DNA from: Pseudomonadota bacterium
Lineage (GTDB): Bacteria; Pseudomonadota; Alphaproteobacteria; Rhizobiales; Beijerinckiaceae
DNA: 64,000 nucleotides
NCBI GenBank assembly: GCA_020161975.1
Contig: JAIUNP010000002.1
Location: 1 to 64,000, forward strand
Reading direction: 5' to 3'
Positions within the stretch are counted from its first letter, which is position 1; every line of letters begins with the position of its first letter. This document shows, one piece after another, positions 1-64,000 of this stretch. The notes beneath the pieces were generated by a model, which did no database searches, was not told where the DNA came from, and saw only the letters and a list, made by a program, of their open reading frames with translations. The position numbers and the translations under genes are program-made.

Positions 1-349
1 ACAATCCACGGAGATCAAGGCGACCCTGAAGGCCCATCAGGAAAGACAAGTCAGACACCACCGGCGATGAAACCACCTCTGCCAGAAGTCTGGCCAGATT
101 GCGCCTCCCCCCTGCCCTGCTGTCTCGCGGCGCCCGCCACTCCACTTGATTCAGGTCAGCCAGAAAGATGGAAGGTAAAGGACGACATCCGAACGAGTGC
201 TGCGGCCGGCCAAGATGCAGGTCAATCCAAGCTGAGACTCCACCGCAACCGGCGCAACTCGATGATGATCTGACAGTGAGGCCCTTGCCCCCCGTTCCCG
301 CCCCAAGTCCCGCCGCTTCAATGATCGCTTGGCAAACGCGCGTCGAAAC
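1..349 (-). repeat. Copy A of the DUF736-module leader repeat (non-coding)
   Basis: This stretch is a diverged copy of the distal part of the leader found beside both DUF736 genes (about 12880-13228 and 17730-18079). Shared landmarks in order are CACGGAGATCAAGGCGACCC, a CCACCGGCGATG block, a CCTCCCCCCTGCCCTGCTG-like block, and a terminal CGCTT...GTCGAAAC. No convincing reading frame runs through it. The proximal part of the module, including the DUF736 gene expected on the minus strand, would lie left of base 1. Confidence 0.75.
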
Positions 350-510
350 CGGGCCGTCCAGCCGTAGAAATCAGCATGCCGCAGCGGGCTTACCGATGGC
401 CAATGCTGGCCGTGCCTGCCTGCAGCCAGCAAATGCAAACACCCCCCAACGAAACCGCCGGAGGGTGCCAAAGGGGTAGGAATTGCCAGTCAGCCTGCGG
501 GGCGCGCGCG
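350..510. other. Non-coding stretch before ardB-like gene
   Basis: No supported gene is seen. It separates the end of the leader repeat from the stop codon of the ArdB-like gene, and the short open frames across it have no recognisable protein features. Confidence 0.5.
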
Positions 511-933
511 TCAGTCGATCGCCTTGAAGATCTCGCCCGCCTCGGGGTGGTCGCGTGCGAACCCGTATAGCCGCATGTAGGCTTCGGACAGTTGGTCGGC
601 CTCATGCCGGAACGAGAGATGGGACAGCGCAAAGAGGGTGGCGATGATTCCTGCGGCCTCGGCCGAAACCTCGCCCATAAAGCCGTTGGTTTCGCAAAAG
701 ATGCGGAACCTCTTGTCGGCGTCGGGCGACATGAACAGGGGCTGGCCGTCCCGCTCTTGGAAATGCCAGAGACCACCTGTGTAGTCGTCGGGGGCCAGCC
801 AGGACATGAACTGATAGACGGCCCGCTCGCCCATCAACATCAGGGCAGGGCTGAACAGCGCGGGCAGGAACGCCATGCGGCGCGCCTCGGGCACGAGGGT
901 CACAGGTTTAAGGGCGGTTGCAGCTTCGGTCAT
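511..933 (-). CDS. ArdB-like antirestriction protein
   Basis: A 140-aa protein matching the ArdB/Antirestrict family in length and pattern: an N-terminal R-x-x-FLPALF segment, a conserved GERAVYQFM stretch, a Y-TGG-LW-F core near residue 52, and an acidic C-terminus. ArdB proteins from mobile elements block type I restriction and so protect an entering plasmid; this role is family knowledge, not shown here. It is read leftward at the edge of the plasmid-maintenance block and is divergent from the broken small gene at 1098. The leader holds a GGTGG/CCACC hairpin with a GAGAGG-like loop, weakly resembling the leader hairpins of other genes in this window. Confidence 0.8.
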   Translation of the reverse strand: MTEAATALKPVTLVPEARRMAFLPALFSPALMLMGERAVYQFMSWLAPDDYTGGLWHFQERDGQPLFMSPDADKRFRIFCETNGFMGEVSAEAAGIIATLFALSHLSFRHEADQLSEAYMRLYGFARDHPEAGEIFKAID

Positions 934-1097
934 CGGAAATCCTTCGGTTCAGGGGTGAGTTGCGCGCCCCGGTGGCCCTCTCGACCCACCCGAACACGCC
1001 GATTTCTGGCCCAACTCTCCCTCTCATGCGGTCGTGGAGTTGATTTTGTTCTCTATATGTTCTATGTTGAAGAGACGATCCACATGGGAGATCCATC

Positions 1098-1388
1098 ATG
1101 GACGCTGCCACGTTTGCAATGCCCGCCACTGAACGCCAGATCGCCTATGCGCGGTCGCTGGCGCTCCGGAACCAGAGCCTGTTGCCTTAGGAAGTCCAAC
1201 AAGACCGCCGCTCGCTCAGCGCCTGGATTGAGGCGCAGGCAAAGCTGCAACCTGCTGACACCAGCCATCCGACCTCCAAGCAGGTCGCCTTTGCCGAACG
1301 GCTCGCGCGGATCAAACGCCGCGCCGTGCCGGACGAATGCTTTCGGGACCGGCAGCTGCTGTCGCGTTGGATCGACAGCAACCGCTAA
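1098..1388 (+). pseudogene. Small plasmid gene interrupted by in-frame TAG
   Basis: Read from ATG 1098, the frame runs 96 codons to TAA 1386-1388 but is broken by TAG at 1188-1190 (codon 31), after NQSLLP and before EVQQDRRSLS. Both halves have a coherent protein pattern with repeated motifs (RQIAYARSLA in the first half, KQVAFAERLA in the second), ending in SRWIDSNR. This looks like one small duplicated-motif protein. A single G-to-A change from TGG (Trp) would explain the stop. It is divergent from ardB. Function is unknown. Readthrough or a sequencing error cannot be excluded. Confidence 0.7.
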
Positions 1389-1433
1389 GGCAAAACCTGG
1401 CCCCGGTACGGGGAAGGACGGGTTGCAAGGCAG

Positions 1434-2078
1434 CTATCCGAACCGCCGGCCTTCCTCGGTGAAGGTATAGCCATTGGCGATCAGCGTCTCGTCCACGGCC
1501 TCGTCCGATGTCAGGTAGTCGTACTCCTGCTCAAGCTGGCGATAGAGCCAATTGGCGAGGTCGCGCAGCGCATCGGTGACAATGGACTCGGCATCGCCGA
1601 TGACCTCGACCGCGGCCGCACTGTCCCGGGACACAGAGACCGCCATGGTGAAGGCATGGTAGTAGTTGCCGCGATGCGTGACCTCGGCGCGCAGCTGGTA
1701 GAAATTCTGCCGCTGCGCCGCCTGCAAGGTCTCCGCGATCCGATGCAGGGTCTTGTCCTTCGGCGCATAAGCGCGAAGTTCGGCGGCGGCGGATTTCCGG
1801 TAAGAGTACCAGCCCTCCCAACAAGCACCATCGCCCTGCGACCAGAAGCCGCTGAACCAGATGCAAGGGTCCTGCCCGGTGCGACCGCCGATAGGGCGAG
1901 TGGTCCTGGTCTTCACGCGGATACCGAGAGTTTCCGCGATGTGCTGGAAGTCCTCGTAGACCGCGTCATGCCAGTCATGGTCGAAACCGCCCTCGCGATA
2001 CCAGGCGCGGGCTCTGTCCTTGGCGCCATCGGGAAGTTCATTGAGGCGATAGACGGTCATTGAGATCACTTCGGGCAT
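1434..2078 (-). CDS. Conserved plasmid protein of unknown function (214 aa)
   Basis: Start chosen at ATG 2078 (MPEVISMTVYRLNELPD), because an AGGGA Shine-Dalgarno-like sequence lies about eight bases upstream. An in-frame start further out (2147) has no such signal. The protein is soluble, rich in aromatic residues (WYREGGFDHDWHDAVYEDF, IWFSGFWSQGDGACWEGWYSY), with no signal peptide or membrane segment. I do not recognise a named domain. It is the last gene of the leftward operon that starts near 9116, a position occupied by small conserved plasmid proteins, so it is most likely a plasmid accessory factor. Confidence 0.7.
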   Translation of the reverse strand: MPEVISMTVYRLNELPDGAKDRARAWYREGGFDHDWHDAVYEDFQHIAETLGIRVKTRTTRPIGGRTGQDPCIWFSGFWSQGDGACWEGWYSYRKSAAAELRAYAPKDKTLHRIAETLQAAQRQNFYQLRAEVTHRGNYYHAFTMAVSVSRDSAAAVEVIGDAESIVTDALRDLANWLYRQLEQEYDYLTSDEAVDETLIANGYTFTEEGRRFG

Positions 2079-2143
2079 GAGCGGGTCCCTGTGTTGCATG
2101 GCCCGGTCAATTGCCGGGGGTGGGTTTCCGGAAGGGGCGAGGA

Positions 2144-2707
2144 TCAAGCCACCAGGGCTTGGTCGACTGCAGCGGCTGCAAGGTCGCGCCAGAACCGATC
2201 GACCAGTCGGCCTTCCAGCGAGCGGGCGCGGGTGAGCAGGGCCGCAGCAGACGCGGGATCGCCGACGTGGGTCGCCGCGCGGGCCTCGGCTCGAAGCCCG
2301 CAGGCCTCACTCACCACGCGCCGCGCCTCGGCATCGCTGTCGACCGGCGCGCACCAGCGGATCAGGCCTGCCTGCACGTCACCTGCCAGCAGCAGGCAGT
2401 GCTCGGCATCGAGAATGGTGATGAACTGCGGCGCCAGACGCAGGGCCGGATCGTGGCCTGCGGCGATAAGACCGGAAGTTGCTGCGGTGCGAGCTACAAT
2501 CATGGCAGCCGCGAGGTCACCGAAGGTGCCGAGATCGACTTCGCGCTCGAAGCGCAGCTGATCGAGCGCCGGATCGTCCCAATGCGCGCGGCAGCGGCAG
2601 TTGATGCGCAGGGGCAAGCGGTCCGCAAGGCGCAGATGGGCAAGAACCCCGCCGATCAAGTTGTCGCCGGGGCCTCGGAAGGCGGTTTGGGAGATGGGTG
2701 CAGTCAT
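2144..2707 (-). CDS. Conserved plasmid protein of unknown function (187 aa)
   Basis: Start at ATG 2707 (MTAPISQTAF), preceded by GGAG and a leader hairpin (2722-2761). The longer frame upstream crosses that hairpin and is not protein-like. The product is alanine- and arginine-rich, predicted soluble and mostly helical, with no recognised motif. It lies between the DUF7007-like gene and the 214-aa gene in one leftward operon. Its own hairpin-bearing leader suggests a separately controlled start within the operon. Function unknown. Confidence 0.65.
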   Translation of the reverse strand: MTAPISQTAFRGPGDNLIGGVLAHLRLADRLPLRINCRCRAHWDDPALDQLRFEREVDLGTFGDLAAAMIVARTAATSGLIAAGHDPALRLAPQFITILDAEHCLLLAGDVQAGLIRWCAPVDSDAEARRVVSEACGLRAEARAATHVGDPASAAALLTRARSLEGRLVDRFWRDLAAAAVDQALVA

Positions 2708-2721
2708 CTGAATCACTCCGC

Positions 2722-2761
2722 GACAGGCGGCAGGAGACACTCTCCCACCCTGAAACCCGTC
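2722..2761 (-). promoter_or_regulatory. Leader hairpin of the 187-aa gene
   Basis: In the transcript sense, GACGGG pairs with CCTGTC (one G-U) around an inner GGGAGA-GTG-TCTCC hairpin, followed by CGGAG and the start codon at 2707. The same architecture occurs before the genes starting at 8768, 20671 and 22609. Confidence 0.55.
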
Positions 2762-2832
2762 ACGGAACCACCCGCCCATCTCTCCCTCTGGCGGGTGCCT
2801 GACCGAGAAGCCGTGCACCCGCCATCTGGGGA

Positions 2833-3717
2833 TCACCCCCCTGCCCTGCCTCGCCAGCCGATGAAACTCGACGGGCCGTCATAGACGGCGTGGCGTGCCT
2901 CATCGATGACGAAGCCGAAGGCCCCGACCTTGTACTCCCCGGATGGAACAAGGAAGCGGCGCTCCTCGGATTGGGGATCGCGACGCCCGCCGCGCGTGGC
3001 GATCACCTCGGTGAAACCGCGATGCTGGTCGGAATAGATCGCCGAGATCACGACCCAGTTTTTCGCGTGATCGCGGGCAAAGGCTTCGCCGTCGCGCGTG
3101 CGGGATTCACCAGAACGCAGCGCGCGGCCCTTGATCGCCTCCCAGGCATCCGGCCAGTTGTGGCGCAGGGTCTCTTCGGCTTGGCGCCGCTCAAGCCCGG
3201 TAAAGAGAACCGGCCAGGCGGTCGCGACAGCAGCCCAAGCGGCATCTTCCTCGTACCAGCCACCAGCCTCGCGCAGCATGGGATGGACTTGGGCATTGCG
3301 GTCCTCCGACAGGTGGAACCCGCCATGACCGGAAGTCGAATGGAAGACCACGCCCTCGCTGTAACGGACCGCGCCCTGCGATGGCCCCCACGGCGTGCTC
3401 GCATGCGTGCGAAATTCCTGGCGTCCGAGGGCGGCCTTCTCGCCCTGATATTCGGCCTGTTCCTGAACGACGGCGTGGAAAGCAGCCTCATCAGCGACAT
3501 CGCCACCATGGCCATAGAAGTCGGACCGCTTCCAGTCCGAAAGGGGTTTGGAGAGACGCCAACCGCTGCCGAGGTAATGCCGCCCCTCAGCCGTGGGGAT
3601 CATGGCATAGGCGGCATCGCCGATTCGGGCGACGGTCAGGCCATCGGAACTGCGGCCGAATTCCGGGAAGGGGAAGGGGAAAGCGGCGGGCGCGCAAGAC
3701 GGAACAACTGTGTTCAT
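2833..3717 (-). CDS. DUF7007-like plasmid protein
   Basis: A 294-aa protein starting at ATG 3717 (MNTVVPSCAP). The start overlaps the stop codon of the interrupted upstream gene as ATGA, so the two were translationally coupled before the RIT insertion. A central segment (TPWGPSQGAV, then GVVFHSTSGHGGFHLSED) and downstream WYEEDAAWAAVATAWP are the pattern I associate with DUF7007. The C-terminus has a KNWVVISAIYSDQHRG stretch and ends SSFIGWRGRAGG. Function unknown. The RIT insertion has probably removed its original upstream promoter, so expression may now depend on read-through from the recombinase operon. Confidence 0.7.
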   Translation of the reverse strand: MNTVVPSCAPAAFPFPFPEFGRSSDGLTVARIGDAAYAMIPTAEGRHYLGSGWRLSKPLSDWKRSDFYGHGGDVADEAAFHAVVQEQAEYQGEKAALGRQEFRTHASTPWGPSQGAVRYSEGVVFHSTSGHGGFHLSEDRNAQVHPMLREAGGWYEEDAAWAAVATAWPVLFTGLERRQAEETLRHNWPDAWEAIKGRALRSGESRTRDGEAFARDHAKNWVVISAIYSDQHRGFTEVIATRGGRRDPQSEERRFLVPSGEYKVGAFGFVIDEARHAVYDGPSSFIGWRGRAGG

Positions 3718-3872
3718 GCGACGAGCGCCTCCACCGCGTCGATGTCTTCGCCGTTCAACGCAGCAGTCAGCCATTCATGGGTGCTGATCCAGCCGATACT
3801 TTTGCGCACTCCAAGGTCGATGATATGCGCGCCGCCGCCATACGCCTCCAGCCGGGGCCGGGAACAGGTGTG
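3714..3872 (-). pseudogene. 3' part of gene interrupted by the RIT element
   Basis: This is the detached C-terminal coding part: 52 codons beginning HTCSRPRLEAYGGGAHIIDL and ending AVEALVA at TGA 3714-3716. It has no start of its own. Joined to the 5' part (7604 down to 7326), the reading frame continues exactly (93 + 52 codons), giving a 145-aa protein with ...LWGFDYA followed by HTCSRPR. Function unknown. The stop overlaps the start of the DUF7007-like gene. Confidence 0.85.
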
Positions 3873-3906
3873 GGCATATTATGCCGGGGTCAGGATTATG
3901 CCGCAT
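3873..3906. repeat. Left 34-bp terminal inverted repeat of RIT element
   Basis: Begins GGCATATTATGCCGGGGTCA and is identical, in reverse complement, to 7272-7305. It contains two copies of the ATTATGCC word. The same word recurs inside the left end at 3953-3963 (TTCGGCATAAT), just before the last recombinase stop. Confidence 0.9.
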
Positions 3907-3961
3907 AGCCACGTTCTGAGCTTGCTCTTGTTGATCATGATCATGCGGTCATTCGGCATAA

Positions 3962-4954
3962 TCAGAGCGACTCAAGGAAGGCGAGCAACTGATCGTCCGG
4001 TCGGTATCTGCCTGATCTGACGCCTGGCGCTGTTACCTGCCGCAGAGCATTTTCTTTCAGACGCATATCGGCATGGATGTAGATCTGGGTCGTTTCCACG
4101 GATTCATGGCCGAGCCAAAGCGCGATGACCGTCTGATCGACACCGCTATGCAAAAGTTCCATCGCAGTGCTGTGCCGAAGAGTGTGCGGCGTGACGCGCT
4201 TTCCCGCGAGGCTCGGGCAGGTCTGCGCGGCCGACGCGCAGTATTTTCGGACCAGGTGTTCGAGCGCGTCCCGACTGAGGCGATCGCCGCGGATCGAGGG
4301 GAACAGGGGCCCGGAGCTTTCCTTGCGATCATGAACCCAAGCCTGGATCAGTTTGGCCGTATCACGGCGCAATGGTGTTCGGCGGTCTTTGCGGCCTTTG
4401 CCAACACATTTGACATGGGCGCCGGTGCCAAACACGATATCATCGCAATTCAGGTTGACCAGTTCCGAAGCCCGCAAACCGGTTTGCAAGGCAAGGAGTA
4501 GCAACGCGTGATCCCTCCGCCCGACCCAGGTGGTGCGATCCGGTGCGCCGAGCAATGCGGCGATTTCCTCGGCATCGAGGAAGGTCACGGCCCTTTTCAC
4601 TTGACGCTTGTTCGGCATGGCCAGGATGCGTTGGCAATGATGCAGCCATTCCGGTTCGGTCATCGCGACATAGCGGAAGAATGACCTGATCGCGGCCAGC
4701 CGGGCGTTTCGCGATCTGATTGTGTTGCCGCGGGACACTTCGACGTGGCTGAGGAAGTCCGCCACTATGTCGGCGTCGATGTCGGCCACCTCCAGCTTAG
4801 TCGGGGTCTTGCCGCTGCGGGCTCCGGCATAACGGATCAGCAGGCGGAAGGTGTCGCGGTACGCCGCGATGGTATGACGGCTGGCTTCCATCTGGACGCA
4901 CAGGCGATCTGTGAAGAAGCGCTGCACCAAGGCAGGGAAAGTAGCGGTCCTCAT
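3962..4954 (-). CDS. Tyrosine recombinase, third gene of RIT trio
   Basis: 330 aa. N-terminal SAM-like core-binding domain (about 1-115), then the catalytic domain. Visible active-site residues: R161 in TGLRASELVNL, K186 in GKGRKDRRTPL, H257-x-x-R260 in PHTLRHSTAM, H283 in LGHESVETTQ and nucleophile Y292 in IYIHA. All are present, so it looks catalytically competent. The ATG overlaps the previous stop by four bases (ATGA), implying coupled translation. It resembles XerD/phage-type integrases. In RIT elements all three recombinases are thought to act together; the individual roles are not known from the sequence. Confidence 0.9.
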   Translation of the reverse strand: MRTATFPALVQRFFTDRLCVQMEASRHTIAAYRDTFRLLIRYAGARSGKTPTKLEVADIDADIVADFLSHVEVSRGNTIRSRNARLAAIRSFFRYVAMTEPEWLHHCQRILAMPNKRQVKRAVTFLDAEEIAALLGAPDRTTWVGRRDHALLLLALQTGLRASELVNLNCDDIVFGTGAHVKCVGKGRKDRRTPLRRDTAKLIQAWVHDRKESSGPLFPSIRGDRLSRDALEHLVRKYCASAAQTCPSLAGKRVTPHTLRHSTAMELLHSGVDQTVIALWLGHESVETTQIYIHADMRLKENALRQVTAPGVRSGRYRPDDQLLAFLESL

Positions 4955-5898
4955 TGCACGTTCTCCTCTGCCGAACCATCTCTGAGCCGCGCCGAAGCCA
5001 GTTCCAGAAGCTCGGGCACGGCCTGAAGATACCAGTAGGTGTCCCTCAGCCCCTCATGCCCGAGATAGGTCGTCAACTTGTGCATTTCGCGCGCAGCGTC
5101 ATGTCCGGCGCGGTACCATCCGGTGATAGTCCTTACGGCAAAAGTATGCCGAAGGTCATGGATACGCGGAGGGTTGCCAAGCATCGGCTTCGACCATGTG
5201 CCGCGCAGTCCGACACTCTGACAGACGCGGACGAAGTTTGCTCGCGCCCAGCAATAGTTGGGCCGCACACCCTTACAATTCACGAAGAGCGGTTCCGCCC
5301 GCCGCTCAAGCAGCCGGTCCCGCTCGGCGCAATAGTGCGCCAATCGATCTGAGACATCCGGATCAATCGGAATGAGCCGTTCCTTGCCGTTCTTGCCATT
5401 GCGGACATGCAAAGTCTGCTGTTCGGCATCAAAATCCTCCGAATCGAGGGCGAGGGCTTCCGCAATGCGCATCCCTGTCACGGCGATAAGACCGTAGAGC
5501 ATCGCGCAGGTCAGGCCGCGCATCCCGTAGGTAGACGGCAACTCCCGTGCCGCGCTGATGATCTGGGCGACTTCAGCATCGCTATAGATATATGGCGCGG
5601 GCCGCCTGACTCTGCTCGGGACGAATCCGCGCGGCGGCGGGTTCTCGTGACGTTCATCCATGCTGTGCAGCCATAGTGCGAACAGACGAACAGCGGTGAA
5701 CCTGCTTGACCGGGTTCCACTGCATGCTGGTCGCTGGCGTTTCATCCAGTCAAGGATGAGTTCCCGTGTGACAGAGCCATTTCCGTTCTGATCGACGAAG
5801 GTGGCGAAGCTGCGCAACCGCAATTCGTCGGTTGTCAGCTTGGCCCCGAACATTCGGCGGAGATGGAGATATCGATCGATTTCCGCATGAAGGGTCAT
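4951..5898 (-). CDS. Tyrosine recombinase, second gene of RIT trio
   Basis: 315 aa. Catalytic residues seen: R144 in TGMRIAEAL, K169 or K172 in NGKNGKERLIPI, H247-x-x-R250 in HDLRHTFAVRT, H281 in YLGHEGLRDT, and Y288 or Y290 as nucleophile. The N-terminal domain is shorter than in its neighbours. It overlaps both flanking recombinase genes by four bases, so the three are one translational unit. No frameshift or missing key residue is seen. Confidence 0.9.
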   Translation of the reverse strand: MTLHAEIDRYLHLRRMFGAKLTTDELRLRSFATFVDQNGNGSVTRELILDWMKRQRPACSGTRSSRFTAVRLFALWLHSMDERHENPPPRGFVPSRVRRPAPYIYSDAEVAQIISAARELPSTYGMRGLTCAMLYGLIAVTGMRIAEALALDSEDFDAEQQTLHVRNGKNGKERLIPIDPDVSDRLAHYCAERDRLLERRAEPLFVNCKGVRPNYCWARANFVRVCQSVGLRGTWSKPMLGNPPRIHDLRHTFAVRTITGWYRAGHDAAREMHKLTTYLGHEGLRDTYWYLQAVPELLELASARLRDGSAEENVQ

Positions 5899-7115
5899 TT
5901 CAGGATCTCCTCCATGGGCCAGGGTTGAGCAACGGAACGCAAGTTGGCGATGTCGAGCTTGGCGTAGATCATCGTGGTCGCGCGAGACTTGTGGCGCAGC
6001 ACATCACCGACCTCGTTCAGAGCAACGCCACTGCGCACCATGCGTGTCGCGAGGCTATGGCGCAGCACATGCGATCCGAGGTACCGGGCAGGCATCTCAA
6101 TCTTCAATGCGATGCAAGCTCGGCCAAGGAGCTTGTTGATGATGCGGCTGTCCTTGAACCCAAGGTTGGGTGCATAGGAACGGACGAACAGCACGCGCGT
6201 GGTAGTCGTTGGGCGGGTGTCTCGCAGATACGCGCTGATCGCGGAGCCCACATCTTCTGGAAGTGGGAGGCGGTCGCGCTGTTTGCCCTTGCCTCTGACA
6301 AGCAATTCACCCGCGCGCCAGTCGATGTCGTCGATTTCTATCGCGATAACCTCAGGAACGCGCAGGCCAAGCCGGGCCATAAGCAGGAACATGGCGTGAT
6401 CGCGCTGGCCGCTACTGGATTCCCGACGTACCCATTCCAAAATAGCTTCAATGTCGACTGGTGGCAGGTATCGCGGAAGTCGGGGCTGACGCGTCCGATG
6501 GACCGTTGGTACAGCTGACGACAGATTTGTGGCAGTCAAGCCCCGGGCAAACAGATACTGGAAGAAGCAGCGCAGATGCGATGCCGGCGTCCGTGCCATC
6601 GACAGGCTTTTGCCCTTCTGAACGTGCTCTAAGAACCCAACGATGTCGTGATGCTTGATCAAGGAAGTATCAGGCATCATGTCGCCAAACCGGTAATCCA
6701 GGAAACGGACGGCATACCGCCTGATGTGGTAAACCGAACTTGAGCTCAGACCGCGCTGCCCGAGCAGGAACCTCTCCAAGTCATCCAGCAGTTGATCTTT
6801 GGCGATCTGGGCGTCGGATACATGTGGCGGAATGGCGACGCCGATGTCGATGAGATGGAGGACAAACCGTCTGACCAGGTTCGGAATCTTGATAGCATTC
6901 TTGCGGTGAAAGGGGACCTGCCGCGCGAGGTAGTCGGCCAGTTCCAACGTCAAAGACGTTGGCGCCACGTTCTCGGCCTCAAGCACGCGGCCAAAGCGGC
7001 GAAGTTGGAAGCGATAATGCGAGAGCGCACGGCGCTGCATGTTTGTGGGTGCGAGGCTCTCCTCGAACGACGTGAAGTAGGGGTCGAGGCAGGTTGCCTG
7101 AATTTTCGTGGCCAT
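5895..7115 (-). CDS. Tyrosine recombinase, first gene of RIT trio
   Basis: 406 aa, the longest of the trio, with an extended N-terminal region of about 110 residues before the core-binding domain. Catalytic set: R252 in ARLGLRVPEV, K276 or K278 in RGKGKQRD, H349-x-x-R352 in HVLRHSLATR, H375 in LRHKSRATT and Y384 in IYAKLD. It is the promoter-proximal gene of the leftward trio. The space between its start and the right terminal repeat (7116-7271) holds another inverted copy of the recombinase word (ATTATGCCGAA, 7146-7156). Confidence 0.9.
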   Translation of the reverse strand: MATKIQATCLDPYFTSFEESLAPTNMQRRALSHYRFQLRRFGRVLEAENVAPTSLTLELADYLARQVPFHRKNAIKIPNLVRRFVLHLIDIGVAIPPHVSDAQIAKDQLLDDLERFLLGQRGLSSSSVYHIRRYAVRFLDYRFGDMMPDTSLIKHHDIVGFLEHVQKGKSLSMARTPASHLRCFFQYLFARGLTATNLSSAVPTVHRTRQPRLPRYLPPVDIEAILEWVRRESSSGQRDHAMFLLMARLGLRVPEVIAIEIDDIDWRAGELLVRGKGKQRDRLPLPEDVGSAISAYLRDTRPTTTTRVLFVRSYAPNLGFKDSRIINKLLGRACIALKIEMPARYLGSHVLRHSLATRMVRSGVALNEVGDVLRHKSRATTMIYAKLDIANLRSVAQPWPMEEILK

Positions 7116-7271
7116 TGGCTTTCTCCATGTTGCTGGAGCAACAAGGATTATGCCGAACGTTTCAGGGCGAAACCGCGGACTCGGAATTGAGGGGCCAACT
7201 ACCCAGCCGCTTGTACAGCTTGGGTCTTAGCAGCCGGTAGCAAGTCGATACTTGCCGTCGCCTGGCGGGCC

Positions 7272-7305
7272 ATGCGGCATAATCCTGACCCCGGCATAAT
7301 ATGCC
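7272..7305. repeat. Right 34-bp terminal inverted repeat of RIT element
   Basis: Exact reverse complement of 3873-3906. It is followed outward by the 20-bp palindrome at 7306-7325, which is absent from the left end. Confidence 0.9.
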
Positions 7306-7325
7306 TTATGCCGAATTCGGCATAA
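7306..7325. repeat. 20-bp perfect palindrome at the right RIT end
   Basis: TTATGCCGAATTCGGCATAA is a perfect palindrome made of two inverted copies of the word also seen in the terminal repeats and inside both ends. It probably is a recombinase binding or crossover site. It lies directly against the resumed host gene at 7326. Confidence 0.75.
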
Positions 7326-7604
7326 GGCATAGTCGAAGCCCCAGAGACCGGTGAGGTCGAGATCTTCCGCGAGGCACAGCACGAAGCGGATGACGCTTTC
7401 GACGTCGCCCTGCCCATCGTCATGAAACCAGAGCACCGAACTGCCCGGGCCATCCTGCAGCGACAGCGCAAAGCCCGAGAACTCCGGATCGTCCGAGGCC
7501 TCGTCTTCTTCGCGCAAGCGCAAGTATAGGTCGAGCGCCGCGATAGCCTTGTTGGCCGTGCCCACGTCCAGGACGCAGGAGAAGTGTGTGAAATAATCAG
7601 CCAC
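7326..7604 (-). pseudogene. 5' part of gene interrupted by the RIT element
   Basis: The start is GTG at 7604 with AAGGAG about eight bases upstream. 93 codons (beginning MADYFTHFSCVLDVGTANKA, ending GLWGFDYA) run to the insertion point. The present frame reads on into the element for about 30 unrelated residues before a stop. The intact ancestor was a 145-aa acidic soluble protein of unknown function, third last in the leftward plasmid operon. Whether the truncated form is made or functional is unknown. Confidence 0.85.
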
Positions 7605-7678
7605 GATGGGCTCCTTTCAGAATGAAAAACCCGAGGCCCCGTCGACCGGGTCAGGTTGCGTTGCGATTGGGGGAGAAA

Positions 7679-7885
7679 TCAGCCCGCTTCTGCGGGCTGG
7701 GGGATTTTGGCGGCGGCCTGCGCCGCGGCATGGGCTTGCAAGAGGTCGCGGTAATAGCGTTTGCGCGCCTCGCGCCAGCTGCGGACCGCGAGCGTGTCGG
7801 GATGCAACCGGCGGATCGCCGTGCGGACGACCGTGAGGGGAGAGGCGTCAGGCGGAAGACCGAGGTTCTGATATACCCGGCTCAT
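7679..7885 (-). CDS. Small conserved plasmid protein (68 aa)
   Basis: Basic small protein with VYQNLGLPPDASPLTVVRTA near the N-terminus and a helical RSWREARKRYYRDLLQAHAA segment. It begins one base after the stop of the DUF6915-like gene, so it is tightly packed in the leftward operon. No catalytic motif seen; function unknown. Confidence 0.65.
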   Translation of the reverse strand: MSRVYQNLGLPPDASPLTVVRTAIRRLHPDTLAVRSWREARKRYYRDLLQAHAAAQAAAKIPQPAEAG

Positions 7886-7886
7886 T

Positions 7887-8264
7887 TCAGGTGACCTCCC
7901 TCACGGGCATCGCCAGATGCGGATCGACCTCGGTCTCGATCTTCTGGGTCCGGCCCATCCAGGGCTCGGCCCGGATCGACCGCGCCCAGTCGGCAAAGCT
8001 GGGAATGAAGCCCAGATCCTCTCGAACATGCTGCTCGCCTACCCAGCGGGTCGGAATGACCCGGTCTGACGACAGCGTCAGGGTTCTCCCGTGGACCTGC
8101 TCCAGCAGGAAAATCCCCTCAGCATGATGGCGGAGGGCACGATGCCGGAAGTCCGCCAGGATGAGCTTTGAGGCATCGAAGAATTCATGACAGGCGAGGT
8201 AGTCGTCGACCGTCCCGCCCCACTTCTTCACCGAGGACAGGGCATGGTGATAGGGATGTGCCAT
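7887..8264 (-). CDS. DUF6915-like plasmid protein
   Basis: 125 aa. Contains YHHALSSVKKWGGTVDDYLA, then a conserved ADFRHRALRHHAEGIFLLE block, and WVGEQHVREDLGFIPSFADW, which fits the DUF6915 pattern. The His-rich RHRALRHH segment could bind metal, but this is conjecture. It lies nine bases downstream of the preceding gene's stop in the leftward operon. Function unknown. Confidence 0.7.
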   Translation of the reverse strand: MAHPYHHALSSVKKWGGTVDDYLACHEFFDASKLILADFRHRALRHHAEGIFLLEQVHGRTLTLSSDRVIPTRWVGEQHVREDLGFIPSFADWARSIRAEPWMGRTQKIETEVDPHLAMPVREVT

Positions 8265-8273
8265 CGCTGCCCC

Positions 8274-8768
8274 TCAGAAATCATGGGTGTAGAGTTCGGA
8301 CGAGGTGAAGCGCTCGTTGAACTCGAGATGGATTGATCGGGCGCGGGCATCGATGCAGAATTCGCCATAGGCGCCGTCGTTGTCCTGCCAGCCAGAATGG
8401 GTATCGGACAGGAGGTCGTAGACCAGTTCTTCGACGGCGGCCTCAAAGGTCAGACGGCGTTCGGTGGGAGCCCCGGTCTGCCAGTCGATGCCGGCAAAGG
8501 TGATTTGAGCGGCGGGCAGCGTGACGCTCTGGTCGGCATCACTCCGGGCCTCGATGCTTTCGATCTGCCCGCTGTCGCCCGAGCCATCGAAGCTGACCAG
8601 GACATGCGCGATGCCGACAAAGCGCAGCCCGTCGAAGAGCGCCTCCTTGTTCCGGGCGTGCAGCGCCACCTCGGCAGCGTCACGCTCGGCCTGCTCGGCC
8701 AGAATGCGGGCCAGTTCGGACGAGATTTCAGGGGCCGGCGCAGCGCGGCCGGGAAGATGGATGGTCAT
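8274..8768 (-). CDS. DUF6878-like plasmid protein
   Basis: 164 aa, start at ATG 8768 (MTIHLPGRAAPA), which follows a leader hairpin (8800-8834) and a GGAG element. An upstream in-frame extension runs through the hairpin and is rejected. An N-terminal helical, Ala/Glu-rich segment precedes a domain with ALFDGLRFVGIAHVLVSFDG, SGDSGQIESIEAR and a C-terminal ELVYDLLSDTHSGWQDNDGA. The pattern resembles DUF6878, with moderate confidence. Function unknown. Confidence 0.68.
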   Translation of the reverse strand: MTIHLPGRAAPAPEISSELARILAEQAERDAAEVALHARNKEALFDGLRFVGIAHVLVSFDGSGDSGQIESIEARSDADQSVTLPAAQITFAGIDWQTGAPTERRLTFEAAVEELVYDLLSDTHSGWQDNDGAYGEFCIDARARSIHLEFNERFTSSELYTHDF

Positions 8769-8799
8769 TTCGGGATCTCCGGGGAAGCGGGTTACAGGT

Positions 8800-8834
8800 G
8801 AGCCCGCCGCTGCTCTCTCTGTCTCAGCGGGCTC
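8800..8834 (-). promoter_or_regulatory. Leader hairpin of the DUF6878-like gene
   Basis: Perfect 8-bp stem GAGCCCGC/GCGGGCTC enclosing a loop with ACAGAGAGAG in transcript sense. It lies about 30 bases before the start codon, with a CCGGAG Shine-Dalgarno-like element between. It is one of four similar leader hairpins. Confidence 0.55.
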
Positions 8835-8951
8835 GCCCTGCCCGCTCCCCCCTCGACCTCTCCCTTGCCGGACCCTTCGGTTCGGCGCCGCGTCCCCAGA
8901 CGGGCGCACTGATGAAGCGCCCCGGAGGGGTGAGTGAGGCGCTTGCGCGCC

Positions 8952-9116
8952 TCACTGCCAGGGGTCGATTTCAAGGGCGACGAGGGTCTCGTCGCCGTCG
9001 TACTCATCGGACGGCATCGCACCGTGGGTGCCGTCCCCGGCCTGGAACACGACGATCGAGACCATCAACGTAGCGGCGAGAGAGGCGGCGAAAGCGGTGG
9101 CATCCTTATAGGACAT
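8952..9116 (-). CDS. Small predicted membrane protein (54 aa)
   Basis: Start at ATG 9116 (MSYKDATAFAASLAATLMVS). One hydrophobic stretch of about 18 residues is followed by an acidic tail ending EIDPWQ, so it is probably a single-pass inner-membrane protein with a short cytoplasmic N-terminus, or possibly exported. It is the first gene of the leftward operon. Too short for family assignment. Confidence 0.55.
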   Translation of the reverse strand: MSYKDATAFAASLAATLMVSIVVFQAGDGTHGAMPSDEYDGDETLVALEIDPWQ

Positions 9117-9740
9117 GGGGTTGGCTCCTGTCTTCTTGGGGGCGGAGGACCATCCCCCGCGCGACAGGCGCCCGAAGTGTCTGACCGGATCTGCAATCAC
9201 CCTCGTGCGTTTGGCTCGTCCAAATCCGCGAGGGCGGCACGCTCGCGTAGCCGACCCCTCTGGGGTTGAGTGTCAAAGAGACGGATCAGACCAAGGACAG
9301 CGAATGGAAGCGGGGGATGGGGCTTTGACCCCAGACAGGCGCCCTGCCCCGTCACGGGATGCCAACCGCTCGCCAGCCCTTGCCGCCACGTTGGTCTCAA
9401 GGGATCGTCGTGTTCCAGACCGGGGTCTCACGAAGTTCAATGCTGCCGATGAATACGATGCGGGCCACGCACCCGACCCGATCTCTGGCATCAGGCCGTA
9501 ACGCGCCGAACCTCATGCCATCAGCCTCCTTCCGGCCGGACCGGTCGTCGCGCAAGGGATCGTTGCCCGCATGGGGGGAGACTGCCCGGCAGGCTCCAGT
9601 CGGACGACCAGAGCCCGGTCCCGGCTCTGCCGGGATGCGCCAAAGTCTTCCTTGCCGAAGTTCTGCAGTCGGTCAATGCGAAACCCAGCCGGGAATCTCC
9701 GCACTTGATTGTCAGAAAAACATAGCCTATTTTCTGACGC
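9117..9740. other. 624-bp intergenic region with hairpin 9200-9234
   Basis: No supported gene. A two-part stem-loop at 9200-9234 pairs CCCTCG with CGAGGG and TTTGG with CCAAA. It could be a terminator or a small-RNA fold, but no T-run follows. The right end (9705-9740) holds the AbiEi-like promoter and operator. The leftward operon promoter should lie just right of 9116 but I cannot place it. Confidence 0.45.
9705..9740 (+). promoter_or_regulatory. Predicted leaderless promoter with overlapping operator
   Basis: TTGATT (9705-9710), a 17-bp spacer and TATTTT (9728-9733) form a good sigma-70-type promoter. The expected start falls at about 9740-9741, the ATG itself. An inverted repeat GTCAGAAAA (9711-9719) / TTTTCTGAC (9730-9738) covers spacer and -10. 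No Shine-Dalgarno is present. This fits autorepression of a leaderless mRNA. Confidence 0.6.
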
Positions 9741-10370
9741 ATGATGACGACATCCGCCTCCGTTCCCGATCGGGTCATGAAGCGTGTCCGCGCAAGCGGA
9801 CGCGGCAGCGTGTTCACGCCGCGCGACTTCCTTGACTTGGCCGCCCGTGCTGCCGTCGATCAGGCCCTGTCACGCCTGGCCAAGGCAGGCTATCTTCGGC
9901 GGCTTGCGCGCGGACTCTACGACTTCCCCAAGTTGCACCCCAAGCTCGGAGCTCTTACCCCCACACCTGATGATGTGGCGCAGGCCCTCGCCAGGGAAAC
10001 CGGATCACACTTGCAGATTGATGGCGCACGAGCAGCGAACGCACTTGGCCTATCCACGCAGGTCGCTGCGCAAAGTTCGTGGCTAACAGATGGGCCATCC
10101 CGACGCGTGGTCCTGGGCAAGCGTGTGGTCGATCTGCGACACGCCTCACCTAAGCACCTGATCGCCCCCGGCAGCGCAGCAGGAACCGTGGTTCAGGCGC
10201 TGCGCCATGTGGGCGCTTCCCGCGCCGCGGATGTGCTGCAGGTCGCTGCCCGAAGCCTCACGGACAGCGACAAGAAGACCCTCGCCAAAAACGCCGCCCA
10301 AGCGCCAGCCTGGATGCGCGCCACCTTGCTGTCGATTGCCGATCTCGGGCTGAACGACCACCTTGGATAA
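9741..10370 (+). CDS. AbiEi-like (DUF6088-type) antitoxin/regulator
   Basis: 209 aa. The N-terminal winged helix (about 10-65: MKRVRASGRGSVFTPRDFLD, then VDQALSRLAKAGYLRRLARG and LYDFPKLHP) is characteristic of AbiEi-type antitoxins of type IV abortive-infection systems. The C-terminal part (GSHLQIDGARAANALGLSTQ) fits the antitoxin domain. No AbiEii nucleotidyltransferase toxin follows, so it is an orphan here. AbiEi proteins repress their own promoter by binding inverted repeats, which matches the site over the predicted -10. An internal start at 9777 is possible but also lacks a Shine-Dalgarno. Confidence 0.78.
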   Translation: MMTTSASVPDRVMKRVRASGRGSVFTPRDFLDLAARAAVDQALSRLAKAGYLRRLARGLYDFPKLHPKLGALTPTPDDVAQALARETGSHLQIDGARAANALGLSTQVAAQSSWLTDGPSRRVVLGKRVVDLRHASPKHLIAPGSAAGTVVQALRHVGASRAADVLQVAARSLTDSDKKTLAKNAAQAPAWMRATLLSIADLGLNDHLG

Positions 10371-10436
10371 GCGAGCCTTCAACACCAAGGAGACCTGATC
10401 CACGGATACACCCCGGGCCTTCAGGTCCAGAATGGG

Positions 10437-10580
10437 TAATCCGGATAATAATCCGGACTAACTGTCTCAAACCGGACTATCGTCCGCTTTGTCGCCGACT
10501 TGATTGACTTCCCCTGCAGATTGGCCTAACACGGACAAAAATACGGCCATAGCAGCATAAGGCGGAGTTTTATCCGGTCA
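10437..10580 (+). promoter_or_regulatory. Repeat-rich operator region upstream of hipBA-like pair 1
   Basis: Copies of an ATCCGGA word occur at 10439-10446 (ATCCGGAT, palindromic) and 10451-10458. CCGGAC (10472-10477) faces GTCCG (10482-10486), and TATCCGG recurs at 10571-10577, close to the ATG. Clustered inverted words of this kind upstream of a HipB-type repressor are expected autoregulatory sites. Confidence 0.5.
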
Positions 10581-10584
10581 AAGC

Positions 10585-10953
10585 ATGTCCTCGTACCAAG
10601 TTCAGACCGCCCTCAAACGCCTTGGCCATGACATCCGTGTCGCTCGCAAGAAACGGCGGATGTCTGTCGCGGATTTCTGCGAGCGCCTGGGCGTGACCGA
10701 CAAAACGCTTGCCAAGCTCGAGACGGGAGGTGGTGGTGTGCGGCTCGAGACCTTGGCCATGGCGCTCATGGTTCTGGGCGAGCTTCACCGGCTCGGCGAA
10801 ATGTTGGATCCGGCAAAAGACGATACTGGCCTGGTCCTTGATCAGGCCCGCCTGCCGGAGCGGATCGCCAGCCGCCGCAAGCCGCCGTTCGGCACATCGG
10901 CCACCACGCAGCCGCGATCGGATGAAATCGATGATGAAGGGAGCGCGTTCTGA
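10585..10953 (+). CDS. HipB-like XRE antitoxin, pair 1
   Basis: 122 aa. A Cro/C1-type helix-turn-helix occupies roughly residues 12-65 (LGHDIRVARKKRRMSVADFC, then ERLGVTDKTLAKLETGGGGV). The C-terminal tail is charged and probably disordered, which in HipB-type antitoxins can contact the kinase. Its stop overlaps the start of the HipA-like gene as TGATG. Role by family: DNA-binding antitoxin that holds the HipA kinase inactive and represses the operon. Confidence 0.8.
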   Translation: MSSYQVQTALKRLGHDIRVARKKRRMSVADFCERLGVTDKTLAKLETGGGGVRLETLAMALMVLGELHRLGEMLDPAKDDTGLVLDQARLPERIASRRKPPFGTSATTQPRSDEIDDEGSAF

Positions 10954-12185
10954 TGGTCGTGGCGCGTGTCGTTCTTGGGAATGGGCTGGTTCCAGTCGGT
11001 CGTCTGGTCTTTGAGACGGACGGGCGGCGCGCGCATTCCACCTTCATCTATGACCAGGAATGGATCGACAACCCGCGTGGTTTCGACCTCTGCCCGCAGA
11101 TGCCGCGGGCGAGCGTGCCCTATCACGCCAGCTCCGGCGGGCGCGACAGCCGGAAGCGCGATGTCATCGCCGGGCCCTTTGCGGATACATCCCCGGACAG
11201 CTGGGGCCGCAAGCTGATGCGCCGGGTTCTGGGCGAGGGGGCAACCGAGTTCGACTTCCTGACCACATGCGACGATACCGCACGCCAAGGCGCGCTGCGC
11301 CTCCTGCAGGAAAATGGTGAGCCATTCCCGCAGATCGGAAGGCCCGTCCCGCGTCTGGCTGAAATCGAGGACCTGCTCAAGATCGCACAAAGGTTCGAAC
11401 GCGACCCGGCCGGCGCGGAGCAGGATGCGCTGGATCTCGTCGGCGCCGCCGGAACGCCGGGCGGAGCGCGGCCAAAGGCCAATATGAGGGATGGGGACCG
11501 GCTCTGGCTCGCCAAGTTCACCTCCATCAACGATACTTGGCCGGTGGAACGTCTTGAGGTGGCAACGATGAAGCTCGCCGGGGTCCTTGGTCTGCGCACG
11601 CCGGAATGCCGGCTCGAGTTGCCGGGCAGCTCGCATCCGATCGGTCTCTTCAGCCGTTTTGATCGCCGGGATGGCGGCCGGGTCCCCTATATCTCCGCTC
11701 GCACTGCCCTGGGCAAGGTTGGGCATGCGAGCGGCTTCTACACGGACATCGCCGACATCATTCGCACCATCTCGGCCAGGCCCGGTGATGATCTGCGGGA
11801 AATCTGGCTTCGGATGGTTTTCGGGATCCTTGTCACCAACACGGATGACCACCTGAAGAACCACGGTTTCATCTATGCGGGGCAGAACCTCTGGCGTCTT
11901 TCACCGCTCTTTGACGTCAATCCGCAGCCCCGGCGTCACGCCCAGATGGAAACCGGGATCAGCCCGATCCATGGGCATGAGCCGGATATCGCCGCCGCGA
12001 TCGAAGCGGCCGATTTCTTCGATGTCAATGTGCAGGAAGCCCGGATCTTGGCTCGGGATATGGCGCGAAGCATCCGCGACAGCTGGCGGGACGAGTTGCG
12101 CCGCCAAGGGCTGGGCGGCGCGGAGTTGAACGCTTGTGCTCCGGCCTTCGAACATGAGCGTATGGATGCGGCACTCGGGCTGTAG
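10953..12185 (+). CDS. HipA-like serine/threonine kinase toxin, pair 1
   Basis: 410 aa. HipA N-terminal domain (AGPFADTSPDSWGRKLMRR, about 73-91). ATP-binding loop GAAGTPGGARPKA at 164-176, catalytic NTDDHLKNHG at 296-305, and metal-site LFDVNP at 319-324. The loop has the GGARPKA form common in this branch, but the Ser pair often seen just before it is replaced by Ala-Ala-Gly-Thr; Thr168 may take the regulatory position. Known HipA proteins phosphorylate tRNA-charging enzymes and cause growth arrest; the target here is unknown. Coupled to the antitoxin by a one-base overlap. Confidence 0.85.
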   Translation: MVVARVVLGNGLVPVGRLVFETDGRRAHSTFIYDQEWIDNPRGFDLCPQMPRASVPYHASSGGRDSRKRDVIAGPFADTSPDSWGRKLMRRVLGEGATEFDFLTTCDDTARQGALRLLQENGEPFPQIGRPVPRLAEIEDLLKIAQRFERDPAGAEQDALDLVGAAGTPGGARPKANMRDGDRLWLAKFTSINDTWPVERLEVATMKLAGVLGLRTPECRLELPGSSHPIGLFSRFDRRDGGRVPYISARTALGKVGHASGFYTDIADIIRTISARPGDDLREIWLRMVFGILVTNTDDHLKNHGFIYAGQNLWRLSPLFDVNPQPRRHAQMETGISPIHGHEPDIAAAIEAADFFDVNVQEARILARDMARSIRDSWRDELRRQGLGGAELNACAPAFEHERMDAALGL

Positions 12186-12206
12186 CCGGTAGGGATTTTC
12201 AGCCCC

Positions 12207-12246
12207 ATCGGATAGCCGCCATGCGTGTCGATTGGGGCTATCCGAT
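12207..12246. repeat. 11-bp inverted repeat after hipA-like gene 1
   Basis: ATCGGATAGCC (12207-12217) and GGCTATCCGAT (12236-12246) form a perfect stem with an 18-bp loop, just downstream of the HipA-like stop and upstream of the terminator at 12256. Possible second terminator arm or processing site. Confidence 0.45.
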
Positions 12247-12255
12247 TAAGGCTCT

Positions 12256-12279
12256 GGCCCCGGTCTTTCAACCGGGGCC
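12256..12279. terminator. Bidirectional terminator hairpin (DUF736 module 1)
   Basis: GGCCCCGGT / ACCGGGGCC with a six-base loop, between the convergent HipA-like gene and DUF736 gene 1. A related hairpin sits at the same place in module 2 (17105-17126). Confidence 0.65.
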
Positions 12280-12292
12280 ATTGCTTTGGCGA

Positions 12293-12616
12293 TCAGTCGC
12301 CGCGGCGGGTGTTGGGGCGTGACCAGATCAGGCTCGAGCCCTCGCCGTCTTCGTCATCGAAGAGGTTGGCATAGATCGGGGCGGCGAAGCTCGGATCGTC
12401 CAGCTTCAGGCCCAAATATTCGCGGCCCTCGTTCGATTTCTTCGTCCAGGCGGCGCCGATCTCCGCGCGGCCGACCAGGACCCGGTGGGAGGGCGCGTTT
12501 TCGCCCGAGGCCCGCAGGTCGGGGACGAGGCGCACGCCCTTGGCCTGCAGGCTGAGGGTGAAGATTTCGCCGGTGTAGTCACTGCCGGTCTTCTTGAAGG
12601 TGCCGATGGTTGCCAT
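12293..12616 (-). CDS. DUF736 family protein, copy 1
   Basis: 107 aa starting MATIGTFKKTGSDYTGEIFT at ATG 12616, with CGGAG 9-13 bases upstream. It carries the DUF736 pattern: GEIFTLSLQAKGVRLVPD, a central RVLVGRAEIGAAW, and SNEGREYLGLKLDDPSFAAP. It is predicted to be an all-beta small protein. These genes are common on alphaproteobacterial plasmids; function unknown. It differs from copy 2 at only a few residues (for example SDYTGE versus SEYTGE, GEGSSL versus GEGHSL), showing recent duplication or conversion. Confidence 0.85.
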   Translation of the reverse strand: MATIGTFKKTGSDYTGEIFTLSLQAKGVRLVPDLRASGENAPSHRVLVGRAEIGAAWTKKSNEGREYLGLKLDDPSFAAPIYANLFDDEDGEGSSLIWSRPNTRRGD

Positions 12617-13394
12617 GTTCTTTCTCCGTTTTGCTCTGTTTCGGGCCCGCGTCCTTGCGGCCTCGATGGCGATCGACAGCCCGGAGGCGACCACTGGCGC
12701 ACCCCCCTCTTTGGGGGCCTGACAGCACAGGAGGAACTTTCTTGCCGTGCGAGGAATGACGGCATCGCCGACAGGGGAAGAAAGTTGTGACGACGCTGTT
12801 GCGCCGAAGCGGTCGAGGCGAAGACGTCCTTCGGGCAGATCAGCCCATCACCAGAGGCCGTTGGACGCGGGCTGGGACAGAAGAAACACGGAGATCAAGG
12901 CGACCCTGAAGGCCCGTCAGGTAAGACAGGACAGGCACCACCGGCGATGTGAAACACCTTGGCACACCAGGTCAGCTTGCGCCTCCCCCCTGCCCTGCTG
13001 CCTCGCGGCACCCGCCACTCCACCGGGTTCAGGTCTGCCAGCTGTAGGCAGTGAAAAGGACGAACATCGAACGAGGGACGTGACCAGGCAGAGAAGCAGG
13101 CCCATCCGGGCTGACGCCGCCTGAGTCAGACTGCCAACCTCTTATCGAAAGGACGGGGCGGCCAATGCCCCTGTCTCCGCCCTAGTTCCCGCCGCTTCGA
13201 TGATCACTCGGCAAAGGCCCGTCGAAACGATGTGGAGGCGATGTTCGTCCAAATCGCAAGATACCTTCGGGGCACAGTTGTACGGCCTGCCCAGACTCTC
13301 CTTTATCAATGATCATTCCGGGCCAGACCGGAAACCATCGCAATCCAACGGGTTTCAGGATGACAGCCAAGCGCAGCCCGACTAGCCTCGTCCC
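12617..13394 (-). ncRNA. Conserved structured leader of DUF736 copy 1 (candidate RNA)
   Basis: No gene seen. Compared with the copy-2 leader, two stems keep pairing while bases change: CCCCC/GGGGG (12703-12717) versus CCCCG/CGGGG (17548-17561), and CGGC/GCCG (12760-12770) versus CGGTG/CACCG (17604-17617). A longer stem AACTTTCTT/AAGAAAGTT encloses the second hairpin (12735-12743 with 12778-12786). This supports a folded RNA or a cruciform. The bases 13229-13394 before the next gene show nothing specific. Confidence 0.5.
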
Positions 13395-14222
13395 ATGAGT
13401 GCAGACGATTGGACCGATCTTGAAAACGATGCCTGCGTTGCGAGTTACTTCGCGATGCTCGGGCAGGAATTGGCAGGCGAGGCATACAACAAGGCGGCGC
13501 AGAACCGGCTTTTGCAGGAACAGACGGGCCGCAGCCGGGGTTCAATCGAATTCAAACTCTGCAACATCTCAGCCGCGTTCCGTGGGTTTGGCCTGCCCGC
13601 GATCAGGGGCTATCAACCACGCTTTAACTTCCAGATGGCGCTGGCTGTGGCCGTGTCACGCTGGCTGGCCGGACACCCTGAGTGGGAGCCGTCGTTGATT
13701 AGGACCCACTCCAGCGCGATGGCTGAAGCCGCGCCCCTCTTCATCGGGACTGCCCCTACTCTTCGCAATTTGCCGCCACCCGAACTCGACCAGATGCAAG
13801 CAGTTGCCCGCCGCTTCGACGTTGCCGCCCGGGACGAGCGCAATCGCACCCTGGGTCGCGCTGGAGAAGAGCGTGTCTTTCATCATGAGCGCCAAACGCT
13901 GCGTCACCACGGCCGGGACGATCTGGCACGTCGTGTCCGCTGGGTTTCGCGCGAGGATGGCGATGGAGCAGGCTATGACATCGCCAGCTTCAGCCATGAC
14001 GGGCGTGACCGTCTGATCGAGGTCAAAACAACCAACGGCTGGGACCGTACTCCGTTCCACATTTCGCGCAACGAGCTTGCCGTGGCAGAGGAGCGCCGTC
14101 AGGATTGGTATCTCTTCCGTCTGTACGATTTCGCGCGGACCCCGCAGGCATTTGAACTGCGACCGCCACTTGATGCCCATGTTTCTCTGACCGCCACACA
14201 GTTTCAGGCGAGCTTCCAATGA
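13395..14222 (+). CDS. DUF3883-like predicted restriction-type nuclease
   Basis: 275 aa. The N-terminal half (1-110) is a helical domain beginning MSADDWTDLENDACVASYFA, similar to modules found in HNH/restriction-associated proteins. The C-terminal half (about 150-245) has E158-E159, GYDIASF (D195), RLIEVKTT (E209-x-K211) and TPFHISRNE. That is the DUF3883 pattern, with a PD-(D/E)XK-like D...ExK arrangement, so nuclease activity is predicted. The stop overlaps the next gene's ATG by four bases. The pair could be a defence or DNA-processing unit; this is inference. Confidence 0.75.
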   Translation: MSADDWTDLENDACVASYFAMLGQELAGEAYNKAAQNRLLQEQTGRSRGSIEFKLCNISAAFRGFGLPAIRGYQPRFNFQMALAVAVSRWLAGHPEWEPSLIRTHSSAMAEAAPLFIGTAPTLRNLPPPELDQMQAVARRFDVAARDERNRTLGRAGEERVFHHERQTLRHHGRDDLARRVRWVSREDGDGAGYDIASFSHDGRDRLIEVKTTNGWDRTPFHISRNELAVAEERRQDWYLFRLYDFARTPQAFELRPPLDAHVSLTATQFQASFQ

Positions 14223-15265
14223 TCGGTAATCGCAGATTCCGTCGCACCATCGGCATCGACTATTCAGGGGCGGAAACCGCCGAGGCCAGCCTGAAAGGGC
14301 TGCGCGTCTATCAGACTTTGGGCGACAGCGCCGCCGAAGAGGTATTGCCGCCCGCCGGCCCCAAGAAATACTGGACAAGGCATAGCCTCACCGATTGGCT
14401 GATCGACACCCTGGATGGATCGGTGCCGACAGTTGTCGGCATTGATCACGGCTTTTCGTTTCCCATACGCTACTTCGAGCGGCATGGCCTTGAGCCCGAT
14501 TGGCCGAATTTCCTCGACGATTTCTGTGCGCACTGGCCGACAGATGGCAAGCACACCTATGTCGATTTCGTGCGCGACGGGTCAGTTGGAAATGGCGCGG
14601 CGCGGCAAGGGGAGAGGCATTGGCGCCGGCTGACGGAGGAGGCTGCCGGATCGGCAAAGTCAGTTTTCCATTTCGACGTTCAGGGATCGGTCGCCAAATC
14701 AACCCATGCCGGCATCCCATGGCTGCGCAAAATTCGACAGGCTCGCCCGCAGATCCATTTCTGGCCTTTTGATGGTTGGGAACCTGCTCAGGACGCCTCA
14801 GTGATCCTCGAGGCCTATCCGAGGCTGTGGAGCAGCCTCTATGGCAGCGAGGCCAGAACTCAGGATCAGCACGATGCCTATGCAATCGCGCGCTGGCTTC
14901 AGGAGGCCGCTATCAGCGGTGAAATCAAACAGGCGTTTGCGCCGCCCCAGCCGGAAAGTGTTGCGATGACAGCTCAGGTCGAAGGCTGGATTCTCGGAAC
15001 CACTTGGCCCCCGACGGAAAAGCCCCGGTCCCGCTCAAAGAGTGAAATCCCTCGCAGATCCTCAACCACGGCAACAGGTTACATGAACCGCAATAGTCAG
15101 GAAGTGCTGTCCCGCACCGGACAACCGGGCACTGACCACAACCAGATCGTCTACATCCTGAAATGTCGCCACTGCGCGGCGCGGTACGGTGCGAACGGTT
15201 CAGACGTTTTTCAGCGCCGTTGCCCGGAATGCGGCGATGGAAGGCCCGGAATCCCAACGGGCTGA
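14219..15265 (+). CDS. DUF429-like RNase H-fold protein with C-terminal zinc ribbon
   Basis: 348 aa. The N-terminal domain (about 8-235) shows the DUF429/RNase H-like acidic set: D14 in IGIDYSGAE, D76 in VVGIDHGFSF, E198 in ILEAYPRLW, and D216/D219 in QDQHDAYAIA. A linker of about 70 residues leads to a C-terminal four-cysteine ribbon, C316-x-x-C319 and C335-x-x-C338, around YGANGSDVFQRRCPECG. Predicted metal-dependent nuclease or nucleic-acid binder. It is translationally coupled to the DUF3883-like gene. The two predicted nucleases followed by a hipBA-like pair are unlike any system I can name. Confidence 0.7.
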   Translation: MIGNRRFRRTIGIDYSGAETAEASLKGLRVYQTLGDSAAEEVLPPAGPKKYWTRHSLTDWLIDTLDGSVPTVVGIDHGFSFPIRYFERHGLEPDWPNFLDDFCAHWPTDGKHTYVDFVRDGSVGNGAARQGERHWRRLTEEAAGSAKSVFHFDVQGSVAKSTHAGIPWLRKIRQARPQIHFWPFDGWEPAQDASVILEAYPRLWSSLYGSEARTQDQHDAYAIARWLQEAAISGEIKQAFAPPQPESVAMTAQVEGWILGTTWPPTEKPRSRSKSEIPRRSSTTATGYMNRNSQEVLSRTGQPGTDHNQIVYILKCRHCAARYGANGSDVFQRRCPECGDGRPGIPTG

Positions 15266-15343
15266 GCTTTATCTTTCCGGCTCGGCTTAGCCGCGTTCTA
15301 CTTCCTTTTGCGCCGTGCTGAGACTTCCGCATCGCCCTTGAAC

Positions 15344-15413
15344 GATATTTCCCAATTATAGCTTAACTGGGATATCACGGAAAAATCGTCTTTTGGCTAT
15401 ATTGACGAAATAT
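15344..15413 (+). promoter_or_regulatory. AT-rich operator region of hipBA-like pair 2
   Basis: GATATTTCCCA (15344-15354) faces TGGGATATC (15368-15376), and ATATT-GACGA-AATAT (15399-15413) is a perfect 5-bp inverted repeat just before the start. This AT-rich island in GC-rich DNA is a likely promoter with antitoxin sites. Confidence 0.5.
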
Positions 15414-15418
15414 CGCCG

Positions 15419-15685
15419 ATGGACTATCAGTTTGCTATGGAAAAGCCCCTCACCCATTCCATACGTAGCCTCCGGCAGGCGGCAACGGCCCTTCGCGCCC
15501 GCAGGCGTGCCCAGGGGATGACCCAGAAGCAACTCGCCGAAACGACGGGCACTGCCCAATCCACCATCTCGGATATCGAGACCGGCGTCGTTTCGGTCAG
15601 TCTCGACGTCTATTTGCGGCTTCTGGAAGCCCTCGGGGCAGAGCTGACTGTGACCGGGCGAATACTCGATCAGGACATGAACTGA
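15419..15685 (+). CDS. HipB-like XRE antitoxin, pair 2
   Basis: 88 aa. Helix-turn-helix at about 30-75 (RARRRAQGMTQKQLAETTGT, then AQSTISDIETGVVSVSLDV), the classic HipB/Xre form, and a hydrophobic dimerisation tail (LLEALGAELTV). An alternative start at 15437 (MEKPLTHSI) is possible; neither has a clear Shine-Dalgarno. The HipA-like gene starts two bases after its stop. Unrelated in sequence to pair 1. Confidence 0.82.
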   Translation: MDYQFAMEKPLTHSIRSLRQAATALRARRRAQGMTQKQLAETTGTAQSTISDIETGVVSVSLDVYLRLLEALGAELTVTGRILDQDMN

Positions 15686-15686
15686 G

Positions 15687-17012
15687 ATGGCACGCTTGGC
15701 ACGCAGGCGGGCTGGCATCCGGCGTAGCAAGACTGCAGTCTGGTATGAACGGACACGGGTCGGCACGCTGATCAGGGCTACCGATGGCGGCGTTGCCTTT
15801 TCCTACGATCCAGCATGGCTGGCCTTGGACTTGGCTTTCCCCGTCGCCAGTGTGCTGCCGCTGACCCAAGGAGACTGGAAAGGCGATCCGGTGATTGCCG
15901 CTTTCGACAACCTGCTGCCCGATGCCGAAGGAGAGTTGCGCGAAAAGATCGCAGCGCGCGTAGGCGCCGAAGGCAAAGACGTGTTCTCTCTTCTTTCTGC
16001 GCTTGGGCGGGACTGTGTGGGGGCGCTGCAATTCTTGCCCTTGGAGGAAGAACCCGCGGCCCAAGATATGGATTATCGCCAGATTGCCGAAGACGAGATG
16101 GTCGCCGATCTGAAGAACCTTGCGGTAGCGCCCTTGGCGCTCGGGGATGACGAGGATTTCCGGATCTCCATCGCCGGGGCACAGGAAAAAACTGCTTACC
16201 TTAAAATTGGGGGCCTTTGGGCGAAACCACGTGGGATCACGCCAACGAGCCACATCTTCAAGACCCCGATGGGCATCCTGCCCGGCCCTGATGAAATCGA
16301 CATGAGCGATAGCGTCGAGAACGAGCTGTTCTGCATGACTCTGGCCGGTGAGATCGGCTTGCCAGTTGCCACGGTCAGGAAAATCGTCCTGCCCGGACAG
16401 GTCGCACTCGCGGTCGAACGCTTCGACCGGGTCTGGGATCACGAATCCCTGAAGCGCTTGCCGCAGGAAGACATCTGCCAATCGCTGGGTTTCCCCTCGG
16501 CCCGAAAATACCAAAAGGTAGGTGGCCCCGGCATTGGGCAAATCATGGAACTCCTGCGAGAATCTGACGATCCTATCCGGGATCGGGAAACCTTCTTCCG
16601 CGCCCAGATCTTCTACTTCCTGATAGGCGCCTCTGACGGCCATGCCAAGAATTTCAGCCTGCGACTGGGGCGCCGCGGCCGCTTCCGTCTCGCTCCGCTC
16701 TACGACATCCTGAGTGTAGCTCCTGTCGTCCATGCGGGACGCCTTCAGCGAAAACGCTACCGGCTCGCCATGTCGATCGACGGCCATTACGGCATCGACG
16801 AGATCGTGCCGCGCCACTTTGAGGCAGAGGGCAAAGCCAGTGGGCTTCCCAGGAACCGTGCGTTGGAACTTCTCTCGGACATGGCTGACGGCCTCGGTCC
16901 GGCGCTGGAACGGACAAAGCTCAGCCTGGGCGATCAAGTACCGGGCAGCGTCATCGATCCGATCATCATGGATTCAATGGAGCGCGCGGAACAGGTCCGA
17001 AAGGTCTTGTAA
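15687..17012 (+). CDS. HipA-like kinase toxin, pair 2
   Basis: 441 aa, close to the length of E. coli HipA (440). HipA N-terminal domain with FDNLLPDAEGELREKIAAR (73-91). SIAGAQEKTAY (161-171) carries the serine that is autophosphorylated in the E. coli protein (S161 here). Catalytic GASDGHAKNFSL starts at 314, and PLYDILS at 337-343. All key residues are present, so it is predicted active. By family knowledge it phosphorylates an aminoacyl-tRNA synthetase and induces dormancy. It represents the classical HipA branch, in contrast to pair 1. Confidence 0.9.
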   Translation: MARLARRRAGIRRSKTAVWYERTRVGTLIRATDGGVAFSYDPAWLALDLAFPVASVLPLTQGDWKGDPVIAAFDNLLPDAEGELREKIAARVGAEGKDVFSLLSALGRDCVGALQFLPLEEEPAAQDMDYRQIAEDEMVADLKNLAVAPLALGDDEDFRISIAGAQEKTAYLKIGGLWAKPRGITPTSHIFKTPMGILPGPDEIDMSDSVENELFCMTLAGEIGLPVATVRKIVLPGQVALAVERFDRVWDHESLKRLPQEDICQSLGFPSARKYQKVGGPGIGQIMELLRESDDPIRDRETFFRAQIFYFLIGASDGHAKNFSLRLGRRGRFRLAPLYDILSVAPVVHAGRLQRKRYRLAMSIDGHYGIDEIVPRHFEAEGKASGLPRNRALELLSDMADGLGPALERTKLSLGDQVPGSVIDPIIMDSMERAEQVRKVL

Positions 17013-17104
17013 GGCATCGCCAATAGGCTTTTGCCACTTCCTATCTTTCATTGAATGCCGGGTTTTCAACAGATGTTGAAAATCTTGTTCGGGTTGAAGC
17101 CTTA

Positions 17105-17126
17105 GCCCCGGTCATTCGACCGGGGC
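17105..17126. terminator. Terminator hairpin (DUF736 module 2)
   Basis: GCCCCGGTC / GACCGGGGC with a four-base loop between the convergent HipA-like gene 2 and DUF736 gene 2; counterpart of 12256-12279 with changed loop. Confidence 0.6.
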
Positions 17127-17140
17127 CCTTGCTTTGGCGA

Positions 17141-17464
17141 TCAGTCGCCGCGGCGTGTGTTGGGGCGGGACCAGATGAGGGAGTGGCCCTCACCGTCTTC
17201 GTCATCGAAGAGGTTGGCGTAGATCGGGGCGGCAAAGCTCGGATCGTCCAACTTCAGGCCCAGGTATTCGCGGCCCTCGTTCGATTTCTTCGTCCAGGCG
17301 GCGCCGATCTCGGCGCGGCCGACCAGGACCCGGTGGGAAGGGGCGTTCTCGCCCGATGCCCGCAGATCGGGGACGAGGCGCACGCCCTTGGCCTGCAAGC
17401 TGAGAGTGAAGATTTCGCCGGTGTATTCGCTGCCGGTCTTCTTGAAGGTGCCGATGGTCGCCAT
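17141..17464 (-). CDS. DUF736 family protein, copy 2
   Basis: 107 aa, ATG 17464 with CGGAG upstream exactly as in copy 1. The sequence is almost identical to copy 1. Presence of two (and by inference three) nearly identical genes on one replicon suggests dosage, or repeated capture by recombination between modules. Function unknown. Confidence 0.85.
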   Translation of the reverse strand: MATIGTFKKTGSEYTGEIFTLSLQAKGVRLVPDLRASGENAPSHRVLVGRAEIGAAWTKKSNEGREYLGLKLDDPSFAAPIYANLFDDEDGEGHSLIWSRPNTRRGD

Positions 17465-18211
17465 GTTCTTTCTCCGTTTTGCTGCATCTAGCCCGCGTCC
17501 TTGCGGCCTCGATGGCGATCGACAGCCCGGAGGCGACCGCTGGCGCACCCCGTTCACGGGGCCGGACAGCACAGGAGGAACTTTCTTGTCCCGCGAGGAA
17601 TGACGGTGCCCGCACCGGCAGGGGAAGAAAGTTGTGACAACGCTGTTGCGCCGAAGCGGCCGAGGCGAAGACGTCCTTCGGGCAGATCAGCCCATCACCA
17701 GAGGCCGCCCAGACGCGGGCTGGGACAGACAATCCACGGAGATCAAGGCGACCCTGAAGGCCCATCAGGAAAGACAAGTCAGACACCACCGGCGATGAAA
17801 CCACCTCTGGCTACCGATCAGACTAACCTGCGCTTCCCCCCTGCCTTGCTGCCACGCGGCTCCCGCCGGTCCGCCGAGTTCAGGTCTGCCAGCGTGATGG
17901 CAGGCAAAGGACGATTTTCGAACGAGGGCCGCCACTGGGCCAAGATGCTGGTCGATCCATGCTGAGGCTCTACCCCAACCAGCGCAACTCGAAGATCATC
18001 TGACGGCGAGTCCAATGCCCTCACCCCCTGCCCCAATTCCTACCGCTTCAATGGCCGCTTGGCAAAGGTCCGTCGAAACCTGAGCCTTGCCGGGTGTTTG
18101 GCAGACTCCTTCTCCGTCCAGCAAGGCCTGAATACCCCGCATACCCTTGCGGGTGTTTTCAGTCCGGCATGCGGGATAAATTGGTCCCGACCACACAACG
18201 AGGGAAATATC
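17465..18211 (-). ncRNA. Conserved structured leader of DUF736 copy 2 (candidate RNA)
   Basis: No gene seen. It contains the stem AACTTTCTT (17579-17587) / AAGAAAGTT (17625-17633) and the covarying inner hairpins described for copy 1. Right of the repeat, a hairpin CCCGCA/TGCGGG at 18136-18153 followed by TGTTTT looks like a rightward terminator. Confidence 0.5.
18136..18158 (+). terminator. Possible rightward terminator
   Basis: CCCGCA-tacccT-TGCGGG followed by TGTTTT. It precedes the 81-aa gene and may end transcription entering from the left. Confidence 0.4.
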
Positions 18212-18457
18212 ATGAAAACATGGGTTTCAACGATAGCAGGCGGATTTGCGGGTTGGGATGCACCTTATGCTTTGCATCCGAATGATGAAGCGCGGGCAGC
18301 GACAACGCTAAACGCGATGATCGCTGACGGGATTGAATGGCCCGAAGCAGAAAGGGAGTTCCGGCATTATCTCAGTGAGCGCGGCGTGCGCGGCCAGAAG
18401 TTGAAACGCCAGATGGAGCGAGTAGCTGCCTTCATATCCCCACGGCTGAGGGGTTGA
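18212..18457 (+). CDS. Small hypothetical protein (81 aa)
   Basis: Start at ATG 18212 (MKTWVSTIAGGFAGWDAPYA) with GAGGGA about nine bases upstream. An earlier in-frame start would run through the repeat region. The product is soluble with a basic helical C-terminus (LSERGVRGQKLKRQMERVAA). Lone rightward gene, convergent with the ParB-like gene. Function unknown. Confidence 0.55.
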   Translation: MKTWVSTIAGGFAGWDAPYALHPNDEARAATTLNAMIADGIEWPEAEREFRHYLSERGVRGQKLKRQMERVAAFISPRLRG

Positions 18458-18497
18458 GTGCGTTCACCAAAATAGCGAGCTAGTCCTTGCCCGCATG

Positions 18498-18527
18498 AAA
18501 AAACGGGGCGACCGAAGCCGCCCCGTT
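18498..18527 (-). terminator. Terminator of the ParB-like gene
   Basis: In leftward sense AACGGGGCG / CGCCCCGTT with an eight-base loop followed by a run of Ts (complement of the A-run at 18498-18503). It lies six bases past the ParB-like stop. Confidence 0.75.
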
Positions 18528-18532
18528 GACGG

Positions 18533-20671
18533 TCATTCAGCGGCGATCAGGTGCTGGCGCTCCTCTTCGTCGTCGGAAGCGACCTCGTCGTCTTCGGTCA
18601 GGAAGGCGGGAAGTTCGACCGCGGCATCCTCAGGTGCGGCATGATTGCCAAGGTCGGGATCGTCTTGGCGCAGCGGCTCGGGCAGCCAGCCGGAACCGCC
18701 GAGGAGCCGTTCCGCCTCCCGTGCCATATCGCCCTTCTTGAGGTGCGCGATCAGTTCGACGGCCTGGGCCCCGGCACCTTCGCCTACGGCATCCAGGATG
18801 CGGCTCTTGGTGACACGGCCGAGGTAGTTGGCCACCGTCGGCTTCCAGCCTGCTTCGACCAGATCCAACTGGGTCGTGCGAGCGAGACGATCCGCCTCAC
18901 GCAAACGACGGTCGAGGCCGTGCTGGCTGATCCCCATGCCGCTGTAAGGGTTCGGGCGCTCATAGAGCGCGTTTACCCCGAAGCTGAGGCAATGGGCCAG
19001 CAGCGCCTGGCGGCTGGCCTCGTCCAGGGCGTGGAGCCAGTCCCAGAGGACATCATCCCCTTGCCCCAGCGGCATGTCTGCTTTCCAGCCAGCGTGCCGG
19101 GCGTCGATGTTCTGCGCCGGAAGACTGTCAGCCAGATCTGCGGCCTGAATGGGCAGGTGGATATGCCGCACCGCGGTTTCGAGCGCTGCACCAGAAGCGC
19201 AGGAGACAAAGCAATCTGTGACCAGTTTATGCAGGAGCGCCGTCATCGCGATGCGCGGATTGTTCGCCACCGCATCCCGCAGCGCCAGCGTGCGATGCGC
19301 CGTCAGTTCGATGACGAGCCGTTCGGGCAGCGGCTTGATCGCATCACCCTCGTCCTCGTCATCCTCCTGCCCCCGGTTCTCGCCCGCCATGTTGATCACC
19401 GCCACGCGGGTATCGCTGCGGTCACCTTCCATCGGGGCATCATCCTCCACGGCCCCGCTGGACGGTGCACCCGCGGGCACTGCCCGCTGCTCATCCTCCT
19501 GTCGCACGAAGCCACGTTCGACCAGCAGGCTGCCATCGCTGTCGATGCTGACAAAGGCCCCTGCCCTGCCAAACTGTTCGGGATCGAAAGTCATCGGGCG
19601 GCTGTCGAAGGCACCGAGCATGCGCTCAATCTCACCAAGCCGCTGATCAACGTCCTCAGGCAGGTCGTCGGCCTCAGCATATTCAGCCTCCAGCCGGTCG
19701 TATTCGTCGCGCAGCGCCTCCCGCGTGGCCCGCTCCTCGTCGTTCAGATCGACAGTGGTGCCCATCAGCTCGCGCAGCCCCATGGTGTGACCATAGGGGA
19801 AGCCCGCAGCGACCTCGATCCATTTCCAGCCCTCGGCGGCGATGGTCTCAGCCTCCACCTTCAGCTTCTCGCCCACCAACCGCTCCAGCAGCACGGGATC
19901 TTGCAGCCAGCCCCCGTCATCCTGCTGGAAGAGGTCACGCAGGACAAAGCCACCGGCGGCCTCGTAGGCCTCAAGCCCGAGGAACCGAGCGCGCTTGTCC
20001 GACGCGCGCACGGCAGTCTCGGTGAGCATGCGCCGGATCTGATAGGGTTCCTTCGACCAGGAGTTCTTGACTGCCTCCCAGACCTGCGCCTGCCGTATAT
20101 GATCACCCGAGATGGTGAAGGCCATCAGTTGTTCCAGGGTCATGCCGTCTTCGGCGTAGACGTCCAAGAGCGCGGGCGCGACGGTCACGAGGCGCAGGCG
20201 CTGCTTGACCACCTTCACATCGACGAAGAAGGCCGCCGCGATGGCTTCTTCGGTCATGCCTTTCTCGCGCATAGCTTGGAATGCGCGAAACTGGTCCAGT
20301 GGGTGCAGCGGTGCGCGCTCGATGTTCTCGGCCAGCGAGACCTCGTCGATCAGGACGGAATCATTTGCCGCGCTGACAATGCAGGGCACGGGTGCCGACT
20401 TGGCCAGGCGCTTCTGCTTGACCAGCAGTTCCAACGCGCGGTAGCGGCGGCCGCCAGCGGGCACTTCGAACTTGCCGGTCTCAGCCCCGTCCTCGCCGAT
20501 CACGGGGCGCACGTGCAGGCTCTGTATCAGGCCCCGGCGGGCGATGGACTCGGCCAGTTCATCGACCGAAATCCCAGCCTTCACGCGCCGGACGTTGGAC
20601 TGGCTCAGGACCAGATTGTGGAAGGGGATGTCCCGCGACGAGGCGAGGGTGATTTTCTGCATGTTGGTCAT
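18533..20671 (-). CDS. Large ParB/RepB/Spo0J-like plasmid protein (712 aa)
   Basis: Start at ATG 20671 (MTNMQKITLASSRD) after a leader hairpin. The longer frame would cross that hairpin. An N-terminal ParB nuclease-like domain (GGRRYRAL near 73-80; ENIERAPLHPLDQFRAF near 120) precedes a helix-turn-helix region (TEEAIAAAFFVDVKVVKQRL). A long acidic middle and C-terminal helical region follow, far longer than the 300-aa partition ParB. Such large ParB-like proteins sit beside RadC and DUF932 genes on alphaproteobacterial plasmids; they are distinct from RepB of the repABC system here. The role may be DNA binding or CTP-dependent clamp function; not established. Confidence 0.8.
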   Translation of the reverse strand: MTNMQKITLASSRDIPFHNLVLSQSNVRRVKAGISVDELAESIARRGLIQSLHVRPVIGEDGAETGKFEVPAGGRRYRALELLVKQKRLAKSAPVPCIVSAANDSVLIDEVSLAENIERAPLHPLDQFRAFQAMREKGMTEEAIAAAFFVDVKVVKQRLRLVTVAPALLDVYAEDGMTLEQLMAFTISGDHIRQAQVWEAVKNSWSKEPYQIRRMLTETAVRASDKRARFLGLEAYEAAGGFVLRDLFQQDDGGWLQDPVLLERLVGEKLKVEAETIAAEGWKWIEVAAGFPYGHTMGLRELMGTTVDLNDEERATREALRDEYDRLEAEYAEADDLPEDVDQRLGEIERMLGAFDSRPMTFDPEQFGRAGAFVSIDSDGSLLVERGFVRQEDEQRAVPAGAPSSGAVEDDAPMEGDRSDTRVAVINMAGENRGQEDDEDEGDAIKPLPERLVIELTAHRTLALRDAVANNPRIAMTALLHKLVTDCFVSCASGAALETAVRHIHLPIQAADLADSLPAQNIDARHAGWKADMPLGQGDDVLWDWLHALDEASRQALLAHCLSFGVNALYERPNPYSGMGISQHGLDRRLREADRLARTTQLDLVEAGWKPTVANYLGRVTKSRILDAVGEGAGAQAVELIAHLKKGDMAREAERLLGGSGWLPEPLRQDDPDLGNHAAPEDAAVELPAFLTEDDEVASDDEEERQHLIAAE

Positions 20672-20685
20672 CGGACCAATCTCCG

Positions 20686-20727
20686 CGACGGGCGCCGAGA
20701 GCCTCTCTCTCGGTCTCCAACCCGTCG
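20686..20727 (-). promoter_or_regulatory. Leader hairpin of the ParB-like gene
   Basis: In sense: CGACGGG/CCCGTCG outer stem (the outer CG pair differs from the DUF932 leader) with inner CCGAGAG-loop-CTCTCGG, followed by CGGAG and the start codon. Compared with 22623-22663, the inner stem bases change yet pairing is kept. Confidence 0.6.
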
Positions 20728-20770
20728 AAATCCCCCTGCCCTTCTCTTTCTCTCTCGCCACGGCAGGGCA

Positions 20771-21271
20771 TCAGAGATGGCCTGACCCGCGAAGGCTGAC
20801 CTCCCGGCCCGCGCCCACGATGATGTGGTCGTGCAGGGTCAACCCAAGTACGCCACAGGCCTTCTCCACCTCCTTCGTCATGGCAATATCCGCCTCTGAG
20901 GGCTCGGGATCGCCCGACGGATGGTTATGAACCAGGATCAATGCCGAGGCATTTAGGTCCAGGGCGCGGCGAACGACTTCACGTGGATAGACGGGGACGT
21001 GATCAACCGTGCCGACGCCAAGCCGCTCATCAGAGATCAGCCTGTTCTTGCGGTCCAAGTACAGCACGTGAAATCGCTCGACCTCGCCACGCACCGACAG
21101 GGCGCAATAGTCAATCACCGCTTGCCAGGACGTCAGGACGGGGTTGCGGTTGATGTAGCGGGACAAGATTTCGCGGGCCGCGAAGATGGTGGCCTGCTCC
21201 TGCGCGGTCAGTTCGCAGGTGCCAGAGCGCGGAGAGGCGAATGGGGTGGTTGGTTCAGAAAATCGGGACAT
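20771..21271 (-). CDS. RadC-like JAB/MPN-domain protein
   Basis: 166 aa from ATG 21271 (MSRFSEPTTPFASP). Contains the RadC/JAMM motif HNHPSGDPEPSEAD at 115-128 (metal ligands H115, H117, D128) and the conserved IVGAGREVSLRGSGHL end. It lacks the N-terminal helix-hairpin-helix of chromosomal RadC, as plasmid and genomic-island versions usually do. Predicted Zn-dependent peptidase-like fold, substrate unknown; despite the name, a role in DNA repair is not proven. Leftward, between the DUF932 and ParB-like genes. Confidence 0.88.
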   Translation of the reverse strand: MSRFSEPTTPFASPRSGTCELTAQEQATIFAAREILSRYINRNPVLTSWQAVIDYCALSVRGEVERFHVLYLDRKNRLISDERLGVGTVDHVPVYPREVVRRALDLNASALILVHNHPSGDPEPSEADIAMTKEVEKACGVLGLTLHDHIIVGAGREVSLRGSGHL

Positions 21272-21409
21272 TTGAGTCTCGTGAGTTGAGCCGATTAACA
21301 CCCCGGACTGGCAGCAACGCGCTGCCCGGGCGGAGTTGGCCGGGATGGGGAAAGGGGAAGAAAATGGTGCGGGCAGAGGGCCGCCGGGCCCCCTGCCCTG
21401 CCGCAAACC

Positions 21410-22609
21410 TCAACTGACGCGGTCGAGGAGTTTCTTGGCCCGCCCTTCCATGTCGAGGCGTGCATCTTGCTGGGTCTTGTCGCGCGCGAGGCGTGTAATC
21501 CCTTGAACAAAATCAAAAATCGACTCCGGTGGGCGACCCTCCTCCATCAGAACCTTTTCGATGATCTTGCCGGATTCCACTTTCGAGAAGCCGCGCTTCC
21601 GCAGAAAGTCATCCCGATCCTCATCGGTGCGCGCCACGATCTGCTGCCGCGCAGCCTTGATGCCGTTCACGAAGCCCTGCGCCGACGAATTGGCGAAGCG
21701 TGTCAGAGCCGGTGCTGCCTCATGAGCAAAGCGGGTCGCGGCGTATTTCGAATGGCGGATGGTGATCTCCTGGAAGTCCTCAACGCCCCAGAGATTGCGG
21801 TTTTGGCACACCGCACGGAGATAAAAGCTTGCGATTCCAAGGGTTTTTGCGCCAACCTCGGAATTCCAGCAGTAGAACCCCCGGAAATAGAGGTCCGGCG
21901 AACCATCAGCCAACCGGCCGGCCTCGATCGGGTTGTGGTCATCGACCAGGAACAGGAAGACATCCCGATCCGATGCATAAAGCGTCGTCGTGTCGCGGCT
22001 GATCTCGACATCGGGGTTGTAGACCCCGGTCGACCAGTCGAGCACGCCCGGCACCTTCCAGCGCGTGTCACCCGTGCCGTTGCCTGCGATGCGCTGCACC
22101 GCCTCGACGAGTTCATGGTCATGGATCCGACCGTAGTCGGGGCCGGTCACCGCGCGCAGTTCGGTGCGACCATCCTCAGTCTCGAAGGCTTTCACCTGCT
22201 CAGCGCGGTGGTTGCTCAGACCGTACTGAAGATTGATGCCGGCCAAAGGCGCGGGCAGTTGCCGCAGGTAGGAGGCTGGCGCGCCGACAATGCTGGCCAG
22301 CTGGCCAAAGGCCCAGTGCGTCGGCGCCACGGGCTCCTTGGCTTTGGGGAGGACCAGATGCAACCGATCAGCACTGTCACGCGAAGCCTCAACCCGGATC
22401 TCCGCTGTTTCGACCACCCGAGAACGGCTCCGCTCGGAACGACCCTTCACCGAGGCCCAGAGATCGTCGAGCGACAGAAAGCGCTCGTCATCGGGGCGGT
22501 TGAACCATTCGGACGACACCCGCCCGTTCCGCTCGCCCCGGCTCACATCCACCTTGTAGCCGCCCGACGTCACCGGCCGCACGGGGTCCAGAATTTCCAT
22601 TGTGTTCAT
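21410..22609 (-). CDS. DUF932 (phage/plasmid-like) protein
   Basis: 399 aa, ATG 22609 (MNTMEILDPVRPVT) with GGAG eight bases upstream; a GTG three codons earlier is an alternative. The DUF932 core is visible: WFNRPDDERFLSLDDLWASV, SYLRQLPAPLAGINLQYGL, and a catalytic-looking FLVDDHNPIEAG, with YFRGFYCWNSEVGAKTLGIA. This family is common on phages and conjugative plasmids near RadC and ParB-like genes. Function unknown. It has the best-formed leader hairpin of the group. Confidence 0.85.
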   Translation of the reverse strand: MNTMEILDPVRPVTSGGYKVDVSRGERNGRVSSEWFNRPDDERFLSLDDLWASVKGRSERSRSRVVETAEIRVEASRDSADRLHLVLPKAKEPVAPTHWAFGQLASIVGAPASYLRQLPAPLAGINLQYGLSNHRAEQVKAFETEDGRTELRAVTGPDYGRIHDHELVEAVQRIAGNGTGDTRWKVPGVLDWSTGVYNPDVEISRDTTTLYASDRDVFLFLVDDHNPIEAGRLADGSPDLYFRGFYCWNSEVGAKTLGIASFYLRAVCQNRNLWGVEDFQEITIRHSKYAATRFAHEAAPALTRFANSSAQGFVNGIKAARQQIVARTDEDRDDFLRKRGFSKVESGKIIEKVLMEEGRPPESIFDFVQGITRLARDKTQQDARLDMEGRAKKLLDRVS

Positions 22610-22622
22610 GACAGTCACTCCG

Positions 22623-22663
22623 TGACGGGCGCCGGAAGCCTCTCTCCCGGCCTTGGCCCGTCA
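22623..22663 (-). promoter_or_regulatory. Leader hairpin of the DUF932 gene
   Basis: Perfect 8-bp outer stem (TGACGGGC 22623-22630 with GCCCGTCA 22656-22663) and inner GCCGG/CCGGC around a GAGAGAGG loop in sense. The Shine-Dalgarno GGAG begins directly after the stem, so folding could control ribosome access. Confidence 0.6.
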
Positions 22664-22753
22664 TCAGACCCCCAGCCTGCCTCGAACTCTCCTCTGCTCG
22701 CCGCAGAACCGGTGCTGGACCACCATGGCCGGTTCGCCGTCACGGCCGGGCCT

Positions 22754-23956
22754 TCAGGTCAGGTCGAACAGGCGCGGAAACAGCACATCGTGGGTTTTGC
22801 TGGGAAAGCGCAGCATCAAGGCGCCGCGGGGAGTCTCGGACCCGACCACGCCATCGTCCAGGAGGGATTTCATCGTGGCCCGTCCGGTTCGCGGGGCCAC
22901 TCCCAGCAGGGCCGCAACGTCACCACGGTCAACCTCGCCACGCAGGAGGATGATGCGCAGCAGGTCCCCTGCCCTTTCGCCCAGACCCGAAAGCGCAGCG
23001 TAACGGGCCAGCCGCTCGCCTAGTCGGTCGAAGTCGAACATGCCCGCCATGAAGGTGACCTGATCCTCGCAAACCGCGAGGAACCATTTGGTAAAGCTGA
23101 CCAGCGCTGCCAGCGACAAGTTCCCGCGCCCGTCACGATCGCCCTGACGGACACGGTCGGCGAGTTGCATCATCTCACGGTATTCATCGCGGCCCGGGAG
23201 ACCATCCGTCAGGCCACGTGCCAAGCCACGTGAAACTGACCAAAGCCCGCCTGCCCCGACCCCGGCGTGATGAGCCATCGCGTGCGACATCAAACGACTA
23301 ACGCGGCCGTTCCCATCGTAGAACGGGTGGATGAAGTTGAAGCGATGGTGCGCCGTCGCCACGGCAAGTGCGCGCGTGACCTGACCATGCAGCCAATCCA
23401 GCCGAAAGCGCGTGTGGAAATGCGCCATGAATGCGGGCACAGCTTCATGAGGTGGCGGAACATGGGCACCAACCTCCACGTCGCCCTGCCGCCATTCGCC
23501 GGGAACGATCCGGACCACCTGGCCCCCATGGCGCAGGGTCAGCATTTCTTCGGTGGCACCTTCATAGAAGGCTTCGTGCAGCCATTTGATGAACGACGGA
23601 TCGCTCGGATCTGCGAGAGTGCCCTCGACCGCCCGGCGGTCGATCTCTTCCTGCAGGCGGACATGCGCCGCATGTTCTTGCTGCAGCGCCCGGCGTCCTG
23701 GATCGGCGTCAAAGTCGCCGGCCAGTGCGCGTTCGATGTCGCGCGGTCGGGTGTTGTTGCCCTCGATCCGGTTGGAGTAGTAGCTGTTCATCATCCGCAC
23801 CATCGCGGCAAGGTCGGACAAGGTTCGGGCAGGTAAATTGCGACCCAAACCGCGGGCTGACTGGATCAGCCGGTTTGCCGTCTCGACCAGGTCAAGCGGG
23901 ATGCCATCTTCGAGCCGGGCAGGCTCGATCCGCGATGGGGACACGATATACGTCAA
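22754..23956 (-). CDS. Fic family AMPylase-type protein (class II)
   Basis: 400 aa. Canonical Fic motif HPFYDGNGRVSR at about 209-220. An inhibitory S-x-x-x-E-G motif (SNRIEG, 61-66) in the N-terminal helix marks a class II, self-inhibited Fic protein. The C-terminus (about 330-390) is a winged-helix domain (RGEVDRGDVAALLGVAPRTG) as in Fic-wHTH proteins. Start is TTG 23956 with GGAG upstream. Predicted to AMPylate itself or a target protein. Three TGCCACTA words lie upstream (23971, 24035, 24048), possible sites for its own winged helix. Confidence 0.88.
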   Translation of the reverse strand: MTYIVSPSRIEPARLEDGIPLDLVETANRLIQSARGLGRNLPARTLSDLAAMVRMMNSYYSNRIEGNNTRPRDIERALAGDFDADPGRRALQQEHAAHVRLQEEIDRRAVEGTLADPSDPSFIKWLHEAFYEGATEEMLTLRHGGQVVRIVPGEWRQGDVEVGAHVPPPHEAVPAFMAHFHTRFRLDWLHGQVTRALAVATAHHRFNFIHPFYDGNGRVSRLMSHAMAHHAGVGAGGLWSVSRGLARGLTDGLPGRDEYREMMQLADRVRQGDRDGRGNLSLAALVSFTKWFLAVCEDQVTFMAGMFDFDRLGERLARYAALSGLGERAGDLLRIILLRGEVDRGDVAALLGVAPRTGRATMKSLLDDGVVGSETPRGALMLRFPSKTHDVLFPRLFDLT

Positions 23957-23970
23957 GCGGGCTCCAGAAT

Positions 23971-24055
23971 GCCACTAACAGTCGGAAGTAACATATTCTG
24001 CGGCATTGGAAAAATCTATGGTAAATCGACTTTCTGCCACTAGCGCATGCCACTA
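23971..24055 (-). promoter_or_regulatory. Three TGCCACTA repeats upstream of fic-like gene
   Basis: TGCCACTA occurs at 23971-23978, 24035-24042 and 24048-24055, all in the same direction, within the 167-bp gap between the Fic start and the neighbouring recombinase stop. They are candidate operator repeats. Confidence 0.45.
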
Positions 24056-24123
24056 GGACTTGCCGCTCTCTGCTCTGGGCTGTGGACCGGGAGACTTCCG
24101 GATCCACAACTCTTCTTGATTGA

Positions 24124-26388
24124 TCAGGCCGCTTCCCAGACCTGGTTCAGGATCCGTGCCGCGATCTCGGATTTGTCCTGCGGCAGGAACCGGCCGTAGT
24201 GCTGTGCGACCATGTCGGGCGTATCCTGAATGGCATAACTCGCCTGCTCATAGGACCCAGTGCGCTTCAGGATGTGTGTGGCCAGCACATCGCGCACATT
24301 ATGCGGCCCGTGCGGTAGCAGGCCTTCAATCGCCCCGCGTTTGGTCCATGGGTTGTAGATGCCGTAGCGCTGAATCGCCGTCCTCCACGCCTCATAGAAC
24401 GTGTTCTGGCAGTAAGCCGCGTTGGTGCTTGTCATCTTTGCCGTCTTGACGAAGAACGTTCCCGGGTCAGCCGCATCGCCGACCAGACGTGCGCGATGGC
24501 GCTCGATCCAAGCTTCGATCAGTTCGTAGAGTCGCCCGAGGTCCGGGAGGATCAGGCGGAAGGGCTTGGAACCGAAGAAGGAGGAATTGGCATTCTTGAA
24601 GGCGACTGACGGGATCAGGATCTCCCACCCTTGGTCGCGGCTGCTCCAACGCAACTCGCCACGCTTCGTGTCCTCCAGCTTGCGCTCCGAGGTCGGCAAA
24701 GTCCCTGGCCGGCACAGCAGCAGTTCGCGCAGGTTCTTCTGACGGAGCCCCGTGTGAAGGCCGATGCGCAGCATCAGGAATGCGCGGACAGCCTCCGCGG
24801 CCGCGCGGACATTGTGCCGTTCATCTGGCATCCGCTGCAGGATTTCTTCTGTGATCTTGCGGTACTCGCCGACAGGACTTGGCGCTTCGAGCACCGGCAG
24901 GATGGGCTCGAAGGGGTCTCGATGAACCCGGGCAACACGGTCGATCTCCTTGATACGCCGACGGGCATGCTTGTACATGCGGTCGCAGGCGGTAGACCAA
25001 TCCGACTGCACAGCGATGATGTCTGCCTCGGTAACCAAGCCTTCGATCGGACGAAGGCTGCTGCCCATAAGGGGCGATTGGCGCAGCCAACCGGTCTCTT
25101 CCCGACAGATCGCCGCAGCAATCGAGAGCAAGTCGATCTCCCATTTGGTGTAGAAGCCCCGCCGGCGCTCCCGCCAGTGAAGGTACCAATCCCAGACCTG
25201 CGGGAAGATCATCATGGCAAAGGTCAAGAGCTTCGGATCGACGCCGAGGCCCTGCACTTCGCTCTCTGGTGGGGCCACGAACGCCCCGAACCACAGCCCG
25301 AAATGCTCCACCTTCTGGGAGGCGGTTTCCGTCCCCCAGACGCCATTCCGCTGCATGCCGAAGGCGGCAAAGGTCGATGTCTTGAAGCGAAGGAGTTCGG
25401 CCATCTCGTCATTCAGACGTTTGGGCGCAATGATGATGCCCGACTCTTCCGGCGTCCGTGCGGGAGAAGACTTGCGAACCGGCCCCGAGGCACAGCTGAA
25501 GCGAACCGCATAGCGCTGGCGAATGGCAGCCGCTTGATACCTGCGATAATCCGTGGACCCGCTGATGATCACCGTGCGGACCCAGTTCAGGATTTCCGCC
25601 TTCTCCTGGCTTGGCCTGCGGTTGAAATTTTCGGGCAGGTGCCACGCCAAACGCCGGCGCTCAGACGGCGAGATGTTCTCTAGATCAAAATCGCCTGGTG
25701 CTCGGTCGGGCAGGCCAGACAGGTTCAGAAAGTAGCCCGCCGGCAGTCGATAGCGCCGCTCGATGCGTCCCAGGATTTCCAGGCTGATCGCAGCGCGCGG
25801 GACCTTCTTGCCGCGCCCCCAACTGATCAGCGTGCTGCGATTGACGCCGTCCTCGGGTCTCACCACCGCGTTGTAAAGGTGGTAGATGGTTTCGCTATGA
25901 CGGCGGGCGTGTAGCTGAAGGGCTTCACCAAAAGTCTCGGGATCCTGCCAGGTTTTGTCGAGTGGCTCGGGAAATTCAACGACCGCCCTCGGTTGGACTC
26001 CAGGCTTCTTGCGGACCTTCTCGGTACCTGTCGCTCGAACGCCTGTCGGGTTTATGGCGGGCCCGCTGGACATGGAGCGTGTTGATCTGCCTCCTGCGCG
26101 AGCCGGACGCAGAGTCTCATTCGAAATCGCGCGTGCTACGGCGTCGAAGATAGGCTGCAGCGTTGCCCGGTGGGCACGGAAGCGATCGACATCCATGTCG
26201 AGCATGGCGGACAGAGACTGGAGGTCGAGCCCGCTGCCCCGGTAGGGTGGGTACTCTTTTCGCTCGAGCAGGTCGACCAAGCAGTTATAGAGCAAGCGCA
26301 GCTCACCTTCGGTGAAGATCGACGTGAGCCGAGCCTTGCAGAATTCTGCGATCTTGCGCGGTGTGAGTGCAGAAGATGTTGATTTCAT
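24124..26388 (-). CDS. Large tyrosine recombinase-like protein (754 aa)
   Basis: The C-terminal third carries tyrosine-recombinase signatures: R in GLHTGLRQKNLRELLL (about 546), K in SVAFKNANSSFFG, H-x-x-R in GPHNVRDVLATH (about 691-696) and Y in MVAQHYGRFLP (about 730). The N-terminal 450 residues include a region with helix-turn-helix-like character (VNRSTLISWGRGKKVPRAAI) and are not part of normal integrases. Length is about twice that of XerC/D. Leftward, just downstream of repC. Could be a plasmid dimer resolvase or an integrase of a mobile element; no attachment site recognised. Confidence 0.7.
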   Translation of the reverse strand: MKSTSSALTPRKIAEFCKARLTSIFTEGELRLLYNCLVDLLERKEYPPYRGSGLDLQSLSAMLDMDVDRFRAHRATLQPIFDAVARAISNETLRPARAGGRSTRSMSSGPAINPTGVRATGTEKVRKKPGVQPRAVVEFPEPLDKTWQDPETFGEALQLHARRHSETIYHLYNAVVRPEDGVNRSTLISWGRGKKVPRAAISLEILGRIERRYRLPAGYFLNLSGLPDRAPGDFDLENISPSERRRLAWHLPENFNRRPSQEKAEILNWVRTVIISGSTDYRRYQAAAIRQRYAVRFSCASGPVRKSSPARTPEESGIIIAPKRLNDEMAELLRFKTSTFAAFGMQRNGVWGTETASQKVEHFGLWFGAFVAPPESEVQGLGVDPKLLTFAMMIFPQVWDWYLHWRERRRGFYTKWEIDLLSIAAAICREETGWLRQSPLMGSSLRPIEGLVTEADIIAVQSDWSTACDRMYKHARRRIKEIDRVARVHRDPFEPILPVLEAPSPVGEYRKITEEILQRMPDERHNVRAAAEAVRAFLMLRIGLHTGLRQKNLRELLLCRPGTLPTSERKLEDTKRGELRWSSRDQGWEILIPSVAFKNANSSFFGSKPFRLILPDLGRLYELIEAWIERHRARLVGDAADPGTFFVKTAKMTSTNAAYCQNTFYEAWRTAIQRYGIYNPWTKRGAIEGLLPHGPHNVRDVLATHILKRTGSYEQASYAIQDTPDMVAQHYGRFLPQDKSEIAARILNQVWEAA

Positions 26389-26558
26389 TTTCCATCCTTC
26401 GATTTCTGGGGCTGCCCAGCTATCGAAAGCAATCGCAGAATGGCAGGACTAATGTCGTCGGGTATCTGAACATACATCGCAAACCGTAGACCTCCCACCT
26501 AGGCTTCTAGAAGTGGCTGGCTTGACCGTAGAGGTCGAGCGCAAGCTCCATTCTTAAC

Positions 26559-26574
26559 GTCCACCGCGGTGGAC
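26559..26574. promoter_or_regulatory. parS-like palindrome 1 (end of repC)
   Basis: GTCCACCGCGGTGGAC is a perfect 16-bp palindrome one base past the repC stop. The same word, with one central change, lies inside repC at 27008-27023 and in degraded form before repC at 27715. RepB partition proteins of repABC plasmids bind such palindromes. Confidence 0.7.
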
Positions 26575-26575
26575 A

Positions 26576-27652
26576 TCAGGTTGCGAGGTCTGCCGATCGC
26601 GAAAGCCTTTCAAGCAGATGCCATGGGTGGAAATCGGCTGTCTTCCTGCCGATTGTGATGCTGTGGAAATATGCTGCGTGGTTTCTGACCCGTTGCCCCA
26701 ACTGCAGAAGAAGAAAGACGGCGGATGCGGTCTTCTCGGAACCGATGTTTCTTCGCGCCTCTGCAAAGGTGGCGGGGGTGATGCCCATCATTGGGGCGAG
26801 CATTTGGGCGTGTTTTCCAACGTCTTCCCAAGTCCTGAGTGGGCTCGTGGCAAAGGCAGCTGCTTCAGTGCAAACTGCGGCAAGGGTTTGAACGTCGGGC
26901 AGCTTTGTGTTTTGTGCTTCTTCAGAGTCTTTTCGTATTTTTTTAGACATAGAATGGTGCCGGACAATTTGTCCGTCGCTGGCGGGCATTTTGGTCGGAA
27001 CGGCGACGTCCACCGTGGTGGACATTTGCTGTAGCTCGACGTCGATCTTCGCCAGCAGATCACGATATTCTGCAGTCACCAGTTTTCGGCGCAGTAATTT
27101 CCGCGAGTTCGTTGCAAGTTCGTTGTCGGTCTCTATGCCGTCGATCGCAGATAGCTTTACGAGGATCTGCTTGCGTAGGAATATCTGATCGCGGTGTTCG
27201 TTCTCCAAATTGATGGCGGCTGCGATCAGTTCGTTTGCACGTTCCATAAGTGGAGAGAGGGAGAGGCCGAAGCTGAGGGATTGGCCATCACATGAGCGTA
27301 CCCGATAGCGCTTTCTGTTCGGGCTGTCGTGGCGCGTGATGAAGCCGAGTTCGATGAACTTATCGACATGTCGGCGAAGCGTCCGTTCGTCGATACCGCC
27401 GATGCGGCGGCAGATCTCGACGTTCGAAGCGAACACGGTATCACCGTGCCCTGGCCGGAGAAAAGACAGGAGGGCCTGAAGGGTTTGAATGTGGCCCGGT
27501 TTGAGCCCGAATATGCTTCGAGCATTGCGAAGGGCGCGGAATACACCCCAGATGTCTGGAGCCGTGTTCTCTTGGTTCCGGTCTCCAATGCGGCGACCGG
27601 TGACGCTTGTCGAAAGCTGATTGAATGCCATTTCTTGCTGAACGACGGCCAC
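26576..27652 (-). CDS. repC: RepC-like replication initiator of repABC plasmid
   Basis: 358 aa. N-terminal winged-helix region (about 55-115: LKPGHIQTLQALLSFLRPGH, SNVEICRRIGGIDERTLRRH, VDKFIELGFITRHDS) typical of RepC, then a variable middle and C-terminal helical domain (TWEDVGKHAQMLAPMMGITP). RepC opens the origin, which in this plasmid family lies within the repC gene; an AT-rich patch at about 26890-26950 fits. It is separated from repB by 220 bp that encode the antisense RNA. Clearly lower GC than the catabolic region. Contains one parS-like palindrome. Confidence 0.85.
   Translation of the reverse strand: MAVVQQEMAFNQLSTSVTGRRIGDRNQENTAPDIWGVFRALRNARSIFGLKPGHIQTLQALLSFLRPGHGDTVFASNVEICRRIGGIDERTLRRHVDKFIELGFITRHDSPNRKRYRVRSCDGQSLSFGLSLSPLMERANELIAAAINLENEHRDQIFLRKQILVKLSAIDGIETDNELATNSRKLLRRKLVTAEYRDLLAKIDVELQQMSTTVDVAVPTKMPASDGQIVRHHSMSKKIRKDSEEAQNTKLPDVQTLAAVCTEAAAFATSPLRTWEDVGKHAQMLAPMMGITPATFAEARRNIGSEKTASAVFLLLQLGQRVRNHAAYFHSITIGRKTADFHPWHLLERLSRSADLAT
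27008..27023. promoter_or_regulatory. parS-like palindrome 2 (inside repC)
   Basis: GTCCACCGTGGTGGAC: seven-base arms identical to those of the site at 26559 with a GT centre. Located in the repC coding sequence. Confidence 0.6.
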
Positions 27653-27674
27653 GTCGCCCCTTAGCTTCGCAGGA

Positions 27675-27700
27675 CTTTTCGCGATGTTTCACGCGAAAAG
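27675..27700. repeat. Inverted repeat upstream of repC start
   Basis: CTTTTCGCG (27675-27683) and CGCGAAAAG (27692-27700), spacer eight bases, about 20 bp before the repC ATG in leftward sense. The middle, TGTTTCACGCGAAA, also resembles the general parS word. A hairpin here could sequester the repC initiation region and be the target affected by the antisense RNA. Confidence 0.5.
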
Positions 27701-27714
27701 ACAACAAAAATCAG

Positions 27715-27732
27715 GTCCACCGAATCGGTGAC
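27715..27732. promoter_or_regulatory. Degenerate parS-like site before repC
   Basis: GTCCACCG-AAT-CGGTGAC: the left arm matches the other two sites, the right arm only partly. Confidence 0.4.
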
Positions 27733-27734
27733 TC

Positions 27735-27822
27735 TTGACCGCTGTGTGGGAGATTGCTACATCATAGGTGCAAATCGATGATGGGCTCTCCGAGGGAAAC
27801 CTTGGGGGGCTCTTTTCTTTCT
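27735..27822 (+). ncRNA. incA: Predicted countertranscribed RNA (incA type) between repB and repC
   Basis: On the plus strand, TTGACC (27735-27740), a 17-bp gap and CTACAT (27758-27763) form a promoter. A 13-bp hairpin (27783-27795 with 27800-27812, GAAA loop) followed by TTTTCTTTCT ends the transcript, giving an RNA of about 50 nt. Four of the pairs are G-U in the plus-strand RNA but become A-C mismatches in the repC mRNA, so the terminator works only in the antisense direction. Position and size match ctRNA genes of repABC plasmids, which limit RepC synthesis and determine incompatibility. Confidence 0.75.
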
Positions 27823-27872
27823 GGCCTTCGCTACTCTCCTTCTGCTCGAGGTTGCCTCATTATGGCCGAGGG

Positions 27873-28829
27873 TTATGCCCCTTGGCCGCTCTCATCCCGC
27901 CATTGCTGGAAAAGATCCTGAAGCGCCGCCTCAGCACGTTCTTCCAGCCACAGGCCGAATTCTGGGTTGTCTTTCCGCGTGACCTTGATCGCAACGGACT
28001 TTGCGTCGATGGACAACTGGCCAACCACAAGGCCGTCCGCGCCCCTAACGGAAAGGCTCTTGGCGGGCGACTTGGTCTTCGGCTCTTTGGCTGCGCGGGC
28101 GCAGGCGTCGAAGACGATCTGAAAACGCTCGGCGCTGGTCGTCTCCCGGGGCAGGGCGCTCAAAACTGCTTTGGCAACGTCGACAAGCGAGACCTTGGCA
28201 GACAGGCCCGCAAGGTCACCCCATTGCCGTCGCCCCGTGCCGTGAGCTGGCCCAATCAGGCGGATCAGCTCTTCAGGGAGTTGATCCACCACCACCCTGT
28301 GGTTTGATACCCCCTGCCGGGTCAATCCTAGCGCATCCTGGATGATGCCAGGTTTGTAACCTGCTTCTTGCATCTCTTTGATAAACAATGATTTTTCTAT
28401 AAAGGATGGGTCCAGGCGCAGGTTGTTCTCCTGGCCCTGAGCAAGCAGAGAAGCGTCGTCGTCCAGAGTCCGCACGATGGCTTTGACTGGGCCCCCGACC
28501 TTGCGAATGGCTGCAAGCCTACGACGCCCATACACGACGCGATAGCGATCCGGCCTTTCAGAGGGGCGGACCATGATCGGCACTTGCTGACCGTGCTTGC
28601 GGATGCTCTCGGCAAGGTCGTCGATGCCGTCGTCGTCGAAGGATAACCGGTCACGCAGTCCGTCGATGTCAATCATCTCGGGATCGATGTCGCGGATCGA
28701 GTTCGCCGTGATCTCGCGAAGCGAGTCACGCAAGCCGCCGACAGAGCCACCGAACTTCACGGGTTTCTGCGGGGCAGGGGGGGCGGCCACGTCGTCTTTC
28801 GGAGGTTGGTTGAAGATGTTCCGGCCCAT
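27873..28829 (-). CDS. repB: RepB partition protein (ParB-like) of repABC operon
   Basis: 318 aa from ATG 28829, which overlaps the repA stop as TGATG; an ATG five codons upstream is possible. RepB/ParB N-terminal domain with SIRKHGQQVPIMVRPSE and YRVVYGRRRLAAIRKVG. A helix-turn-helix follows (KPGIIQDALGLTRQGVSNHR), and the C-terminal part ends in an acidic helix. Acts with RepA as a plasmid segregation system by binding centromere palindromes, here likely GTCCACC-type sites. Distinct from the 712-aa ParB-like protein. Confidence 0.9.
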   Translation of the reverse strand: MGRNIFNQPPKDDVAAPPAPQKPVKFGGSVGGLRDSLREITANSIRDIDPEMIDIDGLRDRLSFDDDGIDDLAESIRKHGQQVPIMVRPSERPDRYRVVYGRRRLAAIRKVGGPVKAIVRTLDDDASLLAQGQENNLRLDPSFIEKSLFIKEMQEAGYKPGIIQDALGLTRQGVSNHRVVVDQLPEELIRLIGPAHGTGRRQWGDLAGLSAKVSLVDVAKAVLSALPRETTSAERFQIVFDACARAAKEPKTKSPAKSLSVRGADGLVVGQLSIDAKSVAIKVTRKDNPEFGLWLEERAEAALQDLFQQWRDESGQGA

Positions 28830-30028
28830 CAGCGTCGACCCCATGCCATCTGAATCGTCTGCTCCAACTCGTCCGCGACGTTGTTCACGCTGCTCAACGC
28901 GCGGTCGATCGTTTTGCGGATAAGTTGGCTCGGATCGACTTCATAAATCGTCTGCTGGGTCATCCCTGCGTCCGAGATGGCGGTGGATTTCAGCATCGGT
29001 TCGGTCATGACCTGGCCCGCAAGGATCGAGCGCAAGTAACCGGCCATCTGAGTCTGAGGCCCGTCCGATGGCTCATAACGCGTGATCAGGAACTTGACGA
29101 AGTCCCAAGTCACCCGCCGCCCGATCGCTTCTTCGACCGCCTGTACCGTCTCCGAAGCCAGTTTGAGGAACTGGCTCATCGACGCGATGTCCAGCATCCC
29201 GGGAACCACCGTGACCAAAAGGCCGGTCGACGCAGCCAAAGCGGTCAACGTGAGGAAGCCCAATTGGGGAGGGCAGTCGATCATGATGAGATCGTAGTCC
29301 GCTTCGACCTCGTCCAAAGCCAGGGACAACCGTTCTGCGAAAATCGGCTGTTGACGTCGTGCAAGTGCGTTGGCTGTTTCCGTCTCGTATTCCGAGAGCA
29401 ACAAGCCTGCGGGAACCATGTCGAGATTGTGGAAGTAGGTCTTCTGGATCACCGAAGACAGTGGAACCCTGCCCTCGTATCGAAGCGCGTCATAGATCGT
29501 GCCACTTTCGGCAAACTCAAGCTCTGGCCGGAAGCCGAAGAAGGTGGTCAGACTTGCCTGCGGGTCAAGATCAAGTGCAAGCACCCGGTAACCTCTAAGT
29601 GCAAACCGCTGTGCAAGGTGGATTGTGGCGGTAGTTTTCGAGGAGCCGCCCTTGAAGTTGACCACGGAAATGACCTGACGCCTGTCTCCATCTCGGCGGC
29701 CAGGTCGATAGGCGTCGGCATTCTTGCCTGTTCTGGCCAGAATGCCACGTAGATCGTCGATCTCTTCGGCAGAGTAAAACCGGTGCCCACGATTGTCCGA
29801 ATAAACCTCAGGAAAGCTCCCATCTTTGTGACGGTTGCGCAGGTTTGACGGGCTAACGCGAAGCAACTCGGCAACTTCAGTGGAACTGAACCGCCGCAAT
29901 GCTTTGCGATCTTCAGGCTGGAGGGCGGCCTTCATTTGGCGGTTCAGTGACTCTGCCAAGCTATCGGCAAATGCACCGATGTCGGCGGAACCGACCCCTT
30001 GATTGAGTTTCTTACCCAGATCACCCAT
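28829..30028 (-). CDS. repA: RepA partition ATPase (ParA-like) of repABC operon
   Basis: 399 aa. An N-terminal helix-turn-helix (EVAELLRVSPSNLRNRHKDG, about 51-70) is followed by a ParA Walker-type ATPase with deviant Walker A KGGSSKTT at 126-133 and LALDLDPQASLT downstream. A motif DLIMIDCPPQLGFLTLTAL and C-terminal conserved TAISDAGMTQQTIYEVDP complete the RepA pattern. By family knowledge RepA drives partition and represses its own operon; repeats upstream of its start fit. First gene of the leftward repABC operon. Confidence 0.92.
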   Translation of the reverse strand: MGDLGKKLNQGVGSADIGAFADSLAESLNRQMKAALQPEDRKALRRFSSTEVAELLRVSPSNLRNRHKDGSFPEVYSDNRGHRFYSAEEIDDLRGILARTGKNADAYRPGRRDGDRRQVISVVNFKGGSSKTTATIHLAQRFALRGYRVLALDLDPQASLTTFFGFRPELEFAESGTIYDALRYEGRVPLSSVIQKTYFHNLDMVPAGLLLSEYETETANALARRQQPIFAERLSLALDEVEADYDLIMIDCPPQLGFLTLTALAASTGLLVTVVPGMLDIASMSQFLKLASETVQAVEEAIGRRVTWDFVKFLITRYEPSDGPQTQMAGYLRSILAGQVMTEPMLKSTAISDAGMTQQTIYEVDPSQLIRKTIDRALSSVNNVADELEQTIQMAWGRR

Positions 30029-30062
30029 TTGCTGCCCTCAGGCCCCTATCAGGGCTCTTTGT

Positions 30063-30109
30063 GGTTCTGACGGCTTTTGGCCGTTCTGACGCGTTATCTC
30101 GTCAGAACC
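30063..30109 (-). promoter_or_regulatory. Predicted RepA operator upstream of repA
   Basis: GGTTCTGACG (30063-30072) and CGTCAGAACC (30100-30109) are perfect inverted 10-mers, with a third copy GTTCTGACG at 30083-30091. They lie 35-80 bp upstream of the repA ATG, where autoregulatory sites of repABC operons occur. Confidence 0.65.
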
Positions 30110-30164
30110 GAAATGACATGAACGCGTGAGTCCATCAAGAAGAATCTAGATATGGTGGAAAAAC

Positions 30165-30173
30165 TTATCCACA
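30165..30173. promoter_or_regulatory. DnaA-box match
   Basis: TTATCCACA, the exact E. coli DnaA box, lies in the 280-bp gap (30029-30308) upstream of repA. The same nonamer occurs again at 30844-30852 inside the neighbouring gene. The remainder of the gap shows no gene. Confidence 0.4.
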
Positions 30174-30308
30174 TCCCCACAGGGCGTCAAACCGGTCCAA
30201 CGACTTGCAGAGGCTTTTGAGGCCTGCACCAAGCTAGGAGTGGCTGAAAGGGCAGGGCGACGCGGCTTTGGCGCTGCAAAGCTTGTGCACGATTCGGTAC
30301 GAGGTTGC

Positions 30309-31139
30309 CTAGAAAGGAATTTCACGCATCCTCGCAGCCTCGCCATGCACTGCCAGTGCCGCCGCAAAGCGGTTCAGCCCCAGCCGAACCTGCATTGCAC
30401 TGACCCGCTCGGCGTAGGCTTCACGGCCGATCCGACGCTCCAGATCCCTCTCGTGGAAGCGCCAGTTCTGCACCGGCGCCAAGCGGATCAGATCGGCAGC
30501 TTCCTGCTCCCTCGGGGCCAGCACCCGTTCGTGTTCCGCCCGAGCCAGGGTCGTCCCCGCACTGCGCCATTTCCGCATAAAGCCTAACAAATACCCTGCT
30601 GGAACCTGCTCATTCCCCTTTGCCCTGTTGAACGCTCGGAACGCGTCCCAGATGACTTGGGTGTCGACATTCCAGCAGGGCAGGGCGGTCTTCGCCGCCT
30701 TGATCAAGTCCGCCCAGGGCGTTCGGTGGACGTTTGACCCAGCCCCTATCTCGATCTTCCCAGCGAACATCATTTTGTTTTTAGAATCTCTAGATAGTGA
30801 TGTGTCATCTGTGGCTGACACGAGATCTGGCTCAGTTGCAGGGTTATCCACAGAGCCAAAGCGGAAGAGCCAAGGCGCGAATTTGCCATGCGGCTTCCAG
30901 CGCAAGAGCCCTAGGGCCGATGCCGCCAATTCAGCCAGCAGTCGGGTCAGGTGCTGGCGAGACACGCCCATCTTGTCCGCAAGACTGCCGAGCGTGAATG
31001 CCGCGGTGCCGCGCTCGAGGCCATTGTAGCCGTCCTTCCAAGCAATGCCGTCCAGGATGATGGTGGCAAGCTTATGGGCCGAGACCGACAGGGGCGTCTC
31101 GGTGATGCGGCGCAGGATAGCGCCGGTGGTCAATTGCAT
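30309..31139 (-). CDS. Winged-helix plasmid protein, possible second replication factor
   Basis: 276 aa from ATG 31139 (MQLTTGAILRRITETPLSVS) with AGGA about ten bases upstream; a start at 31232 would add 31 residues. The N-terminal region (about 20-85: AHKLATIILDGIAWKDGYNG, AFTLGSLADKMGVSRQHLTR) is a winged helix. A conserved PWADLIKAAKTALPCWN and VIWDAFRAFNRAKG segment follows. I do not recognise a named family. Its position next to repABC and the DnaA-box matches make a replication or regulatory role plausible, but this is inference. Confidence 0.6.
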   Translation of the reverse strand: MQLTTGAILRRITETPLSVSAHKLATIILDGIAWKDGYNGLERGTAAFTLGSLADKMGVSRQHLTRLLAELAASALGLLRWKPHGKFAPWLFRFGSVDNPATEPDLVSATDDTSLSRDSKNKMMFAGKIEIGAGSNVHRTPWADLIKAAKTALPCWNVDTQVIWDAFRAFNRAKGNEQVPAGYLLGFMRKWRSAGTTLARAEHERVLAPREQEAADLIRLAPVQNWRFHERDLERRIGREAYAERVSAMQVRLGLNRFAAALAVHGEAARMREIPF

Positions 31140-31359
31140 GCGTAGTCGTCCTTCTTCTAAGGACGCCGGACCATCGGGCAACAGAAAATCGTGTCCGGCA
31201 AGCATGTTGCCGGTTGAACGGACCCAAAGCACGCGCTAGATTCCCTGTGCTACGAGGAAATTAGGGCGGCGTCGGATCTATGGTCTGGCGTCGTTTCTCT
31301 TTCTGGGGTTGCGTTTCTTCCGGGTTGATCAGGGGTGATACGGCGCGGCAGATGCCGCC

Positions 31360-31998
31360 TCAGTACCGAACCTCTTCGAAGCCGTAGGTGCCCTCGTAGT
31401 CCTTCCAGTCCACGAAGACGCTGCGGAAATAGTAGTCGTTGCAGCCCGACGATGGGCTGAAGCTGGAGGCGTCAGGCAGTTGGTCCACGCTTGCTCTGTG
31501 CCAGGCGTAGTCGCCCTGTACGCCATAGGTGCCCAAGCGGACGGTCGACCAGACGTTGCAGTCGCCATCGCTGCTCCGGTGCCGGCGGTATTCGGTCTGA
31601 TAAACCCGGATCGAGCGCGCAAAATCATAGGCCGGGTCCGAGATGTCGACATCGGCCTGGTCCACCACGAGGATCGGGGCCGGGAAGGGCAGGGTGGGCA
31701 GTGACAATTGCGGCTGCGACGACGGCTCGAACGCGATGTGGAAAAGACGCTCGATCGGCTTAGTGCGGCGGTAGTCTGCGTGCATCGGGCAGTTCCAGAT
31801 CTGCAGCGGTGGCTCGACGGGCCAAGGCGTGATCCGGGCAATGAAGACAGCACGGGCATGGGCGCATTCGACTGAAGCGGGCCACCCGCCTGCGAGGCAG
31901 AGGAGGATCGCACAGTCGACGGGGTAGGCCGCCGCAGGAGTTGCGAGCGAAATCAGCGTGGACGTGACAAAACCGACGGCGAGGCTGCGAAGGGTCAT
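31360..31998 (-). CDS. Exported plasmid protein of unknown function (212 aa)
   Basis: Start ATG 31998 (MTLRSLAVGFVTSTLISLAT) with AAGGAA upstream; an ATG at 32052 overlaps the preceding stop but would bury the signal peptide. Cleavable signal peptide, probable cut after ATPAAA. The mature part begins YPVDCAILLCLAGGWPASVE and contains ITPWPVEPPLQIWNCP, with several cysteines that may form disulfides. Such proteins sit beside conjugative VirB operons in alphaproteobacteria. Periplasmic, function unknown. Confidence 0.68.
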   Translation of the reverse strand: MTLRSLAVGFVTSTLISLATPAAAYPVDCAILLCLAGGWPASVECAHARAVFIARITPWPVEPPLQIWNCPMHADYRRTKPIERLFHIAFEPSSQPQLSLPTLPFPAPILVVDQADVDISDPAYDFARSIRVYQTEYRRHRSSDGDCNVWSTVRLGTYGVQGDYAWHRASVDQLPDASSFSPSSGCNDYYFRSVFVDWKDYEGTYGFEEVRY

Positions 31999-32051
31999 GG
32001 GGCAGGTTCCTTGAAGAGGGGAGGGGGCTGGGCTGCTGGACTGCCGAGACA

Positions 32052-32354
32052 TCAGTCGTCTGGCGCCGGGCCGAGGGCCTGATAGTCGGCGATGGCGCGA
32101 TTGACCTCGGCGGTCACTTCAGCGCGCGCGGATTCCAGACAATGCAGGTAGATCTGCGCCTCGTCGAAATAGGCGACATACTCTTCGCGGATTTCAGCGG
32201 CGTAGGCGACGCGGGTTGCACCATCGTTGACCGGGGCAGGAGCAAGGGGCGGCATACAATCGAGCGCCGTTCCGGCCCAGACCATTGAGCCGGGACAGAG
32301 CAGCGCGCAACAGAGCAGTCCTGCCGCGGCTAGGTTCAGTGTAGGATCGGGCAT
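32052..32354 (-). CDS. Small exported protein (100 aa)
   Basis: N-terminal signal peptide (LNLAAAGLLCCALLCPGSMV, then WAG). The mature part has two cysteines and a helical segment rich in Glu and Ala (EIREEYVAYFDEAQIYLHCL). Co-directional with and overlapping the 212-aa gene region, so probably the same transcript, divergent from the virB operon. Periplasmic, function unknown. Confidence 0.6.
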   Translation of the reverse strand: MPDPTLNLAAAGLLCCALLCPGSMVWAGTALDCMPPLAPAPVNDGATRVAYAAEIREEYVAYFDEAQIYLHCLESARAEVTAEVNRAIADYQALGPAPDD

Positions 32355-32522
32355 GGTGAGTCCATCCGTTCAATCATGGTGCATGAATTACTAAACACCA
32401 CTCTTGACGCAATAGGATTCTATCGATAGTTGTGCCCCCACGTTGTGCGGTGACAGGTTTCTCAATCGCACGACATGCACTATGTTGGTTCCGAGCGATG
32501 TTGCTTCGGAGCGTGCTGAGCC

Positions 32523-32843
32523 ATGAGGAACTTGACCCCGGTGATCTTACAGGCCGGTTTGAAGGAGGCCCTGACCGAAGGCGGCATCGTCGAAGCCCAT
32601 AGCGTGGAAGACGCAAAGAAGGTTGGAAACACCTGGACTGGCAACTGGCGCATCTATCTGCGCATCGGTGACCAGACCGCCCTTCTTGTGATTGCGCGCG
32701 GCCTCGAGCCTCGGGAGTTTAAGACCATTGCCGGTCTGATTTCCTTTGGGGTCGAGTTGGGTCTGACCACGGTGCCAGTACCTTTGAAGAAGGGCGAGAA
32801 GGCAACCTGGACCCATGGCACGGAGGCAGATTCTCAGAGCTAG
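32523..32843 (+). CDS. Small protein at head of virB operon (106 aa)
   Basis: Cytoplasmic, no signal peptide (MRNLTPVILQAGLKEALTEG). Contains a repeated beta-type pattern (WRIYLRIGDQTALLVIARGL). It overlaps the transglycosylase gene start by 29 bases, so it is read in the same transcript. Possibly a regulator or accessory factor of the secretion operon; no family recognised. Confidence 0.55.
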   Translation: MRNLTPVILQAGLKEALTEGGIVEAHSVEDAKKVGNTWTGNWRIYLRIGDQTALLVIARGLEPREFKTIAGLISFGVELGLTTVPVPLKKGEKATWTHGTEADSQS

Positions 32844-33519
32844 CCTGGCCCTATGCGGCGGCTTGACCCTATCGGGTCTTGGCGTTTCGCAAGGTGCCGC
32901 TGAGGTCATCGACCTCGGGGCAGGCGGGAGCGATCTGCGTGTCCAGTCCGGCGTTCTCGATTTCGGCAAAACCATCCCCGTGCGGCAGACGCGCGAGGAC
33001 ACGGAGACGGAGGCTGAGCCGTCTGAAAACCCAGATGCCACAGTTTGGCGGGCCTCCTATGGTGGCGAGAGGTCCGGGCGCGGCCCCACAGGGCGCGCCG
33101 ACATCGAGGAATTGGTGCTGGATGTCGGCGACGACTACCTGCGCCATCCTGGGCTGAAAGAAGCCGGACTGACGGGGACAGAATGGCTGGCCCTCTTCCG
33201 CGCCAACATTGCGGTGGAGTCAGGCTTCAACCCGGACGCCCGCTCGGCGGTGGGTGCGATCGGCCTTGGCCAACTCATGCCGGACACTGCCGCGGTGCTT
33301 GGCGTCGATCCCTATGACCCAGAGGAGAATTTGCGCGGGTCTGCGCGGTATCTCCTGACCCAACTTGAAGATTTTGGCGCGCCTGATCTGGCGCTCGCCG
33401 CCTACAACGCGGGACCCGAGGCGGTCCGGAAATATGGCGGCATTCCCCCCTATGCCGAGACCGAAGGCCATGTGGCCAAGGTGCTGCGGCTGACCACAAC
33501 CACCCTTGCATTGGAGTAA
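32815..33519 (+). CDS. virB1: VirB1-like lytic transglycosylase
   Basis: 234 aa. Signal peptide at about 1-29 (RASLALCGGLTLSGLGVSQG). An SLT domain at about 110-225 has catalytic E in NIAVESGFNPDARS, then GAIGLGQLMPDTAAVLGVDP and [20 protein letters not shown]. Cuts peptidoglycan so that the secretion channel can be assembled; periplasmic. Start codon is within the upstream gene. First recognisable virB gene of the operon. Confidence 0.85.
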   Translation: MARRQILRASLALCGGLTLSGLGVSQGAAEVIDLGAGGSDLRVQSGVLDFGKTIPVRQTREDTETEAEPSENPDATVWRASYGGERSGRGPTGRADIEELVLDVGDDYLRHPGLKEAGLTGTEWLALFRANIAVESGFNPDARSAVGAIGLGQLMPDTAAVLGVDPYDPEENLRGSARYLLTQLEDFGAPDLALAAYNAGPEAVRKYGGIPPYAETEGHVAKVLRLTTTTLALE

Positions 33520-33523
33520 CCTG

Positions 33524-33838
33524 ATGGTTCGATTTTTCTCGGGCGCGCAGCTGCCGCGCCTTTCGCTGCGCACCCTGCTTCTGGCCCTGCCGTTTTTTGC
33601 CATCCTCGCGGAACCTGCCCTCGCGCAGAACCTGGATCCCCTTGAAAACATGCTGCAGGTCGTGGTCGATGGCCTGACCGGCCCGATCGGGCGGCTGATC
33701 GCCATCCTCGCCGTGGTCGCAGCGGGTTATATGATGTTCACCGGCCGCCTGAACTGGCCGCTGTTCCTCGCGATCTTCTTCGGTGTCGTTCTGGTTTTCT
33801 CTGCCGCGACGATCATCGACGGCTTCGCCGCTCCCTGA
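33524..33838 (+). CDS. virB2: VirB2-like major pilin
   Basis: 104 aa from ATG 33524. Long signal peptide ending AEPALA-QN, then two hydrophobic segments (GRLIAILAVVAAGYMMFTGR and LFLAIFFGVVLVFSAATIID) separated by a short basic loop, the VirB2/TrbC pilin layout. Forms the conjugative pilus. Four bases after virB1. Confidence 0.85.
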   Translation: MVRFFSGAQLPRLSLRTLLLALPFFAILAEPALAQNLDPLENMLQVVVDGLTGPIGRLIAILAVVAAGYMMFTGRLNWPLFLAIFFGVVLVFSAATIIDGFAAP

Positions 33839-33852
33839 GGCAAAGGGCGGCA

Positions 33853-33880
33853 GGGCAGGGGGCGCGTAAAGCCCCCGCCC
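33853..33880 (+). other. Hairpin between virB2 and virB3
   Basis: GGGC-A-GGGGGC pairs with GCCCCC-GCCC around a GCGTAAA loop. There is no T-run, so more likely an mRNA-stabilising or attenuating structure that raises pilin over downstream products. Confidence 0.4.
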
Positions 33881-33905
33881 GCCGGCCCGATCTGGATCTT
33901 TCCTC

Positions 33906-34181
33906 ATGCATGACGCGCCTTTGTTCCTCGGCCTCACCCGGCCGCCGAAGATCTTCGGCCTGCCGATCGGGTATTTCGTGAGCCTGATGCTGGGTTCAGT
34001 GATCCCCTTCGTCGGGGCGAATGACTGGCGTTTCCTGCTGATCGGGGTTTTGGGCTATCCGGTCTTGTGGTTCGTGGCGGACCGAAACCCGAACCTCTTT
34101 GAGACGGCAGCGGTGGTCTTCTCCCGCACCCCGCGCACGCGGAACAAGTCAGCCTTTGGCGGAGACCGCCATGTCAGCTGA
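33906..34181 (+). CDS. virB3: VirB3-like inner-membrane protein
   Basis: 91 aa. Begins MHDAPLFLGLTRPPKIFGLP, a typical VirB3 opening, then two membrane segments (IGYFVSLMLGSVIPFVG and FLLIGVLGYPVLWFVAD). VirB3 works with VirB4 in pilus biogenesis. Overlaps virB4 by 11 bases. Confidence 0.85.
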   Translation: MHDAPLFLGLTRPPKIFGLPIGYFVSLMLGSVIPFVGANDWRFLLIGVLGYPVLWFVADRNPNLFETAAVVFSRTPRTRNKSAFGGDRHVS

Positions 34182-36567
34182 TCTGAAATCCCTGTTCCCG
34201 GCTACCCCCGCCCTGAAATCCGTCCTGCGGGCCGAGGATCTTGGCGCCGAGACGCTGGCGCGGCATCTGCCGTGGTTGTCGGCACCCGCCGACGATCTGA
34301 TCCTGACCCGGCAGGGCGATCTGATCGCCTCTGCCGTGGTCGATGGTCTCGACAGTTTCACGGTGGAAGAGGGCGAGATTTCCCTCGTCCCAGCCTCGCT
34401 TGCCCGGCTGATTGGGCAGTTGGGTGAAGGCTTCGGGTTTCATATCTCAAAACTGACCCTGCCGGACTGGCCACAGCTCAAGAGCTTCGATGCAGATCTT
34501 GACGCGAAGGGTGTCGTCGACGCGGATGCTTTTGCCGCCGCCGTAGACCGGCAGTGGCAAGCCCATCTTGTCTCCCGCGACCTGAAGCGTCGGGTTCTCA
34601 TGGTATCGGTCATCTTGCGCCCGACCGCCTTGAAGCGCCTGCCTTTGATGGGCGCACTCTTCAAGGCCGCCTTCACCGATGATCTGGGCGCGCGGGCAGA
34701 GCGGCTCAATGAAGCCATGGGACTTTTGGCCGGGGTCGCCCAAGGCATGGGGTTTCGGCGCCTGACCGTTAGCTCGGGGGAATGGCTCGGGCTTCTGGGT
34801 GGGGTGATCGGACAACCAGTGGTCAAAGCCGTGCCCATGAGGGGCCAGTTTCTGGCGGAAGGCGTGTCGAGTAGCCAGTTCCTCTTCACGGGCAAGCGCG
34901 TCGAGATCGAAACCTCTGGCACGCGGCGCTTCGGGGCGATCTTCGGGGTCAAATCCTATCCGGCGCGGACCTGGGCGCGGATGCTCGATGCCTTGGAACT
35001 GCCATATGACATCACCATCACCAACAGCTTCACCCCGGCGCGGAACAACGAGATCGAGGAACGCATCAAGCGCACCGCGCGGCAGATGCGGGCCTCCGAA
35101 GATGCCGCAGAGACGCTGCGGCAGGAGCTCTATGAGGCCGCAGACAATGTCGCCTCCGGCCGCCAGGTCTTCGGCAAGCACCACCTGACCGTCATGGTCA
35201 CGGCCGAGACGCCGGAAAAGCTGGAAGAGGCCGCATCCGAGGTCTGGCGCGCGGGGCAGGATTGCGGAGCGACACTGGTGCGCGAAAGCTTTGCCGCCCG
35301 CGCCGCTTGGTTTGCCCAAGCCCCCGGCAACTGGGCTTACCGCCCCCGCACCGCGTTGATCTCGGCGCAAAACTTCGCGCATCTTGCGGCGTTGCACCGG
35401 GTGGCAGAGGGCCGCCCGAAATCCCAATCCCCATGGGGTGAAGTGATCACCGGCCTGCCGACGGTGACATCAAGCCTTTACCGCTTCAATTTCCACGACA
35501 AGGGCGCACGCGGGGCGGAGCCAAGTGCCGGTCATACGCTCGTTCTTGGCCGCACCGGTTCGGGCAAAACCCTTGGCACGGCCTTCCTGATGGCACAGGC
35601 GCGACGGGTGAATGCCCGCATCCTCGTCATTGACAAGGATCGTGGTTTGGAAATGGCGGTGCGCGCCCTGGGCGGCAGCTATTCCGCGATCAGGATCGGT
35701 GAGGCCACGGGACTGAACCCGTTCCAGACCGAGGTCGATGAACGGGGTGCCGCTTGGCTCACCGATTGGCTGGGTGACATCCTCGCCAGCACGCGGGGCT
35801 TTGAAACCGCGCAGACGGTCAGCCTCAATGCCGCCGTGCGCCAGATCGTGGCGGCCGATCCGCGTCTGCGCACTTTCGATGGCCTCGGGACGCTGGTCGC
35901 CTCGACCGATGATGAGGGCGATCTGGTCTCCCGCGTCCGCGAATGGGGGCAGGGCGGGCGGTATGGCTGGCTCTTCGGGCCAGGGGCTGCTTCCGAGATC
36001 AGCCTAGGCGAGGATGTCGTTGGCATCGACATGTCGGAAATCCTCGATCTTGGCACCGAACGCTCGGCGCTGCTGGCCTATCTCTTTCGCCGAATCGAGC
36101 GAGTGATCGAGGACCGCCGACCGACCCTCATCGTGATCGATGAAGCCTGGAAGATGCTCGACGATCCGATTTTTGAGAAACGTCTGCACGACTGGCTGGT
36201 CACGATGCGGAAGAAGAACGCCGCCGTGATGATGCTGACCCAGACCCCGACACATCTGACGCAGAGCAAAGTCGGCCAAATCATCGCGGAAAGCGTGGTG
36301 ACGCAGCTCCTTTATCCGAACCCGCGGGCCAACCCCGAGGATTACCGGATCCTGCGCCTCAACGAAAAGGAAGCCGAGTTCCTCTGCACCCCGACCGGGG
36401 GCCTGCGTCTGGCACTACTCCGATCGGCTGGCGACTCCGTCTTCGTCAACATGGACCTCGCCGCCCTCGGCTCGCATCTCGCGGTGCTCGGTGGAGGGCG
36501 GAGTGGCGAAGACCGCGCGCCCTTCGGTTGGCGCGATATCCCCGATTTCTGGAAGGACATGCAATGA
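34171..36567 (+). CDS. virB4: VirB4-like ATPase
   Basis: 798 aa from ATG 34171 (MSADLKSLFPATPALKSVLR). N-terminal VirB4/CagE domain, then an ATPase core with Walker A GRTGSGKT near residue 460 and Walker B TLIVIDEAWKML near 652, and the conserved MMLTQTPTHLTQSKVG segment. Energises pilus assembly and substrate transfer at the inner membrane. Its stop overlaps the next start as ATGA. Confidence 0.95.
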   Translation: MSADLKSLFPATPALKSVLRAEDLGAETLARHLPWLSAPADDLILTRQGDLIASAVVDGLDSFTVEEGEISLVPASLARLIGQLGEGFGFHISKLTLPDWPQLKSFDADLDAKGVVDADAFAAAVDRQWQAHLVSRDLKRRVLMVSVILRPTALKRLPLMGALFKAAFTDDLGARAERLNEAMGLLAGVAQGMGFRRLTVSSGEWLGLLGGVIGQPVVKAVPMRGQFLAEGVSSSQFLFTGKRVEIETSGTRRFGAIFGVKSYPARTWARMLDALELPYDITITNSFTPARNNEIEERIKRTARQMRASEDAAETLRQELYEAADNVASGRQVFGKHHLTVMVTAETPEKLEEAASEVWRAGQDCGATLVRESFAARAAWFAQAPGNWAYRPRTALISAQNFAHLAALHRVAEGRPKSQSPWGEVITGLPTVTSSLYRFNFHDKGARGAEPSAGHTLVLGRTGSGKTLGTAFLMAQARRVNARILVIDKDRGLEMAVRALGGSYSAIRIGEATGLNPFQTEVDERGAAWLTDWLGDILASTRGFETAQTVSLNAAVRQIVAADPRLRTFDGLGTLVASTDDEGDLVSRVREWGQGGRYGWLFGPGAASEISLGEDVVGIDMSEILDLGTERSALLAYLFRRIERVIEDRRPTLIVIDEAWKMLDDPIFEKRLHDWLVTMRKKNAAVMMLTQTPTHLTQSKVGQIIAESVVTQLLYPNPRANPEDYRILRLNEKEAEFLCTPTGGLRLALLRSAGDSVFVNMDLAALGSHLAVLGGGRSGEDRAPFGWRDIPDFWKDMQ

Positions 36568-36788
36568 ACACTCGCAAATTGATGATAGGCGCGTCGCTCC
36601 GCCCGCTGTTTCTCCTGATCGGCCTCGCGGCGCTGTCCGCCTGCGAAGGCGTCGAAACTGGGGCCGTCTCGCCTTGCCACGGCCAATTCCGCGCCGAGGG
36701 CAAGTATTTCGCGGCGCGCACACAGACCGACGGGAGCCGCATCGTGGTCAGCACGATGAGCGCCCCGACTGTGGCTTGCGGGGACTGA
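36564..36788 (+). CDS. Small lipoprotein of the virB operon (VirB7 candidate)
   Basis: 74 aa from ATG 36564. Signal sequence with lipobox LSAC, so the mature protein starts with Cys followed by EGVETG, and carries two further cysteines (SPCHGQ, VACGD). Size, lipidation and operon position fit a VirB7-type outer-membrane lipoprotein that supports VirB9, although VirB7 normally lies next to virB8. Assigned by context only. Confidence 0.6.
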   Translation: MNTRKLMIGASLRPLFLLIGLAALSACEGVETGAVSPCHGQFRAEGKYFAARTQTDGSRIVVSTMSAPTVACGD

Positions 36789-36794
36789 CGCCCG

Positions 36795-37901
36795 ATGCGC
36801 TCCGCCCTTCTTCTCGGGATTACCTGTGCGACGGCGCTGCCGTTGATCGGGCTCGCGCAGGGCGTGCCGATCATCGACGGCACGCGCGTGGCGAACCTGA
36901 TCTCGCGCCTGGCAGAGCAGGCACAGGACTTTGTGAAGCAGGAAGAGAAGCTCGGGCAGCAGACCCGCCTCAATGAAATCGAGGAGGAGCAGCTGGCCGC
37001 CTATGAGCGTTTCCTCGCGGATACGACGGGCACCACCGATCTGAGCGGCTTCGAGGAAGGGAGCGGTACGTTTCCGCCTGCCGAAGAGGTTTACCCAATC
37101 GACGAGACCAGCCCGGAAAGCCAACGGCTTTTCGGCGAGGGTGAAACGGTCGAGGCGATGATCATCGCCACGGCCCATCGCTATGAAACGCATCCCGGTG
37201 TGGTCAAGGTCGGACTGACGCCCACGACCTGGCGCATCCTGTTCCAATCTTTGGTCAAACAGGAAAGCGCCTTCAACAATGCCGCGATCAGCCCGGTGGG
37301 CGCGCTTGGCTTTTGCCAGCTGATGCCGGGCACGGCAGCCGATCTCGGCGTGGACCCGAGTGATCCGTTACAGAACCTTGACGGTGGCGCGCGCTATCTC
37401 GCAACGCAGCTTAACGCCTTTGGACGGATCGACTTCGCGCTCGCGGCCTATAACGCCGGGCCCGGCAACGTCCAAAAATACGATGGCATCCCGCCCTTCG
37501 AGGAAACCCAGAATTACGTCCGCCGGATCTCGGGCTTCTATGATGCCTATCTCTCTGAGATCACCGGCGCCGATGTGACGGGCACGTTGGCGGGCGTCGA
37601 TGGTGCCAGTGCCGAATGGGGCAACATGTCCTCCGCCTTCATCGGCTATTCGGGCCAGCAGAGTGGGCAGATTGAAGCCGCCATGGCGCGGATCAAGGGG
37701 TTTCTGGAAGAGGCCAAGCTCCAGACCCCGAAAGAGGCGGTCGATCAGAACACTTACATGATCGCAGAACGCGCGCGGCTGATGGCCCTGACGCTCAGGC
37801 TTCGGGCCGGCGCCGTGAAGGTCGAGGCGGCAAGTGGTCTCTCCGACGCCGCCCAAGCCCTGCAATATTCGACATTTTGGGAGTATTCCGATGGTCAATA
37901 A
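36795..37901 (+). CDS. Chimeric VirB5-like / lytic transglycosylase protein
   Basis: 368 aa with a signal peptide (cut near LIGLAQG). The start of the mature protein, [20 protein letters not shown], is nearly the same as that of the adjacent VirB5 ([19 protein letters not shown]). An SLT domain occupies about 130-240 (E in [53 protein letters not shown]). The C-terminal 110 residues resume a helical VirB5-like pattern ending FWEYSDGQ, compare FFDYSGAN in VirB5. It thus looks like a transglycosylase inserted into a duplicated VirB5. Probably a peptidoglycan hydrolase tethered at the pilus tip or channel. Confidence 0.75.
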
Positions 37902-38688
37902 ACAGATGGCGGCAACCGCCGCGTTCTGCCTTTGCCTCCTTGGCTCTGTGGGCCATTCGCAAGGTGTGCCGGTCATCGACGGCACCAACCTCGCCAAGAA
38001 CATCGAGCAGTTGCAGGCCGCCCTGCGCGATGCCGAAAACCAGATTGCGCAGATCGAGGAGCTGAAAAAGCAGGTCGAGAACGGTCTTGAACAGATCACC
38101 AATCTGGAAGGCATCTTGGGGTCCATTTCCGGCCTCAACGAAATCGCCAGCCTCTACAACTCGGCCCTGGATCTGCGGTCGCGGGCGGCGAAAATCACGG
38201 ACCTGTCCGGCTTCACCGATGCCATCGCGATCGGCGATTTCGACAGTCTGTTGGACAGCCTCCTCGATGGCAATGTCACGATGGGCGACAAGATGGCCGC
38301 CGAATACATGGAAGACACGCTGACCAATGCCGGCCTCTCGTCCGAAACGCTGGCAGGTCTCTCCTCCTCCGAAAACCCGCAGGACAAGCGCATCGCGCAA
38401 ACAGCGGCGGCAAGTGCCACGGCCATGGGCGTCGCGCAGCTCTCCTATGAAGAAGCGGCGCAAAGCCTTGAGCGCATCGACGGGCTGGTGGGCGAGATTG
38501 CGAGCCAGGACACGCTGAAGGAAAGCATCGACCTCAACACCCGCATGGCGGCGGAGACCAATTACATGCTGGGTCAGATGTGGCGGCTGAACGCCGCGAC
38601 CGGTCTTGCCACCGGGCAGACGGGCGTGAACTGGGCGGCCGAACAGGCCAAAGAAAAGAGTTTCTTTGATTATTCGGGGGCGAACTGA
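37891..38688 (+). CDS. virB5: VirB5-like minor pilin
   Basis: 265 aa from ATG 37891, overlapping the previous gene by 11 bases. Signal peptide ([14 protein letters not shown]), then [20 protein letters not shown] and a coiled-coil region ([20 protein letters not shown]), with a C-terminal helical bundle. Fits VirB5/TrbJ-type proteins found at the pilus tip. Confidence 0.82.
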
Positions 38689-39191
38689 TGCGGCGCAGCG
38701 TTCTATTGGCGGCCGCAGTTGCCATCACCTTCTCCCTCCCGCGTGTCGCAGTGGCGGAAGCCTTGGCGACCTTCAGCGATCTTGATCTGCTGGATCAGAC
38801 CCGAGAAGCGGTAAGGGCGCAGGATGCAGATCTTGCGCTGAAATTGCTCACCGAAATGCAGCGGCGGGGAACGGGTATCTTCGCGGGTGCCAAAGGGGCA
38901 GTCTGCGAAGAAGTCATCGTATTGCCTGACGGGATCACCGACTGGAAGTTTCATGCGGTTGCCCGACAGGCCTATATCCGATCCGCCATGTCACGGCGCT
39001 TGGAAGATGGGTCCTGTGGCTGCCTCTTCGCCGATTTCAGCTTTGATGCGTTTGTTCAGCAAAGCTTGGGGAAGCCTGCCGCCGATCTAGTCAACGCCGA
39101 TCGAGAGGCGCTCGCAAAGGTGCGCGATCAAGACCGACGGGAAACAGAGGCGCGTTACCGAGATCTCGAACAAAGCTGTCGGGCTGAGTGA
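38688..39191 (+). CDS. Exported protein between virB5 and virB6 (167 aa)
   Basis: Signal peptide (LLAAAVAITFSLPRVAVAEA), soluble helical mature part with three or four cysteines (GAVCEEV, GSCGCLF, QSCRAE). The start overlaps the virB5 stop (TGATG). Located where entry-exclusion or accessory secretion proteins are often found; no family recognised. Confidence 0.6.
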   Translation: MRRSVLLAAAVAITFSLPRVAVAEALATFSDLDLLDQTREAVRAQDADLALKLLTEMQRRGTGIFAGAKGAVCEEVIVLPDGITDWKFHAVARQAYIRSAMSRRLEDGSCGCLFADFSFDAFVQQSLGKPAADLVNADREALAKVRDQDRRETEARYRDLEQSCRAE

Positions 39192-39194
39192 TTC

Positions 39195-40214
39195 ATGGCA
39201 ATCATCATCGACATTTTGACCCAGGTAGACGCGGCAGCAACGGCCGTTGGTGCGACAGCCTTTGACGCTGTCGCCGCCGAAATCGTGCCAGTTTTCCGCA
39301 TCGGGTCGGTGTTGGTGGTAGCTTTGGTAGGCGTCAACCTGATGGCGCAAGCCGTGCCGATGACCCTCCGAAATGGCCTTGGCCTGATGGTCCGCATTGC
39401 CGTTGCATCGGCCTTTCTGTCCTCCTGGACCAACTTTAACGCGGTCTATGGCGTCCTGACCAATGCCCCGAGCGAAATCGGCGCAGTGGTGATGAACGCC
39501 TTCGGCGACGGGACTGGCAATCTCTACGAAGGGCTCGACGCCCTGTATCTCAAGGCCCTCGATGTCGGTCAGGCGATTAGCCAGAACGGCAGCTACATCA
39601 CTGGAGCCCTGGCAGGTCTGCTGATGTTCCTCGTCGCGGCCTTGATGGCGACCGTTTCCATCATCGTGATCTCAGCTGCCAAGATCATGATCGGAGTGCT
39701 GGTGATCTTTGCGCCAGTTGCCATTGCATGCACACTTTTCAAAGTCTCAGCACCGCTCTTCGACCGGTGGGTCAACTTGGCTCTTGGGTTTGCGATCTAC
39801 CCGATGCTCACCTCCGGAATGGCAGCCTTCACGATCTACATCGCTGAGGATCTGACCCCTGCGTCTTTGACTTCTGTCGAAACGATCGGCGATGTGTTGA
39901 GCTTCGTCGTGGTGACGATGCTTGGCACCGGCCTCATGGCGATGGTTCCGACCATCGCCCAATCATTGGCGCAAACTGCAACCGGCCTCGGCGGGGTCGC
40001 GAGTTCCACCTTCCGCACGGCGGACAGCGCGAAAGGTTACGGTAGATCCGGCATTGCCGCCGGGATCGGGGCTGGTCGTGGTGCCGCGGGGATGGATGCC
40101 GGTGGGCGGCGACCATCGGACGCGCGCATGAATGGCAATAGCGCAGGTCAGATCGGGCGATCGGCAGTGCAGACCGCGATGCGCCTTGCCAGCCGCACCC
40201 CCAACAAGAGTTGA
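39195..40214 (+). CDS. virB6: VirB6-like polytopic membrane protein
   Basis: 339 aa with at least five to six membrane segments (for example GSVLVVALVGVNLMAQAVP, LAGLLMFLVAALMATVSIIV, IMIGVLVIFAPVAIACTLF) and a polar Gly/Arg-rich C-terminal tail. The TrbL/VirB6 pattern is clear in the central region. Forms part of the inner-membrane channel. Confidence 0.85.
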   Translation: MAIIIDILTQVDAAATAVGATAFDAVAAEIVPVFRIGSVLVVALVGVNLMAQAVPMTLRNGLGLMVRIAVASAFLSSWTNFNAVYGVLTNAPSEIGAVVMNAFGDGTGNLYEGLDALYLKALDVGQAISQNGSYITGALAGLLMFLVAALMATVSIIVISAAKIMIGVLVIFAPVAIACTLFKVSAPLFDRWVNLALGFAIYPMLTSGMAAFTIYIAEDLTPASLTSVETIGDVLSFVVVTMLGTGLMAMVPTIAQSLAQTATGLGGVASSTFRTADSAKGYGRSGIAAGIGAGRGAAGMDAGGRRPSDARMNGNSAGQIGRSAVQTAMRLASRTPNKS

Positions 40215-40247
40215 GCCCCCAAGATGCCTAAGTACGGAGGAACGCCG

Positions 40248-40907
40248 ATGGAGGCGCATGGATTTGACGTCGATCTCATTCTCGAGCCGCGCCTTTCGGC
40301 CCGGCGTGCCTGGGTTGTTGCCGGTGGGGCAGGGGCCCTCAGCCTTATTCTAGCCACGGCCCTCGTGCTGGTCCTGCCCCTGAAGGAAACGCAAGTCTTT
40401 ACTGTGCTGGTGGATCGACAGACCGGTGACGCCGAAAAGGTCATGACTGTCTCCCCGACCGGTATCGAGGATCAGGAAGCGCTGAAGCAAAGCCTGCTCG
40501 TTGCTTATGTTTCCGACCGAGAAGGATACTTCCTCGCGGGCATTCAGGCCCGTCTTGAAAGCGTGCAGCGCCGCTCGACAGCCAATGCCGAAGAAAGCTT
40601 GCGGCTGCTCTGGTCAAAGGGCGGCGGCAATACGGCTTACCCGCCCGATGTTTATGGCGCGGGAGCGGAAGTGTCCGTCACTGTGCGCAGGATCACCTTC
40701 TTGGCGCCGAACGTGGCCCAGGTCCGCTTCCTGAAAACCCTACGCAAAACCAAGCAGGAGCCGGTCACCCAGCCATTCGTTGCGACGGTCGAATTCGCTT
40801 TCGCGCCCAAGACCGAACGCTCCCTCGCCCATGTCTGGGAAAACCCGCTCGGCTTCACCGTCTCCTCTTACCGCGTCGATGCCGAAACCCTGGAGTCCAA
40901 CCCATGA
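40248..40907 (+). CDS. virB8: VirB8-like assembly factor
   Basis: 219 aa; ATG 40248 chosen because GGAGG lies seven bases upstream, whereas the ATG at 40224 has no such signal. Short cytoplasmic N-terminus, one membrane anchor (WVVAGGAGALSLILATALVL) and a periplasmic NTF2-like domain (VSVTVRRITFLAPNVAQVRF). VirB8 nucleates assembly of the secretion channel. Overlaps virB9 by four bases. Confidence 0.88.
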   Translation: MEAHGFDVDLILEPRLSARRAWVVAGGAGALSLILATALVLVLPLKETQVFTVLVDRQTGDAEKVMTVSPTGIEDQEALKQSLLVAYVSDREGYFLAGIQARLESVQRRSTANAEESLRLLWSKGGGNTAYPPDVYGAGAEVSVTVRRITFLAPNVAQVRFLKTLRKTKQEPVTQPFVATVEFAFAPKTERSLAHVWENPLGFTVSSYRVDAETLESNP

Positions 40908-41653
40908 CCCGCACGTCTTTCCTGCTTCCCGGGCTTTTGGCATCCAGTCTCGCCTTTGCCCTGCCCGTGTTTGCCGAGGTGGCCCCCGCCTCGATGGGGG
41001 CCGACGCCCGTGTACGGTCGGTGCTCTACAGCCCCGTCGACGTGATCCGCCTCGATACCCAGTTGCGGGTCAACACCGCCATTGAGCTTGGGGCAGGGGA
41101 ACGGATCGACTCCGTGCTCTTGGGCGACAGTGAGGCTTTTGAGGTTGAGGTCCTCTCGAACCGGACCACGGTGTCGATCAAACCGGTGATCGGCGGCGCG
41201 GAAACCAATATGACGATCTACACCGGGCGGCGCACCATCACGCTGGCGATCAGTGAAGGCCGTTCGCAGAACCCGACCTTCCGGCTGGTGCTGCGCTATC
41301 CCGAGACGGGAGGGGGCAAGGCCACGAAGCCCACCGTCGCTTCCGGCACGCGGGATATCGGCTATGCTTGGTCGGGCGACGAGAAGCTGAAGCCCGTCCA
41401 CATCTGGAATGACGGTCAGGCAACGTATTTCGCCTTCGCGCCCGGCGTCAGGCCGTCGATTTTCGGAGTCGACGCCACCGGGCGCGAAGTCACGCTGAAT
41501 TCTGGCACTCGCGGCAGCATCGTGCGTGTGCCGGGTATGCGCGAGGAGTATTCGATCCGGATCGGCACGGAAGTGCTCTGCATCGAGCATGCGGAGGGCG
41601 GCATCACGACTGATCCGGCCCTTCTCGCCAAACTTCAAGGCTGGGAGTTCTGA
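40904..41653 (+). CDS. virB9: VirB9-like outer-membrane complex protein
   Basis: 249 aa with a signal peptide (cut near VFAEVAP). N-terminal VirB9 domain (VRSVLYSPVDVIRLDTQLRV, IELGAGERIDSVLLGDSEAF) and C-terminal domain with PVHIWNDGQATYFAFAPG, the VirB7-binding side of the protein. Part of the core complex with VirB10. Confidence 0.9.
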   Translation: MTRTSFLLPGLLASSLAFALPVFAEVAPASMGADARVRSVLYSPVDVIRLDTQLRVNTAIELGAGERIDSVLLGDSEAFEVEVLSNRTTVSIKPVIGGAETNMTIYTGRRTITLAISEGRSQNPTFRLVLRYPETGGGKATKPTVASGTRDIGYAWSGDEKLKPVHIWNDGQATYFAFAPGVRPSIFGVDATGREVTLNSGTRGSIVRVPGMREEYSIRIGTEVLCIEHAEGGITTDPALLAKLQGWEF

Positions 41654-41654
41654 C

Positions 41655-42977
41655 ATGACCGATCCGCAGAAAACCGATGCACCAGCGAATCCCGAGACCG
41701 AATACAAGGTCGAGCGGCCCAAGCCGAAGATGTCTCGTCCGCAAAAGATCGGCATGGGTGCCCTGCTGGCCGGGGCGAGCATTGCTGCAATTTGGACGAT
41801 TTGGCCCGCGACCCCGGCCATCCCGGAGGTCGAAACCTCGGCGGTAGAGGAGTTCCAGGATCAGGAAGGTGGTTCGCCGTTCGGATCCATCGAATCCGCG
41901 CCGAAGACAGATGGCGGCGATGGCTTCGCCAATATCGAGGGCGAACTTGCCGCTCAGCGTGAAACGCTGGAGAGCCGCAACGCTGCCCTGAAAGGGGAAG
42001 TCGAACGGCTGCAAAAGGAACTGTCCGACCTCGCCACCCGTGCAGATTCCGAAAAAGATGCAACGGCCAAGGAACTGGCTCTCGCTCTGGAAAAGGCTCA
42101 GGCCCAGAACCTTGCGCTGATCGAAGACATGCGCTCGCAGTTCGACCGTGAGATCGCTGCCTTGAAGGCCGAAGCCGACAGCGGGAGTGCGGTCGACGCC
42201 AAACGAGAAACCGAACTGGCTGCGAAACGCGCCGAGCGGGAAGAGCAGCTGGCCGCCCGGATCGCTTCGCCCTCTGTCGTCTATGATGGCGGCGACAAGT
42301 CCGGGGCAGGGGACGCTGGGATGGGCATGCCCGACGAGGCAACCTCGGGCTCGCGCGATGCGGCTGGCCGGGACTTCGTGCAGTCGGGCCGGGAGGCGAC
42401 CGAGGTTGAAGCAAGCCAGGTCATCGCCAACCCATCGAACACGGTGCTGCAGGGTACGATGATCGAAGCGACGCTTGAGAACGCCGTGGATTCGAGCCTG
42501 CCCGGGCAAATCACAGCCATCGTCACGCGGCCAGTCTGGTCTTTTGATCAGGCGCAGGTTCTCGTCCCTGCTGGTTCGCGGCTCTTTGGCGAGTACTCGT
42601 CCGAAGTCGCCATCGGTCAGGGCCGCATCCTCGTGGCCTGGACAAGGCTCGTGACGCCGGACGGTCAATCGGTGCAGATGGAAGCCTTCGGGGGTGATGC
42701 CCAAGGCCGGTCCGGCATCACCGGCAAGGTCAACAGCCGCTTTGCGCAGCGCTTCGGATCGGCTGCACTGATCTCGCTTCTGGGGGCCGCTCCGGCTGTT
42801 GCTGCCGCGAAATACACGACCGAAATCTCCTCTGACACCGCCGAAAACATTGGGCAGGATCTAAGTTCAGCCATGGGCTCTGCCGTCGAGGCTTACACGA
42901 GCCTGCCGCCGATCATCACCGTCGCCCCGGGCGCAGCAATCACCGTCATGGTCGACCGTGATCTGGAATTCTGGTGA
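41655..42977 (+). CDS. virB10: VirB10-like energy-sensing core protein
   Basis: 440 aa. Cytoplasmic N-terminus, one membrane segment (IGMGALLAGASIAAIWTIWP), a coiled-coil (about 85-200: ETLESRNAALKGEVERLQKE) and a C-terminal VirB10/TrbI domain with GTMIEATLENAVDSSLPGQI and AGSRLFGEYSSEVAIGQGRI. Spans both membranes and couples ATPase state to channel opening. Confidence 0.9.
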   Translation: MTDPQKTDAPANPETEYKVERPKPKMSRPQKIGMGALLAGASIAAIWTIWPATPAIPEVETSAVEEFQDQEGGSPFGSIESAPKTDGGDGFANIEGELAAQRETLESRNAALKGEVERLQKELSDLATRADSEKDATAKELALALEKAQAQNLALIEDMRSQFDREIAALKAEADSGSAVDAKRETELAAKRAEREEQLAARIASPSVVYDGGDKSGAGDAGMGMPDEATSGSRDAAGRDFVQSGREATEVEASQVIANPSNTVLQGTMIEATLENAVDSSLPGQITAIVTRPVWSFDQAQVLVPAGSRLFGEYSSEVAIGQGRILVAWTRLVTPDGQSVQMEAFGGDAQGRSGITGKVNSRFAQRFGSAALISLLGAAPAVAAAKYTTEISSDTAENIGQDLSSAMGSAVEAYTSLPPIITVAPGAAITVMVDRDLEFW

Positions 42978-42987
42978 GGACGCCTCA

Positions 42988-43974
42988 ATGATGGACGGAC
43001 AGCCTTCGTTCCTCGGCGCCTATCTCTCCTCTCTCGCGCCCATCTTGCAGCGCGAGGATCTGGTCGAGATCGCAATCAATCCTGACGGCAAGGTCTGGAT
43101 CGAGTGCAAGGGTGGCAGCCACATGGAGCTCGTTCCGGATCTGCAAATCGACCGGGTGCTCTCAGTGAACCTCGGGCAGGCCATCGCTTCATCCGTGGGA
43201 GTGCAGTTTTCTGACAAGAAGCCGACTGTGTCAGGGAAGATCACCTGGGGAGCCATGGCGATCCGGGCGCAGGTTGTGGCGCCACCCATCGTCGAAGGTG
43301 GAATGGCGATCACCCTGCGGCCGTTCAAAGTCGCGGCCGATACGCCAATCAAGCCAACCCTTCTTCACGGGTCGTTGATCGATCTGGATCATCGGAAGCG
43401 CGAGTTGGGAAAGGAAGTCCTGGCACTGGCCGAAGCAGGTGATGTCGAAGCCGCGATGCGGCTTTGCGTTCGCAAGCGGCTGAATGTGCTCATTTCTGGG
43501 GGCACTTCGACGGGCAAGACCACTTTTGCGCGGTCGTTATTGGGGATGGTTGATCCGGCTGAACGGCTGCTGACCATCGAAGATGCCTACGAGCTTTTCC
43601 CGATGCAGGCGAATGTAGTGGCATTGAAGGCGGACCGGAACGCACAAGGGGAGCGGACACCGGCGCGCCTCCTTGAGGCTTCGCTGCGAATGCGGCCTGA
43701 CCGGATCATCCTGGGTGAGTTGCGCGGTGAGGAGAGCCGAACGTTTCTGGAGGCGATCAATACCGGGCATGGTGGGTCGTTCACGACGATCCATGCCGAT
43801 AGCGCAAGGAAGGCCGTCGACCGACTGGCGATCATGGTGATGGCAGCCGGTCTCGGAATGGGGTTCGAGGAGGTGAAGCGATACTGCGTGGGGTCTGTTG
43901 ATTTGGTTGTGCAACTCGAAAGGCGGGGTGGCGTAAGAGGAGTGGCCGAAGTTTGGCTACCTTTTGCTTCGTAG
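42988..43974 (+). CDS. virB11: VirB11-like secretion ATPase
   Basis: 328 aa from ATG 42988 (MMDGQPSFLGAYLSSLAPIL) with GAGGA upstream. Walker A GGTSTGKTTFARSLL near residue 170, Asp box (LLTIEDAYEL) and Walker B-like RPDRIILGELRGEE, and the His box GHGGSFTTIHADS. Hexameric inner-membrane ATPase. Last gene of the virB operon in the window; no virD4 or relaxase gene follows. Confidence 0.93.
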   Translation: MMDGQPSFLGAYLSSLAPILQREDLVEIAINPDGKVWIECKGGSHMELVPDLQIDRVLSVNLGQAIASSVGVQFSDKKPTVSGKITWGAMAIRAQVVAPPIVEGGMAITLRPFKVAADTPIKPTLLHGSLIDLDHRKRELGKEVLALAEAGDVEAAMRLCVRKRLNVLISGGTSTGKTTFARSLLGMVDPAERLLTIEDAYELFPMQANVVALKADRNAQGERTPARLLEASLRMRPDRIILGELRGEESRTFLEAINTGHGGSFTTIHADSARKAVDRLAIMVMAAGLGMGFEEVKRYCVGSVDLVVQLERRGGVRGVAEVWLPFAS

Positions 43975-44261
43975 CATTGAGCGTCTTGTGGCGCGTTCTT
44001 CCTCGCTAAAATTGGATCCTGCGGCCAAGAGGCGAAAGCCATGGGCCGAGCTAGTAGATCATGCTTGGAACGTCACAAGGGGCGGAAAGCAGTCTGACGC
44101 AAGCGCGGCAGTGTGTTTGCAGTTTTCGTGGAAGCGGCCGTTGGGTCACACTGAGAAGAATGTGTCAGACTGACGCCACTCACCTTGTGGCTGGGTCACA
44201 GCCAAGCGGAATGCCTTTCCGATCCATCACCCCTGACGAGAGCCGAATTCTTGTCGCGGGA
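43975..44261. other. Non-coding junction between virB11 and the photosynthesis remnant
   Basis: No gene supported. pufB would be expected directly after pufQ but is absent, so a deletion or rearrangement end point lies here. Confidence 0.5.
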
Positions 44262-44483
44262 TTACCCACGGAAAGTCATCGGCGTGATCGCCGTTGAGTC
44301 CTTCCAGGCCCGCGTCAGCGGGTCGAGGCGCGGCTTCTTGGCGTGGATCACGGCCTCCCCGGTCCAGGCGACCAGCTGCACGGGCACAGCGATCATCAGG
44401 ATCAGGGCGAAATAGATCTTGAACTCGGCCCGCGGCACGCGCGTCACATGATGGCCGTGGCTGTTGACGGTCTGGTCCCTCAT
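44262..44483 (-). CDS. pufQ: PufQ-like bacteriochlorophyll biosynthesis protein
   Basis: 73 aa, apparently complete. One membrane segment ([20 protein letters not shown]) flanked by RVPRAEF and the conserved end [18 protein letters not shown], which matches PufQ of Rhodobacterales. The start overlaps the bchZ stop as ATGA, exactly as in photosynthesis gene clusters (bchZ-pufQ-pufBALM). PufQ is thought to support pigment-complex formation. With no pufBALM following and bchZ broken, it is probably a non-functional relic. Confidence 0.8.
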
Positions 44484-44865
44484 GTCATCTCTCCTGTGTT
44501 GCGGACGGCTTCTGCACCGGGCAGTGCCTCCACGGTTTCACGCACGACCCGTTCGGCCCCGGAATCGAGCGCAGCCTTCTCGGCCGCGTCCCGCAGGGAC
44601 CGCGCAGCACTGATCCGGGTCAGGATCGGGTGGCGGTTGACGATCCGGTCAAGCGCCTCCTGCGCATCGACATCCCAGGGGAAATCGCGCCGCAGGGTCG
44701 TCGGAGTCGCTGCGGCCGAGTCCATTTCGGTGCCCAGCGGCAGAATGTGAAACAGGGCGTCGAACAGGCTGTTGCAAACCTCCTGCAGCAGCCAGACCGC
44801 CCCGCCGTACCCATCACGGGGCTGCCGGTGTGACGGCGGATCGCGCTGGCAGAACTTCTTCTCAC
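44480..44865 (-). pseudogene. bchZ: 3' fragment of bchZ (chlorophyllide reductase subunit Z)
   Basis: Reads as the C-terminal end of Bch[13 protein letters not shown], then, after a one-base shift, [20 protein letters not shown] and [10 protein letters not shown], and the terminal domain [20 protein letters not shown]...[21 protein letters not shown] single missing base near 44808-44812 causes the frameshift. The 5' four-fifths of the gene are missing, and homology seems to start near 44865. Upstream, 44866-45017 holds an unidentified open stretch. Confidence 0.78.
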
Positions 44866-45038
44866 ATTTTTGAGGTCTGCAACGCCCTCCCGCGGCATTC
44901 TGGTCAGGTGATCTTCAGCATTGGCAAACGTGTATCCCAGATCGATTTTTGGGTACTGTTCAATGGCGGCGTTGTCGATCCGCACACTTGCGACTAGGTT
45001 GAGGTCATGCCGAAGCTTTGCTGACAGGACTCATTAAC

Positions 45039-45911
45039 ATGACCGGAACGATCGCAAACCTCGATATTCAGATGACAGAGGTCTTGCGAGATCTTCGTGC
45101 CTTGGGATTTACTGACTACGAGGCGAAGGTTTATATTCAGCTACTACGTCAAAGCCCGGCCACTGCCTATGAAGTATCAAAGAATGCCGGGGTTCCGCGG
45201 CCCAATACCTACAACGCGCTCGAAAGTCTTGCCCAGCGAGGAGCTGTTCTGCCGGTAAGCGAGAGTCCGGCGCGCTACGTCGCGGCGCCCCCCGACCAGT
45301 TGCTGAACGAGCTGACGCGGCGGACGACCGCGCTTGCCGACCGGGTCTCGGCGCGGCTGGCGGCGATGGTCTGGCCGGTGGAGGATCAGCATGTCTGGAC
45401 TCTGGCAGGCGAAGACCAGGTGCATGCCAAGATCGATGCGCTGATCGACGAGACCGAGCACAGCCTGATGATCAAGGCGGCCTCGGATATCCTGTCGCGC
45501 CATAAGCCGGCGCTGCAGCGCGCGGGCGAGCGGGGTGTTGAAATGCTGGTTGTGCTGTTCGGGCAGGATGCCGACGAGTTCCGGTTTGGCAACCATTGCA
45601 AGGTCTATATCCACGAGGGCAACGGCGTGCGGATGGGCACGGCTGACAACCTGTTCACCATTGCGGTCGATAATGAAGAGATGCTGACCGCGACGATCCA
45701 GAGTCAGGTCGTGGCCGTGCACACCCGCAATGGCCCGATCGTAACGATGGCGGAATCTTTGATCCGGCATGATTTTTACATGGCCGAGATCTTTGCCCGG
45801 TTCGGGGATGAGATCAATGCGGCGTTCGGGCCCTATCTGCGCGATCTGCGACTTTCGTGCTTCACGCCTGAGCAGGCCGAAAGTTTCAAGCGGAAGACCG
45901 GTCTGCAATAG
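45039..45911 (+). CDS. TrmB-like transcriptional regulator
   Basis: 290 aa from ATG 45039 with AGGA upstream; an in-frame TTG at 45018 is less likely. N-terminal winged helix (about 10-80: LGFTDYEAKVYIQLLRQSPA, AYEVSKNAGVPRPNTYNALE, SLAQRGAVLPVSE) of the TrmB/Fe-dependent family, then a C-terminal ligand-sensing domain with PLD-like features (DETEHSLMIKAASDILSRHK). By position it is the likely regulator of the adjoining catabolic island, and the shared palindromes at 50859, 60647 and 61828 are its candidate operators. Its ligand is unknown. Convergent with the acyl-CoA synthetase gene. Confidence 0.8.
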   Translation: MTGTIANLDIQMTEVLRDLRALGFTDYEAKVYIQLLRQSPATAYEVSKNAGVPRPNTYNALESLAQRGAVLPVSESPARYVAAPPDQLLNELTRRTTALADRVSARLAAMVWPVEDQHVWTLAGEDQVHAKIDALIDETEHSLMIKAASDILSRHKPALQRAGERGVEMLVVLFGQDADEFRFGNHCKVYIHEGNGVRMGTADNLFTIAVDNEEMLTATIQSQVVAVHTRNGPIVTMAESLIRHDFYMAEIFARFGDEINAAFGPYLRDLRLSCFTPEQAESFKRKTGLQ

Positions 45912-45937
45912 GGGCGGGATGCCCCGCCCCATTGCAA
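45904..45937. terminator. Bidirectional terminator between regulator and acyl-CoA synthetase
   Basis: GGGGCGGG (45911-45918) / CCCGCCCC (45923-45930), extended by TGCAAT/ATTGCA with one bulge, between convergent genes. Confidence 0.6.
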
Positions 45938-45941
45938 CGCG

Positions 45942-48128
45942 TCAGGCCCGATTTCCAAGCCGCTTTTCCAGATGGGCCACCACTGCCAGGGCGCCCGCCA
46001 TTGCGGGGATCTCGTCAAAGACCGGAATTCCCAGAAGCCGCGCCTTTTCGCGGTAGATGCGGCGCTTGTCCTCCAGTTCGGGCGAGCCGTCCGACCGCAG
46101 GGCCAGCGCGAAATGCGCCACACCGGGGAACTTGCGCAGCCGGTCCTCGATCACCGCGAACAGATTGCCGATGGGATCGACGGCACCCCGCCCGACAAAG
46201 GCCGCGAGGTTCAAATGCATCGCGACGGCCTCGGTGCCCGCCCCTGCGAGAACGTGATCTAGGATTTCGCCTGCGATCCAGCCATCTTTTTCCTGCAGGG
46301 TGCGGACAGGGGTGTCGATTGGGTTCAGGACGCTGGTGCCGGGTGGCAAGTTCATCGCCTCGAGCGGGGTCAGAATGTCCGGACCGAAGGGGGCGACTGT
46401 CAGGCCGTTCTTTGCGAACACGTCGGTGCCGAGCACGCTCGATCCGCCGCCATTGCCGAAGAGCACGACTTTCTGGGTGGGCTTTTCCGGCCGCAGGTCG
46501 AACGACTGCAGCGCCAGAAGCGCGTCGATGAATTCGTCGACCGAGGTCACGAGAGCGACCGGAAGCTGAGCGGCCAGTGCATCCCAGGCCCGGTCGTCTC
46601 CCGCCAGGGCGCCGGTGTGCGATGCGGCGGCGGCGCGGCCCAGTGCGCTGCGGCCGCCCTTCAGGATGACCACAGGTTTTGGCGCGGGGTGGTTGCGCAA
46701 CAGATCGAAGAACGCCCGGCCTTCGCGCACATCCTCGATATAAAGACCCACTGCCTTTGTCTGCGGATCGGCGAAGAAGTAGTTGACCAGTTCATGCGGC
46801 GTCACATCGGCGCTGTTGCCGATGGTGACCAGTCCCGAGAAGCGCAGGCCTCGCCACTGGCCGCGCTTGATGATGTCGGTCGAGAGCCCCCCCGACTGCG
46901 ACACGATGCCGATGTTGCCGGTGTCGCGGGGCGCGCCCACCGGGAAGGTCAGCCCGCCGCGCGGCGAATAGGTGCCAAGGCAGTTCGGGCCCAGAACCCG
47001 CACGCCGGCTGTTGCCGCCTTGCGCACCAGATCATCCTGCAGGTCGCGGCCTTCTTCCAGCTCGCCAAAGCCCGACGAGATCACCTGCGCGATCTTCAAC
47101 CGGCCGGCAGCGGCCGCGATCACATCGGGAATGCGCGCGGCCCCGATGGCGACATAGGCATAATCTACCGGTTCCGGCGCTTCGGCAATGGACGGGTAAG
47201 CTGGCAATCCCTCGATCTCGGTTGCCTGCGGATGGATAGGATAGATCTGTCCGGCATAACCGAAGTCTTTGAGCCGGCGGATGAAGGTGTTCGCGATTGC
47301 GATCTCTTTGGTCGAGGCCCCTAGCACCGCGATGGTCTTCGGCTCGAAAAGGGGGCGGAATTCCTCGAGCGGATCGCGCGCCGTGTGCGCAGATCTCGGG
47401 GCAGGCGTGCCAGCCAGGATGAACCGCGCATCCACCGCAATGGCGCCATGGGCCGAGACGATCACTGGATTGAGGTCGGCCTCGGCAATGTCGTCGGCCA
47501 GCGTCATCAGCAAACCGCTCGGCCCGCCGATGGCGACCATTGCATCCACGAGGGCCTCTTCGTCCACCGCCGCCTCGCCACGCGCGCCTTGCAGGAGCGC
47601 CCGCCCCTTTAGCTCGGCCAGCATCTCTTTCGCCTCGGTGCGGCTGATCGGGCAGATGCGGAAGGACACGTCCTTGAGTACTTCGACAAAGATCCCCCCG
47701 AGCCCGACCATCATCATCGGGCCGAACTGCGGGTCGCGGTAGCCTCCGATGACCACCTCGCGGCCCTGGGGGACCATCTCTTCGACGAGCCAGCCGTCGA
47801 TCTTGGCCGCAGCGATCTTGGGTTTTCGCGACATCTCGGCAATCGCGTCAGCCACCGCCGCGCCGTCGGCCAGATTGAGCGCCACGCCCCCCGCATCGGA
47901 CTTGTGAAGGATCTCGGGAGAAACGACCTTGACGACGAAGGGGGCCGTCAGGCCTGCGGCACGCGCGCTGCCCTCACCGGGCGAGGTCACCACGACGGAG
48001 CGGGGTGCCCGGATGCCGAAATGGGCGAGCAGCGCCTTGCCGGTTGCTTCGTCCAGAGCCTCGCGGCATTCGGCGCGGGCGCGGGCGATGATCTGGGCGG
48101 GACTGTTGGATTGGGTGTTCATAGCCAT
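45942..48128 (-). CDS. NDP-forming acyl-CoA synthetase (ADP-forming acetyl-CoA synthetase family)
   Basis: 728 aa. An ATP-grasp domain comes first (about 1-240: TAPFVVKVVSPEILHKSDAG, EEMVPQGREVVIGGYRDPQF). CoA-binding (FEPKTIAVLGASTKEIAIAN) and succinyl-CoA ligase-like domains follow (IGIVSQSGGLSTDII; ASHTGALAGDD with the phosphorylated His near 505). All domains are in one chain, in the order ATP-grasp then CoA-ligase. Activates a carboxylic acid to its CoA thioester at the cost of one ATP. Third gene of the leftward operon that starts at 50756. The substrate is unknown; likely the acid imported by the Tct transporter. Confidence 0.85.
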   Translation of the reverse strand: MAMNTQSNSPAQIIARARAECREALDEATGKALLAHFGIRAPRSVVVTSPGEGSARAAGLTAPFVVKVVSPEILHKSDAGGVALNLADGAAVADAIAEMSRKPKIAAAKIDGWLVEEMVPQGREVVIGGYRDPQFGPMMMVGLGGIFVEVLKDVSFRICPISRTEAKEMLAELKGRALLQGARGEAAVDEEALVDAMVAIGGPSGLLMTLADDIAEADLNPVIVSAHGAIAVDARFILAGTPAPRSAHTARDPLEEFRPLFEPKTIAVLGASTKEIAIANTFIRRLKDFGYAGQIYPIHPQATEIEGLPAYPSIAEAPEPVDYAYVAIGAARIPDVIAAAAGRLKIAQVISSGFGELEEGRDLQDDLVRKAATAGVRVLGPNCLGTYSPRGGLTFPVGAPRDTGNIGIVSQSGGLSTDIIKRGQWRGLRFSGLVTIGNSADVTPHELVNYFFADPQTKAVGLYIEDVREGRAFFDLLRNHPAPKPVVILKGGRSALGRAAAASHTGALAGDDRAWDALAAQLPVALVTSVDEFIDALLALQSFDLRPEKPTQKVVLFGNGGGSSVLGTDVFAKNGLTVAPFGPDILTPLEAMNLPPGTSVLNPIDTPVRTLQEKDGWIAGEILDHVLAGAGTEAVAMHLNLAAFVGRGAVDPIGNLFAVIEDRLRKFPGVAHFALALRSDGSPELEDKRRIYREKARLLGIPVFDEIPAMAGALAVVAHLEKRLGNRA

Positions 48129-48132
48129 CTCC

Positions 48133-49668
48133 TCAGAAGCTGGTCGGCCAGGTGCGCATCAGGTGCTGGCCCACGCCCCCCGTCCGCCGCCGCTGCTGGA
48201 TCTCTAGCATCCGGATCAGATAGGCACGCGTTTCCTGCGGTTTGATCACGTCATGCGCCGAGAAGATCGTCGCCATGTCCCAGATCTCGAGGTCCTTCTG
48301 GATCTCGCCAAGAGCGGCCTCGAACCCCTCGTCGCCGGCCTTCAGGTTGTGGACGATGGTGGTGGCGAACACCGGGTCCATGAACGAGACTTCCGCCATC
48401 GGCCAGGCGACGATCGCGTCGTTGTGCGCCCCGCCGCCCATCGCGACATAGGCCCGGCCGTAAGCCTTGCGGCAGATGACCGTGACTTGCGGCACCGTCG
48501 TCATGCAGGTGGCGTTCATGAAGTTCATGATGTGCCCGGGCGCGCCACGCCGCTCCGCATCTGTGCCGACGACGAAACCGGGGGTGTCCATCAGCCGGAC
48601 CAGCGGGATGTTGAAACTATCGCACAGCACGGTGAAGTCGATGATCTTGCGGCAGGCTTCGGCCGACAACGCGCCGCCGCCGACCTGCGGGTTGTTGGCG
48701 ATGACACCCACGACCTTGCCATCGAGCCGCGCCAGCGCCACCACGGCAGAGCGGCCGAACCGCGCCTTCAGCTCGAAGATGCTACCGGTGTCGAATATCA
48801 CCTCCATGACCTTTTTCATGGAATAAACCTGCGTGCGCTTTTCCGGCACGATGTCGAGGATGCGTTCCTGTTCGGCACCCGAGCTTTCGGGCACCGCCGC
48901 CGCCGGGGGCAGCTGGCCGTTGTGCGAGGGCATGTAGGACAGGAAATGCCGGATTGCCGCCATCGCCTCTTCGTCGGTGTCGACGAAGTGGTCGATCAGA
49001 CCGGTCTGTTCGGCGTGCAGACGCCAGCCGCCGAGGTCTTCCAGATCGACCTTTTCCCCGATCGCCATCGACACCAGCCGCGGGCTGGAGACGGACATGA
49101 TCGAGCCCTTGCGCATCACCGCAAAGTCGGAGCAGCAGCACAGCCAGGCGGACGAGCCGAACGAGGTGCCGAGGGCCGCCGCGGCCCAGGGCGTGTCACG
49201 CATGCGGCGGAACTGGCTGGTGTCGTTGCCCAGCATGGTGCCCATTCCCTTGGACCCCATCGCATCGGGCAGGCGGGCCCCCGTGGACTCGCCGACATGC
49301 ACGAAGGGCATTCCGCGTTCGGTCACCGTTTTGCGGATGTAGCCGATCTTCTTGGAGTTGGTCGAACCGGTCGAGGCACCCTTGACGGTGAAGTCGTTCA
49401 CGACAACGCCGACGTCGCGGCCGTCGATCTTGCCGAAGCCGGTGATCTTGCCGTCGCGGGGGGTGCGGGCCCCTTCGGCCGCCGAATAGCTGGAGGCACC
49501 GAGAAGCCCAGTTTCAAAGAAACTGCCCGGATCGACCAGCGCGGACAGCCGCTCTTCTGCGTTCAGCTGGCCCTGTTCACGCCGTTGGGCCAGCTTCTTT
49601 TCGCCGCCCATCGCCGAGGCCGCGGCGCGCCGTTTGTCCAGCGCCGCCAGAATCTCTTCGTGTGCCAT
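48133..49668 (-). CDS. Acyl-CoA carboxylase, carboxyltransferase subunit
   Basis: 511 aa. Two carboxyltransferase (crotonase-fold) halves are visible: N-terminal GRDVGVVVNDFTVKGASTGS and MPFVHVGESTGARLPDAMGS, C-terminal VGVIANNPQVGGGALSAEAC and LVRLMDTPGFVVGTDAERRG. Same size class and layout as propionyl-, methylcrotonyl- and YngE-type subunits. The partner biotin carboxylase and BCCP are encoded at 58984-60589. It transfers carboxylate from biotin to an acyl-CoA. Start overlaps the upstream stop (TGATG). Confidence 0.88.
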   Translation of the reverse strand: MAHEEILAALDKRRAAASAMGGEKKLAQRREQGQLNAEERLSALVDPGSFFETGLLGASSYSAAEGARTPRDGKITGFGKIDGRDVGVVVNDFTVKGASTGSTNSKKIGYIRKTVTERGMPFVHVGESTGARLPDAMGSKGMGTMLGNDTSQFRRMRDTPWAAAALGTSFGSSAWLCCCSDFAVMRKGSIMSVSSPRLVSMAIGEKVDLEDLGGWRLHAEQTGLIDHFVDTDEEAMAAIRHFLSYMPSHNGQLPPAAAVPESSGAEQERILDIVPEKRTQVYSMKKVMEVIFDTGSIFELKARFGRSAVVALARLDGKVVGVIANNPQVGGGALSAEACRKIIDFTVLCDSFNIPLVRLMDTPGFVVGTDAERRGAPGHIMNFMNATCMTTVPQVTVICRKAYGRAYVAMGGGAHNDAIVAWPMAEVSFMDPVFATTIVHNLKAGDEGFEAALGEIQKDLEIWDMATIFSAHDVIKPQETRAYLIRMLEIQQRRRTGGVGQHLMRTWPTSF

Positions 49669-50756
49669 CAGGTTCTCCCTTGAGATGTGTAGTCGACCCG
49701 CTCTGCGGTCATCCGGTTCAGCGTTTCGCGGTTGAGCCGGGGGCTGTAGCCTGCGGCCAGATCAATCGCGCCATTCGCAAACTGCAGCGGATTCTCGAAA
49801 ATCCGCTCTTTGGCCTTGATGAAGCCGTTGAATTCACCGGCATTGCGGATGGTTGTTCTGGCGACGCAGGCCTCCATCCAGGCGTGGATTTCGGATCCGA
49901 GCCCGTCGCCCAGCACCGGCTCCATGCCATGCGCGCGCACGGCGTCGAGGCCGTCTTTCAACCGGCCCAGGCCACCGAAGCGTTTCAGCTTCAGCTTGCA
50001 GAAGCCGACACCCGGCATCGCACCGGCGCGTTCGATGTCGGCCAGCGAGCAGATCGGCTCGTCCAGCATCAGCGGCACGGTCGACACTCCGGCGACCGCG
50101 CCATTGGCGTCCCAGTCGTCGGCGTCGCAGGGCTGCTCGAACAGCTCGATGCCTTCGGGGTTCAGGGCGGCGGCAAAGCGCATGCCCTGCTCGCGGCTGT
50201 AGGCGCGGTTGGCGTCAAGCCGCAGGCTGGCGCGGCCCTGCACTGCGTCCTGGATCCAGCGGACCCGGGACAGGTCCGCATCGACATCCTTGCCGACCTT
50301 GACCTTGAAGGTGCGAAAACCTTGGGCGAGCCAGCTTTCGACTTCTGCACCGATCTTGCCCTCTTCGGTTTCGTTGACCGGGGTCAGAAGCGGCAGGGCG
50401 ATTGTTTCCGAGATCGTCAGCAGGGGATCGCGACCGAGATGTTCGAGCGCCGTGACGAGGGCCGTGCTTGCCACCTTGCTTTGCTCGAACTCGGCGAGCG
50501 TGGCCGCGATGGCCTCTGCCGGTTCGGCGCCGATGGCGGCGCGCAAGTGGCGGTCGAGGAAGGCCCAGCCATCCTGCCGCGTTTCGCTGCTCGATCCGGG
50601 CGAGATATGCGCGTCGGCGAAACCAGTTCTGCCTTCATCATCCTCGACTTCGACCAGGAAGGGCTCGAACGTCTCGAATGTGCGATACGACAGGCGGTAA
50701 GGCCGGATCAGCGGCAGGTGCAGCCGTCTGAGAGTGATCTTCCGAATCGTCGCCAT
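49668..50756 (-). CDS. Enolase-superfamily enzyme (muconate cycloisomerase-like)
   Basis: 362 aa from ATG 50756 (MATIRKITLRRLHLPLIRPY). Capping domain, then a barrel with TFKVKVGKD (K-x-K catalytic pair), metal ligands in RLDANRAYS, ELFEQPCD and LMLDEPICS, and KLKLKRFGG on a later strand. This is the muconate-lactonizing subgroup, which covers cycloisomerases, epimerases and syn-dehydratases. The substrate cannot be read from the sequence. First gene of the leftward operon, divergent from tctC. Confidence 0.82.
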   Translation of the reverse strand: MATIRKITLRRLHLPLIRPYRLSYRTFETFEPFLVEVEDDEGRTGFADAHISPGSSSETRQDGWAFLDRHLRAAIGAEPAEAIAATLAEFEQSKVASTALVTALEHLGRDPLLTISETIALPLLTPVNETEEGKIGAEVESWLAQGFRTFKVKVGKDVDADLSRVRWIQDAVQGRASLRLDANRAYSREQGMRFAAALNPEGIELFEQPCDADDWDANGAVAGVSTVPLMLDEPICSLADIERAGAMPGVGFCKLKLKRFGGLGRLKDGLDAVRAHGMEPVLGDGLGSEIHAWMEACVARTTIRNAGEFNGFIKAKERIFENPLQFANGAIDLAAGYSPRLNRETLNRMTAERVDYTSQGRT

Positions 50757-50858
50757 CCTGTTCTCCATGACTCCGTGCAGACCTGGATTTCCGTTGCATC
50801 TTCCGGCGTCAGGCAAGGAAAACGGGTGCTTGATGCCGTGAAACACTCAGGAAAAATA

Positions 50859-50891
50859 GTAGTTGCTTAAGCGACTACGCTTACCTAGTCT
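50859..50891 (+). promoter_or_regulatory. Palindromic operator 1 with overlapping tctC promoter
   Basis: GTAGTTGC-TTAA-GCGACTAC (50859-50878) lies between divergent operons. TTGCTT (50863-50868), a 17-bp spacer and TAGTCT (50886-50891) make a rightward promoter whose -35 is inside the operator. It shares TAGTAGTTGC...ACTACG with sites at 60647 and 61828. Confidence 0.65.
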
Positions 50892-50953
50892 TTGCCATGC
50901 GGTCGCCGCCAATGCAACAGCGATCTGCCGCAACACCAACGGGAGGAGAGACG

Positions 50954-51916
50954 ATGAAAAACGGTAAGGTAGCGGTTGCGACCGTTCTGCTTTGCATGGG
51001 CGCGCCTGTAATCGGGCAAGCCCAGGAATTTCCGACGGGGGATCTGCGCTATCTGCTGCACGTCGAACCCGGTGGCGCGACGGACGTCATGGCACGGCGG
51101 CTGGCAGAGCAGTTGCAGAACCAGCTTGGCGTCAACGTCATCGTCGAAAACCGGTCCGGTGGCAGCGGGGCGCGGCAGATGGCGCAACTGGCGCGTGCAG
51201 ACGCCGATGGCCTGACGCTCGGGTCGGTCACGGCCTCGCATCTGGGGATGTTCGAGCAGTCGGGCCAGTTCACCAGCGACTCGGTCGAGTGGGCCTGTAA
51301 CCTTGTGCTGGAACCCTATCTGCTGGCGGTCCGCACGGACAGCGGCATCGATTCACTGGCCGATCTGGTCGAGACTGCAAAGGCGGCCCCGGGGACGATC
51401 TCTGTCGCCGGTTTCGGGCAGGCGTCGGGCGGGCATGTGGCCTGGCTGATGTTCAACGAGGCGGCCGGAATGGAAGACGGCGTGGTCAATTGGGTGCCCT
51501 ACGACAGTGTCGGGGATGCCGTGACGGCCACCCTGGGCGGCCACAACAATGTCGCCATCGGCTATATCGGGCTGGTCAAGCAGCACGTCGAGGCAGGAAC
51601 GATGAAGGTGATCGGCATCATGTCCGACGCGCGGTCCGAGATCATGCCTGACGTTCCGACCTATGCAGAGGCGGGCTACACGGTCGACACCCGCTGGCAG
51701 CAGTTCCGCGGCATCATTGTGCCGCAGGACACGCCGATCGAGGCGCAGGAAGCCCTGTGCGGTGCCGTCGAGACGGCCCTGAAGACGCCGGAGCTGCAGA
51801 AATACATCACGGATTCCGACCTGATCGAAGGCTTCATGCCTCCGGCAGAGTTCACCGAATTCGTGAAGGCGCAGGAGGCCGCGACGAAGACCTGGCTCGC
51901 GCGGCTCGGCCAGTAG
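50954..51916 (+). CDS. tctC: TctC-like tripartite tricarboxylate transporter binding protein
   Basis: 320 aa from ATG 50954 with GGGAGGAG upstream. Signal peptide of about 23 residues ending GQAQ, then the TctC/Bug pattern: YLLHVEPGGATDVMARRLAE, VNVIVENRSGGSGARQMAQL, ISVAGFGQASGGHVAWLMF. The periplasmic protein captures a carboxylate and hands it to the TctAB membrane pair, here encoded separately at 62092-64000. First gene of the rightward operon. Confidence 0.88.
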   Translation: MKNGKVAVATVLLCMGAPVIGQAQEFPTGDLRYLLHVEPGGATDVMARRLAEQLQNQLGVNVIVENRSGGSGARQMAQLARADADGLTLGSVTASHLGMFEQSGQFTSDSVEWACNLVLEPYLLAVRTDSGIDSLADLVETAKAAPGTISVAGFGQASGGHVAWLMFNEAAGMEDGVVNWVPYDSVGDAVTATLGGHNNVAIGYIGLVKQHVEAGTMKVIGIMSDARSEIMPDVPTYAEAGYTVDTRWQQFRGIIVPQDTPIEAQEALCGAVETALKTPELQKYITDSDLIEGFMPPAEFTEFVKAQEAATKTWLARLGQ

Positions 51917-52107
51917 GCGCTCCGTTCCAATAACATCAGCTCCGGCGCACAGCCGGCGCTTCTGTCATCCGGCTGGTCTTGCTGTCCCTTGCCGGGCGGC
52001 GGGCTTCTTCCGATCGGGCAAATGCCTGCGATGAGATTTTGGGACGCCATGAAAAACCGGTGCGACGGCTGTGCAAAAGTGTCGGGCAAACCAGCGCGAC
52101 CGGCACG

Positions 52108-53172
52108 ATGACGGCGACGGCAAACTTGCTGCTGGCCATCACGGCTGCGGCCGTAGGGGGTGGACTGGCGCAGGCTGCCGGTCTGCCGCTGGCCTGGCTT
52201 GTGGGGGCAGCGGTCATGACGGCCGTCTATTCGCTGACCGTCGCACCTGTGGCCGTTCCACGTCCGGCCTACCGCCTGGCGCAACTGGTGGTGGGCACAT
52301 CGGTGGGGCTTACCGTCAGTTCCGACATCGCTGAGCGGATCGGCTGGCACATCGCGGCGATCCCGGTCGGGGCCTGCGTCTCGATCGCGATAGGAATGCT
52401 GCTGACCGGCCCGTTGGTCCGGCTCGGCGCGGTGGATCGGGCGACGGCGCATTTTGCGATGGTGCCGGCCGGAATCTCTGAAATGGCGGATCTCGCGGGC
52501 CGGCATGGGGCGGATGTGGGCGCAGTCGCCACGTTTCACGCCATGCGCGTGATGCTTGTTGTCTTTTTGCTGCCGCCGCTGATCTTCGCGTTTGACCAGG
52601 ACGGAATCCTGTCGGTCACACGAGATCCGGGCGCGTTCACGCTGTCGCTTGCTACTGCCCTCGGCTGTGCGTTGGCGGCGGGGTGGGGCGGGTCGCGCCT
52701 GGGCCTGGCATCTGCATGGTTTCTTGGACCGATGGCCGCAGTAGCCGTCCTGTCGGGCACCGGACTTGTCGCGGCGACCGAGCCCCAGGGACTGCTGGCG
52801 GCGGCGCAGATCGCGCTCGGGCTCAGCCTTGGGGCCAGGCTGAAACGCGACACCGTGCGGCGGTTGCCCAGGGCGCTGGCGGCGGGTGCGGTCTTGATGC
52901 TGGTGCATGCGCTCGTCATGGGGGCCCTCGCGCTGGCGCTGGCGCTGCTGGCGGGGGCGGAGCCGGTCACGATGGTGCTGGGGCTGGCCACGGGGGGCTC
53001 GGCAGAGATGGTGCTGACCGCGCGCGCGGTCGGTGCGGATGCGGCGATCGTCGCCGCCTACCAACTGAGCCGGGGTCTGTTGGGAAACGCATTCGCCGAG
53101 CGGCTGCACCGCAGACGGGCCGGTCAGGCCGCAGGGCCGCAGGAAAGGACAAAGCGTGACGACGATTACTGA
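52108..53172 (+). CDS. AbrB-like (AbrB duplication, membrane) protein
   Basis: 354 aa from ATG 52108 (MTATANLLLAITAAAVGGGL). About ten hydrophobic segments in two similar halves (LAWLVGAAVMTAVYSLTVA, LAQLVVGTSVGLTVSSDIAE; ASAWFLGPMAAVAVLSGTG, LAAAQIALGLSLGARLKRDT), the repeat structure of AbrB-type membrane proteins. Transport role suspected, substrate unknown. 191 bp after tctC and overlapping the next gene. Confidence 0.78.
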   Translation: MTATANLLLAITAAAVGGGLAQAAGLPLAWLVGAAVMTAVYSLTVAPVAVPRPAYRLAQLVVGTSVGLTVSSDIAERIGWHIAAIPVGACVSIAIGMLLTGPLVRLGAVDRATAHFAMVPAGISEMADLAGRHGADVGAVATFHAMRVMLVVFLLPPLIFAFDQDGILSVTRDPGAFTLSLATALGCALAAGWGGSRLGLASAWFLGPMAAVAVLSGTGLVAATEPQGLLAAAQIALGLSLGARLKRDTVRRLPRALAAGAVLMLVHALVMGALALALALLAGAEPVTMVLGLATGGSAEMVLTARAVGADAAIVAAYQLSRGLLGNAFAERLHRRRAGQAAGPQERTKRDDDY

Positions 53173-54169
53173 CCATCCCCGACTCGGGCCGTTGCGGCAG
53201 ACCCTCGCGCGCCTCTTTCCGGGGATCGCGGTCGCGGGCACGGTGGCTGCCGCCGCCACGTTCCTTTCCGAGCATTACGGGGCGCCGGTGATGCTGTTTG
53301 CGCTGCTGCTGGGCATGGCGCTGCACTTTCTGGCGGCGGACGCCAAATGCGCCCCCGGGATCGACTTCACCGCCAAGAAACTGCTTCGCTGGGGGATCGC
53401 GCTTTTGGGCGCGCGCATCACCTTCGGTCAGATTTCGAGCCTTGGCGCGGGGCCGATCGCGCTGGTGATGATCTGCCTAGTCGCCACGATCGGCTTCGGG
53501 CTGTTGCTGGCGCGGCTGCTGGGCCGACGCTGGACCTTCGGCGTGCTGACAGGGGGGGCGGTTGCGATCTGCGGCGCCTCTGCCGCGCTGGCCATTTCCG
53601 CCGTGCTGCCGAAGGATGACGATCACGAGCAGAACACCCTCTTCACGGTCATTGCCGTCACCTCGCTTTCGACGGTTGCGATGATCCTCTATCCGATGAT
53701 CTTCACCGCGCTCGGCTTCGGGTCGGACGATATCGGTGTGCTGCTGGGAGCCACGATCCACGATGTCGCGCAGGTCGTCGGGGCGGGCTATGCGGTGTCG
53801 GACGAAACCGGCGATATCGCCACCTATGTCAAGCTCCTGCGCGTGGCGATGCTGCCGGTGGTGGTCGTCGTGCTGGCCGTTCTGGCGACGCGCAGCGGGC
53901 GGTCGGACGGAACGGTGGTGCCTTGGCCGCTGTTCACCGTCGCCTTCGTCGCCATTCTGATTGCCAACAGCCTGGGGCTGATCCCGGCGGTGGTGGCCGC
54001 GCTGATGGTCGACACCTCGCGCTGGTTCCTCGTCGCGGCGATTGCGGCGCTTGGCATCAAGACCTCGCTTCAGGCGATGTTCGCGCTGGGTCCGGTGAAC
54101 CTGGCCGTTGTCGTCGGAGAAACCCTGTTCCTCGCGGTTCTTGCCGTGACCGTCCTGACCCTTGTCTGA
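53156..54169 (+). CDS. YeiH/SuyZ-like (UPF0324) putative sulfate-type exporter
   Basis: 337 aa, GTG start at 53156 overlapping the previous gene by 17 bases. Nine to ten membrane segments with the family pattern LLRWGIALLGARITFGQISS, TGGAVAICGASAALAISAVL and VLLGATIHDVAQVVGAGYAV. One member of this family, SuyZ, was proposed as a sulfate exporter during organosulfonate degradation. That link raises the possibility that the island handles a sulfonated acid, but it is only a hint. Confidence 0.85.
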   Translation: MTTITDHPRLGPLRQTLARLFPGIAVAGTVAAAATFLSEHYGAPVMLFALLLGMALHFLAADAKCAPGIDFTAKKLLRWGIALLGARITFGQISSLGAGPIALVMICLVATIGFGLLLARLLGRRWTFGVLTGGAVAICGASAALAISAVLPKDDDHEQNTLFTVIAVTSLSTVAMILYPMIFTALGFGSDDIGVLLGATIHDVAQVVGAGYAVSDETGDIATYVKLLRVAMLPVVVVVLAVLATRSGRSDGTVVPWPLFTVAFVAILIANSLGLIPAVVAALMVDTSRWFLVAAIAALGIKTSLQAMFALGPVNLAVVVGETLFLAVLAVTVLTLV

Positions 54170-54180
54170 AAGGCCATCCC

Positions 54181-55044
54181 ATGAAGTTTCGTCCCCGCCG
54201 CAGCGCGCTTTACATTCCTGGGTCGAACCCGCGTGCCCTGGAAAAGGCGCGCAGCCTGCCGGCCGATGTCTTGATCCTTGACCTTGAGGATTCCGTCGCC
54301 CCCGAGGCCAAGGCAGAGGCTCGGGCCAATGTGCTGCGCGCGGTGGCCGAGGCCGGGTTCGGCCCGCGCGAAGTGGTCGTGCGGGTCAACGGGCTGGACA
54401 CCGCTTGGGGGCGCCACGACGTGGCGGCCTTTGCGCCAACGCGGGCGGATGCGATCCTGATGCCCAAAGTCTCGTCGCGGGCGGATGTGCTGGCGACGCG
54501 GGCGGCTTTGGGTTCGGACAGCGCCTGCGCCATCTGGGCGATGATGGAGACGCCCGCCGCGATGCTGGCCGCCGCCGACATCGCGGCGGCGCGGGCCGAG
54601 GTGCCGGCGTTTGCGGTGATGGTGATGGGCACCAACGATCTGGCCAAGGATACAAGGGCCAGGCTGCTGCCCGGTCGGGCGGTGTTCCAGTCCTGGCTTG
54701 CGACCTGTCTGATCGCGGCGCGCAGCACCGGCCTGGATATTCTGGACGGCGTGTTCAACGACCTCGACAATGACGCGGGCTTCGAGGCGGAATGCGGGCA
54801 GGGCAGCGACATGGGGTTCGACGGCAAGACGCTGGTTCACCCGCGCCAGATCGCGCCGTGCAACCGCGCCTTCTCGCCCAGCCCGGACGAGTTGGCCTGG
54901 GCCGCCCGGATCGCCGATCTGTTCGAGCAGCCCGAACATCAAGGGCTGGGCGTGGTGCGGGTCGATGGGCGGATGGTTGAACGGCTGCATTCCGAGATGG
55001 CGCGGCGGGTGCTGGCCGTCGGTCGGGCGGGGTCGGCGACATGA
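54181..55044 (+). CDS. CitE-like acyl-CoA lyase (HpcH/HpaI aldolase family)
   Basis: 287 aa. TIM barrel with RSALYIPGSNPRALEKARSL, metal-site VLILDLEDSVAPEAKAEARA, REVVVRVNGLDT, an IWAMMETPAAML glutamate and GFDGKTLVHPRQI near the C-terminus. Members cleave citryl-, malyl-, citramalyl- or related 3-hydroxyacyl-CoA esters to acetyl-CoA plus an oxoacid. In this context it probably performs the final C-C cleavage of the pathway. Overlaps the aconitase-like gene by four bases. Confidence 0.85.
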   Translation: MKFRPRRSALYIPGSNPRALEKARSLPADVLILDLEDSVAPEAKAEARANVLRAVAEAGFGPREVVVRVNGLDTAWGRHDVAAFAPTRADAILMPKVSSRADVLATRAALGSDSACAIWAMMETPAAMLAAADIAAARAEVPAFAVMVMGTNDLAKDTRARLLPGRAVFQSWLATCLIAARSTGLDILDGVFNDLDNDAGFEAECGQGSDMGFDGKTLVHPRQIAPCNRAFSPSPDELAWAARIADLFEQPEHQGLGVVRVDGRMVERLHSEMARRVLAVGRAGSAT

Positions 55045-57641
55045 CGCCCTGCGCCAATCCACAGTTCCTGCGACCCCTGGCGGACACCGGCCTGACCTAT
55101 CTGTGCCTGCTCGCCGCCGAGGCCGAGGTCGGCCCGCTGGCCCGCCTGCCCGCATCACTGAAGGTGCTGGCGGAAGACATCCTGTGGCGGCTGCCGCTGG
55201 CCGAGGCGCGGGCGGAAATCGCGGCGCTGCGCGGCGAGAGCCCCGCGCAGGCGATCAGCTTTGCCCCCGGCCGCGCCCTGCTTCAGGATTTTCTGGGGAT
55301 CGCGGTGATGACGGACCTCGCCTCGATCCGCGATGCCGTTGCGGACGAAGGTGGAGACCCCCGCAGCCTCGACCCCGTCATCCCGGTCGATTTCGTCGTC
55401 GATCACTCGTTGGCCGTCCAGTTCAGCGGCACCGCCGAGGCACAGTCGCTGAACCGCGCCGCCGAGCTGGAGCGCAACCGCGAGCGGTTCGCCTTCATCA
55501 AGTGGTGCCAGTCCGCGTTTGGCAATTTCCGGGTGATTCCGCCCGGTCGCGGGATCATGCATCAGGTGAACCTCGAATGGCTGAGCCATGTGGTGCGGGT
55601 GCAGGATGGCGTGGCGCGGCCCGACACGATGATCGGCACCGACAGCCACACGACGATGGTCAACGCGCTGGGGGTGCTGGGATGGGGGGTGGGCGGGATC
55701 GAGGCGCAGGCGGCGATGCTGGGCCTGCCGCTGGAATTCGCGCCGCCCCGGGTGGTGGGCGTCCGTCTGACCGGCGACCTGCGCGCGGGCACGACCGCGA
55801 CGGATCTGGTGCTGCACGTCACGCAGATGCTGCGCGGGCTGGGCGTGGTCGGTGCCTTCGTCGAGTTCCATGGCGAGGGGGTGGCGCGGCTGCCGCTGGC
55901 CGACCGGGCCACCATCGCCAACATGGCGCCCGAGTTCGGCGCGACCTGCACGTTCTTTCCAGTGGACCGGTCCACGCTGGACTATCTGCGCATGACCGGG
56001 CGCAACGCCAGCCATCTGGCGCGGATCGAGGCCTATGCGAAGGCGCAGGGCCTGTGGTCCGACGCAGAGCCGAAGTTTGCCGAAAACCATGTCTTTGACC
56101 TTGCAACGGTCGAGCCCAGCATGGCCGGACCCGAGCGGCCCGAACAACGGGTGGCGCTGGCGCAGGTGCCCGCCTCGTTCCGCGACCGGATGGCGCGGCT
56201 CGGCATCGAGGGCGGGGTGCAGCGGCAGGACGGGCATGGCGCGGTCGCCATCGCGGCGATCACGAGTTGCACGAACACGGCCAACCCGGCCCTGATGATC
56301 ACCGCCGGTCTGCTGGCCCGCAATGCCGTCGCGCGGGGCCTGAAGCCTGCGCCCTGGGTCAAGACATCGCTGGCCCCCGGGTCACGGGTGGTGACCGACT
56401 ATCTGAATGCGGCGGGGCTGACGGCGGACCTTGATGCGCTGGGGTTCCAGACCATCGGCTATGGCTGCACGACCTGCAACGGCAACTCGGGGCCGCTTCT
56501 GCCGGACATGGCGCGGCGGATCGAGGCGGACGGTCTGGCCACGGTGGCCGTTCTGTCGGGCAACCGCAATTTCGAGGGGCGAATCCACTCGGCGGTCAAG
56601 GCGGCCTATCTCGCCTCGCCGCCGCTGGTGGTCGCCGCCGCCCTGGCCGGGAACATCGCGGTCGATCTTGTGACCGACCCGCTGGGCCGCGATCCGCAGG
56701 GCAGGCCCGTCTTCCTGCACGAGTTGTGGCCCGATGCGGCCGAGGTGGCCGCCCTCGTCGAGCGGCATGTGACGGCGGGCCTGTTTCGCGCCTCTTACTC
56801 CGCGGGGATGGAGACGACCGAGGACTGGCAGGCGCTGGCCGCGCCGGGCGGGGACCGGTTTGCCTGGAACCCCGACAGCCTGTTCATCCAGCCCTCGACC
56901 TTTCCCGTGCTGCCGCCGGCGTTCGGGATTGGCGGTCGTCTGCCGGGATTGCGACCGCTGTTGTCGCTGAAGGACGGCATCACCACCGACCACATCTCGC
57001 CCAACGCGGCCATCCGACCGGAAAGCCCGGCGGGGCGGTGGCTGACCGAGCGCGGCACGCCGCCGCAGAAGCTGGGCAACTATGGCCTGCGCCGGGGCAT
57101 CCCCGAGGTCTGTGCGCGGGGCATGTTCGACAACCCGCTGCTGGAGAACGAATTCATCGGCGGCGCGCGGGGCAATCTGGCGCGGCTGGGCCGCGAAACC
57201 GGCAGCGTCTGGGACATCGCACAGCGCCACGCCGAGGCGGGCACCGGGCTGGTCATCCTCGCCGGGCGCAACTACGGCGCGGGGTCGTCGCGGGACTGGG
57301 CGGCCAAGGGGCTGCGGCTGCTCGGCGTGGTTGCCGTCCTTGCCGAAGGGTTCGAGCGCATCCACCGATCGAACCTGATCGGGATGGGGGTCTTGCCGCT
57401 GGTCTTTGCGGATGGCGCGACGCGGCATGATCTGGTGCGGTCGGGGGACGAGACGCTGATCATCCAACTGCCGGACGGCGGCCTTGCCCCCGGCGCCCTG
57501 CTGGAGGTGGCGTGTGAGGGTCGGCGCCTGCCGATGCGGCTCGACTGCCATTCGCCGACCGAAGTGGCGCTGTTGGCCGAGGGCGGGCTGTTACCGATGA
57601 TCCGCCGGAAGTTCCGGCCCGCGTCCCATGCGACCGCCTGA
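55041..57641 (+). CDS. Aconitase/2-methylcitrate dehydratase-like hydro-lyase
   Basis: 866 aa, full length for AcnA/AcnD-type enzymes. Cluster cysteines: SCTNTANP near 409 and GYGCTTCNGNSGP near 472-480. Substrate-binding MIGTDSHTTMVNALGVLGWG and C-terminal swivel domain with ILAGRNYGAGSSRDWAAKGL. It is divergent enough that citrate specificity is uncertain. Embedded between the CitE-like lyase and an alpha/beta hydrolase, so it likely acts on a pathway-specific hydroxy-tricarboxylate or methyl derivative. Cytoplasmic 4Fe-4S enzyme. Confidence 0.85.
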   Translation: MTPCANPQFLRPLADTGLTYLCLLAAEAEVGPLARLPASLKVLAEDILWRLPLAEARAEIAALRGESPAQAISFAPGRALLQDFLGIAVMTDLASIRDAVADEGGDPRSLDPVIPVDFVVDHSLAVQFSGTAEAQSLNRAAELERNRERFAFIKWCQSAFGNFRVIPPGRGIMHQVNLEWLSHVVRVQDGVARPDTMIGTDSHTTMVNALGVLGWGVGGIEAQAAMLGLPLEFAPPRVVGVRLTGDLRAGTTATDLVLHVTQMLRGLGVVGAFVEFHGEGVARLPLADRATIANMAPEFGATCTFFPVDRSTLDYLRMTGRNASHLARIEAYAKAQGLWSDAEPKFAENHVFDLATVEPSMAGPERPEQRVALAQVPASFRDRMARLGIEGGVQRQDGHGAVAIAAITSCTNTANPALMITAGLLARNAVARGLKPAPWVKTSLAPGSRVVTDYLNAAGLTADLDALGFQTIGYGCTTCNGNSGPLLPDMARRIEADGLATVAVLSGNRNFEGRIHSAVKAAYLASPPLVVAAALAGNIAVDLVTDPLGRDPQGRPVFLHELWPDAAEVAALVERHVTAGLFRASYSAGMETTEDWQALAAPGGDRFAWNPDSLFIQPSTFPVLPPAFGIGGRLPGLRPLLSLKDGITTDHISPNAAIRPESPAGRWLTERGTPPQKLGNYGLRRGIPEVCARGMFDNPLLENEFIGGARGNLARLGRETGSVWDIAQRHAEAGTGLVILAGRNYGAGSSRDWAAKGLRLLGVVAVLAEGFERIHRSNLIGMGVLPLVFADGATRHDLVRSGDETLIIQLPDGGLAPGALLEVACEGRRLPMRLDCHSPTEVALLAEGGLLPMIRRKFRPASHATA

Positions 57642-58422
57642 TCTGGCGCTGCACCGCACCCGCCACAGCGGCGGATCGCTGGCTTGGCGGGTCGGCGGCA
57701 TCGGCCCGCCGGTGGTGCTTGTACATGGTGGCTCGGGTTCGTGGACGCATTGGATCAGGAACATCCCGGCGCTGGGGGAGAGCCATCAGATTTTGCTGCC
57801 GGACATGCCCGGGTTCGGAGAGTCGGAAGGTCTGCCGCTGTCCGACAGTCTTGACCCGCTGGCCGGGGCGCTTCTGGACGGTCTTCGGACGCTGATCGGC
57901 GAGAGATCGTTCCACCTTGTCGGGTTTTCCTTTGGCGGATTGGTGGCGGCCCGCATGGCTCTGCTGGCCCGACCCCACGTGCACCGGCTGGTTCTGGTCG
58001 GAGCAAGCGGCTTTGGGTTGCCTACCTCCCTGCGACTTCCGCTGAAAAGCTGGCGTGGGCTTGCTCCATCGGAGCAACTGGCGATCCACGCGCACAACCT
58101 GCATGTCCTGATGCTTGCCGGCGGGGTCGATGACGATGCTATTCAGCTTCAGGCCGCAAATGCTCAGCGCGCGCGCCTGAACAGCCGACCTTGGTCGAAC
58201 CGGCCGATCCTGCGCCATACGCTTGGCGAGCTGTCGCTTCCGTTGGGGGCGATTTGGGGTGGCTGCGATGCCATTCTGCAGGACGATCTCGACCGCCGCA
58301 TCGCTGTCCTGCGCAAATGTGATCCGGCCTGCCCCGTCGAAATCATCGAGGGGGCAGGCCACTGGGTTGCCTATGAGGCGCCTGACCGCTTTGCGGCGGC
58401 CCTGCTGCCGATGCTTACCTGA
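57628..58422 (+). CDS. Alpha/beta hydrolase
   Basis: 264 aa. Oxyanion-site VLVHGGSGSWTHW, nucleophile S101 in LVGFSFGGL, acid D near 213 in WGGCDAIL and catalytic H near 244 in EGAGHWVAYE. Overlaps the aconitase-like stop by 14 bases and the convergent bioY by eight. Could hydrolyse a lactone, ester or dead-end CoA thioester from the pathway. Last gene of the rightward operon. Confidence 0.82.
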   Translation: MRPPDLALHRTRHSGGSLAWRVGGIGPPVVLVHGGSGSWTHWIRNIPALGESHQILLPDMPGFGESEGLPLSDSLDPLAGALLDGLRTLIGERSFHLVGFSFGGLVAARMALLARPHVHRLVLVGASGFGLPTSLRLPLKSWRGLAPSEQLAIHAHNLHVLMLAGGVDDDAIQLQAANAQRARLNSRPWSNRPILRHTLGELSLPLGAIWGGCDAILQDDLDRRIAVLRKCDPACPVEIIEGAGHWVAYEAPDRFAAALLPMLT

Positions 58423-58987
58423 CCTTGGAGACCAGCGCCCAAACCTGCGGCAGGATGACCATCGCGATCCCAGCCTTGAGCAGGTCGCCGACCAGGAACG
58501 GGACCACGCCAAGCGCCACGGCCTGATCGGCCCCAACATGGACCGCCAACCACCCCGCGCCGCAGGCATAGAAAAGGGCACTACCGATGGCTACGGCGGC
58601 AAGCGTGCCGAGACTCGACCGATGCCAGCCCCGATCGGCAAGATGGCCGACGACCAACGCACCCACCAGAAATCCAAACAGATACCCCGCGGTCGGGCTG
58701 AACAGATAGGCGAAGCCGCCGCCAGTGGAAAACACCGGCAGGCCGACAGCGCCCTGCACCAAGTAGGCGGCAAGCGTGACCGTCGCGAGCCGCGCGCCAA
58801 AGCTGAGGGCGATCACGAGGACCGCCAGTGTCTGCAGCGTCATCGGCACCGGCCACATCGGCACTTGAATCCGCGCCGAAACGGCAATGACCGCCGTTCC
58901 CCCCAGCACGAGAACCGCCTGTCGCATTACGCCCGTCAGGCCGTCTTGGGGCGTCCAGATATGGTCCGCGATGGACTGTGAAGTCAT
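58415..58987 (-). CDS. bioY: BioY biotin transporter S component
   Basis: 190 aa with six membrane segments and the BioY signature (SARIQVPMWPVPMTLQTLAV, LAAYLVQGAVGLPVFSTGGG, LFSPTAGYLFGFLVGALVVG). Supplies biotin for the BCCP encoded two genes upstream, in an operon BCCP-accC-bioY. Its start overlaps the accC stop by four bases. No energy-coupling bioMN genes are nearby; BioY can act alone or with shared ECF modules. Confidence 0.92.
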   Translation of the reverse strand: MTSQSIADHIWTPQDGLTGVMRQAVLVLGGTAVIAVSARIQVPMWPVPMTLQTLAVLVIALSFGARLATVTLAAYLVQGAVGLPVFSTGGGFAYLFSPTAGYLFGFLVGALVVGHLADRGWHRSSLGTLAAVAIGSALFYACGAGWLAVHVGADQAVALGVVPFLVGDLLKAGIAMVILPQVWALVSKVR

Positions 58988-60366
58988 GCTTTGGTCTCCT
59001 CGGTTGCCGCGGCCAGAAGTGCGTTTTTGTGGTCGTCGATGAAACTGGTGTAGACATCGCCAGCTGCGAAGCGGTTGTTTTCGAGGCAGGCAATCAGAAA
59101 GGCACGGTTGGTCTGCAACCCCTCGACGGCCAGGTCGCGCAGGGCCCGGGCCGCCTTAGTGCGGGCCTCGTCCCGGGTGGCCCCATGCGCGATCAGCTTG
59201 GCGATCATCGGGTCATAGAACGGCGTGACGGCGTCACCTTGACGATACCCGCTGTCGATGCGCAGGCCCGGGGTCTGCCCGGGCAGTGTGAAGACCGAAA
59301 GCGTGCCGGGGGACGGCATGAAATGCTTGGCCGGGTTTTCGGCATAAAGGCGGCATTCGATGGCGTGGCCCTGATTGCCGATCTCGGATTGGGGCAGACT
59401 GTGCAAAGCGCCGGAGGCAAAGCGCAGCTGCAGCGACACCAGATCTTGCCCGGTCACCATCTCGGTCACCGGATGTTCGACCTGGATGCGGGTGTTCATT
59501 TCGAGAAAGAAGAACTCAAAACTGGCGGCGTCCACAATGAATTCGACTGTTCCGGCACCCTCATACGCGGTGTGGCGGCACAGCGCCACGGCCGCCGCCG
59601 TCATCCGGGCACGGACCGCCTCGGGCAGGCCGTGGGCGGGGCTTTCCTCGATCACCTTCTGGAACCGGCGTTGTAGCGAGCAGTCCCGTTCGTAAAGGTG
59701 AATCGCCCCGGCCTCGCCAAAGCCGAAAACTTGGATCTCGATGTGCCGAGCCTTGGGGACGAACCGTTCGAGAAAGACCGAGCCGTCGCCAAAAGCCTTG
59801 GCGGCCATCGACTGCGTCGCTGCCACGGTTTCCAAGAGCTTTGCCGGATCATCGACCCGCTTCATGCCGATACCGCCACCGCCTGCAGCCGCTTTGACCA
59901 AAAGGGGATATCCGACGGCCATCCCAGCCGTCTCGACCCCGTCAATTACGCCAGAAAGGATCCGGCCGGACCCGGGTACGATCGGGACGCCCGCCGCTTC
60001 GGCCAGCGCGCGGGCGCGTTGCTTGTCGCCCATTGCCCGGATTGAATCCGGTGCCGGACCGACCCAAGTCAGTCCCGCGGCCTGAACGGCTTCGGCAAAA
60101 TCCGCGTTCTCGGACAGAAAGCCATAGCCGGGATGGACTGCATCCGCGCCGGTCCGCAAGGCCGCATCCAGAACCTTGGCCACATCGAGATAGCTTTCGC
60201 GGGCAGGCGCGTGGCCGATGGCCACTGCCTCGTCCGCGTCGGCCACATGGGCTGCGGCGGCGTCGGCCTCGGAATGGACGGCGACGGTCGCAATTCCCAG
60301 ATCGCGGGCCGAGCGGAACACCCGGCGCGCGATTTCGCCCCGGTTGGCGACGAGCAGCTTTTTCAT
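58984..60366 (-). CDS. Biotin carboxylase
   Basis: 460 aa from ATG 60366 (MKKLLVANRGEIARRVFRSA). Carbamoyl-phosphate synthase-like N-domain, ATP-grasp with VKAAAGGGGIGMKRV, RRFQKVIEESPA and FFFLEMNTRIQVEHPVTEMV, and a C-terminal domain. No biotinyl domain is fused. Carboxylates the biotin of the separate BCCP with ATP and bicarbonate. Partner of the carboxyltransferase at 48133. Confidence 0.93.
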   Translation of the reverse strand: MKKLLVANRGEIARRVFRSARDLGIATVAVHSEADAAAAHVADADEAVAIGHAPARESYLDVAKVLDAALRTGADAVHPGYGFLSENADFAEAVQAAGLTWVGPAPDSIRAMGDKQRARALAEAAGVPIVPGSGRILSGVIDGVETAGMAVGYPLLVKAAAGGGGIGMKRVDDPAKLLETVAATQSMAAKAFGDGSVFLERFVPKARHIEIQVFGFGEAGAIHLYERDCSLQRRFQKVIEESPAHGLPEAVRARMTAAAVALCRHTAYEGAGTVEFIVDAASFEFFFLEMNTRIQVEHPVTEMVTGQDLVSLQLRFASGALHSLPQSEIGNQGHAIECRLYAENPAKHFMPSPGTLSVFTLPGQTPGLRIDSGYRQGDAVTPFYDPMIAKLIAHGATRDEARTKAARALRDLAVEGLQTNRAFLIACLENNRFAAGDVYTSFIDDHKNALLAAATEETKA

Positions 60367-60367
60367 G

Positions 60368-60589
60368 TCAGGCCTCGATCCGGGCAACCACCGTGCCTTC
60401 GGTCACCGTGGCACCTTCCTCGGCCAGGATTTCGACAAGGACGCCATCCTCGGTGGCCGAAACCGGGATCTCCATCTTCATCGACTCGAGAATCATGATT
60501 GTGTCGCCTTCCGCCAGTCGCTGTCCGGGCTTGGCCTCGATCTTCCAGATATTGCCCGTGATTTCGGTCTTGATGTTGATGATCGCCAT
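60368..60589 (-). CDS. Stand-alone biotin carboxyl carrier protein
   Basis: 73 aa from ATG 60589 (MAIINIKTEITGNIWKIEAK). A minimal biotinyl domain with biotin lysine K38 in the motif ESMKMEIPV. No Pro/Ala linker or N-terminal extension, as in YngHB-type carriers of Bacillus. One base separates it from accC. First gene of the leftward carboxylase operon. Confidence 0.92.
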   Translation of the reverse strand: MAIINIKTEITGNIWKIEAKPGQRLAEGDTIMILESMKMEIPVSATEDGVLVEILAEEGATVTEGTVVARIEA

Positions 60590-60627
60590 GGGATCCCCCC
60601 TTTGCACGCAGTCTTTCGATTGGCCCC

Positions 60628-60666
60628 ACCATAGGCCACACATTTAGTAGTTGCAACAACAACTAC
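60628..60666 (-). promoter_or_regulatory. Palindromic operator 2 with overlapping leftward promoter
   Basis: GTAGTTG-CAACAA-CAACTAC (60647-60666). In the leftward sense TTGCAA (60656-60651), 17 bp, TATGGT (60633-60628) is a promoter for BCCP-accC-bioY with its -35 inside the operator. The divergent hydratase gene begins at 60706. Confidence 0.65.
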
Positions 60667-60705
60667 GAGAGGGCAAAGAAACCCGGAAAATGGAGGAAAC
60701 GCCTG

Positions 60706-61545
60706 ATGGATATCGCAACACTGATGCCATGGATGAATCGCACCGAGTCGCGCGAGGCCACAGCCGATGCCTGGCCGGTCGAGGGACTTCGCGCCTTGCT
60801 TGACGATCCGGTAACCTGCGCCAATGGCATGACGGCGCCGCTCTTGGTGCAGTGGCTATACTTCGGGCCGACTGTCGGCCAGTCGGAGATTGGCGAAGAC
60901 GGCCATCCCCGGCGCGGTGGTTTTTTGCCCCCGGTAGAACTTCCCCGCCGGATGTGGGCCTCAAGCGACATTACGTTCCATGCCCCCATCCGGCTGGGTG
61001 ACCCCTTGAAAAAGACCGCGCAGATCGCCGACATTTCGCTGAAACAAGGCGAGACCGGCGCTCTGGTGTTTGTGAAAGTCGCGAACCGGTATGAAAGCAA
61101 CGGCACTCTGATGCTCGAAGAGACGCAGACGCTGGTTTACCGCGATCACCCGCCCGCAGGGGCCGCAACGCCGGTCGGCAAGCAGGCACCGCAAACTGCC
61201 CTGTGGTCGGTGCCGCACCGCCCGGACGAGGCGATGGTGTTCCGCTATTCGGCGGTCACTTTCAACGCCCATCGCATCCATTACGACCTGGCCTATGCGA
61301 CGGGCGTCGAGGGATACCCCGGTGTCATCGTCCAGGGTCAGCTACTGGCCACCTTGATGCTGCGCGCCTGCGAGGCTCATGGCAGCAGCAAGATTCGTCG
61401 GTTCAACTTCCGTGGTGTGCAGCCCGTGTTCGCCGGTGAAACGGTTCATGCAGAGGGTCAGGCCCGCGCCGGGGGGTATGATCTTTGGATCCGGGACGCG
61501 GCGGGCGTTCTACGCATGACGGGCAATGCCGAGATTGATGGCTGA
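60706..61545 (+). CDS. MaoC-like/FAS1-like acyl-CoA hydratase (itaconyl-/mesaconyl-C4-CoA hydratase type)
   Basis: 279 aa. An N-terminal FAS1-like dehydratase half (WLYFGPTVGQSEIGEDGHPR, MWASSDITFHAPIRLGDPLK) and a C-terminal hot-dog half with the hydratase signature FRYSAVTFNAHRIHYDLAYA and GYPGVIVQGQLLATLMLRAC. Same two-domain layout and size as itaconyl-CoA and mesaconyl-C4-CoA hydratases. Predicted to hydrate an enoyl-CoA diacid to the 3-hydroxyacyl-CoA cleaved by the CitE-like lyase. Divergent from the carboxylase operon under operator 2. Confidence 0.85.
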   Translation: MDIATLMPWMNRTESREATADAWPVEGLRALLDDPVTCANGMTAPLLVQWLYFGPTVGQSEIGEDGHPRRGGFLPPVELPRRMWASSDITFHAPIRLGDPLKKTAQIADISLKQGETGALVFVKVANRYESNGTLMLEETQTLVYRDHPPAGAATPVGKQAPQTALWSVPHRPDEAMVFRYSAVTFNAHRIHYDLAYATGVEGYPGVIVQGQLLATLMLRACEAHGSSKIRRFNFRGVQPVFAGETVHAEGQARAGGYDLWIRDAAGVLRMTGNAEIDG

Positions 61546-61827
61546 AGATCCCGCCGCGATGGCCGCAGCGATTCTGGCGTGTTGCAACAGAAAATGTTCG
61601 GGCAGGCGGTCATCTCCGCCTGGCCGCGCGCCATTCACGGGAAAGATCGCGACCTTCGCCTCGCTGTCGCGGGGCGCAAGGTGCGGCCTGCCGACTTCCA
61701 AGTGACCTGTGTCGGGTGGGCCGGTCTTTCGCAGCCCATTATTTCTGTTTGAAAATCTCGGCGCTCTGGCCAACTTTCAGACATCTTCCGCAGATATTTC
61801 GATCCGGCCGAGTCAGATTGAATTTTA
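61546..61827. other. Intergenic stretch, nothing certain
   Basis: No supported gene. A minus-strand open stretch ending at 61510 shows a protein-like tail (RLPEHFLLQHARIAAAIAAG) but lacks any recognisable family and overlaps the hydratase; possibly a gene remnant. Confidence 0.4.
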
Positions 61828-61860
61828 GTAGTTGCTTTAGATACTACGTTTACCTAATCT
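61828..61860 (+). promoter_or_regulatory. Palindromic operator 3 with overlapping tctBA promoter
   Basis: GTAGTTGC...ATACTAC (61828-61847) followed by TTTACCTAATCT. TTGCTT (61832-61837), 17 bp, TAATCT (61855-61860) copies the geometry of site 1, and the Shine-Dalgarno region (CCAACGGGAGGAGA) is also shared with tctC. Confidence 0.65.
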
Positions 61861-61922
61861 CTTCGTTGCGTCTTTCATTCATGCCATGCAGATTTGCGGA
61901 AAGACCAACGGGAGGAGACAGC

Positions 61923-62033
61923 ATGAAACATCCAGAGTCACCGGCTTCGGCCGCACTCGCGGGGCGTGCCGGTTTTCGGGCCGCGCAGGGCCAGACGCGC
62001 CGGACTGTTGCGCCTGTGGCCAAGGTCGTTTGA
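61923..62033 (+). CDS. Small open frame (36 aa) behind the duplicated leader
   Basis: ATG 61923 has a strong GGGAGGAG Shine-Dalgarno in the same context as tctC, but the product (starts MKHPESPASAALAGRAGFRA) has no recognisable features and ends at TGA 62031-62033. It may be a leader peptide, a decayed first gene, or simply the transplanted tctC start region. Confidence 0.4.
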   Translation: MKHPESPASAALAGRAGFRAAQGQTRRTVAPVAKVV

Positions 62034-62091
62034 GGTGGCAGAGCACACCCCGCCGCGCAGTGCACCGCCGCAGGACGACAATGACGATGCG

Positions 62092-62547
62092 ATGATTGCC
62101 GTTCAGACGGTTCAGGTTCCCAATGCCCTCTTCGAAGGGGCTGTGTTCCTTGGGACGGCACTCTTCGGGGTCTGGTTTGTTGCAGGTTCGTTCGGCATGC
62201 GAGAATCCGCCTCGGCGTTCGGTCCCGGCACGTTTCCGTTCATCACGGGAATGGCCCTGATCGTCGTATCCCTTGCGCAGCTGTGGTTGACGGTCCGTCC
62301 CCGCGAAAGCCGCCCGACGGTCGATCTGGAACGACCGGTCGCCGTGGCCTTGGCGGCGGTGATGATCCTGATCTTCCCGACGGCCATCGACCGGCTGGGT
62401 TATTTCGCGGTCGCTGCCGTGTGGACGCCGCTATTCGCGATCCTCGCCGGACTCAGAACCCCGTTGAGCGTGATCGGGGTCACGGCGGCCGTGCTCGGCC
62501 TTGCCTGGTTCGGCTTCGTCAATCTCCTTGGAACCCCGCTGCCGTAA
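62092..62547 (+). CDS. tctB: TctB-like small membrane subunit
   Basis: 151 aa from ATG 62092; an in-frame GTG at 62035 right after the small frame's stop would add 19 residues. Four membrane segments (ALFEGAVFLGTALFGVWFVA, FITGMALIVVSLAQLWLTV, AVALAAVMILIFPTAIDRLG, VIGVTAAVLGLAWFGFVNLL) with FGPGTFPF, the TctB pattern. Partner of TctA in the tripartite carboxylate transporter. Confidence 0.82.
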   Translation: MIAVQTVQVPNALFEGAVFLGTALFGVWFVAGSFGMRESASAFGPGTFPFITGMALIVVSLAQLWLTVRPRESRPTVDLERPVAVALAAVMILIFPTAIDRLGYFAVAAVWTPLFAILAGLRTPLSVIGVTAAVLGLAWFGFVNLLGTPLP

Positions 62548-62557
62548 GGACATCAGG

Positions 62558-64000
62558 ATGATCAACAATCTTCTCGAGGCTGCGGAATTCGTCTTCACCC
62601 TAAATGTCCTGCTTGCATTGGCGATCGGCATAATCGTCGGCTATTTCGTCGGTGCGTTGCCGGGCTTGTCGTCGAGCATGGGCATGGCGCTTCTGATCCC
62701 CTTCACCTTCGGGATGGACCCGATCCCGGCCATTGTCATGCTGGTGGCCATTTACATGGCGTCTGATTACGGCGGAGTCATTCCGGCGATTCTCGTCAAC
62801 GCCCCGGGTGAGCCGTCGTCGGCCGTCAGCGCGATGGACGGTTTTGCCATGAGCCAGGCGGGCGAGGCGGGCAAGGCGCTGACGCTGTCGATCATGGCCT
62901 CGGGGTCGGGTGCGCTGATCAGCACCATCTTCCTGATCGCTACGGCGAGCGTCATGGCCGACTATGCCCTTGCCTTCGGCCCATCCGAGTTCTTTGCGCT
63001 GTCTGTTGTGGGCCTTGCCCTAATCAGCATCCTTGGGGCGGGGACGCCGCTCAAATCGCTGATCGGGCTTTTGCTTGGGCTGTGCGTCGTCACGATCGGG
63101 CTGGACCCGATAGGTGGCACCGACCGCTATGTCTTCACGATGTATCTGATCGACGGGGTGCCTTTCGTGGCAGCGCTGATCGGCCTGTTCGCGATTTCCG
63201 AGGTCTTCGTGATGATCGAGGAGGCGCACGGGCCGCGCCCCAAGATAGTCAAGCTGAACGTAGCGAGCGGAGCGATTTCGACGATCCTGCCGCACTGGTT
63301 CGTCGTTCTGCGGTCGACGATCCTCGGCTACATGGTCGGGCTCATCCCCGGTGCCGGGGCTTCGATCGCCTCGCTGGTCAGCTATGCCGTCGCCCGCAAA
63401 TCCTCCCGCACGCCCGAGGCCTTCGGCACGGGCAGCGAGGAAGGTCTGGTGGCCTCCGAGGCGGCCAACAATGCTGCCCGGTCGGGTGCGATGGCGCCGC
63501 TGCTGTCGCTGGGCGTGCCTGCTTCGGCCAGTGCGGCGGTTCTGGTCGGGGGGATGACCATTCAGGGGTTGCAGCCCGGGCCGCTCTTGTTCACCAACAA
63601 CCCGGAAATCCCTTATGCGATCTTCGTGTCGTTGCTGGTCAGCCTGCCAATCATGGTCCTGATCGGGCTGTTCAGCGCGCCCTTCTGGGTTCGTGTCACC
63701 AGCGTGCCCCGTGCCGCGATCGCCACCGTCGTCGTGTCGATCTGCATGCTCGGCGCCTATTCCGCCGCCAACGACACGTTCGAGATGATAGTGGCCGCAA
63801 TCTTCGGCATCGTGGGCTACATTCTGCGCAAATGCGGGATCCATCCGGCCCCGATCGTTTTGGCGCTGGTGCTGGGCGAGCTGATGGAAACGAGTCTGCG
63901 TCGCGCGATGATCATCTCGAACGACAACTTCCTTCAGGTCATCAGCCATCCCATCGCCGCCGGCCTCCTGGTCGTCGCAGTCGTGGTACTGATCTCGCCC
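62558..64000 (+). CDS. tctA: TctA-like large membrane subunit (runs off window)
   Basis: 481 codons are visible without a stop; start ATG 62558 with CAGGA upstream. TctA signatures: IVGYFVGALPGLSSSMGMAL, YMASDYGGVIPAILVNAPGE, GLIPGAGASIASLVSYAVAR and GVPASASAAVLVGGMTIQGL, with about ten membrane segments. Channel subunit of the carboxylate transporter. The last few residues lie beyond base 64000. Confidence 0.92.
   Translation, partial: MINNLLEAAEFVFTLNVLLALAIGIIVGYFVGALPGLSSSMGMALLIPFTFGMDPIPAIVMLVAIYMASDYGGVIPAILVNAPGEPSSAVSAMDGFAMSQAGEAGKALTLSIMASGSGALISTIFLIATASVMADYALAFGPSEFFALSVVGLALISILGAGTPLKSLIGLLLGLCVVTIGLDPIGGTDRYVFTMYLIDGVPFVAALIGLFAISEVFVMIEEAHGPRPKIVKLNVASGAISTILPHWFVVLRSTILGYMVGLIPGAGASIASLVSYAVARKSSRTPEAFGTGSEEGLVASEAANNAARSGAMAPLLSLGVPASASAAVLVGGMTIQGLQPGPLLFTNNPEIPYAIFVSLLVSLPIMVLIGLFSAPFWVRVTSVPRAAIATVVVSICMLGAYSAANDTFEMIVAAIFGIVGYILRKCGIHPAPIVLALVLGELMETSLRRAMIISNDNFLQVISHPIAAGLLVVAVVVLISP

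Follow-up and report, generated by a model that had tools for sequence, protein, structure and literature searches.

Folded elements upstream of DUF736 and other plasmid genes: a candidate early-expression signal on the transferred strand

The duplicated DUF736 module

The window (the whole stretch of 64,000 nucleotides that was analysed) carries two DUF736 genes, both on the minus strand (copy A, 12293-12616; copy B, 17141-17464). Copy A matches Pfam PF05284 with 113 bits, begins with an ATG at 12616 preceded by a Shine-Dalgarno (SD) sequence GGAG, and has on its 3' side a terminator-like hairpin, GGCCCCGG..CCGGGGCC (12256-12279, minus strand), recognized as an inverted repeat and from the direct repeat; copy B was identified by a genome search with PF05284. 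The first-pass annotation had described a duplicated DUF736 module with a leader, and the duplication is real: the repeats run in register, 4,844-4,851 bp apart, and all the pairings it quoted are present. Positions 12241-12540 and 17089-17388 are 90% identical, and blocks of the leaders (12636-13228 and 17482-18079) are 76-97% alike. A HipB-HipA toxin-antitoxin pair (15419-17012, plus strand; Pfam HTH_3, HipA_C and Couple_hipA) lies between the modules. Beyond copy B is a co-oriented group of ParB-like, RadC and DUF932-like genes (18533-22618, minus strand; Pfam matches for ParB_N and RadC, DUF932 being named from the sequence without a Pfam match), which would constitute a leading region; the order and orientation of ParB are the same in Ketogulonicigenium pYP1.

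Of the roughly 600-bp leader that had been described as conserved, relatives outside the closest ones keep only the ~280 nt nearest the gene, which reach to about 12894 and 17742. The distal ~330 nt (12895-13228 in copy A) are common only to the copies in this genome and, partly, to its nearest relatives. The folded unit of copy A, element A, spans 12614-12894 (minus strand, sense coordinates), the region kept in relatives and the span over which a fold of plus-strand DNA closes; its folding strand would be the plus strand of the window. Its outermost helix, P1, joins a proximal arm that includes the SD (12623-12654) to a distal, anti-SD arm (12863-12894), and a hairpin H5 (12643-12664), with the sense loop AAGGA (ANGG type), is an alternative to P1. 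A CCCCC/GGGGG hairpin (12703-12717) is followed by the covarying stem P2, with its 3' arm AAGAAAGTTCCTCCTGTGCTGT (12722-12743) and 5' arm ACAGCGTCGTCACAACTTTCTT (12778-12799) enclosing a conserved internal-loop core, CCCCTG..P3..CATTCCTCGC (12744-12777), in which P3 is the hairpin CGGC-GAT-GCCG (12760-12770). A further domain on the 5' side, TGATCTG..CGAAG.. (12811-12842), is conserved in the alignment. All these parts are given on the minus strand, as are those of element B (17462-17742): P1 arms at 17471-17509 and 17702-17742, a CCCCG/CGGGG hairpin (17548-17561), P2 arms at 17566-17587 (3') and 17625-17646 (5'), and a core loop (17588-17624) with P3 as CGGTG/CACCG (17604-17617). A covariance model, R1, recovers both copies with E values of about 1e-17 (12696-12806, 74.8 bits, E 4.5e-17; 17540-17653, 78.1 bits, E 6.3e-18). 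The outer pairing AACTTTCTT/AAGAAAGTT is found in both copies; it had been called invariant, which applies to the two copies in the window only, as relatives vary here with full compensation. A coding upstream ORF was rejected because one-base indels break the frame, and a group II intron, suggested by a GTGCG motif, found no support.

A widespread family with covarying helices

A BLAST search of plasmids with the leader matched 231 records, mainly over query positions 370-631 (window 12610-12870), in Agrobacterium, Rhizobium, Sinorhizobium, Bradyrhizobium, Mesorhizobium, Novosphingobium, Methylocystis and others. In a family sample of 223 DUF736 genes with upstream DNA, the core is recognizable in about 150 leaders; DUF736 paralogues immediately before the relaxase are without it. 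Its parts follow a set order: a P2 stem (20-22 bp) ending in TT, CCCC(TG), the P3 hairpin, (CAT)TCCTCGCG, sometimes an extra hairpin, then C and the AA of the other arm. The distance from the end of P2 to the start codon is near-constant at 97-118 nt. No Rfam family reaches its gathering score anywhere in the window, and the divergent loci gave only sub-threshold Rfam matches, on the opposite strand elsewhere. The folded elements form a widespread, previously uncatalogued family.

Of 48 selected genomes, 47 contain the element according to the covariance model, which in a phylum-wide sample matches 47 of 398 genomes at E <= 1e-5, six of these outside the class. Beyond the DUF736 copies, elements commonly occur 2-5 kb further upstream, where the next gene is mostly DUF2493 (YAcAr/SLOG); in single cases it is an ArdC anti-restriction gene (L315) or a ParB-like gene (L338). 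These targets exclude a regulator that serves DUF736 alone and fit a signal shared by leading-region genes. A riboswitch or autoregulation by DUF736 was dropped, given the other genes served and a covariation that fits the other strand. The AlphaFold model of DUF736 itself (pLDDT 88.7) has eight strands, and its comparison with the PDB gave no match better than E 0.3.

Alignment of DUF736 leaders from many plasmids bears out the proposal of a structured, covarying leader with support much stronger than two copies could give: 23 of the 26 P2 pairs show double changes. Among 28 divergent pairs of P2 arms, 413 cells are Watson-Crick against 272 +/- 13 expected. In an alignment of 47 sequences, 75.0% of the P2 cells are paired (63.9% in shuffles, 0 of 500 of which reach the observed pairing), the covariation score is 0.300 (0.129 in shuffles), and a one-column shift of the partner lowers the pairing from 75% to 41-47%. 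A perfect P2 occurs in some leaders whose sequence there differs altogether (22 bp in L157, 14 bp in L182). Reconstruction on a tree gives 137 Watson-Crick-to-Watson-Crick events in P2, the sequences behind this and the other counts being related, so that the counts are not independent. P1 is a long-range helix in which the region before the ATG, including the SD, pairs with a stretch at the element's 5' end; in 72 leaders the pairing score is 12.0 for own partners and 8.4 for swapped ones (p = 8e-22). RNAalifold on a set of close sequences finds weak structure, because such sequences hardly vary.

The folding strand and its position on plasmids

A fold of the mRNA tolerates G.U and not A.C, and for a fold of the complementary strand the reverse is true. 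In P2, tree events from a Watson-Crick pair to sense A.C number 59, against 16 to G.T. At the inner, best-paired positions they number 40 against 2, so that the pattern of a sense-strand fold tolerating G.U, as in an mRNA leader, was not found there; observed-to-expected ratios at these positions are 0.15-0.26 for G.T and 0.61-0.84 for A.C. Mismatches in the inner P2 are pyrimidine-pyrimidine 41 times and purine-purine 7 times, two classes that are linked by base composition. The outer P2 positions have little A.C/G.T asymmetry. The A.C:G.T ratio is 8:1 in P3 and 21:5 in H5, and in P1 A.C is near expectation (191, 184 expected) whereas G.T falls to 0.6 of it (73, 121 expected).

The hairpin tips point the same way. 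Mini-hairpins of the d(GCGAAGC) type, with GNA loops closed by C-G, are extraordinarily stable in DNA, and this extra stability is a property of DNA and not of RNA. On the antisense strand, tips of the form nC(GNA)Gn occur 163 times against 46.6 +/- 6 in shuffles, and C-GNA-G triloops with a matching flanking pair are present in 63 of 70 thinned leaders; the middle base is free (GAA 59, GCA 49, GGA 44, GTA 11). The sense strand has 38 such tips against 21 expected, and coding controls fall below expectation. In the second (DUF2493) class of elements GNA loops number 44 against 11, and A.C and G.T 5 against 2, counts too few to separate. In DNA folding energy of T-strand versus sense strand, coding controls are biased in the same direction as the leaders. 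The excess of A.C over G.T on the sense strand and the antisense GNA tips together indicate that the template strand folds, probably as DNA and not as mRNA.

Position relative to the conjugation genes is nearly uniform. Where a leader-bearing DUF736 gene lies within 60 kb of a VirD2-type relaxase, it is upstream and on the same strand in 41 of 43 cases; the same holds for 87 of the 90 elements that the covariance model finds near such a relaxase, at distances of 2.2-46 kb and with oriT between. A comparison by eye of relaxase-bearing contigs from further genomes adds 14 elements, of which 13 have this orientation. The order in pBAL398.1 is leader-DUF736, RepA, ParA, TraF-like peptidase, second DUF736, transglycosylase, a 245-bp gap, VirD2-type relaxase, TraG and Trb genes. 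Alignment of the gap just 5' of the relaxase reveals an inverted repeat followed by TTTATCCTG-CC or near variants, on the opposite strand, a motif that we take to resemble RP4 nic. A search of the pBAL398.1 oriT with ATCCTG alone had given no match. With the relaxase downstream on the same strand and the nic-like motif on the opposite one, it is the template strand of the element genes that enters first. The folding strand would then be the transferred strand (T-strand), and the downstream genes those of the leading region. The annotation had left the choice between a functional RNA and a DNA structure; A.C bias, GNA triloops and orientation favour the latter, on the transferred strand.

In the contig that holds the window, the minus strand carries the relaxase and MobC-like genes (68292-70705) as well as a DUF2493 gene at the contig's right end; the orientation of the window's elements relative to this relaxase is read by assuming a circular plasmid. 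This layout matches that of pAMI8, a complete plasmid on which one strand carries in succession relaxase, MobC, two DUF736 genes and DUF2493, with three elements before the last three genes; the gap beside MobC in pAMI8 gave no clear orientation of nic. In ICEMlSymR7A, rdfS-traF-msi107 lies upstream of oriT and rlxS (PMC11963761), and every Mesorhizobium ICE has DUF736, in many cases duplicated (PMC8627217). A literature search returned no paper linking DUF2493 with 'conjugative', and DUF736 was seldom mentioned.

A proposed early-gene signal and its relation to known systems

Our favoured reading, in which we have moderate confidence, is that the ~280-nt element folds when the T-strand is single-stranded and is an early-gene ssDNA signal of the leading region, functionally like the Frpo promoters of the F plasmid. 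Its support is at the level of the sequence: two covarying helices, a template-strand bias, loops of the DNA type, a leading-region position and several unrelated target genes. By analogy with F, the folded T-strand most likely turns on 'first-in' plasmid genes before the plasmid has become double-stranded. Each leader would be one copy of the element, directly upstream of early genes in the region that enters first. Folding of the incoming T-strand would create a double-stranded platform, recruiting RNA polymerase (or primase) before the second strand exists, and transcription (or a primer) would start there, such that DUF736, DUF2493, ArdC and ParB-like proteins could be made ahead of second-strand synthesis. 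Once the plasmid is double-stranded, read-through mRNA would carry the distal arm, which may pair with the SD and keep the gene quiet; a transcript begun inside the fold would be without that arm and its SD would not be paired shut. A pair of -35/-10 boxes within two mismatches each was found in only 6 of 153 leaders, although Alphaproteobacterial sigma factors may differ. More tentatively, the elements could be a new family of folded T-strand signals without sigma-70 boxes that drives early leading-gene expression in Alpha- and other Proteobacteria, on their conjugative plasmids and ICEs, is recognized by its fold and its CCCC/TCCTCGCG internal loop in place of a classical promoter, and is silenced by pairing of distal arm and SD once double-stranded.

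A single-strand initiation site of the DnaG or PriA type, priming complementary-strand synthesis with its proximity to genes secondary, is in keeping with a T-strand fold located in the leading region and with several copies per mobile element; the nearly fixed distance to the start codon and the SD inside P1 point instead to gene expression, and we think this account unlikely. Priming and gene expression are not mutually exclusive. The strand asymmetry fits any single-stranded nucleic acid of template-strand sequence, hence also a structured antisense RNA, made from the strand opposite DUF736, that controls the leader and whose own fold yields the same bias. C-G-closed GNA triloops are extra-stable in DNA and not in RNA, however, the orientation towards oriT would be unexpected and there is no Rfam match, which leaves an antisense RNA quite improbable.

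A sense mRNA leader (riboswitch-like or bound by DUF736) that sequesters the SD is suggested by the pairing of the SD with the anti-SD arm and by the ANGG loop of H5, a hairpin close to the SD. We nevertheless consider such a leader highly improbable, for P2 avoids sense G.U and tolerates A.C, and the same element precedes DUF2493, ArdC and ParB-like genes. A CsrA/Rsm-type leader was likewise rejected (Rfam RsmW match only at E 3.8, ANGG loop without a constant GGA). The inverted repeats, and modules that flank cargo and toxin-antitoxin genes, would also suit a double-stranded DNA feature duplicated with the gene, be it protein-bound repeats, a cruciform or a recombination site, but double-stranded recognition or a cruciform would not favour A.C over G.T on one strand, and this account is scarcely credible. 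The near-constant position before start codons argues against an integron attC-like folded recombination site. An oriT would have a single nic site adjoining the relaxase, and is ruled out by the 2-46 kb between element and relaxase and by several elements per plasmid. The origin, silencing or recombination site first suggested does not hold, in those senses, for elements that occur in several copies just upstream of the start codons of different genes.

Expression from an early ssDNA signal, as favoured here, has an established precedent in F-type plasmids, whose genes are expressed early from plasmid DNA that enters single-stranded; there the folded ssDNA of Frpo1/2 recruits RNA polymerase before the second strand is made (PMC9849209). 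If true, our reading would extend such expression, with a different architecture, to large MPF_T plasmids and to the symbiosis ICEs of rhizobia and their relatives, and would mark genes such as DUF736 and DUF2493 as entry genes. Strand-resolved covariation (A.C versus G.T) combined with GNA loops offers a general test for functional ssDNA folds in genomes.

Among known systems, Rfam cis-regulatory RNAs share a conserved covarying leader and an SD within a helix; the element matches none of their families and its covariation fits the other strand. The leading-region anti-defence islands of PMC11541004 resemble the present loci in their ArdC- and ParB-like genes, oriented for T-strand templating; the main text of that paper contains neither 'DUF' nor 'Alphaproteobacteria', and the element described here was not found there. 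With the Frpo/ssi promoters of F and ColIb-P9 (PMC9849209, PMC11541004) the element shares a place in a leading region with genes transcribed towards oriT, a position upstream of early genes, a T-strand that is the template and an ssDNA stem-loop, here predicted from sequence only. The layout is similar too: Frpo1 and Frpo2 are 92% alike and about 5 kb apart with flmAB between (PMC9849209), and the two copies in the window are 4.85 kb apart with HipBA between. Unlike Frpo/ssi, the element has no conserved -35/-10 boxes; its fold is longer, with several helices and an internal loop conserved in sequence (CCCCTG / CATTCCTCGCG), and it precedes other genes (DUF736, DUF2493), mainly in Alphaproteobacteria. 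Because the canonical boxes are not conserved we do not file it as Frpo, and liken the two by function and layout and not by sequence.

Plasmid backbone and cargo

The window's contig is a conjugative repABC plasmid: within 26576-44000 it has the repABC genes for replication at 26576-30028 and a T4SS operon of the VirB/Trb type at 34099-43974. Cargo genes surround and separate its two DUF736 modules (10953-17012). The modules are flanked by a HipA gene (10953-12185), and between them lie a gene whose product has a NO VEIN C-terminal domain (13395-14222), one for an unnamed protein with no Pfam match (14219-15265) and a HipB-HipA pair (15419-17012).

DUF736 genes and elements in other settings

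A second DUF736 clade, with the motif MxQIG..DAENAPDYR, is located between traF and the transglycosylase gene, adjoining oriT. Its genes (loci L103-L105, L107-L110 and similar) have no element upstream; they are closely preceded by another gene and lie ~1.3 kb before the relaxase. Elsewhere at least five elements are grouped on one contig (genome G710, contig C203; genome G380, contig C1, 4.94-4.99 Mb), where some precede unrecognised small proteins or transposases; these clusters are possibly leading-region islands. The orientation of a few elements is at odds with the nearest relaxase [G729:C6:228996-229099 (+), G550:C7 and G532:C17, as genome and contig]; these may be rearranged, or another relaxase may serve them.

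An additional palindrome, CACCCC..GGGGACCCCG, recurs in the hairpin tips of different elements, both upstream of DUF736 (loci L010, L042, L046, L081, L112, L160, L206 and L236) and at other loci (L316, L330 and L340). The insertions look as if a small mobile palindrome preferred hairpin loops.

The left end of the contig

A third leader copy (7-349, minus strand) is truncated by the contig edge, and contigs C320 and C305 of the same assembly (G000) start with further DUF736 or leader fragments; the repeat therefore probably broke the assembly.

Near this end, at 3962-7115, three tyrosine recombinase genes lie side by side on the minus strand, an arrangement that resembles a recombinase-in-trio element.

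Follow-up and report, generated by a model that had tools for sequence, protein, structure and literature searches.

The gene pair and its setting

The window analysed here is a stretch of 64,000 nucleotides from a Beijerinckiaceae bacterium (contig JAIUNP010000002.1, positions 1 to 64,000 of the forward strand). It contains two open reading frames on the forward strand, joined by ATGA and referred to here as gene 1 and gene 2, which lie together with a HipB-like and HipA-like pair between two direct repeats. The features of the locus are as follows.

12241..13117, no strand: left direct repeat with a DUF736 gene, flanking the cassette and outside the proposed mechanism (repeat comparison and Pfam)
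13395..14222, + strand: gene 1, a NOV_C/DUF3883 protein of 275 amino acids (PADLOC PDC-S36), predicted PD-(D/E)xK nuclease (Pfam, PADLOC, invariant residues)
14219..14222, + strand: ATGA overlap of 4 nt, gene 1 stop and gene 2 start (sequence)
14219..15265, + strand: gene 2, an RNase H-like candidate of 348 amino acids; core at about residues 7-262, then a linker and a C-terminal ribbon
15056..15262, + strand: C-terminal ribbon module of gene 2, about residues 280-348, with Cys 316, 319, 335 and 338
15419..17012, + strand: HipB-like and HipA-like pair, a neighbour inside the two repeats (Pfam HTH_3, HipA_C, Couple_hipA)
17089..17968, no strand: right direct repeat with a second DUF736 gene (repeat comparison and Pfam)

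The direct repeats are about 0.88 kb long, have a spacing of about 4848 nucleotides and, across families D1-D6, share 76-97% identity by segment; gene 1, gene 2 and hipBA lie between them as a cassette open to gain or loss by homologous recombination. Transposition genes of the Tn7/Tn5053 type (TniA/TniB/TniQ type) lie near several relatives of the pair, and the locus looks like a mobile cassette. AbiEi-like, HipA-like and ParB-like genes are present in the stretch of the window around the pair, and a Pfam scan of ten window proteins around it returned no Hsd genes. The defence-type setting suggested in the preliminary description is supported. The same description had drawn attention to a hipBA-like neighbour; such a pair does follow at 15419-17012, but HipA-like genes occur near only a few gene-2 loci, and this neighbour is outside the conserved unit. 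Both genes are under purifying selection, with dN well under dS relative to the close relatives L027 and L028 (L numbers denote loci: dN/dS of 0.010/0.104 and 0.018/0.191 for gene 1, and of 0.025/0.088 and 0.023/0.185 for gene 2, respectively).

The gene 1 protein has an N-terminal helical region, with D195 and E209-x-K211 downstream. Pfam NOV_C (PF13020, DUF3883) matches residues 157-253 (E 3.9e-23; 81.8 bits against a cut-off of 22.1), while the PADLOC model PDC-S36 aligns with residues 1-274 of 275 over profile positions 1-279 of 280 (E 9.8e-124); the PADLOC models PD-T4-1 and TmtA give weaker matches to the C-terminal part. D195, E209 and K211 are invariant in 29/29 aligned homologues, in agreement with the D...E-x-K nuclease residues picked out previously, and gene 1 is predicted to be a PD-(D/E)xK nuclease. 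Its structure model is poor (pLDDT 57) and Foldseek gave no useful row for it; sequence searches of solved structures returned nothing useful for either gene. By profile match, gene 1 is already catalogued by PADLOC as the single-gene phage-defence candidate PDC-S36. The earlier statement that the combination matches no named system thus fails for gene 1 taken alone. Our literature search found no title or abstract opening that describes gene 2 or the gene 1-gene 2 pair; nor did it find a paper naming PDC-S36. Relatives of gene 1 are present in 1207 plasmid records, 1197 of them at below 60% identity, mostly from Escherichia, Klebsiella and Salmonella; in the one plasmid examined (L006) the relative lies between IS26 copies, near resistance genes.

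Fold and relationships of the gene 2 protein

No Pfam or PADLOC family matches gene 2, and the one match obtained in NCBIfam, to the unknown-domain fusion PRK14495, was below threshold. The acidic RNase H-like set that had been read from the single sequence is strongly conserved: D76, E198, D216, D219 and E255 are found in 59/59 aligned relatives and D14 in 58/59, and in a wider alignment of 21 sequences (A7) D14, D76, E198 and E255 are kept in 21/21, with D219 absent from some distant relatives. In an AlphaFold2 model of the protein (pLDDT 87), D14, D76 and E198 end the strands formed by residues 9-14, 71-76 and 195-198, and D216 and D219 stand at the start of the helix 215-233, a layout that we take to be the pattern of RuvC-side RNase H-like enzymes, with acids closing strands 1 and 4 and placed in the last helix. 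Structural comparison of this model placed its top 13 rows at Z scores of only 5.5-6.1; these are presumably RuvC/MOC1, Spt6/Tex, Cas12i and TerL chains, all RNase H-like, and Hsp70-type ATPases follow close behind with Z up to 5.5. Foldseek gave no row at E <0.09, and the viral fold library none under E 0.01. On the basis of the modelled fold, the strand order and the conserved acids, gene 2 is likely to belong to the RNase H-like superfamily, near RuvC. The earlier view of two predicted metal-dependent nucleases is supported.

The wider gene 2 superfamily is present in 95/385 genomes of the class. In 14/37 of the superfamily loci tested, the upstream flank contains rarA, and because this related family directly follows rarA the superfamily appears tied to DNA processing. 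The rarA-linked relative is annotated in Sphingomonas and Azospirillum. At two loci (L009:3659-5843 and L185:3658-5906) the RNase H-like relative comes directly after rarA, and the ends of the two genes overlap in both. Elsewhere, at L021:1033-2592, precorrin-8X methylmutase (CbiC), a cobalamin enzyme, carries a gene-2-like domain fused at its N terminus. Since D219 is lost in some relatives, and given this one CbiC fusion, not all members of the superfamily need be nucleases.

The preliminary description had named gene 2 a DUF429 protein, a name that we reject. No Pfam match to DUF429 (PF04250) was obtained at E<=1 in 59 members, a PF04250 search of the bacterium's own genome gave no match, and hhalign returned probabilities of 0.26% and 0.42%, in a comparison made weak by the low diversity of the gene-2 alignments. 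By eye, the order of the motifs GIDxS, GIDxxFSFP, ExYP and DxxDA is alike in the gene 2 and DUF429 alignments, and DUF429 is likely to be a distant cousin of gene 2 at most. PMC3985635 places DUF429 in clade D of the RNase H-like fold, with RuvC, and describes its gene context as conserved among closely related taxa, with mobility unlikely; gene 2, in contrast, looks mobile.

Pairing with gene 1 and other partners of gene 2

A scan of species genomes returned 445 relatives of gene 2, from which the best 80 were kept; gene 1 was found in 19 of these 80 loci (tblastn) and was adjacent in 18, a pairing that is over-represented among the 80 because they are the closest relatives. When the best 80 are taken together with the window's own locus and four further loci, both genes are present in 25 loci, being adjacent in 23 and near but not adjacent in two (L053 and L015). 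A 4-nt overlap, ATGA or GTGA, joins the genes in 23/23 adjacent pairs, and the translational coupling noted earlier is supported. In a tree of gene 2 built by a quick method, with long branches flagged, the 23 coupled gene 2s fall in one clade of 31 rows (SH-aLRT 99), with L053 and L015 elsewhere, and this one-clade pairing is kept over a near-saturated synonymous distance. Among 397 genomes of the order, gene 1 (at E<=1e-30) is present in 36, gene 2 with its core (7 of 15 matches below 1e-100) in seven, and both in six; the Fisher p value for co-occurrence is 2.4e-6, or 2.3e-5 leaving out the bacterium's own genome.

The pair that had been put forward as a unit therefore does co-occur, but it is not obligate: gene 1 stands without gene 2 in 30 of the 36 gene-1 genomes of the order, the close relative L026 keeps gene 2 in the absence of gene 1, and relatives of gene 2 without gene 1 occur across several phyla. 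The pairing is real and old. Two findings that the preliminary description had named as counting against its proposal, a lack of co-occurrence elsewhere and catalytic residues that are not conserved in homologues, were not made.

The core of gene 2 retains about 60% identity between Alphaproteobacteria and records titled Syntrophus, Acidobacteriaceae, Verrucomicrobia and Acidimicrobiia, where many of the relatives come from binned metagenomes and single taxon labels may be wrong. The four-Cys ribbon after the linker (Cys 316, 319, 335 and 338), which had been correctly recognised, is an optional tail, found in 27 of the 80 best gene-2 loci, all 27 with CxxC...CPxC and two of them in another frame. 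The ribbon is also found elsewhere without the gene 2 core, in open reading frames of about 65-104 amino acids; unannotated, small, free-standing ribbon frames lie at L008:392-598, on a 4.5-kb Roseomonas plasmid, and at L007:3890-4201, in Methylobacterium.

Restriction genes recur upstream of gene 2. Type I R/M/S genes are present in 22/80 best gene-2 loci, preceding gene 2 on its own strand in 20 of the 22, and in 0/20 control regions (Fisher p 0.005, with 19 controls from the same order and one from the same class, and with profiles built from the gene-2 loci themselves). The gene just before gene 2 encodes HsdR in some loci (L076; L101; L086, at 492 nt; L094 by homology), HsdM (L055, L074, L085 by homology) or HsdS (L068; L082 by homology) in others, and elsewhere Mrr (L073; L105 by homology), NucS_C/DUF5655 (L048; L100 by homology), HNH_2 (L058), PLD (L090; L096 by homology), GmrSD_N (L084), a SLOG protein (L070) or YgjP (L066). 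Partners in L049, L053, L063, L072, L091 and L095 have no Pfam match. The L053 partner shows a weak match to the GIY-YIG enzyme I-TevI (E 0.085), and this match together with the motif suggests a possible GIY-YIG partner in L053 and L102. A search of solved structures gave no relative for the partners in L063, L095 and L072; by eye only, the L095 partner appears PD-(D/E)xK-like, with an ECK motif, and that of L063 TIR- or deoxyribosyltransferase-like. Unrelated neighbours (a transposase, IclR, a beta-lactamase-like gene) lie upstream at several loci, and a recognisable nuclease partner is absent in many of the best 80. In 50/75 loci the end of a gene on the same strand lies no more than 120 nt from gene 2, and stop/start overlap with gene 2 is seen for several partner types. 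Furthermore, a distant gene-2-like domain forms the C-terminal part of a 1157-amino-acid frame (L219:4251-7721, - strand) that carries the helicase-spacer, methyltransferase and recognition domains of MmeI; the MmeI N-terminal nuclease was not detected in this frame, the start of which is close to the contig end.

Of the 80 best loci, 12 have serine recombinases in the vicinity of gene 2. A large serine recombinase begins about 9 nt past the end of gene 2 in L058, L073, L080, L102 and L105, and overlaps it by 9 in L095; this placement hints at a family of integrative elements. The record L187 (MT839953.1), which bears the label Bacteriophage sp., codes for a protein almost the same as that of L009 on a Sphingomonas plasmid, and therefore probably holds bacterial DNA.

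Possible roles and known systems

Our observations on the sequences are of coupling, of conserved acidic sites, of spread over partner types and of a position behind type I genes. From them we infer nucleic-acid cleavage by gene 2 and its substrate, a target shared with gene 1, and anti-phage activity. In the model that we propose, a mobile defence cassette would encode in gene 1 a restriction-type nuclease of the PDC-S36 family, directed against foreign DNA, which it would recognise and cut. Gene 2 would be made from the same message in a matched amount, as a metal-dependent RNase H-fold protein of the RuvC side that acts on the same DNA intermediates as its partner nuclease. It would most likely be a second nuclease that carries the attack further or completes it, for example through nicking or resection of phage DNA that is cut or branched, and its relatives would fill the same part behind many other restriction nucleases. 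This assignment of gene 1 as the cutter, and of gene 2 as an RNase H-fold partner on the same DNA and most likely a second nuclease, is put forward tentatively, at slightly less than even probability. It is favoured by the coupling in 23/23 adjacent pairs, the co-occurrence (p 2.4e-6) and the one-clade pairing; by the type I genes in 22/80 loci, the varied nuclease partners and the MmeI-type fusion; and by the rarA-linked relatives, the RuvC-side structural list and the invariant D14, D76 and E198. It is weakened by the weak fold scores, with Hsp70-type rows close behind, and the CbiC fusion, by the lack of a near/far excess of PADLOC families (below) and the many loci without a recognisable nuclease partner, and by the fact that gene 1 mostly occurs without gene 2.

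The alternative that survives best makes gene 2 a constant sensor or licensing subunit, with an RNase H fold that reads a nucleic-acid structure (branched DNA, an R-loop or a cut end) and activates a swappable effector nuclease encoded just before it. A core about 60% identical across phyla behind an upstream partner that varies between NOV_C, Mrr, NucS-like, HNH, PLD and GmrSD, with a possible GIY-YIG partner in L053/L102, is consistent with such a subunit, as is the stop/start overlap with several partner types. The full acidic set is, however, kept in 58/59 members, which favours catalysis, and in several loci gene 2 directly follows HsdR, HsdS or HsdM with no extra effector; we consider the sensor unlikely. 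Still less probable is a part in protecting or repairing the host, in which gene 2, as a mobile cousin of the rarA-linked protein, would resolve breaks or stalled forks left by the partner nuclease. The distant family beside rarA in 14/37 loci and the position of gene 2 downstream of restriction genes in 20/22 type I loci point in this direction, but the gene 1 family lacks gene 2 in 30/36 genomes, so there it is not required as an antidote, and the same count speaks against a type II toxin-antitoxin pair.

We judge it improbable, to a somewhat greater degree, that gene 2 merely collects in defence islands as an unrelated mobile gene. Several features fit such hitchhiking: serine recombinases near gene 2, several of them 9 nt downstream; TniA/TniB/TniQ-type transposition genes near several pairs; and L026, which keeps gene 2 without gene 1. 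PADLOC families, moreover, are in no excess near gene 2: 112 nearest neighbours matched 115 of them, against 245 for 112 far genes (>5.5 kb, same loci). The near/far test took 112 of 150 nearest neighbours, with those in loci coupled to gene 1, both from L042 and one from L030 left out, against 112 of 120 sampled far genes; because the islands are dense, its result is compatible with hitchhiking. Against a passenger stand the invariable 4-nt overlap of adjacent pairs, the same-strand downstream position in 20/22 type I loci, the one-clade pairing over a near-saturated synonymous distance, and the MmeI fusion. That gene 2 is either an ATPase with the RNase H fold or an inactive scaffold is very improbable: the Hsp70-type rows (Z up to 5.5) in the same structural list, the CbiC fusion and the loss of D219 in some relatives would allow it, but the best structural rows are RuvC-side nucleases or their relatives and the D-D-E plus DxxD pattern lies at the ends of the expected strands. 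A role in phage counter-defence is disfavoured because only 4 relatives were found in viral contigs, with 1 in phage records, the L187 protein.

In our best reading, then, gene 2 would be an RNase H-fold accessory widely shared among DNA-restriction nucleases, coupled here to PDC-S36. A broader proposal, which we regard as possible but doubtful, is that gene 2 is the founding member of a defence module that spans phyla and has not been described before, in which a constant RNase H-fold protein, the last gene of the operon, would be combined with exchangeable DNA-cutting effectors (DUF3883/PDC-S36, Mrr, NucS-like, HNH, PLD, GmrSD and probably GIY-YIG), added to type I operons or joined in one protein with MmeI-type methylases. 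Should gene 2 be a general restriction partner, a family missed by the Pfam and PADLOC models used would act in many restriction systems; its partner swapping would offer a ready route to further restriction systems, and the role of the RNase H-like relatives beside rarA would become testable. If gene 2 only hitchhikes, this is simply a PDC-S36 locus of the usual kind that carries a passenger.

Comparison with catalogued systems highlights what is shared and what is particular to this locus. The PDC-S36 model covers the whole length of gene 1, but in PADLOC it is a single-gene label, as we take 'PDC-S' to signify, and gene 1 is here joined to gene 2. A close arrangement for gene 2 is the type I restriction-modification operon with an extra 3' gene, which resembles the 22/80 gene-2 loci with type I genes; the ten proteins scanned around the pair in the window include no Hsd protein. 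DUF3883/NOV_C (PF13020) shares its domain and its D...ExK residues with gene 1. In PMC3710099, DUF3883 is called a novel restriction endonuclease domain and is reported to be fused to an SNF2 helicase in restriction-modification operons, whereas gene 1 is a small separate protein. PMC3710099 also describes the gene neighbourhoods of NamA, an RNase H-fold protein, and HEPN; these share with the reading proposed for gene 2 the idea of an RNase H-fold nuclease with a second nuclease in defence loci. As described there, NamA differs from gene 2 in its HEPN partner and in a domain with two large inserts.
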